Below are positions 1-46,934 of a DNA stretch of 46,934 bases, piece by piece. The DNA comes from Actinomycetota bacterium (GTDB taxonomy: Bacteria; Actinomycetota; Actinomycetes; Streptosporangiales; Streptosporangiaceae): the NCBI GenBank assembly GCA_027306495.1, contig DAHUZQ010000066.1, positions 1 through 46,934 of the forward strand. The letters are read 5' to 3'. The notes under the pieces were generated by a model. That model saw nothing but the letters and a program-made list of their open reading frames with translations, searched no databases and was not told the DNA's origin. Each line of letters opens with the position of its first letter. Position 1 is the first letter of the stretch. Both the position numbers and the translations under genes were made by a program.

Positions 1-221
1 AAGCGCTGGCGATAGCTGTCGTCGTCACGTCGAGCGATCTGCCCGTCGATCCAGCCGAAGCACAGCGCCTCGTCAAGCGCTTGCGCGTAGGTTAGGGCTG
101 TCGTCTGACCGCCCTGCTTGTGCAGCACCAGCCAGACCCCGGGGTGGTCGGCATGGTGGCTGTCGAGCCAGGCGTGCCATGCCTCGGCGTCCTGGACGAG
201 CAGCTCCGCGAGATCGGCCAC
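1..221 (-). CDS. YdeI/OmpD-associated-like protein, N-terminal part (cut by window edge)
   Basis: The frame opens at GTG 221-219, just after an in-frame TAG, and runs off the left edge, so only about 73 residues are visible. They include a WHAWLDSHH segment, GVWLVLHKQ, and the motif EALCFGWIDGQIARRDDDSY. This last motif is typical of the YdeI / bacteriocin-protection family (small cytosolic proteins of uncertain role). The start lies 10 bases after the stop of the VOC gene on the same strand, so the two are probably cotranscribed. No strong ribosome binding site is visible, which fits translation following on from the upstream gene. The family call is good; the function is not known. Confidence 0.7.
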   Translation of the reverse strand, partial: MADLAELLVQDAEAWHAWLDSHHADHPGVWLVLHKQGGQTTALTYAQALDEALCFGWIDGQIARRDDDSYRQR

Positions 222-230
222 GGCACGGCG

Positions 231-638
231 CTACGGTGTGGCCGCGGGACGGGGGCTCAGGCAAAACGGCTGGCCGTCGGGATCGAGCAGCACCCGCCAG
301 CGCCCAGCTCCGGGTTGGAAGTCAGGTTGGCTGGCTCCGATCGCGCACAGGCTCTCGGCCGCCTCGTCGAGGTCGTCCACCTGCAGGTCGAGGTGGAAGC
401 GTTTGGCGCAAGCCTCGTCAGGCCACTGCGCGGGCCGCAATCCCTCGACCTTGCCGAAGCCGATCTTGATGCCGTTGCCTTCGACCATCCCGTAACTGTC
501 GTCGCTGTAGGTGACCTCCCAGCCGAGCGCGGCCGCGTAGAACCGCGCCAGCCTCGCTGGGTCCGCGCTGTCGATGTTCAGCATCGACAGCGCGGCCGTC
601 GACTCACCATGCCTCGGCCTAGACTGTGTGTGACTCAT
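231..638 (-). CDS. VOC-family (glyoxalase/bleomycin-resistance fold) protein
   Basis: This 135-residue protein has the one-domain VOC pattern. Near the N-terminus it reads LNIDSADPARLARFYAAALGW, and near the C-terminus WRVLLDPDGQPFCLSP, the usual last strand pair. The middle has FHLDLQVDDLDEAAE. Such proteins act as dioxygenase-like, lyase or drug-binding proteins; many of this short type (often labelled glyoxalase-like) have no known substrate. The ATG at 638 is only 17 bases from the divergent MarR start, so a regulator binding there would affect both. The YdeI-like gene follows 10 bases downstream. Family assignment is firm; substrate cannot be inferred. Confidence 0.85.
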   Translation of the reverse strand: MSHTQSRPRHGESTAALSMLNIDSADPARLARFYAAALGWEVTYSDDSYGMVEGNGIKIGFGKVEGLRPAQWPDEACAKRFHLDLQVDDLDEAAESLCAIGASQPDFQPGAGRWRVLLDPDGQPFCLSPRPAATP

Positions 639-655
639 ACATATAATCTAGAGCC
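620..655 (+). promoter_or_regulatory. Promoter of the MarR gene, probably leaderless
   Basis: TAGACT (620-625), 16 bases, then a perfect TATAAT (642-647) face the MarR gene. The GTG start at 656 lies 8 bases after the -10 box, where transcription should begin, so the transcript probably has no leader. The -35 box overlaps the first codons of the divergent VOC gene. Confidence 0.6.
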
Positions 656-1231
656 GTGGCGCGAACGCGGTCAAGCCGCCAACACGCAGGCAACGCCCTG
701 GGCGCGTTGAGCCTGGTGATCGCCGATCAGATGAACGCGGCCGTCGAAGCGGTCGCAGCGCTCGGCCCGTCTGCCCCCTCCGCACTGGCCGCGTTGCACG
801 AGTTCCTCGACGGCGGATCGGTCACCCAGTTGAGTTCCGTTCTGGGCCTGACCCACTCGGGCACAGTCCGCCTCGTCGATCGCCTCGGAGCCGAAGGCCT
901 CGTGGAACGGGTCGGGGCGCAGGACGGACGGACCGTATCCGTCGTGTTGACCCGAAGTGGCCATCGCATGGCCCTACGGATACGTCAAGCGCGCGAGAAG
1001 ACACTGACCAGCGCGCTGTCCGCACTGACGTCGGACGAGGTCAACAACCTTGCGGCAGCCCTGGACACGATGCTGACCACAGTCACTTTCGCCAGAGCCG
1101 AAGAACGCTCCGCCCGCGGTCACGACCGTGCGCAACCGTGGCTATGTCGCCTCTGCGACTTCGCAGCGTGCGGCCGAAGCGAAGGCAACTGCCCAGTCAA
1201 CAACGCGGTTACGGCCAGCAACCAGAGCTAG
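656..1231 (+). CDS. MarR-family transcriptional regulator with C-terminal cysteine motif
   Basis: A 191-residue winged-helix protein. The recognition part reads SVTQLSSVLGLTHSGTVRLVDRL, followed by a wing with GLVERVGAQDGRTVSVVLT (about residues 55-100), as in MarR proteins. The C-terminal tail has LCRLCDFAACGRSEGNCPV, four cysteines that could bind metal or sense redox state; this tail is seen in a recognised subgroup of actinobacterial MarR proteins. It starts with GTG at 656 with no ribosome binding site but a -10 box directly upstream. It is divergent to the VOC and YdeI-like genes, which are its likely targets, along with itself. Confidence 0.85.
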   Translation: MARTRSSRQHAGNALGALSLVIADQMNAAVEAVAALGPSAPSALAALHEFLDGGSVTQLSSVLGLTHSGTVRLVDRLGAEGLVERVGAQDGRTVSVVLTRSGHRMALRIRQAREKTLTSALSALTSDEVNNLAAALDTMLTTVTFARAEERSARGHDRAQPWLCRLCDFAACGRSEGNCPVNNAVTASNQS

Positions 1232-1436
1232 CGTGACGCCAGGCGTACTCACGACGCCTGAGCAGCCCGGCGCGCATCGGGACGGCCAGCTCCGAAATGG
1301 TGGCGCCCGCCTCGTAGCGGGCAGCCAGCTCAGCACACAGCACGGGGGTGATCGAGGTTTGGCGCTTCTCAAGTGCGGCCATGTTCTGCCCCGAAGGTCG
1401 GTAATCCGCCTTCCTGAGCCCTTCTCGCGCCACCAC
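1209..1436 (-). pseudogene. Possible remnant of a recombinase/HTH gene
   Basis: The minus-strand frame contains TSITPVLCAELAARYEAGATISELA, which resembles the short helix-turn-helix found at the end of serine recombinases and related proteins (pattern: LTPE..AE.AARY.AG.SI.ELA). After this the frame loses any resemblance (RRREYAWRHASSGCWP), as if broken by a frameshift. No catalytic domain is visible nearby. The call rests on one short motif and is weak. Apart from this, the 1232-1636 interval between the MarR and DUF1801 genes shows nothing I can name. Confidence 0.25.
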
Positions 1437-1636
1437 AGAGACCCCTCTTGTGGCCTCTGATCAGGGATTTCGCGGCGGGGGTGAGGTCTGGCGACTGCCC
1501 CGTTGGGTGCGCTCACACCATGGGAACGGGTCTCGGTGTCGAAGCGCGGTCACCGTTGCCCCGCGCCGACGGCCTGAGCCGCATCGACCAAGCCCATCTC
1601 CGCCGCCCCGTCACCGGAGATGGGACGGCTGCGGCC

Positions 1637-2068
1637 TCAGACGTTCAGGCCCACGGCCTCGAGAATGAGCGCCCGCAAAGCGGCCTCGGGTACCTTCTCA
1701 CCTTCACGGAAATCGATGGCGCGGACGCTTTTGCTGTCCAGGCGCGCGTTGAAGAGCTTCTTCGGATCCTTGATCTGGGCACCCTTCGGGAACGTCAACC
1801 GAACGGCGTTCTTGAGCATTTCACCGATGCAGACGACGCCGCCGAGAGACCACACAGGCACTCCCTCTGGCCTGGAGGGCTTCTTCCACTTCACTTCCTC
1901 GGCTACGGCTGGGCCAGCGCCCAGGACTATCCCACGCAGCCGTGACAGCGTCTCGCCTCGCCAGTCAGCTGATTGCCTGATGATGGCATCTATTTCTTCG
2001 GTGAACCCGCTCGGCCCCTTGCCGGTACTGCTCGTAACGGGCTTAGGCGCGCTCTTGGCTGCGCTCAT
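1637..2068 (-). CDS. DUF1801 (YdhG-like) protein
   Basis: A 143-residue cytosolic protein. Key stretches are EIDAIIRQSADWRGETLSRLRGIV, EEVKWKKPSRPEGVPVW, GMLKNAVRLTFPKGA and the end ALRALILEAVGLN, the normal order in DUF1801 / YdhG proteins (a frataxin-like fold of unknown function). The start ATG at 2068 is followed by a low-complexity leader rich in Ser, Pro and Lys before the domain begins around residue 22. It is 84 bases downstream of the VOC gene on the same strand and may be the last gene of the MerR/AraC-VOC unit. Confidence 0.8.
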   Translation of the reverse strand: MSAAKSAPKPVTSSTGKGPSGFTEEIDAIIRQSADWRGETLSRLRGIVLGAGPAVAEEVKWKKPSRPEGVPVWSLGGVVCIGEMLKNAVRLTFPKGAQIKDPKKLFNARLDSKSVRAIDFREGEKVPEAALRALILEAVGLNV

Positions 2069-2152
2069 CGAGAAAGCCCTCCTCCTCGTGCTCGCGGCCC
2101 CTCGAGCGAATGACCCTTGTCTTCATCGTGGAGCGGCTGTCCGACCAGCCGA

Positions 2153-2572
2153 TCAGCGCAGTTCCTGGATGCGGACCAGGTTGCCCGCGGGGTCGCGGAA
2201 TGCGCAGTCGCGGTCCCCCCAGAACTGCTCCATCGGCTCTTGGACAACCTCGGCGCCGCTGGCCTGCACCCGCTCGAAGGTGCCGTTGAGGTCTTTAGTG
2301 GCCAGCATGACCCAGCCGAAGGTGCCCTTCGCCATCATCTCGGCGATGGTGCGGCGTTCATCGTCGGTGATGCCAGGGTCGGCTGCCGGCGGCGCCAGGA
2401 GGATGGATGTGCCCGGCTGGCCCGGCGGCCCGACAGTGATCCAGCGCATCTGGCCGGAACCGACGTCCTTGCGGACCTCGAAACCGAGGACGTCACGGTA
2501 AAAGGCCAGTGAGGCCTCGGGGTCGGTATGAGGCAGGGGCGTCGTGTGGATGCTCAAGTCCATGGTGGTCAT
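2153..2572 (-). CDS. VOC-family (glyoxalase-fold) protein paired with MerR-AraC regulator
   Basis: A 139-residue single VOC domain. It begins MTTMDLSIHTTPLPHTDPEA with LAFYRDVLGFEVRKDV next, and ends DRDCAFRDPAGNLVRIQEL. These are the usual first helix-strand and last strand of extradiol-dioxygenase-fold proteins. The ATG at 2572 overlaps the stop of the regulator gene by 4 bases (ATGA), so the two are translationally coupled. A longer frame exists upstream but it lies inside the regulator and is not needed. Pairs of AraC-type regulators with such a VOC gene are common in actinobacteria, and the VOC protein is probably the regulated product. Its substrate is unknown. Confidence 0.85.
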   Translation of the reverse strand: MTTMDLSIHTTPLPHTDPEASLAFYRDVLGFEVRKDVGSGQMRWITVGPPGQPGTSILLAPPAADPGITDDERRTIAEMMAKGTFGWVMLATKDLNGTFERVQASGAEVVQEPMEQFWGDRDCAFRDPAGNLVRIQELR

Positions 2573-3453
2573 GGTAAGAGCGGCGCAGCGGCGGGTGCTT
2601 CTCGATTCCTGACCGGTCTTGACACCTGTTTCGCAATGCACGGCGGGACCCCTGGCCGGACGCGCCGAGCCTGGCGCCGGTAGGCCCCCGGCGGCATGCC
2701 GACCAGTTCGGTGAAGCGGGTGCTGAAGGTGCCAAGCGACGAGCAGCCAACAGCGAAGCACACCTCGGTGACGCTCTGGCCGTCACGGCGCAGCAGCACC
2801 ATCGCACGCTCGATGCGCCGGGTCATCAGGTAGCTGTAAGGCGACTCGCCATAGGCAAGCTTGAACTCGCGGGACAGGTGCCCGGCCGACATGTGCGCGC
2901 CGCGGGCGAGCGCCTCGACATCGAGCGGCTGCGCGTAGTCCCGGTCGATCCGGTCGCGGACGCGCCGCAGCAATGCCAAGTTGCCCAGGTACTGTGCGGC
3001 GGCGGATGGCCGGGGTTTTGCCACGGCGGGCCGATTTCGAGAGGCGTGGGCACTCGGCCTGACCGGGATGACCTCATCGAGTTCGGCGCGGAAGTGCTCG
3101 CAGCGCAGCACATGGCCGTCCGGGCAGGCGAGGGCGTGGGTGAGGCCCCGCTCGATCGCCCGCAGGGCCACGATCCGGGCACGCACTTCCGCCTGCTTGG
3201 CCCGGAGCAGGTCCTTCGAGACCGGCCCGCCTTCCGTCGCGAGGAGTTCGGCGATCTCCTCGAGCCGGAACCCGGCTCTTTGGCAGAGCGCTATGACCGC
3301 CAGTCGGTCGATGGTGTCTGCCTCGTACAGCCGGCGCAACCCGGCCCGCTCAACGCTCGCGATCAGACCGTGGCGCTCGTAGTAGTGCAACGCCGAAGCG
3401 GCGAGCCCCGTGCGGGAACGCACCTCACTGATGTCGAGAAGATCGCGCGCCAT
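2569..3453 (-). CDS. MerR-AraC fusion transcriptional regulator
   Basis: One uninterrupted 294-residue frame joins two DNA-binding modules. Residues 5-75 form a MerR HTH and wing (LDISEVRSRTGLAASALHYY, GLRRLYEADTIDRLAVIALC), followed by a MerR dimer helix with ACPDGHVLRC. After a linker around 130-150, residues about 155-260 carry a complete AraC double HTH: ALARGAHMSAGHLSREFKLA and VTEVCFAVGCSSLGTFSTRF, ending PPGAYRRQ. Normally these occur in separate proteins; the AraC half resembles regulators that sit in front of VOC genes, as here. It overlaps the VOC gene by 4 bases. A perfect dyad just upstream of its start is the likely self-operator. No sign of a frameshift at the join is visible. 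Confidence 0.85.
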   Translation of the reverse strand: MARDLLDISEVRSRTGLAASALHYYERHGLIASVERAGLRRLYEADTIDRLAVIALCQRAGFRLEEIAELLATEGGPVSKDLLRAKQAEVRARIVALRAIERGLTHALACPDGHVLRCEHFRAELDEVIPVRPSAHASRNRPAVAKPRPSAAAQYLGNLALLRRVRDRIDRDYAQPLDVEALARGAHMSAGHLSREFKLAYGESPYSYLMTRRIERAMVLLRRDGQSVTEVCFAVGCSSLGTFSTRFTELVGMPPGAYRRQARRVRPGVPPCIAKQVSRPVRNREAPAAAPLLP

Positions 3454-3456
3454 ACG

Positions 3457-3476
3457 ACCTCAACCATAGTTGAGGT
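3457..3476. promoter_or_regulatory. Perfect dyad operator upstream of MerR-AraC gene
   Basis: ACCTCAACCATAGTTGAGGT is a perfect inverted repeat (8-base arms, 4-base centre) beginning 4 bases upstream of the regulator's ATG (3453). Its 20-base length and symmetry match MerR-type operators, so it probably mediates self-control of the regulator-VOC operon. Confidence 0.7.
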
Positions 3477-3575
3477 CATCCGCGATCGCGATGGCGGCGG
3501 CCGGGGCCGCCGCGACCAGGCGATGCCGGCATGGCCGCTGTCGGAGGACGTGACAAGGAGGGGACCACCCACTGA

Positions 3576-3615
3576 GCGCAGCGGGGCCGGGGTGACCACC
3601 CCGGCCCCGCTGCGC
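3576..3615 (-). terminator. Strong hairpin terminator downstream of MFS gene
   Basis: A perfect 17-base-pair GC stem (3576-3592 with 3599-3615) around the loop TGACCA lies 6 bases past the stop of the MFS gene. There is no T-run, which is normal in GC-rich actinobacteria. It separates the MFS gene from the MerR-AraC promoter. Confidence 0.75.
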
Positions 3616-3621
3616 CGCTTC

Positions 3622-4944
3622 TCACACCCCCATAGGCGCCAGTTCCGCGCTTTCGCTCACGGTGACCTGCGTGGCTGAGGCTGCCGCGGGCACCTCCACA
3701 CCGGCAGGCCGCGCATCTGGCCCGGGCAGCCCGCCTGCCCGGCGGAGCACCAGTGCCGCGTAACCGAGAATGGCCGCACCGCAGGCGACCAGCGCACCGG
3801 GACCGCCGAGCAGGTGGAGCAATGCTGGCGCGATCAGCGAGCCGGCCACTATCCCGCCCAGTGAGACCGGCATCGCGAGCCCGAACACCCGGCCGAGGAG
3901 CGCCGGGTCCACCGACCGCTGCAGGCCCGTGCCCATGATCACCTGGAGGAGGACCGCTCCGGCGCCGGTCACCGATGCCAGCGCGATCGCCAGCAGCGGC
4001 AGGTGGACGACGGCCAGCAGCAGCAACGGCAGGCCGGCCGCGGCGAGCGCGGCGGCGAGGACGTAACGGGGCCGGCGGACACTCAGCGCGCGGCCGGTCA
4101 GCCCCGTCCCCGCCAGCCCGCCGACGCCGACCGCGGCGAACAGGTATCCGTAGCCCTGCGCGCCCATCCCCGCCTGCCGTGCCACCACCAGCAACAGCAC
4201 GGTCAGGCTGCCGCACACCAGGCTGCCCACGATGTCACCGCCGACCAGCCACAGCGCCGATGGCATGCCCCGCAGCACCGCCGCCCCCGACCGGATACCC
4301 GCCAGCACGCTGGTGGGGCGCGCGCCGGAGCGCGGAGCGGCAAAGGCGTCACCGCGGATGGCCAGCACAGCCAGCGCCGAGACCGCGAAGGTCGCCGCGT
4401 TCAAGACGAATGCGAGCGGGGCGGAGCCGGCCAGCAGCAGCACCCCACCCAGCGCCGGCCCGGCAATCAGCGCGACGGCTGTCACAGCCGCCTGGGCGGC
4501 GTTCGCCCCGGGCAGATCTGGCTCACCGACCAGGCGTGGGGTGACCGCGGCCACCGCTGGCAGTTGCGGCGTGGCGGCCAGCGTCGCCAGCGCCGCGATC
4601 ACCGGCGCCAGCACGATGGGCAGGTGCGCGGCGGCGACGACGGCGAGCAGCAGCATCAGCACCAACCGGGTGATGTCGGAGATCACCATGACCGCGCGCC
4701 GGCTGAACCGGTCGGCGATCACGCCGCCGACCGGGCCGAGCAGCACGATCGGAACGACCCTGGCCGCCGTCGTCACCCCGGCCCACAGTACGGAACCGGT
4801 CCGCTGGTAAACCAGGCTCACCAGCGTCAGGTTGTACAGCCAGTCGCCGACCTGCGACACCGCCAGCGCCGACAGCAGCCAGCGGAATGCCGGGTAGCGC
4901 AGCGCCGAGCGGATCGTGCCGGCCGCCGGGTTCGTCATGCTCAT
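3622..4944 (-). CDS. MFS transporter (12-TM exporter type)
   Basis: About 440 residues, very hydrophobic, with the MFS pattern of two six-helix halves. The first helix region reads FRWLLSALAVSQVGDWLYNL; the helix 2-3 loop has GPVGGVIADRFSRR, the MFS signature G...DR.GRR. It resembles the enterobactin-exporter-like group (MFS_3) that often exports antibiotics or siderophores. I take the ATG at 4944 (MSMTN) because GGAGGG lies about 12 bases upstream; an in-frame start 13 codons earlier is less likely. It stands alone between the LAL regulator and a strong terminator. The substrate is not evident. Confidence 0.85.
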   Translation of the reverse strand: MSMTNPAAGTIRSALRYPAFRWLLSALAVSQVGDWLYNLTLVSLVYQRTGSVLWAGVTTAARVVPIVLLGPVGGVIADRFSRRAVMVISDITRLVLMLLLAVVAAAHLPIVLAPVIAALATLAATPQLPAVAAVTPRLVGEPDLPGANAAQAAVTAVALIAGPALGGVLLLAGSAPLAFVLNAATFAVSALAVLAIRGDAFAAPRSGARPTSVLAGIRSGAAVLRGMPSALWLVGGDIVGSLVCGSLTVLLLVVARQAGMGAQGYGYLFAAVGVGGLAGTGLTGRALSVRRPRYVLAAALAAAGLPLLLLAVVHLPLLAIALASVTGAGAVLLQVIMGTGLQRSVDPALLGRVFGLAMPVSLGGIVAGSLIAPALLHLLGGPGALVACGAAILGYAALVLRRAGGLPGPDARPAGVEVPAAASATQVTVSESAELAPMGV

Positions 4945-5099
4945 CTGGTCCACTTCCCTCCGGGGAACGTCGTCACGTTCCACCGTCGGGGTAAGGAGCC
5001 GGGCCGCACATCGGACGCCCGCCCTATCCGCGGCGCGTCAGTGCCTCAGATTCGCGGCCCGCGGGCGTCATGGCACCACGCCACCGGGCCGAGGGTGCC

Positions 5100-8000
5100 T
5101 TAGCTGTCGGGGACATACCCGGTAGCCCCGAGTCGCATGGCCAGCGCCGCCGCTTCCACCCGCCCGCTCACCCCGAGCTTGGTGAGGATGGCGGAAACGT
5201 GCACGCTCACGGTCTTCGGGCTGATGAACAGCGACCGCCCGATCTCGCCGTTGGAGCGGCCCTCCGCCAGGAGCGTGAGAACCTCTCGCTCGCGCGCGGT
5301 GAGGCCGAACCGTGCCAGCGGGTCCCCCTGCTTGCCGCCGTGGCCGTCTTCCGCGCCCCCCGCCGCGCCATCTTGCGCCGTGTCCTTCCCGCCCAGCGAG
5401 ATCCGGGCGCGGCGGGCGAGCGCGGCGGCACCCGCCATGAGCGGGTTCGCCCCCATCGCCGCGGCGATCTCGTGCGACTCCCGGACGGCGGCCGCAGCGG
5501 CCACCCGTTCGCCCCGGACCGACTCGATCTCGGCCAGCCTGAGCAGTGCGTAGGCCAGCGGGTGCGGCTGGCCCAGTTCCCGCCACGCCGCCACCGCTTG
5601 TGACCACGGCAGGGCGTCGTCGCGGCCCTGCGCCCGCGCCCGCTCGGCGGCCATCAGCGCCTGGTAGCCGAGGGCGGGCGGGAACGGAGCCGCGAGGCCG
5701 GCCGCAATCGCGGCGAGTTCGTCCGACCGCCGGAGCGAGGAGGCGGGCACCTCCTCACGCCGGTCCCTCGCGCCGACCGCCTCATCTGCCTCGATCCGCA
5801 TGCCCAGCCACAGCAGTGGCCAGGAGTAGCGGCCGGACAGCGGCCATGTCCCCGCCTCCAGCCCGGCGGCGACCTCCGCCCGGGCGCCCGCCAGGTCCCC
5901 CCTCACGTGCGCGGCGAGGGCGGCCGCCAGGGCGGTGCTCTGCACCAGCTGCGCGCCGCGCGACCCGCCGAGTTCCGCCCGCAGCCCCTCGATGGACGCG
6001 CCCGCGTCCCCGGGGCGCCCCGTCAGCACCGCCAGCTCCGTCCGCACCTCGTGCAAGAAGACCGCGGGGTACCCCTCGGGCGAGAGCGTGAGTGCCCCGG
6101 TGACGATCCGCTCCGCATCGGCGAGGTGACCCAGGCACATCAGTGACTCGCCCATGTTCCCTGCGAGCATCGCGCCCAGCGTGCGGGCCATGCCCACACG
6201 CTCTGCGAGCGCGGCTCCCTCCTGCGCCACCTCCACCGCCTCGCAATGACGCCCGAGGGCCTGGAGCGCGTCGCACAGGTTGATGTAACCGCGAAGCGAG
6301 ATGATGCCGGCGCCGCGTCGCAGGGCCAGTTCCAGGCCGCCGCGCAGTTCTCGCACTCCCCGGTCACCGTGGCCCAGGTAGGTCTGTGCCAGGCCGAGCG
6401 TGATCGCCGCGTCGGCTTCCTGCAGAAACGCTCCGGCCGCGCGGGCTGCCGTTACCGCCTGCTCCGCCAGAACGGTCGCCCCGTCCATGTCGCTCAGCCG
6501 GATCATGGAGGCCGCCAGTGTGTCCAGCACCACGGCGTGTGCCCGGGTCACCTCACCGGCGGGCAGCAGCGCGAGCGCTTCCCGGAGCGAGGCGATCGCG
6601 TCCGCCTCCCGTCCGGTGTCACGCAGCGGCCAGGCGCGGCCTTCCAGCAGCAGCGCCCGGCGCACCGGGTCCGCCCCCGCGGACAGGCCGCCCAGTGCCT
6701 GATCGAACAGTGACAGCGCCCGCTCGTACTCACCCGCCAGGTACGCCGCGTCCGCCGCGCGGCGGGTCACCTCCACCCGGTCGAGACCGGTGCGCGCCTG
6801 CGCGTCCGGAATCCGCGCCCAGATTTCCAGTGCCCGCTCGAGGTGGCGCTGGGCCTCGGCCGGCGCGTAGCTCGCGGTCGCCTCGCTGGCCGCATCGAGC
6901 AGCGCGGACAGGGCACGCGGCAGGTCCAGGGCCGCATACCAGTGATGGGCCAGCGCGGCAGTGGCGGCCGCCGCGTCCTCGTCCGCCAGCGCCGGATCTC
7001 CCGCCAGCGCCGCCCCGTATCGGCCATGCAGGCTGACCCGCTCGCCCGGGAGCATGTCGTCGTAGACGGCGTCCCGTGTGAGGGCGTGCCGGAACTCGTA
7101 GCCGTGCCCGGTGTGATCCACCACGAGCAACTGGTTCTCCACCGCCTCGCGCAGCGCCGCGTAGAGTTCGCCACTCTCGGTTCCAGCCACCTGGGCGAGC
7201 AGCCGCTCCGGCACCCGGCGGCCGGCCACCGACACGGTCCGCAGCAGTTGCTGCGCGTCCTCACTGAGCGCGTCCACCCGGCTGAGCAGCACGTCCCGCA
7301 GCGACGGCGGCAGGTCGGCCGGGTCGCCACCTCGGCGGACCATCCCGGCCAGCTCCTCCACCAGGTAGGCGTTGCCCCCCGATCGGCCGAACACCAGATC
7401 CAGCACCCGGCCCGCCGGCTCATCCTCCAGGATGTCGGTCAGCAGGGCGGCGACCACGGCCCGGTCGAACCGCGCGAGCTCAACCCGTTCCACCGCTCGC
7501 GCCCGCTCCCAGCTTGTGAGCAGGGGCCGCAGCGGATGGCGCCGGTGCACCTCGTCGGAGCGGTAGGTGCCGACCAGCAGCACCGGCACCGCCCGCAGCG
7601 ACCGGACCAGGAAGGCCAGCAGTTCCAGGGTCGACTGATCGGCCCAGTGCAGGTCTTCCAGCAGGAGCATGACCGGACGGGCCACAGCCAGGCGGGCGAG
7701 CAGGCCGAGCACTAGTTCCAGCAGTTGGGCGGGCCGGAGTGGATCGCCCACCGGGTCGGCAGCCAACTCCGGCGCCAGTTCGGGCAGCAGCCGGGCGAGC
7801 CCCCGCCTGGCCGGGCCCACCGCCTCCGCCAGATCGGCCGCCGGCAACGCCAGAGACAGCGCGCGCAGCGCGTCCACCAGCGGGGCGAGCGGCAGCCCGG
7901 CCGCGCCGAGTTCCACGCACTGGCCGGTGAGCAGCAGGAAACCAGCGTCCGCCGCCCACCGCCCGAGTTCGGCGGCCAGCCGTGTCTTACCCACTCCGGC

Positions 8001-8120
8001 TTCGCCACCGACCAGCGCGAAGGTCGGCTGTCCCAGGCGGGCCCGTTCCATCGCAACGGCCAGCGACGCCATTTCCCCGGCCCGGCCAACGAATCGCGGG
8101 CTCACCGCGCTCGCGCTCAT
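5100..8120 (-). CDS. LuxR-family LAL (large ATP-binding) transcriptional regulator
   Basis: A 1006-residue protein starting [17 protein letters not shown]. Residues 38-47 ([10 protein letters not shown]) are the Walker A motif of an AAA-type NTPase; Walker B is near [14 protein letters not shown] long middle of alpha-helical, TPR-like repeats follows, with many Ala/Leu/Arg helices. The last 65 residues are a Lux[24 protein letters not shown] and [23 protein letters not shown] regulators (MalT-like) activate sugar uptake or secondary-metabolite clusters after binding ATP and an inducer. A frame extends upstream to 8492 but the conserved domain starts only at 8120. It is divergent to the aminopeptidase gene. 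Whether it controls the biosynthetic cluster 14 kb away cannot be read from the sequence. Confidence 0.9.
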
Positions 8121-8404
8121 GCCCCAAACGCTGCCACAGTTCCCGCCCCCGCGCACGGCGCGGGCCCGGCCAGCGGGCGGGGTCCGGCACGGGCCCGGTC
8201 TGCCGCACGGGTGGCCCGCGGGCGGCAGCCCCTCCTCATCAAGGCAGCTATCGGTGCGCGGGAAGGACACCTGACACTGGGCGTGGTGTGCGCCATGGGC
8301 AGCGTCACCGCAACCGATCCACGCGAGAAGTCCCTGCAATATTGGGAACGGCGAGAAGGGCGCGGCCGTAGCCCGCCTGCGGCCCGCGCACGATGAGAGG
8401 CAGC
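8121..8404. promoter_or_regulatory. Divergent intergenic region between LAL regulator and aminopeptidase genes
   Basis: These 284 bases separate two divergent genes, so they should hold both promoters. An AT-richer patch (GCAATATTGGGAA, about 8336-8348) stands out from the GC-rich surroundings and could be near a -10 region for the aminopeptidase gene. I see no clear -35/-10 pair and no gene. Confidence 0.4.
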
Positions 8405-11095
8405 ATGACGATTCCTGGCACCGCCGGCACCGGAACAAGCGGCCGAACGCGCGACGCTGATCACCGGCTTCCGCGCACGGTCCAGCCGACACGCTACGAA
8501 CTCCAGATCTTCATCGATCCGGGCGCACCGCGATTCGCAGGCAGCGAGCGCGTCGAACTGCTCGTCAGCGAGTCTGTCCGCGAGATCGTCTGCAACTGTG
8601 CCGAATTGACAATCACCGGCGCCACAGTGCGGTCTGCCCAGCCCGGCACGTCCGGGCCAACCGCCGGGCACAGTACCCCGGTCGCCTGCGCGGTCCGCCT
8701 CGATCCCCGCCTGGAACGGGTGACCTTCAGCCCGCCAGCGCCGCTGCCCCCGGGACGCTACGTGCTGGAGGTCGATTACACGGGTGTGCTCGGCGACAAG
8801 CTCCGGGGACTGTACCGAAGCCGCTTCGCCGACGACGACGGCGCCGAGCGGATCATCGCGACGACACAGTTCGAATCGACCGACGCCCGCAGGGCGTTCC
8901 CGTGCTGGGACGAGCCAGACTTCAAGGCATCGTTTGCGATCAGCCTCGACGTGCCAGCCGGGCTGACGGCCGTCTCCAACGGCCCCGAGATCGCCTCCAC
9001 CCCACTGCCCGGCGGCTACCGCCGCGTCAGGTTCCGGCAGACACCGCCCATATCGAGCTACATCGTGGCCTTCGTCGTGGGCCCGCTCGAAGCGACCGAG
9101 GCCGTTGACGCCGACGGCGTCTGGCTGCGCGTCCTGCACGTGCCGGGCAAGGGCCACCTCGCGCACTTCGCCCTGAAGGTGGGCGCATACGCGCTGCGCT
9201 TCTTCCACGAATGGTTCGACATTCCCTACCCGGAGACCAAGCTCGATCTCGTGGCCATCCCGGATCGCCTCGGGGCGATGGAAAACCTCGGCGCGGCGAT
9301 CTTCGTGGACTCGGCGCTGCTCGTGGATGAGGCGAGCGCGTCCGAGACAGACCTCGCACGCATCGCCGGGGTCATATGCCACGAGATCGCCCATATGTGG
9401 TTCGGTGATCTGGTCACGATGAAGTGGTGGAACGGCATCTGGCTGAATGAGGCGTTCGCTTCCTTCATGCACCTGACCTGCGTCAGCCACTTCGAGCCGC
9501 GCTGGGAAAGCTGGGCCGATCACGCCCGTCAGCGTGACGAAGCCATGCTCATCGACGCGCTGCACTCCACGAGGCCGATCGAGTTCCCGGTTTCGGCGCC
9601 CGATGAGGCGGAGGCGATGTTCGACGTGCTCACCTACGCCAAGGGCGCCAGCGTGCTGCGCATGATCGAGCAGCACATCGGCCCTGAGCGCTTCCGCGAG
9701 GGGGTGCGCCGTTATCTGCGTGCACACCTGTATGGCAATACCGAGACAGCCGATCTGTGGAAAGCGATCGGCGAAGTCGTGAGCGATCCCACGGTCCTGC
9801 CGATGATGGACTCGTGGGTCTACCGGGGCGGAATGCCGCTTGTCACGGTGAATCGCGAGCAGGACGGCGTCACTGTTTCGCAGCAGCGCTTCATGCTGCA
9901 CGAGGCGGATGTACCGCAGACCGAATCCCTGGGCGGTCATGAGAGCCACTCCGATGCCGGCTGGCTCATCCCCATCGGTCTTAAGTACCGGATCGCCGGG
10001 AATGGCGGGGAATCTGGTTCGGCCCGGCTGGTCCTCGGCCCGGAGCCGGTCCGGCTCGCCCTGCCAGCCGCGGACAGCGGCACGTCACCGGTCATCGCCA
10101 ATGCCGGGGGCCACGGCTACTATCGCACCCGCTACGACCGAGAATCCTTCGCAAAGCTGCTGGCCGACCTTTCTCCGCTCGACGGCATTGAGCAGCTGAC
10201 GCTGGTTTCGGACACCTGGGCATGCGTCCTGGCCGGTATCGGAGAGCTCGACGACTTCCTGTCCCTTGCCGCCAGGCTCGATGAGGACTGCGAACCTGGC
10301 GTGTGGGCCGTCGTCCACGACGCCATCATGGTGCTCGACCGCGCCGTGTCCGACTCGGACCGGCCCGCGCTGCGAGGCTGGTGCAGTGCGCTGATGTCCC
10401 CCGTCCTGGAACGCCTCGGCCGGTGCCCATCCCCCGCAGAGAGCCCGCGCCGGGCCGCGGCCCGGTCGGCTCTCGTCCGCGACCTGGGAGTGGTCGCCCA
10501 GGATGCCGCCGTTGTCCAGCGGGCTCGAGCCAGCTTCGATCAGTGGGTGCCCGGCACTGACACCGCGGACCCGGGGACCCGGGGGGCCGTCCTCGCCGTC
10601 GTAGCGAGCGCGGGCGGCAGGGCCGAGTTCGAGGTTTTCCGCGCCCGGTACGAGCGTCCCGCCAGCCCCCAGGAGCGCCGCCACTACCGTGACGCGCTCA
10701 CCGAGTTCCGCGAGCCCGAACTCGTTTCGGAGGTCCTCTCGATGTGCCTGGCCGGGATCCGGGGCGAGGATGTGGCCGACGTGCTCCGCCGGATGCTCGC
10801 GACACGTCACGGCGGTGCGGCCGCCTGGCGCTTCCTCCGGGACAACTGGGCCACCCTGGTCCAGGCGCAGCCGGAAAAATCAGCCTGGCGGATCATGACC
10901 GGGGTGTCCTGGCTGCTCCAGGTCGACGACGACGGGACCACGCCCGATGCTGACAACGCCCGGTCGTTCATCGCGCTGCATCCCCTGGGCGGCCTGCATC
11001 AGCTGGTCGAGCAGAGCCTTGAGCTCCTCGGCGTGCGGCTAGCCTTCGTCCGCCGGGAGCGTCCCCGGATCGGGCACGCGCTCAGCGCATCGTGA
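8405..11095 (+). CDS. pepN: M1-family zinc aminopeptidase (aminopeptidase N type)
   Basis: About 896 residues, the usual length for aminopeptidase N. The N-terminal beta domain leads to [11 protein letters not shown] (around residue 290), the exopeptidase motif. The zinc site HEIAH starts at residue 326, followed by [20 protein letters not shown], whose Glu (about 349) is the third zinc ligand. The C-terminal half is the ERAP1-like helical domain. It removes N-terminal amino acids from peptides in the cytosol. I prefer ATG 8405 because GAGAGG sits just before it; ATG 8393 is in frame too and would add four residues. A strong hairpin follows the stop by 5 bases. No link with the biosynthetic cluster is visible. 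Confidence 0.92.
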
Positions 11096-11099
11096 GCCC

Positions 11100-11135
11100 G
11101 CGGAGCGCCCCGGGCCCCGGCCCGGGGCGCTCCGC
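11100..11135. terminator. Hairpin terminator after aminopeptidase gene
   Basis: A perfect 15-base-pair stem (11100-11114 with 11121-11135, loop CCCCGG) begins 5 bases after the aminopeptidase stop. It also lies 20 bases past the end of the convergent secreted-protein gene and probably serves both strands. Confidence 0.75.
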
Positions 11136-11155
11136 TCATCTCGATCCGGATCGGG

Positions 11156-13006
11156 TCACGGCGTCGGGGCGCTCCAGGCGAAGGTGCCCCAGTTGCTCTC
11201 CGTATCCCGCGGGGTCGGCGGTATGTACTCCGTCATCATGTAGATGCGCCCACCCCAGACAGCGCCGCCCGAGTAGTCACCCCACCGGCAGCCGACCGCC
11301 GGCGTGGCGAACGGCGGATAGCAGGTGAAGTCATCCTCTGGAGCGGCACCCGCCGCTGCCATATGGATCGGCCCGCTCGGCTGGCCGCCCGTCACCGCGA
11401 CATAGCCGGCACTCGGGTAGTCCGAGGTACCGCTCATCGAGAAGACCAGGTAACCGTTGCCCGAGCCGTCGACGACCATGTCCGGGTACAGCAGGCTGTC
11501 GCTGGCCGCCACATAGCCCTGGTTGACGACCGAGGCGGTCACCTGAGGGTTGGCGGCGGTCGGCGCCGTCGCGGCCAGGTCGAACCAGGCGACGCCTGCA
11601 TGACCGCTATCGGAGGACGTGACCGTGGCCGTATCGAGTTCGGTGTACAGCTGCCCGGCGCTGTATGTCGTCTCCTGCACAGCGTTGAAGTCGGTCTCCA
11701 GCTGAGGTGCCGAGCGGTGCCAGCCGTATGTGCTCCCGAGCGGCAGCGGCCCGTTCTTCTGTATGGCATTGGGCGGGAAGGCGTAGGGCTCGGTCGTGAG
11801 CTCGGTTGCCGTCAGCTTCGGGAATGTCCCGGCGCTGAGCTGAGAGGTGTCATTCAGGGCGTACACCATCAGGTGGTTGTCGCTGAAGAGGTTGGAGTTC
11901 GACTCGACGAAGTACTCAGTGCCGGGCGCGTAGGTTCCGCCAGGCGGGGTCGAGGACGGCGACAGGTGGTAAGGGCCGTTGCTCTGCGCCGGCGTGCTCC
12001 CCACCGCGTCAGCGCTGTAGCCATAGGGATCAGCGGTGATCTGGTACCTGGCGATGGACGGGGCACTCGCCCCGGCCGCGGTGGCAGAGGACTCGAGTTG
12101 CTGCTTGGACACGGCGTACAGCACCGTGCCGTTGTAGAACGGCGTGCCCGCGGGGTTGGAAATGTTCGAGAACTCGTTGGTGGTGATGTAGAAGCCGTTG
12201 GCGTCGGCGCCGATCATGTCGTAGTCGCCGAAGCACGGGCAGTCCCCGAGGGGGTTGTTCGCGTCCGTCGTGTCGAAGCCGAACACGGTGTAATTGCCGA
12301 GGGGGTCAGACGTCTGAGACACGGCGATGTACTGGTCGCTCGGCGCCGGGCTCCCCACTGTGAACATCGTGAAGAACCACCGATGCGTTGGCGCGTCGTA
12401 GTAGCAACGCGGGTCGGAAAGGAACGCCGAGGCGGGCAGGCCGAACATTGCCCAGGCAGGCGTTACCGGCCAGACCACACTGCCGCTGGTCGTGTATGCG
12501 GACGCGGCGTCGTTGACGAAATCGAAGGTGATCGGGTTCCCGTTCGCGCCGGGGCCTGTGCAGGTCCCCTGATCGGGTGGCGCGACGTCTGAGAACGGCG
12601 TGATGCCCGCAGGCGGGATGTTGACCGCCGCGGACTGGGGGCTCGTCACGCCCGGGAAGCCCGTCTCACCGGCGACGTTGCCCCGGACGACGGAGGTGTT
12701 GCCTGCCGTGATCGGCGTGCCCCGGTTGCCGGCCGGGTGGGGGCGGCCGATCCTCTTTTCCGGTGTCCCGGTCGGCGATGTGGAACTGGCTGACGGAGTC
12801 TCGCCGGCGATGGCCGAGAAGTTCACCGTCGCCGTCGAGGTGAAGGCCTCCGTCGACGTCGTGTACTGGATCTGTGCTGAGGTCCCGGTCGCAGCGGTGG
12901 CCGCGGTCGCCGCCGGGCCCACGGCCAGGCCGACGAGTGCGGTGCTGGCCAGCGAAACCACGGCCACAAGGGCGCCCGGTCTCCTGGCATGTCGGATGCT
13001 GTGCAT
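11156..13006 (-). CDS. Large secreted protein of unknown function
   Basis: A 616-residue protein with a Sec signal peptide: MHSIRHARRPGAL, then the hydrophobic stretch VAVVSLASTALVGLAVG and a cleavage region around PAATAATAAT. The mature part is rich in Thr, Ser, Gly, Pro and Asn, with no transmembrane segment. Several stretches look like beta-propeller blades, for example DPRCYYDAPTHRWFFTMFTV and PDMVVDGSGNGYLVFSMSGT, each pairing a W/Y/F core with Asp-Gly turns. Cysteines (CTGPG, CPCFGD, CYPPF) may form disulfides. I do not recognise a catalytic motif. The ATG at 13006 has AGGGAAGG close upstream. It is a monocistronic gene with a perfect palindrome 40 bases before the start. Confidence 0.8.
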   Translation of the reverse strand: MHSIRHARRPGALVAVVSLASTALVGLAVGPAATAATAATGTSAQIQYTTSTEAFTSTATVNFSAIAGETPSASSTSPTGTPEKRIGRPHPAGNRGTPITAGNTSVVRGNVAGETGFPGVTSPQSAAVNIPPAGITPFSDVAPPDQGTCTGPGANGNPITFDFVNDAASAYTTSGSVVWPVTPAWAMFGLPASAFLSDPRCYYDAPTHRWFFTMFTVGSPAPSDQYIAVSQTSDPLGNYTVFGFDTTDANNPLGDCPCFGDYDMIGADANGFYITTNEFSNISNPAGTPFYNGTVLYAVSKQQLESSATAAGASAPSIARYQITADPYGYSADAVGSTPAQSNGPYHLSPSSTPPGGTYAPGTEYFVESNSNLFSDNHLMVYALNDTSQLSAGTFPKLTATELTTEPYAFPPNAIQKNGPLPLGSTYGWHRSAPQLETDFNAVQETTYSAGQLYTELDTATVTSSDSGHAGVAWFDLAATAPTAANPQVTASVVNQGYVAASDSLLYPDMVVDGSGNGYLVFSMSGTSDYPSAGYVAVTGGQPSGPIHMAAAGAAPEDDFTCYPPFATPAVGCRWGDYSGGAVWGGRIYMMTEYIPPTPRDTESNWGTFAWSAPTP

Positions 13007-13045
13007 GCCTTCCCTTTCTGGATTCGTCAAGGGCGGCCCCCGCAC

Positions 13046-13059
13046 CAACCTCGAGGTTG
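13046..13059. promoter_or_regulatory. Perfect 14-base palindrome upstream of secreted-protein gene
   Basis: CAACCTCGAGGTTG is a perfect palindrome with no spacer, starting 40 bases upstream of the ATG at 13006, inside the expected promoter or leader. It may be an operator. It is short enough that chance cannot be excluded. Confidence 0.4.
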
Positions 13060-13226
13060 AACCGACGGGATGGGACGCTACGCCTGTTGGGAGCCTTTGC
13101 CAAGGGCAGCGGTTTCGGCCAATCTCAGCCTCTTGCGTGCCACCCCGGCGCCAGCATTAGAGCGCCGCTATGATGTGACGGCCTTCCGCCCATGCCGATC
13201 CCTGGAACCGCGGAGTAGACGTCTCA

Positions 13227-13490
13227 ATGAACGTCCGCAAAGGTTCCTATGTCGACGGTGCGCGGCGTCCATCGTCAGGTGATGCGATGTTCACCGTCGT
13301 AAATCCTTACACCGAGGACCCATTCGGCGAAGCAACCATCGCAACGGATGTCGATGCAGCCGTTACTTCCGCCCACCGCACGAGGGCGGGCGAATGGCGC
13401 CGGCAACGCTCGATGACCGCGGCGCCCGGACCCGCCGATACCGGCGCTGGAAGCCATGGCCAAGCTCGGCACACCGAAGACCTGGGCAGG
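13227..13490 (+). pseudogene. Aldehyde dehydrogenase N-terminal remnant
   Basis: The frame from ATG 13227 reads MNVRKGSYVDGARR, then FTVVNPYTEDPFGEATIATD and VDAAVTSAHRTR, the characteristic N-terminus of NAD(P)-dependent aldehyde dehydrogenases (Y.DG.W, V.NP.TE...G, DV..AV..A). After about 60 residues the similarity stops; in another frame LEAMAKLGTP (near 13458) matches the next conserved stretch (E.GTP), so a frameshift or deletion lies between. The catalytic Cys and the rest of the roughly 480-residue enzyme are absent, and the MFS gene on the other strand follows. This is a decayed fragment, not a working gene. The rest of 13007-13555 holds the promoter of the secreted-protein gene. Confidence 0.6.
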
Positions 13491-13555
13491 CACGAAGCCG
13501 CGTGGCGGCGCTTGGCGCGCCGGCACGCGGCGAAGGGTGAACCGGCTGTTGCCAG

Positions 13556-14881
13556 TCAGCCCGAGACGGACCGGAGGTCGGCGAGCGTCCGTACCCCGCG
13601 CACCGGCGAGAACAGGATCCACAGCGGCGCGGCCGGCATGACCAGCGCGCACACCAGCAAGGTCGGATGGAGGCCGAACCCGCCCCCGAGGAAGCCGGCC
13701 GCCGCCGCCGACACCGGGGTGAGGGCGCTGAGCAGGAACTTGAAACTGGCGTTCACCCGGGCCTGCAGTGATCGCGGAGTGAGGACCTGCCGCAGCGTCA
13801 TGGACACGACGTTCACGGCGACGATGCCGAATCCGGCCAGTCCCCACAGGCAGGCGAACTCTGCGGTGGCGACGCCGGCCGGCCCCGCCACGAATGGCAC
13901 GCCGAGCGCACCAGCGGGCCCCGCCAGGTAACAGGCGAGCAGCAAGCGCCCGTATCCGAGCACCTTCAGGATGCGGCGCAGCGTGAGCGCCGCGAGCACA
14001 CCACCCACCCCGAACCCGACGAAGACCAGCCCGATCTCACCGCCCGACATGCTCATCCGGCGTGCCGCGTAGACCATGAAGATCGTGATGAGGGCGGTTG
14101 ATGCGACGTTCAGCATCGCGCCACCGCCCGCCAGTGCCCTCAGCACACGATGGCGGTAGATGAACCGCAGGCCACCACCAATCTCCGCGAACACCCCGCG
14201 CAGGCCGGCCGCGGCGGCCGGGTCCCGGACGGGGTGGACGTCGGGCGCGCGGATCCACGCCAGCGACAGGGCCGAGCACACGAAGGATGCCACGTCCGCG
14301 AGCAGCGCCAGCGGGGCGCCCAGCAACTGCACCAGCAATCCGCCGACGCCCGGCCCGGTCACCTGGGCGATGGACGCGGTGGACTGAAGCCGGCTGTTCC
14401 CGGCCAGCATGTCGTCGGCGGCGACAAGCTCGGGAAGGTAGGAGCGGTAGCCAAGCTCGAAGATCACTGTCAGGCAGCCGTATACCAGGGCCACGGCATA
14501 CAGCACCAGCACGTCGAGCGAGCCGAGCCAGGCCAGCAGCGGAACCACAGCGAGCACCGCGGCGCGGCCGAGATCTGTGGCGATCATCAGCGGCCGTTTG
14601 CGGACCCGGTCCACCATCACGCCGAAAACCAGCATGGGGCCGAGGTAGGCAAGTTGCGTGGCGCTGGTCAGCAGTCCGACCTCGGCGGTGCTGGCACGCA
14701 GGTACAGCACGGCGGTCAGCGGCAGCGCCAGCCTTGTCACCTGATTGCCGACGGCCGAGACGGACTGACCGAACCAGAGCCTGCGGAAGTCCCCATGGCC
14801 ACGCAGCGGCGAAGCGCCCTCCACCGGGCCCGCCGGCTTGAGCCGCCCGCCAGCGCCGGAGGACCGCTCGGCCAGGGACAT
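13556..14881 (-). CDS. MFS transporter
   Basis: A 441-residue membrane protein of the MFS_3-like exporter type. The first helix has FRRLWFGQSVSAVGNQVTRL; the loop between helices 2 and 3 has GVMVDRVRKRPLMIATDLGR (MFS signature). Two six-helix halves are joined by a cytosolic loop around PDVHPVRDPAAA. GGAGGGAG lies just upstream of the ATG at 14881. It is divergent to the ligase/ATP-grasp operon with 167 bases between, so it could export that operon's product or the cluster's. Its 3' end meets the aldehyde dehydrogenase remnant. Confidence 0.87.
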   Translation of the reverse strand: MSLAERSSGAGGRLKPAGPVEGASPLRGHGDFRRLWFGQSVSAVGNQVTRLALPLTAVLYLRASTAEVGLLTSATQLAYLGPMLVFGVMVDRVRKRPLMIATDLGRAAVLAVVPLLAWLGSLDVLVLYAVALVYGCLTVIFELGYRSYLPELVAADDMLAGNSRLQSTASIAQVTGPGVGGLLVQLLGAPLALLADVASFVCSALSLAWIRAPDVHPVRDPAAAAGLRGVFAEIGGGLRFIYRHRVLRALAGGGAMLNVASTALITIFMVYAARRMSMSGGEIGLVFVGFGVGGVLAALTLRRILKVLGYGRLLLACYLAGPAGALGVPFVAGPAGVATAEFACLWGLAGFGIVAVNVVSMTLRQVLTPRSLQARVNASFKFLLSALTPVSAAAAGFLGGGFGLHPTLLVCALVMPAAPLWILFSPVRGVRTLADLRSVSG

Positions 14882-15048
14882 GCGGCACTCCCTCCACGTT
14901 TCTCAGGGTCTCGCCGACGCGGATAAACGGTGCGGAACGGGCGCCGGCTGACGACGTCACCATCTTCATCATCGGCCACCGCGGGCCGATACTAAAGACG
15001 GGGAACCGAGCGCAGGACATTTCCTCGACGGTGAAGAAGGAGACAGCA

Positions 15049-16692
15049 ATGCCCTGGGACACCCTTGATCCCCCCGCACCTGAGCATGCCGGCCGGTACT
15101 ACCGGGCCGGTTGGTGGCGGGGCGCCACATTCCTCGACGATCTGGCGCGCTGGGCGGCCACACGGGCGGACCATCCGGCGATCATTGGATATGAGAATGG
15201 GGCGCTCGCTCGGACCGTGACCTATGCGGAACTGTCCGCATTGGTGGAGCGGTTCGCGGGGGCACTGGCCGAATTGGGAGTCGGGCACGGCGACGCGGTG
15301 GTCCAGTATCTTCCGAACCGCTGGATGCTGGCCCCGCTGTATCTCGCGTGCGCGCGACTGGGCGCGGTGGCGGCACCGGGCCAGCGGCTCATGGGCGGGC
15401 GGGAGATCCGCCACGTGCTGACCGCGAGCCGGGCCAAGGTCTGCGTGACGGTGGACCAGTTCGGTGGCGTCGACTACGCCGCGCGCCTGGCCGAGGTCGC
15501 GCCGCCAACGCTGAAGCACCGCGTCGTCATCGGCGACGCCACCCCCACGGGTGCCATCGACTTCACCGAGTTCTTCGAGCGGACCCACTGGGAGGACAGC
15601 GGGCGGGCGGCCCCCGGGCAGGCCGGAGCGGACGACCCGTTCCTGCTCGTCTATACCTCGGGCACCACGGGAGCGCCGAAGGCCGTCGTGCACAGCCAGA
15701 ACACCATCTACGCGGCGGCCCGGTCGCTGTCGGAGCCGATTGGGCTGACCGGAGCCGATGTGATCTCCATTCCGCAGTCGCTGACGCATGTGGCCGGGGC
15801 GATGCACGCGGTGTTCGCACCGATCATGCTGGGCGGGACGTGCGTGATGCACGACACGAACACAGACATGGGCCTGTTGCTCGACGCCACCGCCGCGCAT
15901 GGCATCACCTACATCCACGCCGCGCCCGCCTACCTGGCCGATCTGCTCGCCGAGCAGCGGGCACAGCCACGGCGGACGGCCAGCCTGCGGGTGATCAGCT
16001 CGAGTTCGGCACCGATCCCGGCGCAGATGGTGGCCGACATCCGCGAGGTGTTCGGCCTGCCGTTGCGGGCGATCTGGGGGATGACCGAGACCGGCGGCTG
16101 CACCACCACGCGCCCCGAGGACGGCGACGACTGGGCTCTGTACAGCGACGGCCGGCCGATGCCATGGATGGAGGCGCGGGTGGACGCCGGTCCCGGTGAG
16201 CAGACCGGGCGCCTGCTGGTGCGGGGCGCGTCGCTCTGCCTGGGCTACGTGCGACAGCGCGACCTCTGGCTGGCGTCGCTGGACTCGGCCGGGTGGTTCG
16301 ACACCGGAGACCTGGCCAGTGAGGACGGCAGGGGCGGGATCCGGATGCGGGGGCGCCAGGCGGATCTGATCACCCGTTCGACCGGAGCGAAGATCCCCGC
16401 CGCCGAGATCGAGGATCTGCTCGCGCGCCATCCCTCGGTCGCGGAGGCGGCCATGATCGGCTATCCAGACCCCGCCATGAGCGGGTCCGAACTGGCCTGC
16501 GCGTTCATCGTGGCCAACGGTGTGCCCCCGTCGCTGGCGGACCTGAGAGCGCACCTGATGAGCGAATCGGTCGCCCCGCCCTGGTTGCCGGACCGGATGG
16601 AACTGATCGCAGCCCTGCCCAGGAACGCGCTCGGCAAGCTGATCCGGGAGGAACTGCGCCAGCGCCTGCACGAGACGGCCGACGTTGGCTGA
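15049..16692 (+). CDS. Acyl-CoA synthetase (ANL superfamily, AMP-forming)
   Basis: A 547-residue adenylate-forming enzyme. The phosphate-binding loop is LLVYTSGTTGAPKAVVHS (about residue 200), the A5-type motif WGMTETGG, the hinge region GWFDTGDLASEDGRGG and the C-terminal catalytic Lys in PRNALGKLIREEL. It should activate a carboxylic acid to an acyl-AMP and then a thioester. Overall it resembles the cyclohexanecarboxylate / medium-chain acyl-CoA ligases, so the acid may be cyclic, aromatic or short. ATG 15049 has AAGGAGA 7 bases upstream, so I prefer it over the in-frame GTG at 15031. It overlaps the ATP-grasp gene by 8 bases, suggesting coupled work. Confidence 0.9.
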   Translation: MPWDTLDPPAPEHAGRYYRAGWWRGATFLDDLARWAATRADHPAIIGYENGALARTVTYAELSALVERFAGALAELGVGHGDAVVQYLPNRWMLAPLYLACARLGAVAAPGQRLMGGREIRHVLTASRAKVCVTVDQFGGVDYAARLAEVAPPTLKHRVVIGDATPTGAIDFTEFFERTHWEDSGRAAPGQAGADDPFLLVYTSGTTGAPKAVVHSQNTIYAAARSLSEPIGLTGADVISIPQSLTHVAGAMHAVFAPIMLGGTCVMHDTNTDMGLLLDATAAHGITYIHAAPAYLADLLAEQRAQPRRTASLRVISSSSAPIPAQMVADIREVFGLPLRAIWGMTETGGCTTTRPEDGDDWALYSDGRPMPWMEARVDAGPGEQTGRLLVRGASLCLGYVRQRDLWLASLDSAGWFDTGDLASEDGRGGIRMRGRQADLITRSTGAKIPAAEIEDLLARHPSVAEAAMIGYPDPAMSGSELACAFIVANGVPPSLADLRAHLMSESVAPPWLPDRMELIAALPRNALGKLIREELRQRLHETADVG

Positions 16693-18079
16693 GGACAGCC
16701 ACGGCCCGCTCGACCGGGCCACCCTCACCTCGGCGTACCTGGACGGTATCGGGGCACAGCGATTGGCGGCCGGTGAACTCACCCGGCGGGTACGGCGGTC
16801 GGAGTTGCTGAACGGCCTGTACCACGGGCGGTACCTGTCCAGGCCGCTCTTCCTCGGACCAGCGGAACACCGACAGCTCGACCAGGATCTCCAGCGCGTT
16901 CATGAGGCCCTGCGCGCGCTCACCACGCGGCTGTGCGGCGATGATTTCACCGCATTCGCCTCGGCGATGGGCCTGGCAGGTTACCCGTTGGAGGCGGTGT
17001 CGCGCAGCCGCGCCGGTGGCGGGGCCGGCCCGCCGCTGACCAGCCTCGCCCGGGCCGACCTGTACACCGACCAGCGGGGATTTCGGCTGCTGGAGTTCAA
17101 CACCGGCAGCGCGGTGGGCGGCATGGACAACCCCGACATCTGCCGCGCCATGCTCTCCCATCCGGCCCTGGCCAGCTTCTCCCGCAAGCACGGCCTCCGC
17201 TTCGCCGACACCGGACGGGCACTTGTCGAGACGATCATCACCGAGACGGGCCTGCCCCGGCGGCCGCAGCCGGTCGTGGCGCTGGCCAACTGGCCGGCCC
17301 ACTATGAGCGGCTTGCCCCCTACATGCGCGCCCTGGCCGGCCGCTGGCAAGCGGCCGGCCTGGACACCCGGCCCTGCCACCTCGGGCAGTTGCGGCACCG
17401 GGCCGGGCGGCTGTGGCTGGGCGGATCACCGGTGGACCTGATCTACCGGATGTTCCCGGTCGCCGATCTGGCCAGGCCGGAGGCACCGATCCTGATGGAG
17501 CCGGTCCTGGCCGCGCTCGCCGCAGGCGCTGTGCGGCTGTTCACACCGCTGGAGACCGAACTGCTCGGCAGCAAGGCGGCGCTTGCGGCACTGGCCTCCA
17601 GCCAGCATGGCCAGATCCTCACCACCGCGGAACGCAGCAGCGTGCGCCGCCTGGTGCCATGGACGACCGCTGTGCTGGACGGCCCAGCAGTGCTGGAGAA
17701 CGGCACTCACATCGACCTGCTCAGCTACGCGATCACACATCAGGATGACCTGGTGATCAAGCCCGTCATGGGTCATAGCGGTGAGGGAGTGCTGACCGGC
17801 TGGGCCCGGGCCACCACCCCGGACATCTGGCGGGACCGGCTGCGCTGCGCGGCCGCCGACGGCGGCCAGGTGATCCAGCGCCGGATCAGGCCGGCACCGG
17901 AACTGTTCCCCGATGACCGGGGCAGCCTGGCCCCCTGGATCGTCGTGTGGGGCGCCTTCCGGATGGCCGGCGCCGGAGCCGGTTACTACGCCCGCGCCGT
18001 CCCCCAGGCGGACAGCCAGACGATCATCAACCGTGACACCGGCGCCGCCGTCGGCGGATGCCTGGTCGGCCAGCACTGA
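16685..18079 (+). CDS. ATP-grasp-fold ligase-like protein
   Basis: A 464-residue cytosolic protein starting with TTG, overlapping the ligase stop by 8 bases. The C-terminal half has DLVIKPVMGHSGEGVLTGW with Lys 359 as the expected ATP-binding Lys, then VIQRRIRPAPELFP, which look like an ATP-grasp / glutathionylspermidine-synthase-type site. Earlier, RLLEFNTGSAVGGMDNPDIC (about residue 140) is a metal- or substrate-site-like motif, and NWPAHYERLAPYMRAL starts the middle domain. ATP-grasp enzymes join a carboxylate to an amine through an acyl phosphate. Ligases of this kind can add phenylglycine-type amines (pheganomycin PGM1); a similar role with an arylglycine from the neighbouring cluster is only an inference. 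Exact family not certain. Confidence 0.65.
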   Translation: MAEDSHGPLDRATLTSAYLDGIGAQRLAAGELTRRVRRSELLNGLYHGRYLSRPLFLGPAEHRQLDQDLQRVHEALRALTTRLCGDDFTAFASAMGLAGYPLEAVSRSRAGGGAGPPLTSLARADLYTDQRGFRLLEFNTGSAVGGMDNPDICRAMLSHPALASFSRKHGLRFADTGRALVETIITETGLPRRPQPVVALANWPAHYERLAPYMRALAGRWQAAGLDTRPCHLGQLRHRAGRLWLGGSPVDLIYRMFPVADLARPEAPILMEPVLAALAAGAVRLFTPLETELLGSKAALAALASSQHGQILTTAERSSVRRLVPWTTAVLDGPAVLENGTHIDLLSYAITHQDDLVIKPVMGHSGEGVLTGWARATTPDIWRDRLRCAAADGGQVIQRRIRPAPELFPDDRGSLAPWIVVWGAFRMAGAGAGYYARAVPQADSQTIINRDTGAAVGGCLVGQH

Positions 18080-18109
18080 GAGCCGCTCGCAGCGCCGGGA
18101 ACCTTTCAT

Positions 18110-18295
18110 TTGAGATGTCCCTTTCCGCAATATCAGGGGTGGCTTGCGGCCGGCCCATTGGAGCCGTTGTGCGCGGATATCGTCCAGGTGGGGCCCGCCG
18201 CGAGTCCGGGGATGATAGGGAGATGGACGGCCTTCAAGCCCATCTTCCGGCTGCCCGGGCGGCACGCTCGCACGCTGGTCGCCGACGCCCGGTAA
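18110..18295 (+). other. Possible small ORF or gene remnant
   Basis: A 61-codon frame (TTG start, TAA stop) contains ADIVQVGPAASPGMIGRWTA and ends FKPIFRLPGRHARTLVADAR. It looks more protein-like than chance frames, with mixed hydrophobic and charged residues, but I do not recognise it and there is no ribosome binding site. It may be the end of a decayed gene. The rest of 18080-18365 should hold the promoter of the following lipoprotein gene. Confidence 0.2.
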
Positions 18296-18365
18296 ACCAA
18301 CTCGGTATCGGTAACGAAACCCCTATATCGCTGCAGGCGGTGACTCGCGGGTGCAGAGTCGATTC

Positions 18366-19952
18366 ATGAGTGAACGTTCCGGTCCCAGCAGGCGGAAGTT
18401 CATCGGCTTGGCCGCCTCAGCCGCCATCCCCGCCGCCGTCGCGGGTTGCTGACTGCTGGGCGGGTCAGGTCCTCCCTCACCCGCCGGGTCCACCAGGCCA
18501 CCGCGGCGGCGCGTCACCAACGAGAACTCCCTGCCGGGCGACCCGCACTGGCAGATCAGTCACGTGGGCGCGGCGGACGCGATGATGGGCTACGCCGGGC
18601 AGGCCAGCGTCCTGCCGGGCGAGCCGATCACCCTGTACGCCTCCACCAAGTCCCGCTCCTTCACTGTGAGCGCGTTCCGGATGGGCTGGTACCACGGTGA
18701 CCAGGCGCGGCTGGTCTGGCGCTCCGGCACGGTGCCTGGACACCAGCAGGCCAAGCCGGTGCTGGTCCAACCGACCAACACCGTCGAAACGCACTGGGGC
18801 CCCTCGCTGACCATCCCCACCGACAACTGGCCGGAGGGCTCATACCTGCTCCGGATGGACTCCGAGGCCGGGCCGCAGCGGTTCGTGCCCGTCACGGTCC
18901 GGTCGGCGGTCACCACGGGCCGGATCGTGGTGAAGAACGCGGTCGAAACCTGGCAGGCGTACAACACCTGGGGCGGGTACGACCTCTACAACGGGCCCGG
19001 TGGGCCGGCGGATTACAACAACCGCTCGCTGGCGGTCAGCCTGGATCGCCCCTATGACCGCAACGGCGCGTTCATGTTCCTCTACCACGAGCGCAAGCTC
19101 ATCGAGCTCGCCGAGCGGCGCGGCCTGCCCCTGGCGTATGTCACCAGCATGGACATCGATGGGGAGCCCCACCTGCTGCACGGAGCCAGCGCCCTGTTCT
19201 CGCTCGGCCACGACGAGTACTGGTCACCGCCCGAACGGGCGCACGTGACGGCCGCCCGCAACGCCGGCATGAACATCGCGTTCCTGGGGGCCAATGCCTG
19301 CTTCCGCAGGACCCGCTTCGGCCCCACCCATCTGGGGCCCCGGCGCCTGGTCATCTGCTACAAGACCAGCTACCTGCAGGACCCGATGTACGGCAAGGAC
19401 AACAAGCTCGTCACCAGCGACTGGCGGGAACCCCCCTACCCTGACCCCGAATCGACACTGACCGGCACTTACTACGAGTCGAACCCGACCAGCGCCAGCT
19501 TCGTCGTGGCCTCACCGGATGCCTGGCTCTTCCGCGGGACCGGGGTCAGTAAGGGAACGCATTTCACCGGGCTGGTCGGCATCGAATACGACCGCGTGAA
19601 TCCCGGGGTGCCGGTGGAAAGGCCCATCGAGGTCCTGTCCCACTCACCGCTGGTCTGCCGGGGAGTCAACAGCTACTCCGACTCCGCGTACTACACCCAC
19701 CCCGGGGGCGCCGGGGTGTTCGACACCGGGACCATGCGCTGGGTGGTGTCCTTCGGCGGACTCCACCTCTTCGGCCTCGATCACCGCACCGCCACCTTCA
19801 CCACGGCGGTGACCCTCAACGTGCTGCACGCCTTCGCCGACGGGCCGGCGGCGGCCCGGTACCCCGCGCACGACAACCTGGCGGCCATGCAGGAGTGGCC
19901 GGGCGATCCGATCGCGGCCCAGCACAACCTGTGGCCACCGATCATCCTGTAG
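18366..19952 (+). CDS. N,N-dimethylformamidase beta-subunit-like lipoprotein, interrupted by in-frame TGA
   Basis: ATG 18366 opens a Tat lipoprotein signal, MSERSGPSRRKFIGLAAS, then a lipobox AVAGC whose Cys is codon 28. Codon 29 is TGA (18450-18452). The same frame then stays open to 19952. After the stop it reads VTNENSLPGDPHWQISHVGA and GYAGQASVLPGEPI, the normal start of the dimethylformamidase beta-subunit C-terminal domain family, and continues with FRMGWYHGDQARL, SLGHDEYWSPPER and FGGLHLFGLD. So the domain is intact but cut from its signal. A GTG at 18564 could start a shorter cytosolic form, but it would cut into the conserved domain. This may be a recent nonsense mutation, a sequencing error or readthrough. 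The substrate of these proteins (often near phosphoesterases) is not known. Confidence 0.75.
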
Positions 19953-20003
19953 CGGCACCATCACCGGGCGGCCGCGCCGGGCACCGGCAGCCCCGCTGCC
20001 CGT

Positions 20004-21668
20004 TCAGCGTTTGTGCTTCTTGTCGTGCTTGTTGTGCTTGCTATGCCTGCGGTGATGGCCCGCGGGTGGCTGCGGGCCGCCCGGGGGTGGGGTCGTGCAT
20101 CCCATACAGGGCGGCTTCCCCCTGAACATGGCCGGGATCCATGGTGAATCGGTCGGGGGATTGGTGGGCAGCAGCAGCGGCGGACGCGGGCGCTGGCTGA
20201 AGTTGAAGTCGGCCACCAGGTTCCCGAGGATGCGCGCGTTTTCGCGGACGTCCGGGCGCGGGTCGGGGCGGCCGTCGGTCTTGGGATTGAGCCTGGCTCC
20301 CCCCAGGAAGTCGTCCTCGATGAACTTCAGGTACGCGTCGCTGCTGAGGATCTGATGATCGATGAAGCCCTTCTTTGCGTACGGGGAGATCACCAGGGCC
20401 GGCACCCGCAGTCCGTAGCCGTTCTTGTCCACCTTGGGCGGCACCACGCTGTCGTAGAAGCCACCCCAGTCATCCCAGTTGAGGAAGATCGCCGTTGACT
20501 TCCAGTCAGGGCTCTTCATGGCCGCGTTGATCACCGAGGTGACGTACGCCTGGCCACGGTGCACGCTGGCCGGCGGGTGCTCGCCGTTCGGCTGGGAGGG
20601 TGTGATCCAGCTCACTGACGGCAGGGTCCCCGCCTTCGCGGCGCGGAAGTAGGCGCTCAGGTTCTGGATGTTGCCGAGCTGATGGTCGGCCTGCACGTCT
20701 GTGAAGAGGGGAAGCGGGTTCCAGATGCCCGGCGTCTGCGCACCCTGGCGCACCGGGGCGCAGGTCATGGCCGAGTTGTTCGCGCAGTCCGGCTGGGTCC
20801 CCGCCTGGATGTAATAGGCCCAGCTCACGTGTGCACGGTGCAGCAGCCAGGTGATGTCCGTCCACGAGAGATAGATGGCATGCTTGTGGGTCCGCAATTC
20901 CCGATTGACAGCCTTGTCGAAGGTGTTGACGCCGAACGGGCCGGTGATGTTGTTCACGCAACTCATCGGCGATGGCGTGCTGCATCGCGCCGACCAGGCC
21001 GACATCTGGTACAGGTGGGCGGGCAGCGACCAGGATCTCACCGCCTCGAACATGTGGTCATCGAGCACGAAGTTGCGGGCGTAAGCCCAGTAGTTGGGGA
21101 TCTCCGCGGCCGTGTGGTACCCCATGACGTCGGGGGTCTTGCCCCCCGTGCAGGCGGGGTTGTCCACCACCTGGCAGGTGGCCTTCGCGGCGTCCCGCTG
21201 CACGATGAAGCCGTTCATCTTGCCGCCGTTGATGTCGGCCACGGCGTTGACCGCACCGTGCGGGCCACCGTGGTTGATGTCAGCGGTGTCGTGGTAGGGC
21301 CGGACACAGCCACCAGCCGGATTGGGAACGCAGACCGTCGGCACCCCGCCCCGCATCGGGATGCCATCGGCGCCGGGATAGGTGCCGAAGTAGCTGTCGA
21401 ACGAACGGTTCTCCTGCGTGACGATGATGATGTGCTTGATCTTGTGGATCCCCGGTGGGATCACGTCCGCAAGGCGCCCCGTGCCCCCGGAGGTGCCCAG
21501 CGCGCACCCGGACAACAAGGTGCTGAGCACGGCGCCGAGCATGAGCACCCGCTTGGCACGGAACCGGCGGGTGGCCGCCGGACGCTGGTTCACGCTGGCG
21601 GGGGCAGCCGCCGGGAACGAGCGTTCACCGCGAGAGAGCACATGGGGCACGCAGGCAAAATACCCCAT
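20004..21668 (-). CDS. Phosphoesterase-family (phospholipase C / acid phosphatase-like) lipoprotein
   Basis: A 554-residue exported protein. The N-terminus is basic ([14 protein letters not shown]), then a hydrophobic stretch and lipobox LLSGC, so it should be a membrane-anchored lipoprotein. The catalytic domain starts with [20 protein letters not shown], the ENRSFD metal/nucleophile motif of the PF04185 phosphoesterase family (phospholipase C, acid phosphatase AcpA). Further parts include [32 protein letters not shown] and [16 protein letters not shown], the remaining metal-binding blocks. The C-terminal tail is a very basic, His/Lys-rich stretch ([17 protein letters not shown]). It converges with the lipoprotein gene on the plus strand, with 50 bases between. 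Confidence 0.88.
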
Positions 21669-21833
21669 CGGGTGTCAGGGAGAGGGGCCGGCTTCCCTGC
21701 ACACTGCTGACCGGCACGCCCGCAGGGCCGGACCCGGCAGGTGTACGGGCCAGTTCGCCGCCCGGTAATTCCACCTGTACCGCTGGCCCCGGGGGCATTT
21801 ACGGGCTCTTCACAATGGCGGGCGCAGACGGGG

Positions 21834-23144
21834 TCACCGCGATTCGGGTGCCTCCACGAGCGAGCGGCGAACCCCGCGTTCGGGGTCCCGGACCCCGGGA
21901 ACGAACAGCAGCAGGCCACTCAGCGCCGCCAGGCAGCCACCAGCAACCAGCACTTCCCGGGTGCCGACAGAACCCGCCGCCGCCCCTGCCAGGAGCACTC
22001 CCATCGGGCTGAGCACGAACGAGGCGATCATGTCCACCGAGAACGCGCGCCCCTGCAACTCCGCCGGCACCCTTTCCTGCATCAGCGGGTACCACAGCAC
22101 GTTCCCGCCCATGACCAGCGCCCAGACCAGCGCCTGCAGCACGGCGGCGGCCCAGGTGCTCGGCACCAGGCCGAGTCCCGCGACAGCGATTCCCGCCCCG
22201 GCCCACGACAGGAACATGGCACTGATCCGACGGCGAGGCGGGCCGGTCTTCCCCACAATGAGCGAGGCGATCGCACCGCCGGCCCCGCCCGCGGCCACCA
22301 CCATCCCCAACGCCAGCGGTCCTTGCCGGAGGTCATGCCTGACCAGCAAGGGCACGAGCACGGCCAACGGCGAGAACGCCGCGAAGTTGCCGACGCCAGC
22401 GGCCAGGATGGCCACCCAAAGCCACCGTTGCGACCAGCAGTAGCGCAGTCCCTCACGCGCCTGCGCCAGCAGCGAGCGCCCGTCGTGGCCCCGGCCCGGG
22501 CGGCGCGACATGGCGGCCAGGCACGCGGCGCTCACCACAAAACTGGCTGCGTTGATGCCGAATGCCCAGGCGTAGCCGGCGAAAGCCACCACCAGCCCAC
22601 CCAGGGCGGGGCCGACCATCCTGGCCAGTTGCTGGCTGGCCACCGACAGCGCACTGCCCTGAGTCAGTTCCGAGGTCGGCAGCAACTCCGGGATGATCGC
22701 GGTGGACGCCGGGCCGAATACGGCGTCGCCGATCCCGAAGACGGCCGACATCGCCATCAGTTGCCACAGGCGCAGCACCTGCGCCGCGATCGCGAGCGCG
22801 AGCAGGCCGACCACCACCGCCCTGGCGGCGTCGGACGCCAGCATCGCCAGCCGCCGCGGCACCCGGTCCACCACCACCCCGCCCAGCAGCAGCAGCGCCA
22901 CCGCCGGGACCAGCCGGGCGGCCAGCACCAGGGACAGCCCGATGGGGTTGTGATCCACTCGCAGCGCCTCGAGCGCGAGGGCCACAGTGAAAATGCCATC
23001 GCCGAGCAGCGACGCGCTCTGGCCACTCCAGAGCAACGCGAAGTCCCGGTGCCGCAACACCACCGGGATGCCGCGCCCGGTCACCATGCCGGTACCCAGG
23101 CTGCGGGGCCAGTGCCAGCGATCACCGGCGCGCCTACCCGTCAC
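21834..23144 (-). CDS. MFS transporter, last gene of the biosynthetic cluster
   Basis: A 436-residue MFS_3-type exporter. The start region has FALLWSGQSASLLGDGIFTV, the usual first helix; the helix 2-3 loop has GGVVVDRVPRRLAMLASDAA. A second loop with RRRISAMFLSWAG separates the two halves. It begins with GTG 23144, 11 bases inside the end of the aminotransferase gene, so it is part of the same transcript. In this position its likely job is export of the cluster product or self-protection. It is the third MFS gene of this type in the window, and it ends the operon. Confidence 0.88.
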   Translation of the reverse strand: MTGRRAGDRWHWPRSLGTGMVTGRGIPVVLRHRDFALLWSGQSASLLGDGIFTVALALEALRVDHNPIGLSLVLAARLVPAVALLLLGGVVVDRVPRRLAMLASDAARAVVVGLLALAIAAQVLRLWQLMAMSAVFGIGDAVFGPASTAIIPELLPTSELTQGSALSVASQQLARMVGPALGGLVVAFAGYAWAFGINAASFVVSAACLAAMSRRPGRGHDGRSLLAQAREGLRYCWSQRWLWVAILAAGVGNFAAFSPLAVLVPLLVRHDLRQGPLALGMVVAAGGAGGAIASLIVGKTGPPRRRISAMFLSWAGAGIAVAGLGLVPSTWAAAVLQALVWALVMGGNVLWYPLMQERVPAELQGRAFSVDMIASFVLSPMGVLLAGAAAGSVGTREVLVAGGCLAALSGLLLFVPGVRDPERGVRRSLVEAPESR

Positions 23145-24477
23145 CGCCGGCGAGCGCCTCCCGGACGAACCCGGCGAACCGGTCGAGCCCGCCGGAGATC
23201 TGGCTCGGCGTCAGCTGACTGCAGGCCAGCCGCACCTGCCGGAGCCCACCCCCGTCGGAGTAGAAGTGGCTCATCGGTGTCCACAGCACGCCGTGCTCGC
23301 GAGCCGAATGCTCCAGCAGTGCGTCGCTGGCGTCGAATGGCAATGTCACCACCACGAAGAATCCCCCGTGCGGGGTGTTCCAGCTGATTCCGGATCGCCC
23401 GGCATCCGGGAAGCGGTCGGCGAGGCCGTCCAGGACCAGCCGGAGATTACGCAGATAAGCGGCCGTCTCCCGGACGTTGGCCGCCGTCAGGCGGCAGCCG
23501 TGCAGCAGCAGCTTGCCGCCCACCACCGCTTGCGCCACCGGTGAGGTGTTCACGGTCAGCATGCTCTTGATCTTGGAAAGGTGGTCAGCGAACAGCGTGA
23601 GCGTGCCGTCGGCGCTCGTGACCGGCTGGCCGGCCACGACGTAACCGACCCTGGCACCGGGAAGGCCCGTCTTCGCGAACGAACCCAGGTAGATCACCTG
23701 GTGACGGTCGTCGAGCGCCAGCAGGGTCGGCGGGTGCTCACCGTCATGGAACAGCCCGTACGGATTGTCCTCCAGCAGCAGCACGCCCTCCTGCGCGGCG
23801 ACGCGGAGCAGTTCCCGGCGGGCGGGGACGGACATGCTCACCCCGGCGGGATTGGCGAAGTCGGGCATCACGTAGCACGCCCGCGGCCGCAGCCCGGCCG
23901 CCCGCGCCCGGCGGACCTGGCTCACCAGGTGCGCGAGGTCGATCCCGTCCTGCCCGGTGTGCACCGGCCACACCGGCATGTCCGCCAGCCGGGCCGCTCC
24001 GGTCAGGCCCACATACATCGGGGAGGTAGACAGCAGCACGTCCGCCGTGCCCGCCCGCAGTGCCCTCAGCACGATGAACATGGCCTCCTGGCACCCGACC
24101 GTCACCACGATGGCTTGCGGGTCGGCACTGATGCCCTCATCGAGCGCAAGGTTGCGGGCCACCAGCTCATGGATGATGCCCTTGGTCCGCCCGTACTGGA
24201 AGAGCGCACGGTTCACTTGCCCAGAGCTGTACCCGAGGTCGCGGCTCAGGTGCGCGCAGAAGGCGTCCAGGTAGGAATGGATCAGCGCGACGTCGAAGAA
24301 CTCCTCGTATGGCCTTCCCGAAGCGAACGAGATCGCCGCCGGGTAGAGACTCGCCACTTCGTTCAGGAAGTTCATCGACTCCAGCGCCGGGTCCTCCAGG
24401 CTCGCATGCAGCTCAGCCGTCGCAAGCTGGGTGGCTGGCACCGCGGCCGCGGCAGCCTGCGCCGCCGGAATGGTCAT
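23134..24477 (-). CDS. hpgT: 4-Hydroxyphenylglycine aminotransferase (HpgT-like)
   Basis: A 447-residue PLP enzyme, fold type I. The N-terminal region EDPALESMNFLNEVASLYPA and SFASGRPYEEFFD resembles HpgT from glycopeptide clusters. The PLP site includes N209 (DFANPAGVS), D237 (EDNPYG) and the Schiff-base Lys 269 (LGSFAKTGLPGARVGYV). HpgT transfers the amino group of L-tyrosine to 4-hydroxybenzoylformate, giving 4-hydroxyphenylglycine and fresh 4-hydroxyphenylpyruvate for HmaS. PglE in phenylglycine pathways is closely related, so the non-hydroxylated product cannot be excluded. Its start overlaps the end of HmO by 4 bases. The oxidase next door and HmaS upstream make the assignment strong. 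Confidence 0.85.
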   Translation of the reverse strand: MTIPAAQAAAAAVPATQLATAELHASLEDPALESMNFLNEVASLYPAAISFASGRPYEEFFDVALIHSYLDAFCAHLSRDLGYSSGQVNRALFQYGRTKGIIHELVARNLALDEGISADPQAIVVTVGCQEAMFIVLRALRAGTADVLLSTSPMYVGLTGAARLADMPVWPVHTGQDGIDLAHLVSQVRRARAAGLRPRACYVMPDFANPAGVSMSVPARRELLRVAAQEGVLLLEDNPYGLFHDGEHPPTLLALDDRHQVIYLGSFAKTGLPGARVGYVVAGQPVTSADGTLTLFADHLSKIKSMLTVNTSPVAQAVVGGKLLLHGCRLTAANVRETAAYLRNLRLVLDGLADRFPDAGRSGISWNTPHGGFFVVVTLPFDASDALLEHSAREHGVLWTPMSHFYSDGGGLRQVRLACSQLTPSQISGGLDRFAGFVREALAGGDG

Positions 24478-25652
24478 CGAGACCGCCTCTCATCCACCAG
24501 GGCGGGCGCCGCCATCACCGTGCGCAGGCACCGCGCCGCAGTCAGGTCCGGGCAGCCCGCCAGTGCCATCGCGCTGAGCAGTTCTTCCTGGAGCAGCCGG
24601 AGCACCGCACGCGCACCCGCCTCACCGCCACTGGCCAGGCCCCACAGCGCACTGCGGCCCAGCAGCACGCCATCCGCGCCCAGCGCCAGGGCCTTCAGGA
24701 CGTCGATTCCGCCGCGGATCCCGCCATCGAGCAGGACCGCGCAACGGCCCGCCACGGCATCGGCCACCCCGGGCAACGCCGCGGCGCTGGCGATGGCCCC
24801 GTCGAGCTGTCGCCCGCCATGGTTGGAGACGACGATCCCGGCGACCCCCGCGTCGGCGGCCCGGGCTGCGTCCCGGGGATCCAGGATGCCCTTGAGCACC
24901 AGCGGCAGGCGGGTCAGCCCGGCCAGCCAGGTCACGTCATCCCAGTTCAGCGATGGATCCATGGCTTTAGATGTGTGTGTGGCCGGGCCCGACCGGCCTT
25001 TCACCCGGGCGCGCTGCAAAGCGCTGGCCTCCCCGGTCAGGTTGGCGGCGACGATGCCGGGCGCGAGCGCGTAGCCGTTTCGGAGGTCACGCAGCCGACG
25101 GCCCATCCTGGGGACGTCGACGCTGAGCAGGAGCGCGCCGCAGCCCGCCTGCTCCGCCCGCCGGATGAGGCCGGCTAGCTGATCCCGGTCGCGCAGCCAG
25201 TAGATCTGGAACCAGCTGACGCCGCCCAGGGCCGCGATCTCTTCCAGCGGGTAGCTGGACAGGATGCTGATCGTGAACGGGATGCCGGCGTCCCGGGCCG
25301 CCCGGGCCAGCGCCATCTCCCCGTCCGGGTGAACGATCTGCTGGAAGGCCATCGGCGCGGTCGCCACCGGCATGGCGGCGGGTGCGCCGAACAGATCCGT
25401 CGCAGCGTCCACACCGGAGACGTCGTTGAGCACCCTCGGCACGAGCGCGACCGCGTCGAGCGCGGCCCGGTTGGCGGCCAGGGTGAGTTCCCGCCCACTG
25501 CCACCGGTCACGAAATCCGCGACATCGCGCGTCAGCACCGCCACGGCAGCGGCCTCGGCGTCCTCCACACACAGCAGGGGCGCCGGGAGCCCGGGCGCGG
25601 GCGGCGCCTCACGCACCCCCGGCCGGCCCGGTGCGGGCTGGCCCGTGCTCAA
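24474..25652 (-). CDS. hmO: FMN-dependent 2-hydroxyacid oxidase (hydroxymandelate oxidase, HmO-like)
   Basis: A 392-residue TIM-barrel flavoprotein. The FMN and substrate site is seen as ATAPMAFQQIVHPDGE, WFQIYWLRD (Tyr 152), LVLKGI (Lys 254) and VVSNHGGRQLDG with His 278 and Arg 281, and the phosphate-binding LLDGGIRGGID and GADGVLLGRS. All catalytic residues of the glycolate/lactate/mandelate oxidase family are in place. Next to HmaS and HpgT it should oxidise 4-hydroxymandelate to 4-hydroxybenzoylformate with O2. The stop overlaps the HpgT start by 4 bases, and its start overlaps the esterase stop by 4 bases. A plain lactate oxidase is possible by sequence but not favoured by context. Confidence 0.88.
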   Translation of the reverse strand: MSTGQPAPGRPGVREAPPAPGLPAPLLCVEDAEAAAVAVLTRDVADFVTGGSGRELTLAANRAALDAVALVPRVLNDVSGVDAATDLFGAPAAMPVATAPMAFQQIVHPDGEMALARAARDAGIPFTISILSSYPLEEIAALGGVSWFQIYWLRDRDQLAGLIRRAEQAGCGALLLSVDVPRMGRRLRDLRNGYALAPGIVAANLTGEASALQRARVKGRSGPATHTSKAMDPSLNWDDVTWLAGLTRLPLVLKGILDPRDAARAADAGVAGIVVSNHGGRQLDGAIASAAALPGVADAVAGRCAVLLDGGIRGGIDVLKALALGADGVLLGRSALWGLASGGEAGARAVLRLLQEELLSAMALAGCPDLTAARCLRTVMAAPALVDERRSR

Positions 25653-26596
25653 TGCCCGGCCCGGTCAGCCAGCGCGCCCGATAGGCGCTCCACCGCGTAG
25701 GCCATGGCCTCCCGTGCCCCATCGAGGACCCCGATCATGGTGAAGAAGCCGTGCACCATGCCCTCGAAGCGCCTGGCCTGCGTCGGCACTCCGGCCTCGG
25801 CGAGGCGGGCCGCGTAGCGCTCGCCTTCGTCGCGGAGGGGATCGTATTCGGCGGTGATCACCGTGGCGGGTGGCAGCCCGCCAAGGTCGCGGGCGCGCAA
25901 CGGGGACACCAGCGGATTGTCGCCATCGGCTGCCGACGCCAGATAGTGCCCCCAGTACCAGCTCACCGACTTGGGGTTGAAGAAGTGCTCGTCCGTCACC
26001 TCCCGCATCGAGGGGGTGTCCGCCCGGTAGGAGGTGTTGGGATAGACCAGCAACTGGTGCGCGATCGGCGGCCCGCCACGCTCGCGGGCCAGCAAGGTCA
26101 CCGCCGCCGCCAGGTTGCCACCAGCGCTGTCACCCGCCACCGCCAGCCGGGAGGCGTCCACGCCCAGCCGGGCGGCGTTGGCGGCCACCCAGGCCGTGCC
26201 GCTGTAACAGTCCTCCACGGCGGCCGGGAACTTGTGCTCGGGAGCCAGCCGGTAACCGACGCTGACCGTGGCGCAGCCGACACCGTTGGTCAGGCTCCGG
26301 CAGACCGCGTCGCAGGTGTCCAGCGTTCCCAGCGTCCACCCGCCACCGAAGAAGTAGATCACCACCGGCCGGATGCCGCCGCCGGCCGGGGTGTACAGCC
26401 GTCCCGGCAGATCACCGCCGGGGCCGGGGATGACCAGCTCTTCCACCCGGCCCACCGGCTCCAGCGCGCCGCCACCCGCCACCACCGCTTTGAGGTCCGC
26501 CTCCCTGGCCTGCTCCAGCGAGAGCGTGTAGAGCGGTGGCGACCCGTCTGCCTCGGCCCGATTCCACAGCTCTTGCACCTGGGGATGGAACGGCAT
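25649..26596 (-). CDS. Alpha/beta hydrolase, hormone-sensitive-lipase family, with altered oxyanion motif
   Basis: A 315-residue esterase-like protein. The catalytic triad is complete: Ser 157 in AGDSAGGN, Asp 252 in EYDPLRDEG and His 282 in MVHGF. The HSL oxyanion motif HGGG is here FGGG (Phe 83, codon TTC), within VVIYFFGGGWTLG, so the usual His is lost while the Gly residues remain. The start ATG 26596 has AGGAGGAAGC directly upstream. In the cluster it could release a thioester or ester intermediate or add/remove an acyl group. It lies 25 bases after the methyltransferase and overlaps HmO by 4 bases. Confidence 0.85.
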   Translation of the reverse strand: MPFHPQVQELWNRAEADGSPPLYTLSLEQAREADLKAVVAGGGALEPVGRVEELVIPGPGGDLPGRLYTPAGGGIRPVVIYFFGGGWTLGTLDTCDAVCRSLTNGVGCATVSVGYRLAPEHKFPAAVEDCYSGTAWVAANAARLGVDASRLAVAGDSAGGNLAAAVTLLARERGGPPIAHQLLVYPNTSYRADTPSMREVTDEHFFNPKSVSWYWGHYLASAADGDNPLVSPLRARDLGGLPPATVITAEYDPLRDEGERYAARLAEAGVPTQARRFEGMVHGFFTMIGVLDGAREAMAYAVERLSGALADRAGH

Positions 26597-26621
26597 GCTT
26601 CCTCCTGGGTCGGGTGTGCGG

Positions 26622-27731
26622 TCAGCGGCGCGGGACAGCTTCGATCGCGCTTTCGGGGTGCCCGGCCCGCTCGGGCGGTGGGTGGACGGCCGCGACGCTG
26701 AAGCCATTGCGGTCCAGCAGGGAGAGGTACTCCTGCCGGGTGCGGTCACAGCCCGAGAGCATGAGCAGGATCAGCAGGTCGCCCACCGTGCCGCCGGCCC
26801 CGGTGCGCCCCGCGCCCTCCAGCAGTTCCTCCAGCACGATGAGCCGCCCATGCCCGCCCATGGCGTCGCGGACGCGGCCGAGCACCCGGCTGGCGTCCTC
26901 GTCCCCCCAGTTGTGCAGGACCCGGCACAGCACGTACACGTCCGCGCCGGGCGGGAGCGGGCCGAAGAAACTGCCCTCCACGAATTCGACCCGCTCCGCG
27001 AGGCCCGCCGTGGTCAGCCGCGCCCTGGCCTGCGCGACCGCCAGCGGGAGGTCCACCAGCACACCGCGGGCACCCCGGTTGGTCCGCAGCACCCGGTTGA
27101 GCAGGCGCCCGTTGCCGCCGCCTATGTCGGCGATGATGCGGGCTGCGCTCAGATCACACTCCGACAGCGAGGCTGGGACCGGGGCCTCCCCCATGGCCGC
27201 CGAGAAGGTGCGGGCCGCCTCCGGACTGCCGTCGAGGTAGTCATAGAACGGCCGCCCGTAAGCCTTGTCGAAGGCGGGCTGGCCGGTCCGCAAGGTATAG
27301 ACGATGTCCGCGAAGGACCGGAAGACTTCCTCACCGAACATGATGGCGGCGTCATGACTGGAGCGGGGCGCCGACGCGGCGAGCGGCGCGGACACCGGGG
27401 TCAGCCCGAACACCCCGGGAACGGCCTCGGCCACCAGGCCGGCCGCGGCCAGCGCCCGCAGCATCCGGCTCAGCGCGCGGGCATCGGTCCCCGACGCCCC
27501 GGCCAGGTCCGCGACCGGCCGTGGGCCGGCTGCCATCAGGTCAGCCAGGCCCAGCTTGGCCAGCGCGTAGCAGCCCTGGGCCAGCCAGGTCGCGGTCAGG
27601 ATCTCGTGCAGCCGTGCCCGGTCGGCGGCGGCTGGCGCCGGGGGCGGGCCGCTCGCCGCGGCGGACCGGTCCGGCCCGGCTCCCGCTGAACCGCCGCCGC
27701 TCGCCGCGGCCGGCTGGCCTGTCCCGGTCAT
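26622..27731 (-). CDS. SAM-dependent O-methyltransferase (plant-type family 2)
   Basis: A 369-residue methyltransferase with a Gly/Ala/Pro-rich N-terminal tail of about 35 residues. The dimerisation domain has ATWLAQGCYALAKLGLADLM and SGTDARALSRMLRALAAAGL. The SAM site is IADIGGGNGRLLNRVLRTN, followed by GVLVDLPLAVAQARARL, and the Motif IV-like region VLHNWGDEDASRVLGRVRDA. These are the family 2 features used by O-methyltransferases acting on phenols and hydroxyls of antibiotics. A likely job is to methylate the phenol of the aryl unit or another hydroxyl. It starts at ATG 27731, overlapping the SGNH gene by 4 bases. Confidence 0.88.
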   Translation of the reverse strand: MTGTGQPAAASGGGSAGAGPDRSAAASGPPPAPAAADRARLHEILTATWLAQGCYALAKLGLADLMAAGPRPVADLAGASGTDARALSRMLRALAAAGLVAEAVPGVFGLTPVSAPLAASAPRSSHDAAIMFGEEVFRSFADIVYTLRTGQPAFDKAYGRPFYDYLDGSPEAARTFSAAMGEAPVPASLSECDLSAARIIADIGGGNGRLLNRVLRTNRGARGVLVDLPLAVAQARARLTTAGLAERVEFVEGSFFGPLPPGADVYVLCRVLHNWGDEDASRVLGRVRDAMGGHGRLIVLEELLEGAGRTGAGGTVGDLLILLMLSGCDRTRQEYLSLLDRNGFSVAAVHPPPERAGHPESAIEAVPRR

Positions 27732-28423
27732 GGCGCCGGCTCCCGGCCCATGGCGTCCAGGTGAGCGCCCAGCCGCCGGATCGCCTCCGCCGCGGCGATC
27801 GCGTGCCCACGCATCGTCCCGTGCCGGGTGTCGCCGCTGTAGAGATCGGCCTGCGACGAGGCGGGGTGACTGGTCAACTCGACGTGGAGGGTGCCGAACT
27901 CCGCCGCGATGACGGCGAGCCGGCATCCGAAGTCCCGCAGCCGCTCGCCCAGCCGCCTGCCGTAAGCGGCGGGCACGCCCGGCGCCCGGGAACGGTCGAA
28001 CGGGCCGGCCGTGATCACCTGTGCCCCGGCATGCGACAGGGCCGCGACGATCTCCCGCACCCGCGCCTCCACCACCTCCGCGTCGTAAGAGAAGCCCAGC
28101 AGGTCATAACCGCCGCAGGCGACCAGCGCCAGATCCGGCCGGAACTCCAGGGCCGGGGGAAGCTGACTGCGCGCCACCTCCGCCGCCGGGGTGTCGCGCA
28201 CGCCGAGGTTCCGGTAGGCCAGCCCTGGCCTGGCAAGCGACAGTTCGTGGGCGATCCGGTCGCACCAGGGCTGATCGGGGTAGCCCGGGGAGGGATCGCC
28301 GAGCCCCTCCGCGATGCTGTCGCCCATCGCCACGAACCGCTGCCAGGGATGTCCCCGCAGCAGGCGGCGCGCCTCTCCCTCCCGCAGGCACCACGGGTCA
28401 AGGGCCTCGGCTGTCACGCTCAC
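27728..28423 (-). CDS. SGNH/GDSL hydrolase
   Basis: A 231-residue protein of the SGNH hydrolase superfamily. Block I is FVAMGDSIAEGLGD with Ser 36, block II RNLGVRDT, block III ACGGYDLL, where the conserved Asn is Tyr 106, and block V SGDTRHGTMRGH with the Asp/His pair. The GGYD in place of GGND loses one oxyanion-hole residue, so esterase activity may be altered. No signal peptide is visible, so it acts in the cytosol, perhaps as an esterase, thioesterase or acyl transferase on a cluster intermediate. It overlaps both neighbours by 4 bases (E1 beta and the methyltransferase). Confidence 0.82.
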   Translation of the reverse strand: MSVTAEALDPWCLREGEARRLLRGHPWQRFVAMGDSIAEGLGDPSPGYPDQPWCDRIAHELSLARPGLAYRNLGVRDTPAAEVARSQLPPALEFRPDLALVACGGYDLLGFSYDAEVVEARVREIVAALSHAGAQVITAGPFDRSRAPGVPAAYGRRLGERLRDFGCRLAVIAAEFGTLHVELTSHPASSQADLYSGDTRHGTMRGHAIAAAEAIRRLGAHLDAMGREPAP

Positions 28424-29382
28424 TTCATCACCGACCGGATCGCTGATACCAGGGCGGCGCGGGCTGGCTGCACAGCCCGGTCCAGGCCCAGCGCGAACGG
28501 CAGCACCGACCCGTCCGGGCGGGTCACCCGGGCGGGCGGGGCGATCAGCCGCATGCCTTCGGCCGCGCTCGCCAGCACCTCGCCGGCCAGCCCACAGGAG
28601 CGGTTCGAGTCATCCATCACCACCAGGCGCCCGGTGCGCTCCAGCGAATCGGCCAGCGCGGGCCAGTCGAACGGGTACACCGTCCTGGGATCGAACACCT
28701 CCACGGAGACCTCGCCCGCGAGTTCACCGGCGGCGGCGAGCGCCTCGTGGACCAGGTGACCGACCGCGACGCAGGTGACGTCGGTACCCGCCCGGTGGAT
28801 GCGCGCCCGGCCGATGGGCACCGGGACGAGGTCCCGCGTCACGTCCTCCCTGACCCCCATCGCCCCGGCCGGCGCGAACACCACCGTCGGATCGTCTGAC
28901 CGGATCGCCGACACCAGCAGGCCGTAGGCGTCCGACGGCATGGCGGGCACGACCGTTGTCACCCCGACATGGGCGTAGATGCTGTAGGGGTGGTCGGAGT
29001 GCTGGCCCGCCCAGCCCTCCCGTGAGCCGGAACCGGGCACCACGTAGGTCACCGGCACCGCCACCTGGCCACCGGTCATCAGCGGGAACTTGTGTGCCTG
29101 GTTGGCGATCTGCTCCAGCACCAGGAAGAGCAGCGATGGGATCTGGAACTCGATGACCGGCCGCATGCCGCACAGCGCCGCGCCGGTCGCCAGGCTGGTG
29201 AAGGCCTGCTCGGAGATCGGTGTGTCCATCACCCGGCCCGGCCCGAACTGGGCCTGCAGCCCGAGCGTGAGCTGGGCCATCCCGGCACCCACGTCCTCAC
29301 CCAGGACGCACACCGACTCGTCCCGCGTGAGTTCGTCGCGCAGCGCCCGGTTCAGCGCCTTGGCATAGGAGAGCTTGGCCAT
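28420..29382 (-). CDS. E1 beta subunit of a 2-oxoacid dehydrogenase-like enzyme
   Basis: A 320-residue protein of the transketolase-like beta class. It starts MAKLSYAKALNRALRDEL, then CVLGEDVG, MDTPISEQAFTSLATGAAL and VVFAPAGAMG, which match the pyrimidine-binding half of E1 beta (the Glu in ISEQ activates TPP). The C-terminal part has VEVFDPRTVYPFDW, the normal E1 beta swivel domain. It shares a TGATG junction with E1 alpha. With no lipoyl E2 or E3 gene in the cluster, the acyl acceptor is open: CoA through a remote E2, or a carrier protein. PglB/PglC of phenylglycine pathways are E1-like pairs of this kind. Confidence 0.9.
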   Translation of the reverse strand: MAKLSYAKALNRALRDELTRDESVCVLGEDVGAGMAQLTLGLQAQFGPGRVMDTPISEQAFTSLATGAALCGMRPVIEFQIPSLLFLVLEQIANQAHKFPLMTGGQVAVPVTYVVPGSGSREGWAGQHSDHPYSIYAHVGVTTVVPAMPSDAYGLLVSAIRSDDPTVVFAPAGAMGVREDVTRDLVPVPIGRARIHRAGTDVTCVAVGHLVHEALAAAGELAGEVSVEVFDPRTVYPFDWPALADSLERTGRLVVMDDSNRSCGLAGEVLASAAEGMRLIAPPARVTRPDGSVLPFALGLDRAVQPARAALVSAIRSVMK

Positions 29383-30362
29383 CACCCCTCCCCTCCCCGG
29401 CCGCGCATGCCGCTGGCGTACAGGTAATCGAGCGCATCCGCCGGGTCCGGGTGGGGGCTGGCGAGCGCGAACTCCCGCGCCGCGGCGAGGATGGCGGCAG
29501 CCCGGGCATCCGCCTCCTCCCGCTCCTGCGGGGTGATCCGGGCTGCCTGGATGACCAGCGGGTCCCGCAGCCGCCACCGCTCGACCTCCTCCGCCGGCCG
29601 GTAGCTCAGCCGGATCCGCTGTTCCATCGTGTGGTGCGGCCCGAACCGGTAGGTGAGGCATTCCAGGAACGACGGGCCCGCCCCGGCGCGTGCCCGCTCC
29701 ACGGCCGCCGCCGCTGCCGAGCGGATGTCGACGGCATCCATCCCGTCAACCGTCTCGCCGGGGATGCCGAAACCCTGGGCGCGTGCCACCGCCGACCCGG
29801 CCAGCCCCGTCGATATCGGCATCGTGGTGGCGTATCCGTTGTTCTCGCACACGAAGATGACCGGCAGTTTCCACAGCGAGGCCAGGTTCATGGTCTCCAG
29901 CAGGACCCCTTGATTGAGGCCCCCGTCACCGAAGAAGGTCACCACCACCCGGCCCGAACGTGCCCGCTGGGACGCCCAGGCGGCCCCGGCGGCGATCGGC
30001 GCCGCCGCACCCACGATGGCGTTGGCACCGAGGATTCCGAGGCCCACGTCGGCCGCGTGCATGGATCCGCCGCGGCCGGCGTTCAGGCCAGTCGTGCGCC
30101 CGGCCAGTTCAGCGAGCATCCGTGCCGGGTCGGCCCCCTTGGCCAGCACGTGGCCGTGGCCACGATGAGTGCTGGTGATCAGGTCATCGTCGGCCAAGGC
30201 GGCGCACACCCCCACCGCGACAGCTTCCTCCCCGATGTAGGGGTGGATACCGCCGACAATGTCTCCCGACTTGACCAGCCGCAGAGCGGTTTCCTCGAAC
30301 TCCCGGATCAGCCGCATGCGCCCATACAGTTCGGCGGGGGTGTTCAGCGAGCGGGTCATCAC
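29382..30362 (-). CDS. E1 alpha subunit of a 2-oxoacid dehydrogenase-like enzyme
   Basis: A 326-residue protein with the TPP-pyrophosphate motif GDGGLNQG (residues 145-152) ending at NN (174-175), the hallmark GDG...NN. The acyl-acceptor-side motif RGGSMHAAD (97-105) and STHRGHGH (64-71) are present as in E1 alpha of the pyruvate, acetoin and branched-chain complexes. It decarboxylates a 2-oxoacid to an activated acyl-TPP. In this cluster the likely 2-oxoacids are 4-hydroxybenzoylformate (from HmO) or an arylpyruvate. The lack of E2/E3 and the two ACP genes suggest, but do not prove, transfer to a carrier protein. The stop overlaps the E1 beta start by one base. Confidence 0.9.
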   Translation of the reverse strand: MMTRSLNTPAELYGRMRLIREFEETALRLVKSGDIVGGIHPYIGEEAVAVGVCAALADDDLITSTHRGHGHVLAKGADPARMLAELAGRTTGLNAGRGGSMHAADVGLGILGANAIVGAAAPIAAGAAWASQRARSGRVVVTFFGDGGLNQGVLLETMNLASLWKLPVIFVCENNGYATTMPISTGLAGSAVARAQGFGIPGETVDGMDAVDIRSAAAAAVERARAGAGPSFLECLTYRFGPHHTMEQRIRLSYRPAEEVERWRLRDPLVIQAARITPQEREEADARAAAILAAAREFALASPHPDPADALDYLYASGMRGRGGEG

Positions 30363-30384
30363 ATCGCTCCTGCTGCCGGCGCTG

Positions 30385-31290
30385 CTACGCCGACCACAGC
30401 ACTGGGCAGAAGTCGGGATCGGCGTAATCCGGCTTCCCGTCCGGGGTCTTGCGGACCAGCGTGTCGTGGTTGTAGGTGAGCAGGCTGCCGTCCGGGCGGT
30501 GGTAGGGGCGCCACGCGTTCTCCCCGTCCTGCAGGTGCAGCGAAATGGCGCGGCGGGGCCGGTCGCTGACGTTGTGACCGCTGCCGTGGTAAATGCGGCA
30601 GTGATGGAAGCTCATATGACCTTTGGGGATCTCCATCGGGATCGAATTCACTTCGGCGCCGTTGGCCTGCGCGGTCTGACGCAGGATCGACTCCAGTTCG
30701 CTGCGGTCACGGCGGGCGAAGTGGCGGGTCGAATCGTCGCCCTCGATCTCCTTCCACAGATGGCTGCCGTCGATCATGGTGATCGTCCCCATCTCCACGC
30801 CGCAGTCGTGGCAGGGGATGAACGCGGTGAGCATCGCCTCTGAGGTGCAGGTCTGCCAGTAGTGCCGGTCCATGTGCCAGGGGACGAGGTTGGTGACCTC
30901 ACCCGGCGTGGGCGGCTTGTATATCAGGGTGGACTGGAACACCCTGATCTGGCTTGCCTGCGCCAGCCGCGCGGCCACCGCCCCGATCACCGGCTTGAGC
31001 AGGATCGCGGCAATGGCCGCACTCTCATAGTGGACGTAGTCGTTGTGCCGTTGCACCGGCCCCTGGGAGGGCTCCCAGTAGGCCAGGTTGGGGGGCCGGG
31101 ACGGCAGGTCACGGGCCCGTTCCCCGGCGTAGAACCCCTCACTGGCCTCGACCAGCGCATCCACCTCGGCGTCGGTGAAAAGCCGTTTGGACAGATACCA
31201 CCCGTGCTCGGCGTACCCACGCACGTCCTCTTCGGAGGGGAGCAGGTCAGGGTCCACCTGGGGCATTCCGGCGATCGTGGTCACGGTCAT
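30385..31290 (-). CDS. PhyH-type Fe(II)/2-oxoglutarate dioxygenase
   Basis: A 301-residue protein of the phytanoyl-CoA dioxygenase family. The iron site is His 139 and Asp 141 (VPWHMDRHYW) with the distal His 235 (IYHGSGHN), and Arg 246/247 in DRPRRAIS can bind 2-oxoglutarate. Other parts fit the jelly-roll: FIPCHDCGVEMGTITMIDGS and GHMSFHHCR. Such enzymes hydroxylate CoA- or ACP-bound acyl chains or free amino acids; in clusters they often hydroxylate at the beta position. Its stop is 22 bases before E1 alpha and its start overlaps HmaS by 4 bases, so it is in the core of the operon. Confidence 0.9.
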   Translation of the reverse strand: MTVTTIAGMPQVDPDLLPSEEDVRGYAEHGWYLSKRLFTDAEVDALVEASEGFYAGERARDLPSRPPNLAYWEPSQGPVQRHNDYVHYESAAIAAILLKPVIGAVAARLAQASQIRVFQSTLIYKPPTPGEVTNLVPWHMDRHYWQTCTSEAMLTAFIPCHDCGVEMGTITMIDGSHLWKEIEGDDSTRHFARRDRSELESILRQTAQANGAEVNSIPMEIPKGHMSFHHCRIYHGSGHNVSDRPRRAISLHLQDGENAWRPYHRPDGSLLTYNHDTLVRKTPDGKPDYADPDFCPVLWSA

Positions 31291-32339
31291 CCTCTCTCTC
31301 CGGCCAGTGCCTCATACAGGGACTTGATGTTGCTGGTGCCGAACGTGAGCGCCCCCCGCCGCTCGATGAGCTCGAAGAAGAACGTCCGCCGCTCGTGGGT
31401 GGAGACCGCGAATATCTGGAACAGTTCCCCCCACCTGTCCCGGTCGGCGAGGATGTGCAGGCCCGCGAGTTCGGGAACCGGCACCGAGAGGCCCCCGAGC
31501 CGGCCCGGCAGTGCCCGGTAGTACTCGGGTGGGGTCACCAGGAAGTGCACGCCCCGGCTTGCCGCGGACCGCACCGCCTGCCTGATGTCGGTGGTCCGCA
31601 GCGCGACGTGCTGGACTCCCGCCCCGCCGTGCTCGCGCAGGAAGTCATCGATCTGCCCGGGTTCGCGGGTCACGTCGGGCTCGAGGATGGTGAAAGTGGC
31701 TTCCCGCGCCGGATCCTGGACGACCTTCGACATCATCGCCTGCCCGCCGACCTCGATCCGTTCCTCGAAGACCTCGGCCAGCCCGAAGGCCTGCTGATAG
31801 AGCCGCACCGTGGGGATGAGCTCACCGGCTGGCAGGATCAGCGCCAGATGGTCGATCGTCTCCAGCAGGCCGTCATCGGCCTGCTGGGGGCGCGACATGG
31901 TGATGTGGCCCGGCCAGAAGTCATCCGCCGGCCCGCTGCGCTCGACGAAGCTGTGCAGCACATCACCGAAACCGGTCACCGCCGCCATGCCGACCCGGCT
32001 TCCCGCGGATTCCGCGTAGGCCGGCGGGCTGACCCCGGTCACCGGCCCCCCGACCACCTCGGCGTAGGCGGCACGCACATCGTCGGTCCGCAGGGCGACA
32101 ACGGCGACCCCGTCGCCGTGCCGGCGCACATACTCGCCGGCCGGACTGCCCGGCGGCCCGGAGGTTATTAAGAGCTGGATACGGCCCTTGCGCAGGAGCA
32201 GCGACCGGTGTGCAGCCGTTTCGCCGGAGGGCTCACTGCGCCCGTGGACCGCGAACCCATACGCGTGCTGCCAGGAGTTCGCACAGCTCTCCGGATCGGA
32301 TACGTAGAACTCGACGTGGTCGATGCCCTGGATCTTCAT
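31287..32339 (-). CDS. hmaS: 4-Hydroxymandelate synthase (HmaS-like; HPPD family)
   Basis: A 350-residue two-VOC-domain protein of the 4-hydroxyphenylpyruvate dioxygenase family. Iron ligands are His 164 (IDHLAL), His 244 (VQHVAL) and Glu 323 (FFFELIERRGA); the end is FGTSNIKSLYEALAGERG. HPPD makes homogentisate, HmaS makes 4-hydroxymandelate from the same substrate. I choose HmaS because the hydroxymandelate oxidase and HpgT genes are in the same operon and no other tyrosine-catabolism gene is present. Sequence alone cannot settle this. The protein overlaps the dioxygenase gene by 4 bases. Confidence 0.83.
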   Translation of the reverse strand: MKIQGIDHVEFYVSDPESCANSWQHAYGFAVHGRSEPSGETAAHRSLLLRKGRIQLLITSGPPGSPAGEYVRRHGDGVAVVALRTDDVRAAYAEVVGGPVTGVSPPAYAESAGSRVGMAAVTGFGDVLHSFVERSGPADDFWPGHITMSRPQQADDGLLETIDHLALILPAGELIPTVRLYQQAFGLAEVFEERIEVGGQAMMSKVVQDPAREATFTILEPDVTREPGQIDDFLREHGGAGVQHVALRTTDIRQAVRSAASRGVHFLVTPPEYYRALPGRLGGLSVPVPELAGLHILADRDRWGELFQIFAVSTHERRTFFFELIERRGALTFGTSNIKSLYEALAGERG

Positions 32340-32380
32340 TGGTCCTTCATCCCTTTCACTGCCTTGGGAGGTGCGCCTGG

Positions 32381-33661
32381 TCAGCCGGCGAGCCGCACCT
32401 CCCGCTGCCGGGCGGTGCTCGCCCGGCCGAAGAGCAAGCTGACGTTGTGCCCGCCGAAAGCGAACGAGTTCGACAGAGCCACCTCAACCCGCCCCCGTCG
32501 CGCCTGCCCCCGGACGTGATCCAGGGCGCATTCCGGGTCGGGATCGGCCAGGTTGCCGGTGGGCGGCAGCAGCCCGCCACACACGGCGAGCGCGCTCGCG
32601 GCCGCCTCCACCGCACCGGAGGCGCCGAGCATGTGGCCGGTCACCGCCTTGATCGAGCTGACCGCCGGCCCGCCGTCACCGAACACCGCCCGGATGGCTG
32701 CGGCCTCGGCCACATCGCCCCGCTTGGTGGCGGTCCCGTGCGCGTTGACGTAACCGACGTCGGACGGCGCCAGGCCCGCCGTGGCCAGCGCCATCCGCAT
32801 GCACGCCGCCGCCCCCTCGCCGTCCGGCCTGGGCATCGTCGGATGGAAGGCGTCAGTGGTGGCACCCCACCCGATGATGTCGGCATAGGCGCCGCGGCCG
32901 CGGGCATCGGCATGCCCCGTCCGCTCCACGACGAAGATCCCCGCCCCTTCGCCGAGCACGAAGCCGTTGCGCCGCTTGTCGAATGGGCGGCTCGCGTGCG
33001 CCGGGTCGTCCCAGCCACGGGCCAGCGCCCGGGCATTGCCGAACGCGGCCGCGATGGTCGGGTGCAGTGGCGACTCCGTTCCACCACACACGACCACGTC
33101 GGCCTCACCGCCCTTGATCAGCCGGTACGCCTCGGCTACCGCGTGCGCGCCCGCCGCGCAGGCGGTGACGGGGGTGGAACTGAACCCCCGGATGCCATAT
33201 TTGATGGCGATCCGGGCCGTCGCCATGTTGAAGAGCATCCCGGGGAGCAGATAGGGGCTGACGGCCGCGCGGCCCCTGGCCAGCCGGGCAGCCGCGGCGT
33301 GCTCGAAGGTCTCGAGCCCGCCGCCGCCGGTGGCGACGACGACCGCGACCCGGGCCGGATCAACGTCCCGGCCCACCTCCAGGCCGGCGTCGGACAGCGC
33401 GTCAGCGGCCGCTGCCATGGCGAGCACGATGAAGCGGTCGACCATGCGGGTCTCGGTGGGGGGCATGACACTGGCCGGGTCGATCTGCGGGGAGAATCCA
33501 GCGACCTCGAGGTCCAGCGCCACCGGGTGGGTCTCCGGCGGCCGGCGCAGGCCGGAGCGGGCCTCGCACAGACCGCCGAAGACCTCCGCGACGTCCCGCC
33601 CGAGGGGCGTGACCAGCCCGATGCCCGTGATCGCGGCGCCGTCGCCACCTTGTGCAGTCAT
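32381..33661 (-). CDS. FabF-type ketosynthase (canonical Cys-His-His)
   Basis: A 426-residue beta-ketoacyl synthase. The nucleophile Cys 168 sits in TPVTACAAGAHAV, His 308 in VNAHGTATKRGD, Lys 338 and His 343 in SSIKAVTGHMLGASG, and the C-terminal FGGHNVSLLF loop closes the active site. All FabF catalytic residues are intact. It should condense a carrier-bound acyl group with a malonyl-type unit. It lies directly upstream of HmaS and downstream of a ligase. With the second ketosynthase (35980-37125) and the ketosynthase-N-like protein it forms a set resembling aryl polyene and type II PKS systems. No malonyl transferase is in the window, so it would rely on FabD. Confidence 0.9.
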   Translation of the reverse strand: MTAQGGDGAAITGIGLVTPLGRDVAEVFGGLCEARSGLRRPPETHPVALDLEVAGFSPQIDPASVMPPTETRMVDRFIVLAMAAAADALSDAGLEVGRDVDPARVAVVVATGGGGLETFEHAAAARLARGRAAVSPYLLPGMLFNMATARIAIKYGIRGFSSTPVTACAAGAHAVAEAYRLIKGGEADVVVCGGTESPLHPTIAAAFGNARALARGWDDPAHASRPFDKRRNGFVLGEGAGIFVVERTGHADARGRGAYADIIGWGATTDAFHPTMPRPDGEGAAACMRMALATAGLAPSDVGYVNAHGTATKRGDVAEAAAIRAVFGDGGPAVSSIKAVTGHMLGASGAVEAAASALAVCGGLLPPTGNLADPDPECALDHVRGQARRGRVEVALSNSFAFGGHNVSLLFGRASTARQREVRLAG

Positions 33662-33707
33662 TGTCACCCGCCTTTGCATGGCCAGCCTGTGTCCCAACCC
33701 GGCCGCA

Positions 33708-35327
33708 TCACCGGCTGGCGCCGGCACGGTGGCGTTCCCGCAGGACGAACTTGCGGACCTTGCCGGTCGCGGTGAACGGCAGCGCGGAATCGTCGATGAG
33801 CCGGACCTCACGCAGCGTGGCGGCCACCGCCGGCTCCAGCGCGGCGGCGATCGGCGCGGTGTAGTCGGCGGTGCGGTCCGCACCCGCGGCGAGTTGCACC
33901 AGCACGTCGGTGACCACCCGGCCGGTGGCCTGCGGGACCGCCACGACGGTGCAATCCAGCACCTGCGGGCACGCACGCAGGATGGCTTCCTCGCTGGCGG
34001 CGGTGTGCAGCTGGGATCCGTTGCCGAGGTCGATCGTGTCCACCTTGCGGTCCAGGTGGTAGTAGTAGCCCTCCTCGTCGCGGTAGACCAGGTCACCGGT
34101 GAGGAAGTAACCCTGGAACCGGGTCCGGTACGTGGCGGCCGAGTCGTTCCAGTAGCCGAGCGAGAGCGTGGGGGAACGGGTGCCGAGTTCGCCGATCTCG
34201 CCCGCCGGGAGTTGCTCGCCGTCCGGGCCGAACACGGCCACCTCGGCGAAGGAGTGCGGGCGCCCGATGCACCTGCCGTAGCGGTTGGTCTGCGGCGTGT
34301 GCGCGATGTGGAAGTGCGAATGCCCCATCTCGCTCGACCCCAGCCCGTCCACGAAGACCGACCCGGACACGCGCTGCCTGCCGGAAGGTCCCAGGGTCTC
34401 GTGGCTCCCCAGGGAAACCAGCTGCCGGATGTGGGACTCGTGGGCGCAGTCGCCGGTGTTCCACCACAGCGCGACCGAACTCACGTCCGCGTCGGCGACG
34501 CCGGCCTTGACCAGGTCGGGCCAGGTGGCCGAGAAGCCGATGACGCTGCGTGGCCGCCAGCGCTCGATTGCGGCGAGCGTGCCGGTCCCGTCCTGCCCGG
34601 ACAGCATGAGCGCTTCGCCACCGTTGGCTATGGCGAGGTTGATGGTGATGATCCCGGCCGCGTGCGCCGGCGGCATCGCACTCAGCATCCGCTCCGAGCC
34701 CTGCGGGCGTGGCAGCGCGAGCCGGTACCGGATCGCCGCGAAGAGGCTGGCGTGCGAGTGCACCACCGCCTTGGGCACCCCTGTCGTCCCCGAGGAATGG
34801 GTGATCGCCACCGGATCTGACGGGTAGTACACGTAGGGATCGCCGGCCGCATCCGGATCCCCGGCCGCCAGATCGGCGAAGTCCGCCAGCAGCGGGGTGC
34901 CGGTATCGTGCTCGGCCAGCATCTGCGCGTGTGCCCGGTCGGTGATCAGGCCCACGGCCCGCAGCCGGGTCAGGTACGGGACCAGGTAATCAACTGCCAC
35001 TCCGGGGTTGATCAGCGCCGGGATGGCACCCAGGCGGGTCAGCGCGAGGAACGTCAGCGCTGTGTCGGCAGCCGTCGCGGCGCAGACCGCGACCGGGTCG
35101 CGCCGCCGGATCCCAAGGCCCCGCAGGGCCGCGGCACGCGCGCGGGTGAGCCGGTCGAGGTCGGATGTGGTCAGTGGCTCCCAGGCGGCATGGCCACCGC
35201 AGGCGGTATCGAAGGTGAGGACCGGCTCAGCAAGCCGCTCTCCCCATGCCAGCAGGGTTGTCAGCACATTGCCCGCCCCGACGTCGCCGTCGGTGGCCAG
35301 GCGTGCCCGCAGGTTCTTGGTCGCCAT
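33708..35327 (-). CDS. Adenylate-forming ligase (ANL superfamily)
   Basis: A 539-residue ligase with THSSGTTGVPKAVVHSHASL as the phosphate loop, DGLGSSEMGHSHFH at the position of the A5 motif, GYFLTGDLVYRDEEGYYYHL for the hinge, and Lys in PFTATGKVRKFVLRERH. It should form an acyl-adenylate and then a thioester with CoA or an ACP. The A5 region (SSEMGHSHF) is unusual, so the acid may not be a common fatty acid; an aryl acid or arylglycine is possible. GGTGAG lies before the ATG at 35327. It sits 11 bases after the ketosynthase-N-like gene, on the same transcript. Confidence 0.88.
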   Translation of the reverse strand: MATKNLRARLATDGDVGAGNVLTTLLAWGERLAEPVLTFDTACGGHAAWEPLTTSDLDRLTRARAAALRGLGIRRRDPVAVCAATAADTALTFLALTRLGAIPALINPGVAVDYLVPYLTRLRAVGLITDRAHAQMLAEHDTGTPLLADFADLAAGDPDAAGDPYVYYPSDPVAITHSSGTTGVPKAVVHSHASLFAAIRYRLALPRPQGSERMLSAMPPAHAAGIITINLAIANGGEALMLSGQDGTGTLAAIERWRPRSVIGFSATWPDLVKAGVADADVSSVALWWNTGDCAHESHIRQLVSLGSHETLGPSGRQRVSGSVFVDGLGSSEMGHSHFHIAHTPQTNRYGRCIGRPHSFAEVAVFGPDGEQLPAGEIGELGTRSPTLSLGYWNDSAATYRTRFQGYFLTGDLVYRDEEGYYYHLDRKVDTIDLGNGSQLHTAASEEAILRACPQVLDCTVVAVPQATGRVVTDVLVQLAAGADRTADYTAPIAAALEPAVAATLREVRLIDDSALPFTATGKVRKFVLRERHRAGASR

Positions 35328-35338
35328 GACAGCTCACC

Positions 35339-35983
35339 TCATCCGTTCTGAATCGGGGGCGGGATAACCGCGGCAACCGGCGGCGGCCAGGATTCCGGCC
35401 CCGCAAGCAGCGCGCGGGCGTAACCGGCCTCACTGTCCGTCCGCGCCTGGGTGGCGATCACGATCAGCACGGCGTCGGTGTCGCCGTCGTCAATGAGCAG
35501 TTCCGCGCTCACCCAGGCGTCGGCCAGCGCGTCGAGACGGGGAATGGTGCACAGCACCGGGCCGCCCAGGCCCCACCGAGCGGCGATGTGGCCGGCGACG
35601 GCGTTGTGATTGGACTGGAAGAACAGCAGCGGCGGAACCCGCCGACCGTGATCGACGGCGTCGGCCACGGCGGCGGCGGTCCCCACGTCACCGGTCGCGC
35701 TGGCCACCAGAATGCCGGTGCGCCCTCCCCGGGCCGGATCGGCGGGCGGCTCCCCGAAGTAGGACCGCAGGCACCGGTTCGCCACCTCTGCCACCAGCGG
35801 GCTGAACGAGGAGGTCACGAATCCGGGAATGCCCGGCAGGACGTCGCCCGGCAGCTGCGGCCAGCAAGCTTCCGCGAGAACCACCGGGTCTCCCCGCGCA
35901 TCGGTGCCCGCTGGTGGGCCGGCCGGCCGGGCCCGCGTGTCCGGGGCCGCGCCCTCGCCGGAGGCGATCACGGGGCTTGTCAT
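35339..35983 (-). CDS. Ketosynthase N-terminal-like protein (PF13723 type, chain-length-factor-like)
   Basis: A 214-residue protein resembling the stand-alone 'beta-ketoacyl synthase, N-terminal' proteins of aryl polyene clusters. Recognisable parts are GFVTSSFSPLVAEVANRCLR, RTGILVASATGDV and FFQSNHNAVAGHIAARWGLG, then GPVLCTIPRLDALADAW and DAVLIVIAT. It has no catalytic Cys-His-His set and is too short for a full ketosynthase. It may act as a scaffold or chain-length partner to the adjoining ketosynthase, whose stop it overlaps by 4 bases. The exact function of this family is poorly known. Confidence 0.75.
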   Translation of the reverse strand: MTSPVIASGEGAAPDTRARPAGPPAGTDARGDPVVLAEACWPQLPGDVLPGIPGFVTSSFSPLVAEVANRCLRSYFGEPPADPARGGRTGILVASATGDVGTAAAVADAVDHGRRVPPLLFFQSNHNAVAGHIAARWGLGGPVLCTIPRLDALADAWVSAELLIDDGDTDAVLIVIATQARTDSEAGYARALLAGPESWPPPVAAVIPPPIQNG

Positions 35984-37125
35984 GCCGCCTGCACCACCAG
36001 TGCCGTGTTCGCGCCACCGAAGGCGGCGTTGACGGACAGCGCGTAGCGCGACCGCGCTGGCCTTGGCCCGCCGAGCACCAGGTCCAGTTCACACTCCGGA
36101 TCGGGGCCGAGGTAGCCGGCGTTGACGGGCAGGCTGCCCGACGCCATCACGGTGATCGTGACGGCGAACTCGAGCAGGCCGGATGCCTCAAGAGCGTGGC
36201 CGTGCAGCGATTTGGTGGAACTGACGGGGACCTGGCCGGCCGCACTGCCCAGAGCCAGGCGCAGCGCGGCGGCCTCCGCCCGGTCGCTCGCCGGCGTGCC
36301 CGTGCCATTGGCGTTGACGTAGCCGATGTCATCGGGGGTGAGATGCGCGCGGGCCAGGGCCGAGGTGATGGCACGCGCGAGGCCCGCGCCGTCGGGACGC
36401 GGATCGCAGACGTGATAGGCGTCCCCGGCCCGCCCCCAGCCGACCAGGGTGGCCAGCACCCGGGCGTCCCGGCGCTGTGCCCGCGTGCCCGACTCCAGCA
36501 CGACGGCGGCGATCCCATCGCCGAGCAGCATGCCCTTGCGGCCGGCGCTGAACGGGCGCACCCGCCCGTCACCGGCGAGCGCCCGCCCGGCGTCGAAGAG
36601 CCAGAAACTGTCCTGGTCCACCAGATAGCCGGCGGCCACGCTCACCCGGTCTGCCCCGCCACGGCTGATCATCGCGGCCGCGTCCGCGATCGCGCTGGTC
36701 GCCGCCACGCACGCCGTCGCGTAGATCCGGGGCGGCTTGCTCAGCCCGCACATCGCAGCCACCGTGTCCGCGGTGCCGCCGCAGATGTGCGGCGCGGCCG
36801 GGTCACGCGCCGCGGCGGCGTCGGAGTGAAGCGCCACCAGCAACGTGCATTGCGCCCGCTCGCCCGGGCTCAGCCCGGCGCAGGCGGCGGCGTCCGCCAC
36901 GACCGCGGCGATTTCCTGGGCGAGCCGGGGCGAACCCGGCAGCGTCGCCGCCACGTTCACCCGGCAGCGCTCCGTGCCGAAGCGCGTCACTTCCGCGAAC
37001 CCGGCGGTCCCCGAGGCCAGCGCCGTGGCCAACGGGCCGACGCCCCGGCCGAACGCGGAGGTCACGCCCAGCCCGGTGATCACCACCCGGTCGGGCGTGC
37101 CCGCCAGCGCGGCCTGATCAGGCAT
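35980..37125 (-). CDS. Ketosynthase with Cys-Asn-His active site
   Basis: A 381-residue ketosynthase, about 30 residues shorter than FabF. The Cys 139 nucleophile is in IYATACVAATSA. The first catalytic His of NAHGT is Asn 273 (NANGTGTPASD; codon AAT), while Lys 305 and His 310 (SSTKSLHGHALEASG) are kept. The C-terminal loop is FGGANTAL. It may condense by a different mechanism, need only the Cys for acyl transfer, or act as a partner or chain-length factor. It overlaps the ACP gene by 8 bases and the ketosynthase-N-like gene by 4, so these three are made together. Confidence 0.87.
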   Translation of the reverse strand: MPDQAALAGTPDRVVITGLGVTSAFGRGVGPLATALASGTAGFAEVTRFGTERCRVNVAATLPGSPRLAQEIAAVVADAAACAGLSPGERAQCTLLVALHSDAAAARDPAAPHICGGTADTVAAMCGLSKPPRIYATACVAATSAIADAAAMISRGGADRVSVAAGYLVDQDSFWLFDAGRALAGDGRVRPFSAGRKGMLLGDGIAAVVLESGTRAQRRDARVLATLVGWGRAGDAYHVCDPRPDGAGLARAITSALARAHLTPDDIGYVNANGTGTPASDRAEAAALRLALGSAAGQVPVSSTKSLHGHALEASGLLEFAVTITVMASGSLPVNAGYLGPDPECELDLVLGGPRPARSRYALSVNAAFGGANTALVVQAA

Positions 37126-37360
37126 GGCCCGCCCCAGCGAGCGCGGCCCTGATGCCCGCCACCGCCGTCGTGACGGTCGTCATCGCGGCGAGATCCTCAT
37201 CGCTCAGGTCGAGCATGGTGCCGTACTCCTGCTCGACCTTGGTGATGAGCCAGGTCAGCTCCAGCGACCCGATCTGCTCGGCTACCTCACCGGCGCTGCG
37301 ATCACCGAAGGCGGCGAGCATCGCGATGACGTCCGCCCGGTCCGGCGGGGGCAGGCTCAT
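37118..37360 (-). CDS. Acyl carrier protein, with GSL in place of DSL
   Basis: An 80-residue carrier protein: MSLPPPDRADVIAMLAAFGD then EVAEQIGSLELTWLITKVEQ, with the probable phosphopantetheine Ser 32 inside IGSLEL and the C-terminal helix DLAAMTTVTTAVAGI. The Asp that usually precedes the Ser is Gly, so recognition by the phosphopantetheinyl transferase may differ. I choose ATG 37360 because it overlaps the ACP2 stop by 4 bases and gives a normal ACP length. The next gene (ketosynthase) starts 8 bases inside it. It should carry acyl or aryl groups for the ligases and ketosynthases. Confidence 0.8.
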   Translation of the reverse strand: MSLPPPDRADVIAMLAAFGDRSAGEVAEQIGSLELTWLITKVEQEYGTMLDLSDEDLAAMTTVTTAVAGIRAALAGAGHA

Positions 37361-37626
37361 GCGCTCGCGCCCCCGCTGGCCAGGGCACACCGCTTGGCCA
37401 CTTCGGCGGCGAACTCATCGAGGGTCATCAGTGCGAGCGCTTCGGTGTCCTCATCGGTGAACTTCACGCCGAACTTGTCCTCGACCTGGACCGCCAGTTC
37501 GGCGACGGCGAGCGACTCAAGGTCCAGCCCGGCCGGCCCGAGGTCAGTGTCCCCGGCCACCTCGCTGACGTCGTAGTTCATCGCCGCCAGCGCTCCGACC
37601 ACGAACTCGCGGATCTCGTCCTCCAT
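37357..37626 (-). CDS. Acyl carrier protein
   Basis: An 89-residue carrier protein with a normal ACP pattern: MEDEIREFVVGALAAMNYDV, the attachment site GLDLESLAVAEL with Ser 38, then VQVEDKFGVKFTDEDTEALA. It has Glu, not Asp, before the Ser, a tolerated variant in some ACPs. ATG 37626 has AGGAAGGGAG upstream. It is followed by ACP1 with a 4-base overlap; the pair probably carries different groups, for example starter and extender, or one acts with the E1 enzyme and one with the ketosynthases. That division is inference. Confidence 0.88.
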   Translation of the reverse strand: MEDEIREFVVGALAAMNYDVSEVAGDTDLGPAGLDLESLAVAELAVQVEDKFGVKFTDEDTEALALMTLDEFAAEVAKRCALASGGASA

Positions 37627-37716
37627 CAGCTGAGCTCCCTTCCTGTGTTCATGGCGTGCCGGTGGGCCGCCACGGTCTTTGCGGGGAATCGCCGCCGGCG
37701 CCAGCCGGCCTCACCC

Positions 37717-39177
37717 TCACGTCTCCACCCCGGCGTTTGCGCTGGCGTGAGCCCGCAGCACGGCGCGATCCCGGACGATCTTGCCGGTGGCTGTCCGCGG
37801 CATCTCCGCGAGGACATGCCAGTGCCGCGGCCGCTTGTAGGGCGCGATGCGCTCGGGCAGCGCCGCCTGCACGTCCGCAAGCGACGCGCCGTCACTGAGC
37901 ACCAGATACGCCCCGATCGCACCGTCGAAATCCAGGACGGCGGTCGCGACCTGCGGCAGCGCGGCGATCGTCTGCTCGACCTCGGTGAGATCGACCTTGA
38001 GCCCGCCGATGGACACCTGCGAATCAAGCCGGCCGAGAACGGTGACCAGGCCGGTGGCCTCGTCCAGCGCGGCGGCATCGCGGGTATGCAGCCAGCCGTC
38101 ATGCCACCGCGTCGGGTCCACCAGGCCGATGTAGGGCGAGGCTGCTGTCTTGACCAGCAGTTCGCCGTCCTGGACCCGCAGCGTCATGCCGGGGGCCGCA
38201 GTGACCGCGGGCCACAGGCGGCCGGTCAGGTCGGTGGCGATGACCCCGCGCTCGGTCATCCCGTACATGGTGCCGAGCGGAACGCCGTAAGCACGGCTCA
38301 GCGCCTCGGGCACCCCCGGCCGCACCAGTTCCCCGGCGACCACCATCTTGCTCAACTGCGGCAGCGCCGGACCGGGCGCGGCGGCGAGCAGTTCTGCGTG
38401 GAACGGGACGCCGAGCACCATGGTGGGCCGCTCGCCCCGGGCTACCGCCGCCCGGATGCCCTCTGCTGTCACCCGGTCCGGGAAGACCAGTTCGATCCCC
38501 GCGTGCAGGCTGTGCAGCAGACCTCCCACCAGCCCGAGCACGTGCACGATCGAGGCCAGCAGCACGATGCGGGTGCCTGCGCCGGGGTAGCCGGCAAGCT
38601 CGCGATAGCGGTCCAGTTCGGCCGTCAGGTCATCGGCCGCCCGGGCGATGACCTTGGACGGGCCGGTCGATCCGGAGCTGAGCTGGATGAGCGCGTGCGG
38701 GGTCGCGGCTGGCAGGCCGTCGGGGAGGCGCCGCGCCTCCCGCTGCACGACGGCATACCCGGCCATGGCAGGACTGCTCACCGTCACTGGCTCGACCAGG
38801 ACCTGCGGGCGCAGCCGGTCCAGCGCCCGTTCGATCTCGCGGGTGGCCAGCCGATGGTCGAGCAGGCTCACCTGGGCGCCCAGCCGCCACCCGGCAAGCA
38901 GGTCGGCCACAAAGGCGAGGGACGGCGGCACGTGCAGCGAGAGGGTTCCACCCGCTCCCAGTCCGGCGGCGGCGAGGTCATCGGCGTGCCGGTCCACCAG
39001 CCCCCGCAGTTCGCCCCGGGTGACGGGACCGCCCATCCAGAGGGCGGCGTCATCGTCGCTGCCCGCCAGCAGCCATTCGCCGACCCATTGTCCGGGAGCC
39101 GCGGGCGCCGCCGCCGCAACAGGCCCACGTCTCCCGGTTGCGGGAAGAAGATGGCCGGATGTGCCCTCGATTGTCAT
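37717..39177 (-). CDS. Adenylate-forming acyl ligase (ANL superfamily)
   Basis: A 486-residue ligase, on the short side for the family. The phosphate loop is LSSGSTGPSKVIARAADDL, the A5-type motif TMYGMTERGVIATDL, the hinge VLGRLDSQVSIGGLKVDLTE and the catalytic Lys in PRTATGKIVRDRAV. It resembles small acyl-CoA/acyl-ACP ligases of aryl polyene and other clusters. It is the first gene after the 177-base gap (39178-39354), and ACP2 follows 91 bases later. A TTGACC box (39253-39258, minus strand) is in that gap, but no good -10 accompanies it. Start chosen at ATG 39177 (MTIEGTSG), because the upstream frame lacks family resemblance. The substrate is unknown; an aryl acid is plausible. Confidence 0.87.
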   Translation of the reverse strand: MTIEGTSGHLLPATGRRGPVAAAAPAAPGQWVGEWLLAGSDDDAALWMGGPVTRGELRGLVDRHADDLAAAGLGAGGTLSLHVPPSLAFVADLLAGWRLGAQVSLLDHRLATREIERALDRLRPQVLVEPVTVSSPAMAGYAVVQREARRLPDGLPAATPHALIQLSSGSTGPSKVIARAADDLTAELDRYRELAGYPGAGTRIVLLASIVHVLGLVGGLLHSLHAGIELVFPDRVTAEGIRAAVARGERPTMVLGVPFHAELLAAAPGPALPQLSKMVVAGELVRPGVPEALSRAYGVPLGTMYGMTERGVIATDLTGRLWPAVTAAPGMTLRVQDGELLVKTAASPYIGLVDPTRWHDGWLHTRDAAALDEATGLVTVLGRLDSQVSIGGLKVDLTEVEQTIAALPQVATAVLDFDGAIGAYLVLSDGASLADVQAALPERIAPYKRPRHWHVLAEMPRTATGKIVRDRAVLRAHASANAGVET

Positions 39178-39354
39178 GGCGCGCCCCAAATGCCTCACCG
39201 GTTTTGTCGGCAATGTCGGTAACACAGCGAACGTCGCACAGCACAGTGGAGTGGTCAAGGCCCAAGATCGTGACGAAGCCGCCGGCAAGGCGACGACGGG
39301 CCCAGGCCGAACCGGCCAATCTCGTTTGTCATCACGAATGCGCCGCGCAAACAG

Positions 39355-41073
39355 CTACAGCGCGAGGCCCGCGACTCGGACAGCGAAGCCCTCCGGCCCG
39401 CCCGGGAACTGGTTGATGTACTGGATAACCCCGCCGGTCCAGGTCGGGAACCCGGCCCACGCGAGCGACAGCAGGTTAGCCCAGGCAACCGATGGCACCC
39501 GGCCGGCTGACAGGCAGCGCAGTGCCTGCGCCGCCGCCGAGCAGAGCAGCCGCTCCTGCACACCCGCGAAGTCAGGGCGCACGCTGCCGGATCCGAAAGC
39601 CTCCCGCAGGCCCGGCCACAGGCGGTCCTGCTCGCCCCGGGAGCCATAGCAGTAGAACCCGCCACCCGAACCGGCTCCGTGACGGCCGAACTCCTTCGCC
39701 ATGCGGGTCATCACGGCGCCGCCCCGCGAACCGTGCAGGCTCGCGGCCACCGCGCCGTCCCCCGCCGCCGGCTCCCCCGCGGCCGGCCCGCCCGGCGGCA
39801 GCGCCCCGGCAGCCATGGCGGCGGCCACGGTCAGGCCGATCTCGTCGGCGAGGGTGAGCGGGGTCCAGGTGAAGCCCGCCTGGGCGGCTGCCTGCTCGAC
39901 CGTCGCGGGCTCCACGCCCTCGCCCACCATCGCGGCCGCCTCAGCGAGGTAGGCGCCGAGCACCGGGCGCACGAAGCTGCCCGCCCACGTTCCCGGCTCC
40001 GCCAGCGCACGCCGCTGCCCGCGGGTATCGCTTCCGTCCACCGGGTTCACCGGTGGGAGCCACGCCAGCGAGGGAGCTCGCGGGCTCGTGGAACCGCCCC
40101 GGCCGGGCCCGCTCAGGGCGCCCGCCACCGCCCCGGATCGGGCTCCGGCAGACCCATCCCACAGGCCGGGCAGATCGACGTCGTAGATCCTCGTCAGGTT
40201 CGTGGCGGCCTGGCCGGAAGCCAGCCGGACGAAATACCGGGCCTCGATCAGGGCCGCGTTGTCGATATCCACCTGCGCCCCCTCCACGGCGGCCGCGAGG
40301 ATGGCACGCGACGCCGGCGCCGGGGCACCACGCACATTCGCCCGCAGCGCCGAGGGCAGGACCGGCAAGGCGGAGGCCAGCATGGCACCGTAGGGCGCGC
40401 CACCGGGGATCTGGTATCCGGCAGTGTCCCAGGGCTGCGGGGGGCAGTCGCGGTGGCGCAGTGCCCAGGCGGCCGCGTGGTCGGCCAGCCCGCTGGCGGG
40501 CACCACCTCGTCCACCAGGCCCAGCGCGAGCGCCTGCTCCGGGGTGTGGAGCGCTCCGGTGAGCAGCAGGTCGGACAGCGCCCGGGCGATACCCAGCAGC
40601 CGCACCGCACGGACCAGCCCGCCCGCCGCGGGCAGCAGGCCCAGCCTGACCTCCGGCATACCGAGCCCGATCCCCGGCGCGTCGGCCGCGATCCGGTGCT
40701 GGCACGCCAGCGCGATCGCCAGCCCGCCGCCGAGCGCGGTCCCGTTGCTGGCGGCCACCACCGGGCGGCCGAGCCGTTCCAGCCGCCGGAGCTGGCCCGC
40801 CAGTTCGCGGGTGGCCGTGGTGAGGGCCGCCGGGTCACCGTCCGCAGCCATGACGGCGCCGGTGTCCGGGCCCGCGAAGAAGGACTCCTTCCCCGAGGTG
40901 ATCACCACTCCCGTGATGTGGTCGCGCTCCGCTTCGAGCCTGTCCAGGACCGCCGCCATGCAGGCGCGGTAGGCGGCGCTGAACGTGTTGCCCACGCGGC
41001 CGGGCTCGTCCAGGACCAGGGCGACGATCCCGTCCGGACGGTGCTCCCACCGGATGGCCGGGGCCTCAGGCAT
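39355..41073 (-). CDS. FadB-like protein: enoyl-CoA hydratase fused to 3HCDH C-terminal domain, NAD domain missing
   Basis: A 572-residue protein. Residues 1-200 are a crotonase domain (VIYTSGKE-like VVITSGKESFFAGPD, GTALGGGLAIALAC, MPEVRLGLLPAAGG). Glu 141 is present, but the other hydratase Glu (119 in FadB) is Ala 119 here. Residues 270-300 match the FadB helix before the Rossmann domain (ALIEARYFVRLASGQAATNL). Then, in place of GxGxxG and the roughly 180-residue NAD domain, there are about 60 Gly/Ser/Ala/Pro-rich residues (305-365), and the 3HCDH C-terminal domain follows (SFVRPVLGAYLAEAA, residues 366 on). So it cannot be a normal hydratase/dehydrogenase. An enoyl isomerase or thioester-binding scaffold is possible. 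It ends 9 bases after the thiolase. Confidence 0.85.
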   Translation of the reverse strand: MPEAPAIRWEHRPDGIVALVLDEPGRVGNTFSAAYRACMAAVLDRLEAERDHITGVVITSGKESFFAGPDTGAVMAADGDPAALTTATRELAGQLRRLERLGRPVVAASNGTALGGGLAIALACQHRIAADAPGIGLGMPEVRLGLLPAAGGLVRAVRLLGIARALSDLLLTGALHTPEQALALGLVDEVVPASGLADHAAAWALRHRDCPPQPWDTAGYQIPGGAPYGAMLASALPVLPSALRANVRGAPAPASRAILAAAVEGAQVDIDNAALIEARYFVRLASGQAATNLTRIYDVDLPGLWDGSAGARSGAVAGALSGPGRGGSTSPRAPSLAWLPPVNPVDGSDTRGQRRALAEPGTWAGSFVRPVLGAYLAEAAAMVGEGVEPATVEQAAAQAGFTWTPLTLADEIGLTVAAAMAAGALPPGGPAAGEPAAGDGAVAASLHGSRGGAVMTRMAKEFGRHGAGSGGGFYCYGSRGEQDRLWPGLREAFGSGSVRPDFAGVQERLLCSAAAQALRCLSAGRVPSVAWANLLSLAWAGFPTWTGGVIQYINQFPGGPEGFAVRVAGLAL

Positions 41074-41082
41074 GCCGGCCCC

Positions 41083-42294
41083 TCACACCCGCTCGATGAT
41101 CGTCGCAATGCCCATCCCGCCGCCGATACACAGCGAGACCAGCGCGCGGCGGGCGGACCGGCGCTCCAGTTCGTCCACCATGGTTCCGAGGATCATCGCG
41201 CCGGTGGCACCGAGCGGATGGCCCATGGCGAGCGCGCCGCCGTTGACGTTGACCTTGTCCTCGGGCAATTTCAGGTCGCGCATCCACTTGAGCACCACCG
41301 CTGCGAACGCCTCGTTGAGCTCGAACAGGTCGATATCGCCGGCGGTCAGCCCGGCCACCTCCAGCACCTTGCGGGTCGCGGGGGTGGGACCGGTCAGCAT
41401 GATGGTCGGCTCGGATCCAGCGACCGCCGCGGCGACGATCCGGGCCCGCGGCACCAGGCCCAGGTCAGCGCTCGCGCGCTGCGAGCCGACGAGCACCAGG
41501 GCGGCGCCGTCCACGATGCCCGATGAATTCCCGGCCGTATGGACGTGGTTGATCCGCTCCACCCAGTGGTACTTCTGCAGGGCCACCGCGTCGTATCCGG
41601 CGGCGGCGCCGGTACCGGCGAAAGCGGGCGGCAGGGCGGCCAGCGCCGACGCTGTGGTGCCCGGACGGCGGTGCTCGTCGCGATCGAGCACCCTCACACC
41701 GTTCAGGTCCCGGACTCCGATCACCGACCGGCGGAAATACCCCCCGGACCAGGCGGTCTCGGCGCGCCGCTGCGAGCGCAGCGCGAACGCGTCGACGTCC
41801 TCGCGGCTGAACCCCTCCAGGGTCGCGATCAGATCCGCGCTGACACCCTGGGGCACGAAGTAGGTGTCGTAGGCGGTGGCGGGATCGTTCGCCATCGCGC
41901 CGCCGTCGGACATCATCGGGACGCGGGACATCGACTCCACGCCGCCCGCGACGATCAGGGATTCCCAGCCCGAACGGACCCGCGCCGCGGCCTGGTTGAC
42001 AGCTTCGAGGCCGGAGGAGCAGAACCGGTTGAGCTGCACTCCCGGAACGGACTGGCCCAAGCCCGCCACGAGCGCCGCGATCCGGGCGATGTCGCCCCCC
42101 TGGTCGGCTACCGGGGACACCACCCCGAGTATCACGTCGTCGATAGCCGCGCGATCGAGGGTGGGATGGCGGGCCAGCAGTTCCCGCAGCAGGCCAGCGA
42201 CCAGGTCAATGGGTTTGATCGCGTGCAGAGACCCGTTCTTCTGTTTACCCCGGGGGGTCCGGATGGCGTCGTAAATGTATGCTTCCGTGCCCAC
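41083..42294 (-). CDS. Acetyl-CoA acyltransferase (thiolase, FadA-like)
   Basis: A 403-residue thiolase. The acyl Cys is in [12 protein letters not shown], and [20 protein letters not shown] and CIGGGMG carry the catalytic His and second Cys. All residues are intact. It should cleave 3-oxoacyl-CoA with CoA, or, less often, condense acyl-CoAs. With the FadB-like protein next to it (9 bases on), the pair resembles a beta-oxidation module that may shorten a side chain or work on an aryl-propionyl-type thioester. It starts with GTG 42294; AGGAAGG lies 7 bases upstream. A promoter with a near-palindrome starts the transcript. It is the first gene of the cluster. Confidence 0.9.
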
Positions 42295-42329
42295 GGGTGG
42301 CCCTTCCTGACTGCCGGCCGTTGCGGACC

Positions 42330-42357
42330 AAACTAGGGCCATTGTCAGTGGTGTCAA
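42330..42357 (-). promoter_or_regulatory. Sigma-70-type promoter of the thiolase/FadB-like unit
   Basis: On the minus strand TTGACA (42352-42357), a 16-base spacer and TAGTTT (42330-42335) fit a vegetative promoter. Transcription should begin near 42322, about 28 bases before the GTG at 42294. The spacer holds a near-palindrome, listed separately. Confidence 0.65.
42339..42351. promoter_or_regulatory. Possible operator between -35 and -10 of the thiolase promoter
   Basis: CCACTGACAATGG (minus strand) is a 13-base near-palindrome: arms CCACTG and CAATGG differ from perfect symmetry by one base. A protein bound here would block the promoter, as TetR- or FadR-type repressors do. Which regulator is not evident. 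Confidence 0.4.
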
Positions 42358-42403
42358 GGGGCCGGCTGAATAGCCAGGGCGGCCACGACCGCGGCGATCC
42401 CAC

Positions 42404-42450
42404 AGCGGCCAAGGCCCGCGACGGCGTCGCCGTCGCGGGCCTTGGCCGCT
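42404..42450 (-). terminator. Very strong hairpin after peroxiredoxin gene
   Basis: A perfect 22-base-pair stem (42404-42425 with 42429-42450) with a GTC loop lies 12 bases past the peroxiredoxin stop. It should end that transcript before the thiolase promoter. Confidence 0.8.
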
Positions 42451-42462
42451 CGCGGAACGAGC

Positions 42463-43095
42463 TCAGCTCACCGGCTGGCGCGCCCAGCGCAGGTAGGGCC
42501 TGACTTCCTCGACATCCTCGAAACGCTGCCGGGCATCGTCGGTGGACATGGCCGGCGAGACGATGATCCGATCCCCCGGTGTCCAGTCCACCGGCGTGGA
42601 GACCGGCGCGGCGTCGGTGAGCTGGAGAGCGTCGATCACCCGCACGATCTCGGTGAAGTTGCGGCCGACCGACTTCGGGTAGGTCAGGGTGAGCCGCACC
42701 TTGTTCTTCGGGTCGATGATGAAGACCGACCGCACCGTGGAGGTGTCGCCCTCACCGGGGTGGATCATGTCGTAGAGCTGGGAGACCTTGCGGTCGGAGT
42801 CGGCGATGATGGGGAAGTTGAGTTCGGTGCCGCCGACTTCGGCGATGTCGGGAGCCCAGCCCCGGTGACTCTCCACCGGGTCGACCGATACCGCGATCGC
42901 CTTGACGTTGCGCTTTTCGAAGTCGCTCTTGAGGGCCGCGGTCCTGCCGAGTTCGGTGGTGCACACCGGGGTGAAGTCTGCGGGGTGGCTGAACAGGACG
43001 GCCCAGTGGCCGGCCTTCCAGTCGTAGAAGTCGATCGTGCCCTCAGTGGTCTCGGCGGTGAAGTTCGGGGCTTCGTCGCCCAGCCTTATACTCAT
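42463..43095 (-). CDS. 1-Cys peroxiredoxin (Prx6/AhpC family)
   Basis: A 210-residue peroxiredoxin. It begins MSIRLGDEAPNFTAETTEG; the active site is HPADFTPVCTTELGR with the peroxidatic Cys 45, and the Arg in VRSVFIIDPKNKVR. The end (WTPGDRIIVSPAMSTDDARQ and the tail EEVRPYLRW) is the C-terminal part of the Prx6 class. It reduces H2O2 and alkyl hydroperoxides. ATG 43095 has a purine-rich GGAGGAGAAAAGGAC leader. A strong hairpin ends the gene. The sigma factor gene is 278 bases upstream on the same strand. Confidence 0.92.
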   Translation of the reverse strand: MSIRLGDEAPNFTAETTEGTIDFYDWKAGHWAVLFSHPADFTPVCTTELGRTAALKSDFEKRNVKAIAVSVDPVESHRGWAPDIAEVGGTELNFPIIADSDRKVSQLYDMIHPGEGDTSTVRSVFIIDPKNKVRLTLTYPKSVGRNFTEIVRVIDALQLTDAAPVSTPVDWTPGDRIIVSPAMSTDDARQRFEDVEEVRPYLRWARQPVS

Positions 43096-43114
43096 GTCCT
43101 TTTCTCCTCCTCAT

Positions 43115-43171
43115 GGCGTGAGCGAGCCGCGGAACCCCCGCGCGGCGCAGCGGTGGGCGCTCACTCACGCC
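43115..43171. repeat. Imperfect inverted repeat upstream of peroxiredoxin gene
   Basis: Arms 43115-43127 (GGCGTGAGCGAGC) and 43159-43171 (GCTCACTCACGCC) pair with one mismatch, 31 bases apart. It lies 20 bases upstream of the peroxiredoxin start, in its likely leader. It could be a leader fold or a regulator site. The rest of 43096-43373 holds no gene. Confidence 0.4.
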
Positions 43172-43373
43172 AGCATACGAGGGGCCATCGCCGGGCAGCC
43201 GGACACCTGGTGATTCAGAAGATGACATATCGGTACTGGGGAGGTGACGGTGCCAGCAGAGGTCAGAGCGCCCGCAAACGAGCCGGGCCGAACGCCGTCA
43301 TCCTTGCCAGCCACGGGTCCCGCGCCTACGGCGCCAGCCTGAACAGGCGCTCCAGCGGGCAGGTGGCTCCTGC

Positions 43374-44354
43374 TCAGCCCGGCAGCCGGGCCGGCAGGCC
43401 GAACAACGGGAACAGGGCGGGGGTGTCGAGGAAGAACGAGAATTCGGCCACCTTGCCACCCGAGAAAGCCAGCACCTGCAGCGCCCACGGCTCGTAGCCC
43501 TCGCGGCCCTGGCTCGGCTTGTACTGCCCGAAAGCGGGCAGCCCGTTAGCCCGCGGCGCCGGGATGACCCGGGAGCCGCTGCATCCGGCACCCGGGCCGG
43601 CCCAGAAAGACAGGATGTCCGCGCGCCCGCTCAGCCACAGCTCGTACGGCGGCATCGACTGGGTCGCGTCCTGGTGGATCAGCGAGGTGAGCGTTGCCAT
43701 GTCGTACCGCTCGAACGCGTCCACGTACCGGGCGAGCAGCGCGCTGCCCGGTTCGTCGAGCACGCGCGCGGGGGCGGGGACACCGGAGCGGGCTGCCGCC
43801 AGCGTCGCCCGTGCCCGCTGGAGCGCACTTGTCACCGACGCGACGCTGGATCCGAGCATGTCCGCCGCCTCGGCCGCCTGCCAGCGGAGCACGTCGCACA
43901 GCAGCAGCACGGCCCGCTGGCGCGGTGGGAGGATCTGCAGCGCTGCGACGAAGGCCAGCCTCACCGACTCCCGTGCCACGGTGACCTCGGCCGGGTCCGC
44001 CTCACCGATCACCAGGCTGTCGGGGACCGGCTCGATCCAGCGGTCACCGGGCAGGACTCCCTCGGGGAGCACGGGCGGCCCTGCCTGACCGAGGTCCATC
44101 GGGCGCGCCCGGCGCCGGCCGCTTCCGAGCATGTCCAGGCAGACGTTGGTCGCGATCCGGTACAGCCAGGACCGGACAGTGGCGCGGTGCTCGAACTGTT
44201 CCCGGCCCCGCCAGGCCCGCAGCAGGGCCTCCTGCACCGCGTCCTCCGCCTCGAACGGCGAGCCGAGCATCCGGTAGCAGTGGGCGGTGAGTTCGCGGCG
44301 GTGCCGTTCGAGTTCGGCGAACTCCGCCTCCAGCGGTATCACCCGTTCCTCCAT
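43374..44354 (-). CDS. ECF sigma factor with C-terminal SnoaL-like domain
   Basis: A 326-residue protein. Region 2: [20 protein letters not shown], then [16 protein letters not shown] and [15 protein letters not shown]. Region 4: [20 protein letters not shown] then [20 protein letters not shown]. Residues about 210-320 form a SnoaL-like domain ([20 protein letters not shown] through [19 protein letters not shown]), which modulates activity in such ECF sigma factors without an anti-sigma factor. I take ATG 44354; an in-frame TTG lies 10 codons earlier. A -10-like TACGAT (44361-44366) just before suggests a leaderless transcript. The peroxiredoxin gene downstream is a possible target. Confidence 0.88.
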
Positions 44355-44360
44355 CAAGCC

Positions 44361-44366
44361 ATCGTA
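44361..44366 (-). promoter_or_regulatory. Candidate -10 box of the sigma factor gene
   Basis: TACGAT on the minus strand ends 6 bases before the ATG at 44354, so transcription would begin at or next to the start codon (leaderless). No matching -35 at normal spacing is obvious. Confidence 0.35.
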
Positions 44367-44458
44367 AGCTGCCCAAACTGGCAACTCCGGCCGTTCGGGG
44401 CAGGAACGGGCACCATCTGCCGGGCCCGGGCTTGCCTTCGGGGTGTCACCATGGAGAC

Positions 44459-46117
44459 ATGGCGAAGGCGACCACCCACCCGCGGGCCGGACAGCCTCCG
44501 GAGCAGGCTGACCTCGTCGATCTCAGCGCCCTGGTCAGCGCCTACTACTCGGCGCACCCCGACCCGGCAGATCCGGGCCAGCGGGTCTCCTTCGGCACCT
44601 CCGGCCACCGCGGCTCGTCCCTGCGTTCCTCCTTCAATGAGGACCACATCGCGGCCACGACCCAGGCGATCTGCGAGCACCGGGAGCGCGAAGGCGTCGC
44701 CGGCCCGCTGTTCCTTGGCCGCGACACCCACGCGCTGTCGGAGCCGGCGTTCGTCACCGCGCTGGAAGTCCTGGCGGGGAACGGGGTGAGCGTGCTGACC
44801 GACGTCCGCGACGGCTACACGCCCACTCCGGCGCTTTCACTGGCGATCCTCGCGCACAACCGCGACCGGGTGGGCGGGCTGGCCGACGGCATCGTGGTCA
44901 CGCCCTCCCACAACCCGCCGGAGGACGGCGGCTTCAAGTACAACCCGCCGGACGGCGGGCCGGCGGGCGCCCGGGCCACCGCCGCGATCCAGGATCGCGC
45001 GAACGAACTGCTGGCGCAGCGCCTGCATGGTGTCCGCCGGGTCGGCCCGGCGCGCGGGAGAGCGGCGGCGGGTGGCTACGACTTCCTGGCGGCCTACCTC
45101 AGCGAACTCGGGACCGCGCTCGACCTGGCGGCGATCCGTTCTGCCGGGGTCCGGATCGGGGTGGACCCACTCGGGGGAGCGAGCGTCGCCTACTGGGGTG
45201 AGATCGCGGCGGAGTTCGGGCTGGACCTGACTGTGGTGAACACGGCGGTGGATGCCACGTTCTCGTTCATGAGCGTGGACTGGGACGGCCGGATCCGGAT
45301 GGACTGCTCCTCCCCGGCCGCGATGGCCTCGCTGATCACCCGGCGCGCCAGCTTCGACATCGCGACCGGCAACGACACCGACGCGGACCGGCACGGCATC
45401 GTCACCCCGGACGCCGGGCTGATGAACCCCAACCATTACCTCGCGGCGGCGATCGACTACCTGAGCCGCCACCGGGACGGCTGGCCGGGGCGGGCGGCGG
45501 TGGGCAAGACGATGGTGAGTTCTTCGGTGATCGACAGGGTCGCCGCCGACATCGGCCGGAACCTCCTGGAAGTGCCGGTCGGCTTCAAGTGGTTCGTGCC
45601 GGGCCTGCTCGATGGCGGCGTGGCCTTCGGTGGCGAGGAGAGCGCCGGCGCCTCGTTCCTGCGCCGGGACGGCCGGGTGTGGACGACCGACAAGGACGGC
45701 ATCCTGCTCGCGCTGCTGGCATCGGAGATCACCGCGGTGACCGGCCAGACCCCGAGCCAGCGCTACCGGCTGATCGCGGGCCGCCTCGGAGACCCCGCCT
45801 ACCAGCGGATCGACGCTCCAGCGACCCCGCCGGAGAAGGCAATCCTCGCCCGGCTCTCGCCGGAGCAGATCGAGGTCGGCGACCTGGCCGGGGAGCCGGT
45901 GCTGGACCGGCTGACGCGAGCACCCGGCAACGGGGAGCCGCTGGGGGGGATCAAGGTGGTCACCGCCTCGGGGTGGTTCGCGGCGCGGCCGTCCGGCACA
46001 GAGGACGTCTACAAGCTATACGCGGAGTCGTTCCGCGGCCCGGACCACCTCGCCCGCATCCAGGCGGAGGCACAGGGCCTGCTCGCCACCGTCCTGGCGA
46101 AGGCCCGGCATGGCTGA
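44459..46117 (+). CDS. pgm: Phosphoglucomutase (alpha-D-glucose phosphate-specific)
   Basis: A 552-residue alpha-phosphohexomutase. Near the N-terminus [13 protein letters not shown]; the phosphoserine loop is [20 protein letters not shown]; the Mg site is [10 protein letters not shown]; the sugar-binding loop [20 protein letters not shown]; the phosphate-binding loop near the end is [16 protein letters not shown]. All catalytic parts are intact. It interconverts glucose-1-phosphate and glucose-6-phosphate. ATG 44459 is chosen because the family homology begins soon after. It overlaps glgC by 8 bases, so glucose-1-phosphate can be channelled to ADP-glucose for glycogen. Confidence 0.93.
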
Positions 46118-46934
46118 GCCGCGCATCCTGGGAATCGTGCTCGCCGGTGGTGCCGGGACCCGGCTGGCGCCGCTCACGGCCGACCGCGCCAAGCCGGCGG
46201 TCCCCTTCGGCGGCCTCTACCGGCTGGTCGACTTCGCGCTGTCCAACCTGGTCAACGGCGGCTGTCTGCGCGTGTGCGTGCTCACCCAGTACAAGAGCCA
46301 CAGCCTGGACCGCCACATCACCACCACCTGGCGGATGAGCGCGCTGCTGGGCAACTACGTCACGCCCGTGCCAGCTCAGCAGCGGCTCGGCCCACAGTGG
46401 TTCACCGGTTCGGCCAACGCCATCTACCAGTCGCTCAACCTGATCGATGACGAGCGGCCGGACATAGTGATCGTCTTCGGCGCCGACCACGTCTACCGGA
46501 TGGATCCCCGGCAGATGGTCAGCCAGCACCTGGAGGGCCCGGCCGGGGTGACCGTGGCGGCCATTCCGGTGCCACGCCGGGAGGCCACCGCATTCGGCGT
46601 GGTGGGTGTGGGGGCGGACGGCCGCACGATCGAGCAGTTCCTGGAAAAGCCGGCCGAGCCGCCCGGGCTGCCCGGCAGCCCGCAGGAGGCCTATGCCTCC
46701 ATGGGCAATTACGTGTTCACCACCGATGTGCTGGTGGACGCCCTGCGCAAGGACGCGGCGGACGAGACGAGCCGGCACGACATCGGCGGCAACATCATCC
46801 CCGGGCTGGTGCGGGATGGGCTCGCGCAGGCCTACGACTTCACGACCAACGAGGTGCCCGGCGCGGGGCCGGACGACCCCCCGTACTGGCGCGACGTCGG
46901 CACCCTCGACTCCTACTTCGAGGCGCAGATGGAT
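46110..46934 (+). CDS. glgC: Glucose-1-phosphate adenylyltransferase, N-terminal part (cut by window edge)
   Basis: The visible 275 residues are the nucleotidyltransferase domain. They start [20 protein letters not shown], with the GGxGTRL nucleotide loop and Lys in [12 protein letters not shown]; then [45 protein letters not shown] and EKPAEPPG. They match ADP-glucose pyrophosphorylase, which makes ADP-glucose from glucose-1-phosphate and ATP for glycogen. The start ATG 46110 overlaps the pgm stop by 8 bases. The C-terminal beta-helix lies beyond the window. Confidence 0.93.

Follow-up and report, generated by a model that had tools for sequence, protein, structure and literature searches.

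The window, by which we mean the whole 46,934-nt stretch of DNA analysed here, carries on its minus strand a short FadB-like gene directly behind a thiolase gene and, beyond these two, a biosynthetic gene cluster. The features to which we refer below are as follows.

39355..41073, minus strand: FadB-like alpha chain of a trifunctional enzyme (TFE) without NAD domain, 572 aa (open reading frame, Pfam, PDB alignment, anchor spacing, AlphaFold2, Foldseek)
40456..41061, minus strand: crotonase (ECH) core, domain A, residues 5-206 (Pfam ECH_1, conserved columns, pLDDT mostly above 90)
40717..40719, minus strand: Ala119 (GCG), in place of the water-activating Glu119 of all full-length homologues (alignment; role from PMC11301753 and PMC13126182)
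40651..40653, minus strand: Glu141, the kept catalytic glutamate, at the position of rat ECH Glu164 (alignment)
40162..40455, minus strand: helical segment to helix-10 (domain B), residues 207-304 (12 of 13 invariant columns kept; helices in the AlphaFold2 model)
39982..40149, minus strand: linker in place of NAD domain C, residues 309-364, rich in Gly, Ser, Ala and Pro and predicted disordered (PDB alignment, spacing, pLDDT below 50 at 307-360)
39358..39981, minus strand: 3HCDH C-terminal tandem (domains D/E), residues 365-572 (Pfam, PDB alignment, pLDDT mostly about 90, 31 of 43 invariant columns kept)
41083..42294, minus strand: FadA-type thiolase with catalytic Cys/His/Cys intact; GTG start inferred at 42294, mechanical ORF start at 42357 (NCBIfam PRK08242, motifs, tree)
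37717..39177, minus strand: AMP-binding ligase, first gene of the neighbouring cluster, 178 nt downstream of fadB and outside the fadA-fadB pair (Pfam, related clusters)
21834-39177, minus strand: type II PKS/arylglycine-like biosynthetic cluster with ketosynthases, two ACPs and two ligases (Pfam and names given by eye)

The 572-residue protein follows the plan of a FadB alpha chain, with an N-terminal crotonase (Pfam ECH_1 at 14-206, 7e-30) and a C-terminal 3HCDH tandem (match at 367-475, 2e-9), and Pfam finds no 3HCDH_N match in it, nor anything else between these two domains. Its best sequence relative in the PDB is the Mycobacterium tuberculosis TFE (MtTFE) alpha chain FadB (2.5e-113), to which residues 6-308 align at 21-330 and residues 365-562 at 524-707; the alignment skips about 193 residues of the MtTFE chain, and 56 residues of the window protein sit between the aligned blocks. 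The skipped part is domain C, the flexible NAD domain of MtTFE (PMC11301753). The two anchors that flank it (residues 304 and 365) are 60 residues apart in the window protein compared with 197 in all 44 canonical actinobacterial FadBs, which bears out the claim, first made from the sequence alone, that the NAD domain is absent and that some 60 Gly/Ser/Ala/Pro-rich, here predicted disordered, residues stand in its place. The NAD-domain motifs GxGxxG, SNTS and HFFSP are missing from the protein, a search of six frames found no NAD-domain remnant in the linker, and no detached NAD domain was found elsewhere in the window. By its sequence, then, the product is a Mycobacterium-type TFE alpha chain in which crotonase A/B is joined to D/E and domain C has been lost.

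The same comparison settles the state of the catalytic residues. The catalytic glutamates of MtTFE are Glu-alpha119 and Glu-alpha141, with numbering identical to that of the window protein (PMC11301753), and in crotonases the first (Glu144) activates water while the second (Glu164) protonates C2 (PMC13126182). Position 119 is Glu in 52 of the 53 homologues in which the column is filled and Ala in the window protein alone, and Glu141 is present in all aligned homologues, the window protein included. The substitution seen in the sequence-only reading is thus real, although the family motif that it had taken to be GGGCE is properly GGG(L/Y/F)E. With the water-activating glutamate replaced, the protein is probably not a hydratase, as had been suspected. 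Dehydrogenation is impossible: of the residues lining the MtTFE dehydrogenase site (Ser441, His462 and Ser512; PMC11301753), the first two went with the NAD domain and the third aligns to Arg369. Enoyl-CoA isomerases (ECIs), on the other hand, rely on a single catalytic Glu, which one class places at the ECH Glu164 position (PMC13126182), so the suggestion that a single-Glu crotonase may be an isomerase agrees with the glutamate that was kept. An A119/E141 pair would therefore be expected to form an isomerase-like rather than a hydratase-like site.

The predicted structure also agrees with a FadB origin. An AlphaFold2 model built from an alignment of 21 locus proteins has a mean pLDDT of 80.6, with the crotonase and D/E parts mostly at about 90 or above and residues 307-360 below 50. 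The best 37 PDB matches in Foldseek are all MtTFE alpha chains, the leading ones with a TM-score of about 0.79 by query length, which indicates that both remaining parts are predicted in the FadB fold and in roughly the arrangement that they have in the complete enzyme. The rmsd to the MtTFE alpha chain is near 10 A, probably because one domain is missing and the linker is loose.

Our best explanation, held tentatively and at somewhat less than even confidence, is that this protein belongs as alpha chain to an MtTFE-type fadA-fadB pair, that it has lost domain C and Glu119, and that it serves as a scaffold on the thiolase and possibly as a single-Glu isomerase. An old in-frame deletion would have removed domain C, the NAD-binding dehydrogenase module, and the water-activating Glu119 would also have been lost. 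The remaining A/B-D/E body would fold in the TFE arrangement and dock on the thiolase dimer, where its primary task would be to help FadA assemble. Glu141 and the oxyanion-hole segment are still present in the crotonase pocket, which would bind acyl-CoA and could carry out no more than enolate chemistry with a single Glu, the simplest case being delta3,delta2-enoyl-CoA isomerisation. The hydration and dehydrogenation steps would then fall to other proteins of the genome, for which there are nine further crotonase loci and a separate two-module 3-hydroxyacyl-CoA dehydrogenase on contig C197; a search of the genome contigs found only distant crotonases. The C197 protein (L180:8064-9776, plus strand, G000:C197) is a stand-alone 3-hydroxyacyl-CoA dehydrogenase whose complete NAD and C-terminal module precedes a second one that is degenerate. 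The D/E part may have been retained because helix-10 of the crotonase needs it. Rat MFE1, in the account of Kiema 2002 given in PMC5715344, keeps full hydratase activity without domain C and loses it without D/E, on which helix-10 packs, suggesting that domain C can be dropped while D/E is obligatory.

How well this explanation holds depends on what has been conserved. In the crotonase core the window protein keeps 19 of 21 invariant columns, 40 of 46 nearly invariant columns and 21 of 72 variable ones, and the only invariant residues changed are E119A and H125Q, the latter beside the catalytic helix. The D/E invariant columns are kept less completely (14 of 22 in HADC1 and 17 of 21 in the remainder); several of the lost ones lie in the domain-C hinge and several others outside it. 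As judged from these columns, purifying selection on the crotonase core is clear, and the pattern appears to favour a retained crotonase pocket, though it is compatible with partial relaxation. This bears on whether the alpha chain might have no catalysis left at all and be kept only for the assembly or stability of the FadA thiolase, which we regard as unlikely. Such a role would suit a thiolase that is catalytically complete and evolving normally next to an alpha chain without Glu119 and dehydrogenase, and TFE alpha chains do assemble onto a thiolase beta2 core (PMC11301753). It would not lead one to expect that the crotonase columns, among them Glu141 and the GGG motif of the oxyanion hole, are conserved more fully than the D/E half, or that the crotonase branch is shorter than that of D/E (0.80 compared with 1.34), both of which point to a retained pocket.

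Just as unlikely is a gene in decay, in which selection was relaxed after the deletion and the rarity of stops in GC-rich DNA has left the frame open. The terminal branch of the window protein in the FadB tree is very long (1.58 compared with a median of 0.075), which counts against our preferred explanation too in that it is expected under relaxed selection, as do the more eroded D/E half and H125Q. Long spurious ORFs are common in the window DNA, several invariant D/E positions have changed outside the hinge, and the gene is the sole fadB of a 3.38 Mb genome that is 91% complete. Against decay, the changes have avoided the conserved crotonase positions, GC at third codon positions is at least 0.85 along the gene with the coding GC pattern kept outside the linker, the reading frame is unbroken and closely linked to that of an intact thiolase, and the model gives a confident fold.

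The thiolase itself is ordinary. It scores 669 bits against NCBIfam PRK08242 (cut-off 514), carries the motifs NRFCSSG, GHP and CIGGG, which confirms the earlier impression of an intact thiolase next door, and stops 10 nt before the start of the FadB-like frame. It is 67-76% identical to most canonical thiolases (62% to the most distant, 76% to that of genome G569), its branch of 0.23 is of normal length, and it lies directly upstream of fadB, as is usual in the canonical actinobacterial loci that we read. At about 42390-42450 on the minus strand, in the stretch that separates the AhpC-like gene from the thiolase, we noticed a near-perfect long GC-rich inverted repeat followed by a TTGACA-like motif; a consensus scan called neither.

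The cluster downstream encodes two AMP ligases, two ACPs, ketosynthases, a hydroxymandelate-synthase-like enzyme (HMS; this name and that of the ACPs were assigned by eye), PhyH and E1 alpha/beta, and further an FMN dehydrogenase, an aminotransferase and an O-methyltransferase. The sequence-only reading had placed fadB within this biosynthetic operon, and one could suppose that the protein is a recruited tailoring enzyme of the type II PKS/arylglycine-like cluster, in which the single Glu catalyses an isomerisation or some other reaction on a thioester. The two lie on the same strand, 178 nt apart, and no promoter- or terminator-like site was found on the coding strand between fadB and the first cluster gene. 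Related clusters in G418, G326 and G465 share the ligase, ACPs, ketosynthases, HMS and PhyH, with the E1 genes in G418 and G326, and partial relatives occur in G589 and G558, yet in the 20-40 kb read none of the five has a fadB or FadA-type thiolase beside it. The pair is therefore a neighbour that lies outside the conserved core of the cluster, and in order and descent it is an ordinary fadA-fadB pair, so that a tailoring role seems quite improbable and operon membership is not supported. Late recruitment of the pair into the cluster is possible but unsupported.

We also asked where else the dehydrogenase has been lost. A FadB-type C-terminal match occurs in 10 of 343 genomes of the same family, and the short frame only in that of the window; the other nine FadBs are all full-length frames, and the motifs of six more were checked. 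Within the family, then, the deletion is not shared, but homologues that have lost the dehydrogenase do exist in another actinobacterial family, f19. In its genus g131, FadBs of three genomes have the NAD domain deleted, with 22 residues between the anchors (L091 in G340, L092 in G530, L122/L177 in G419), and those of four retain a degenerate one (L093-L095 in G330, G550 and G359, L109/L178 in G377). Among the degenerate FadBs, SNTS and the His of HFFSP are both lost in three, and L109 has SGTA with the His kept, so that this group looks like an intermediate stage of loss. The hinge from domain C to D, RGFFTSRV without exception in 44 canonical FadBs, is AGSFVRPV in the window protein and likewise changed to FV in six of these seven f19 FadBs with a deleted or degenerate NAD domain. 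As the hinge has changed, the whole chain has diverged and dehydrogenase loss exists elsewhere, it is extremely unlikely that faulty assembly or sequencing removed the NAD domain from a normal fadB, even in a genome of 252 contigs and with every other FadB of the family full-length, the more so as the 60-residue in-frame linker resembles no NAD-domain sequence and Glu119Ala accompanies it. The damaged gene or assembly error that the sequence-only reading had raised as a counter-case is accordingly improbable, for residues that contact the domain have changed along with it and NAD-less or NAD-degenerate homologues occur in another family. The only large-subunit TFE gene of this genome has truly lost one enzyme module and half of the catalytic pair of the other.

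Other reduced FadBs were met in the same searches. L014 (1480-2997, plus strand) and L015, considered as shared truncations, were rejected; they are FadB-type crotonase domains of 505-526 aa with a different C-terminal part, cupin-like by eye, and their second catalytic Glu is replaced (LPDAD). The opposite reduction is seen in L088 (5117-5725, minus strand), L089 (8269-8886, plus strand) and L090 (8300-8926, plus strand), FadB-like frames of 467-560 aa that keep NAD and D/E and have the crotonase domain almost entirely deleted.

The f19 FadBs with a deleted or degenerate NAD domain keep both hydratase glutamates, and the thiolases that adjoin them have lost both catalytic Cys: NRFCASG has become SRLGASG, NRIGASG or NRLDTSG, and CIGGG has become SAGAG, SAAAG or GSAAG. 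In the two f19 loci that were examined closely, the neighbouring genes in common encode an alpha/beta-hydrolase-like protein, a CoA-transferase III and a short-chain dehydrogenase. Thiolase-fold aldolases complexed with a hydratase are described for steroid side-chain degradation (Ltp2/ChsH and Sal/Shy, as outlined in PMC12329534 and PMC11321319), and by analogy the f19 pairs are possible candidates for a complex of a hydratase with a Cys-less, retro-aldolase-like thiolase. This reading is testable because a hydratase-aldolase needs no dehydrogenase.

The combined FadB tree gives no support to common descent of the window deletion with that of the f19 clade and does not reject it either (p 0.22), and the D/E half alone groups with the f19 NAD-lost clade (SH-aLRT 96); the crotonase half is nearest to G569 instead, and the thiolase tree rejects common descent of the window pair with the f19 NAD-lost pairs (p 3e-27). 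Both of these disfavour a deletion shared by descent. The D/E grouping would then be convergence after the loss of domain-C contacts, with some residual doubt, and we have moderate confidence in at least two independent dehydrogenase losses with convergent surface change. Dehydrogenase loss from FadB is not unique to the window protein. A wider proposal, possible but on the doubtful side, is that TFE alpha chains repeatedly shed the dehydrogenase and keep crotonase and D/E, to become in the window a thiolase-docked single-Glu isomerase or acyl-CoA-binding subunit and in f19 a hydratase paired with a Cys-less thiolase that is possibly a retro-aldolase, a complex with no need to oxidise the beta-hydroxyacyl-CoA.

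We found no report of a FadB without NAD domain in the open papers, an absence that counts only weakly towards novelty. Trifunctional enzymes serve as models for how substrates are channelled among three active sites, and an alpha chain that in nature lacks the middle site and stands next to a complete thiolase, together with a parallel clade in staged loss, offers test objects for a non-catalytic scaffold role. A FadB annotation alone is no guarantee of beta-oxidation capacity. The f19 clade with its Cys-less thiolases may be a more interesting discovery than the window gene.

Among known systems, the MtTFE alpha chain FadB (PDB 4b3h, 7o1l, 7o4t) is closest in both sequence and fold and has the crotonase, helix-10 and D/E domains in common with the window protein, Glu141 included; the window protein differs from it in having no domain C (and so no Ser441 or His462), Arg for Ser512, Ala for Glu119, and a low-complexity linker. 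ECIs, to our knowledge, have no D/E module and do not descend from FadB, in which they differ from the window protein. What they share with it is the crotonase fold with one catalytic Glu, located in one class of ECIs at the ECH Glu164 position, here Glu141 (PMC13126182). Rat peroxisomal MFE1 without domain C (Kiema 2002, as cited in PMC5715344) likewise joins crotonase to D/E with no NAD domain, and the window protein is best read by analogy as a natural counterpart of that experimental deletion, which is man-made, has both glutamates, and belongs to a monomeric enzyme with no thiolase partner. The f19/g131 FadB clade resembles the window protein in dehydrogenase loss, adjoining thiolase and altered hinge, and shows the opposite pattern in its active sites, with both hydratase glutamates kept and both thiolase cysteines lost.
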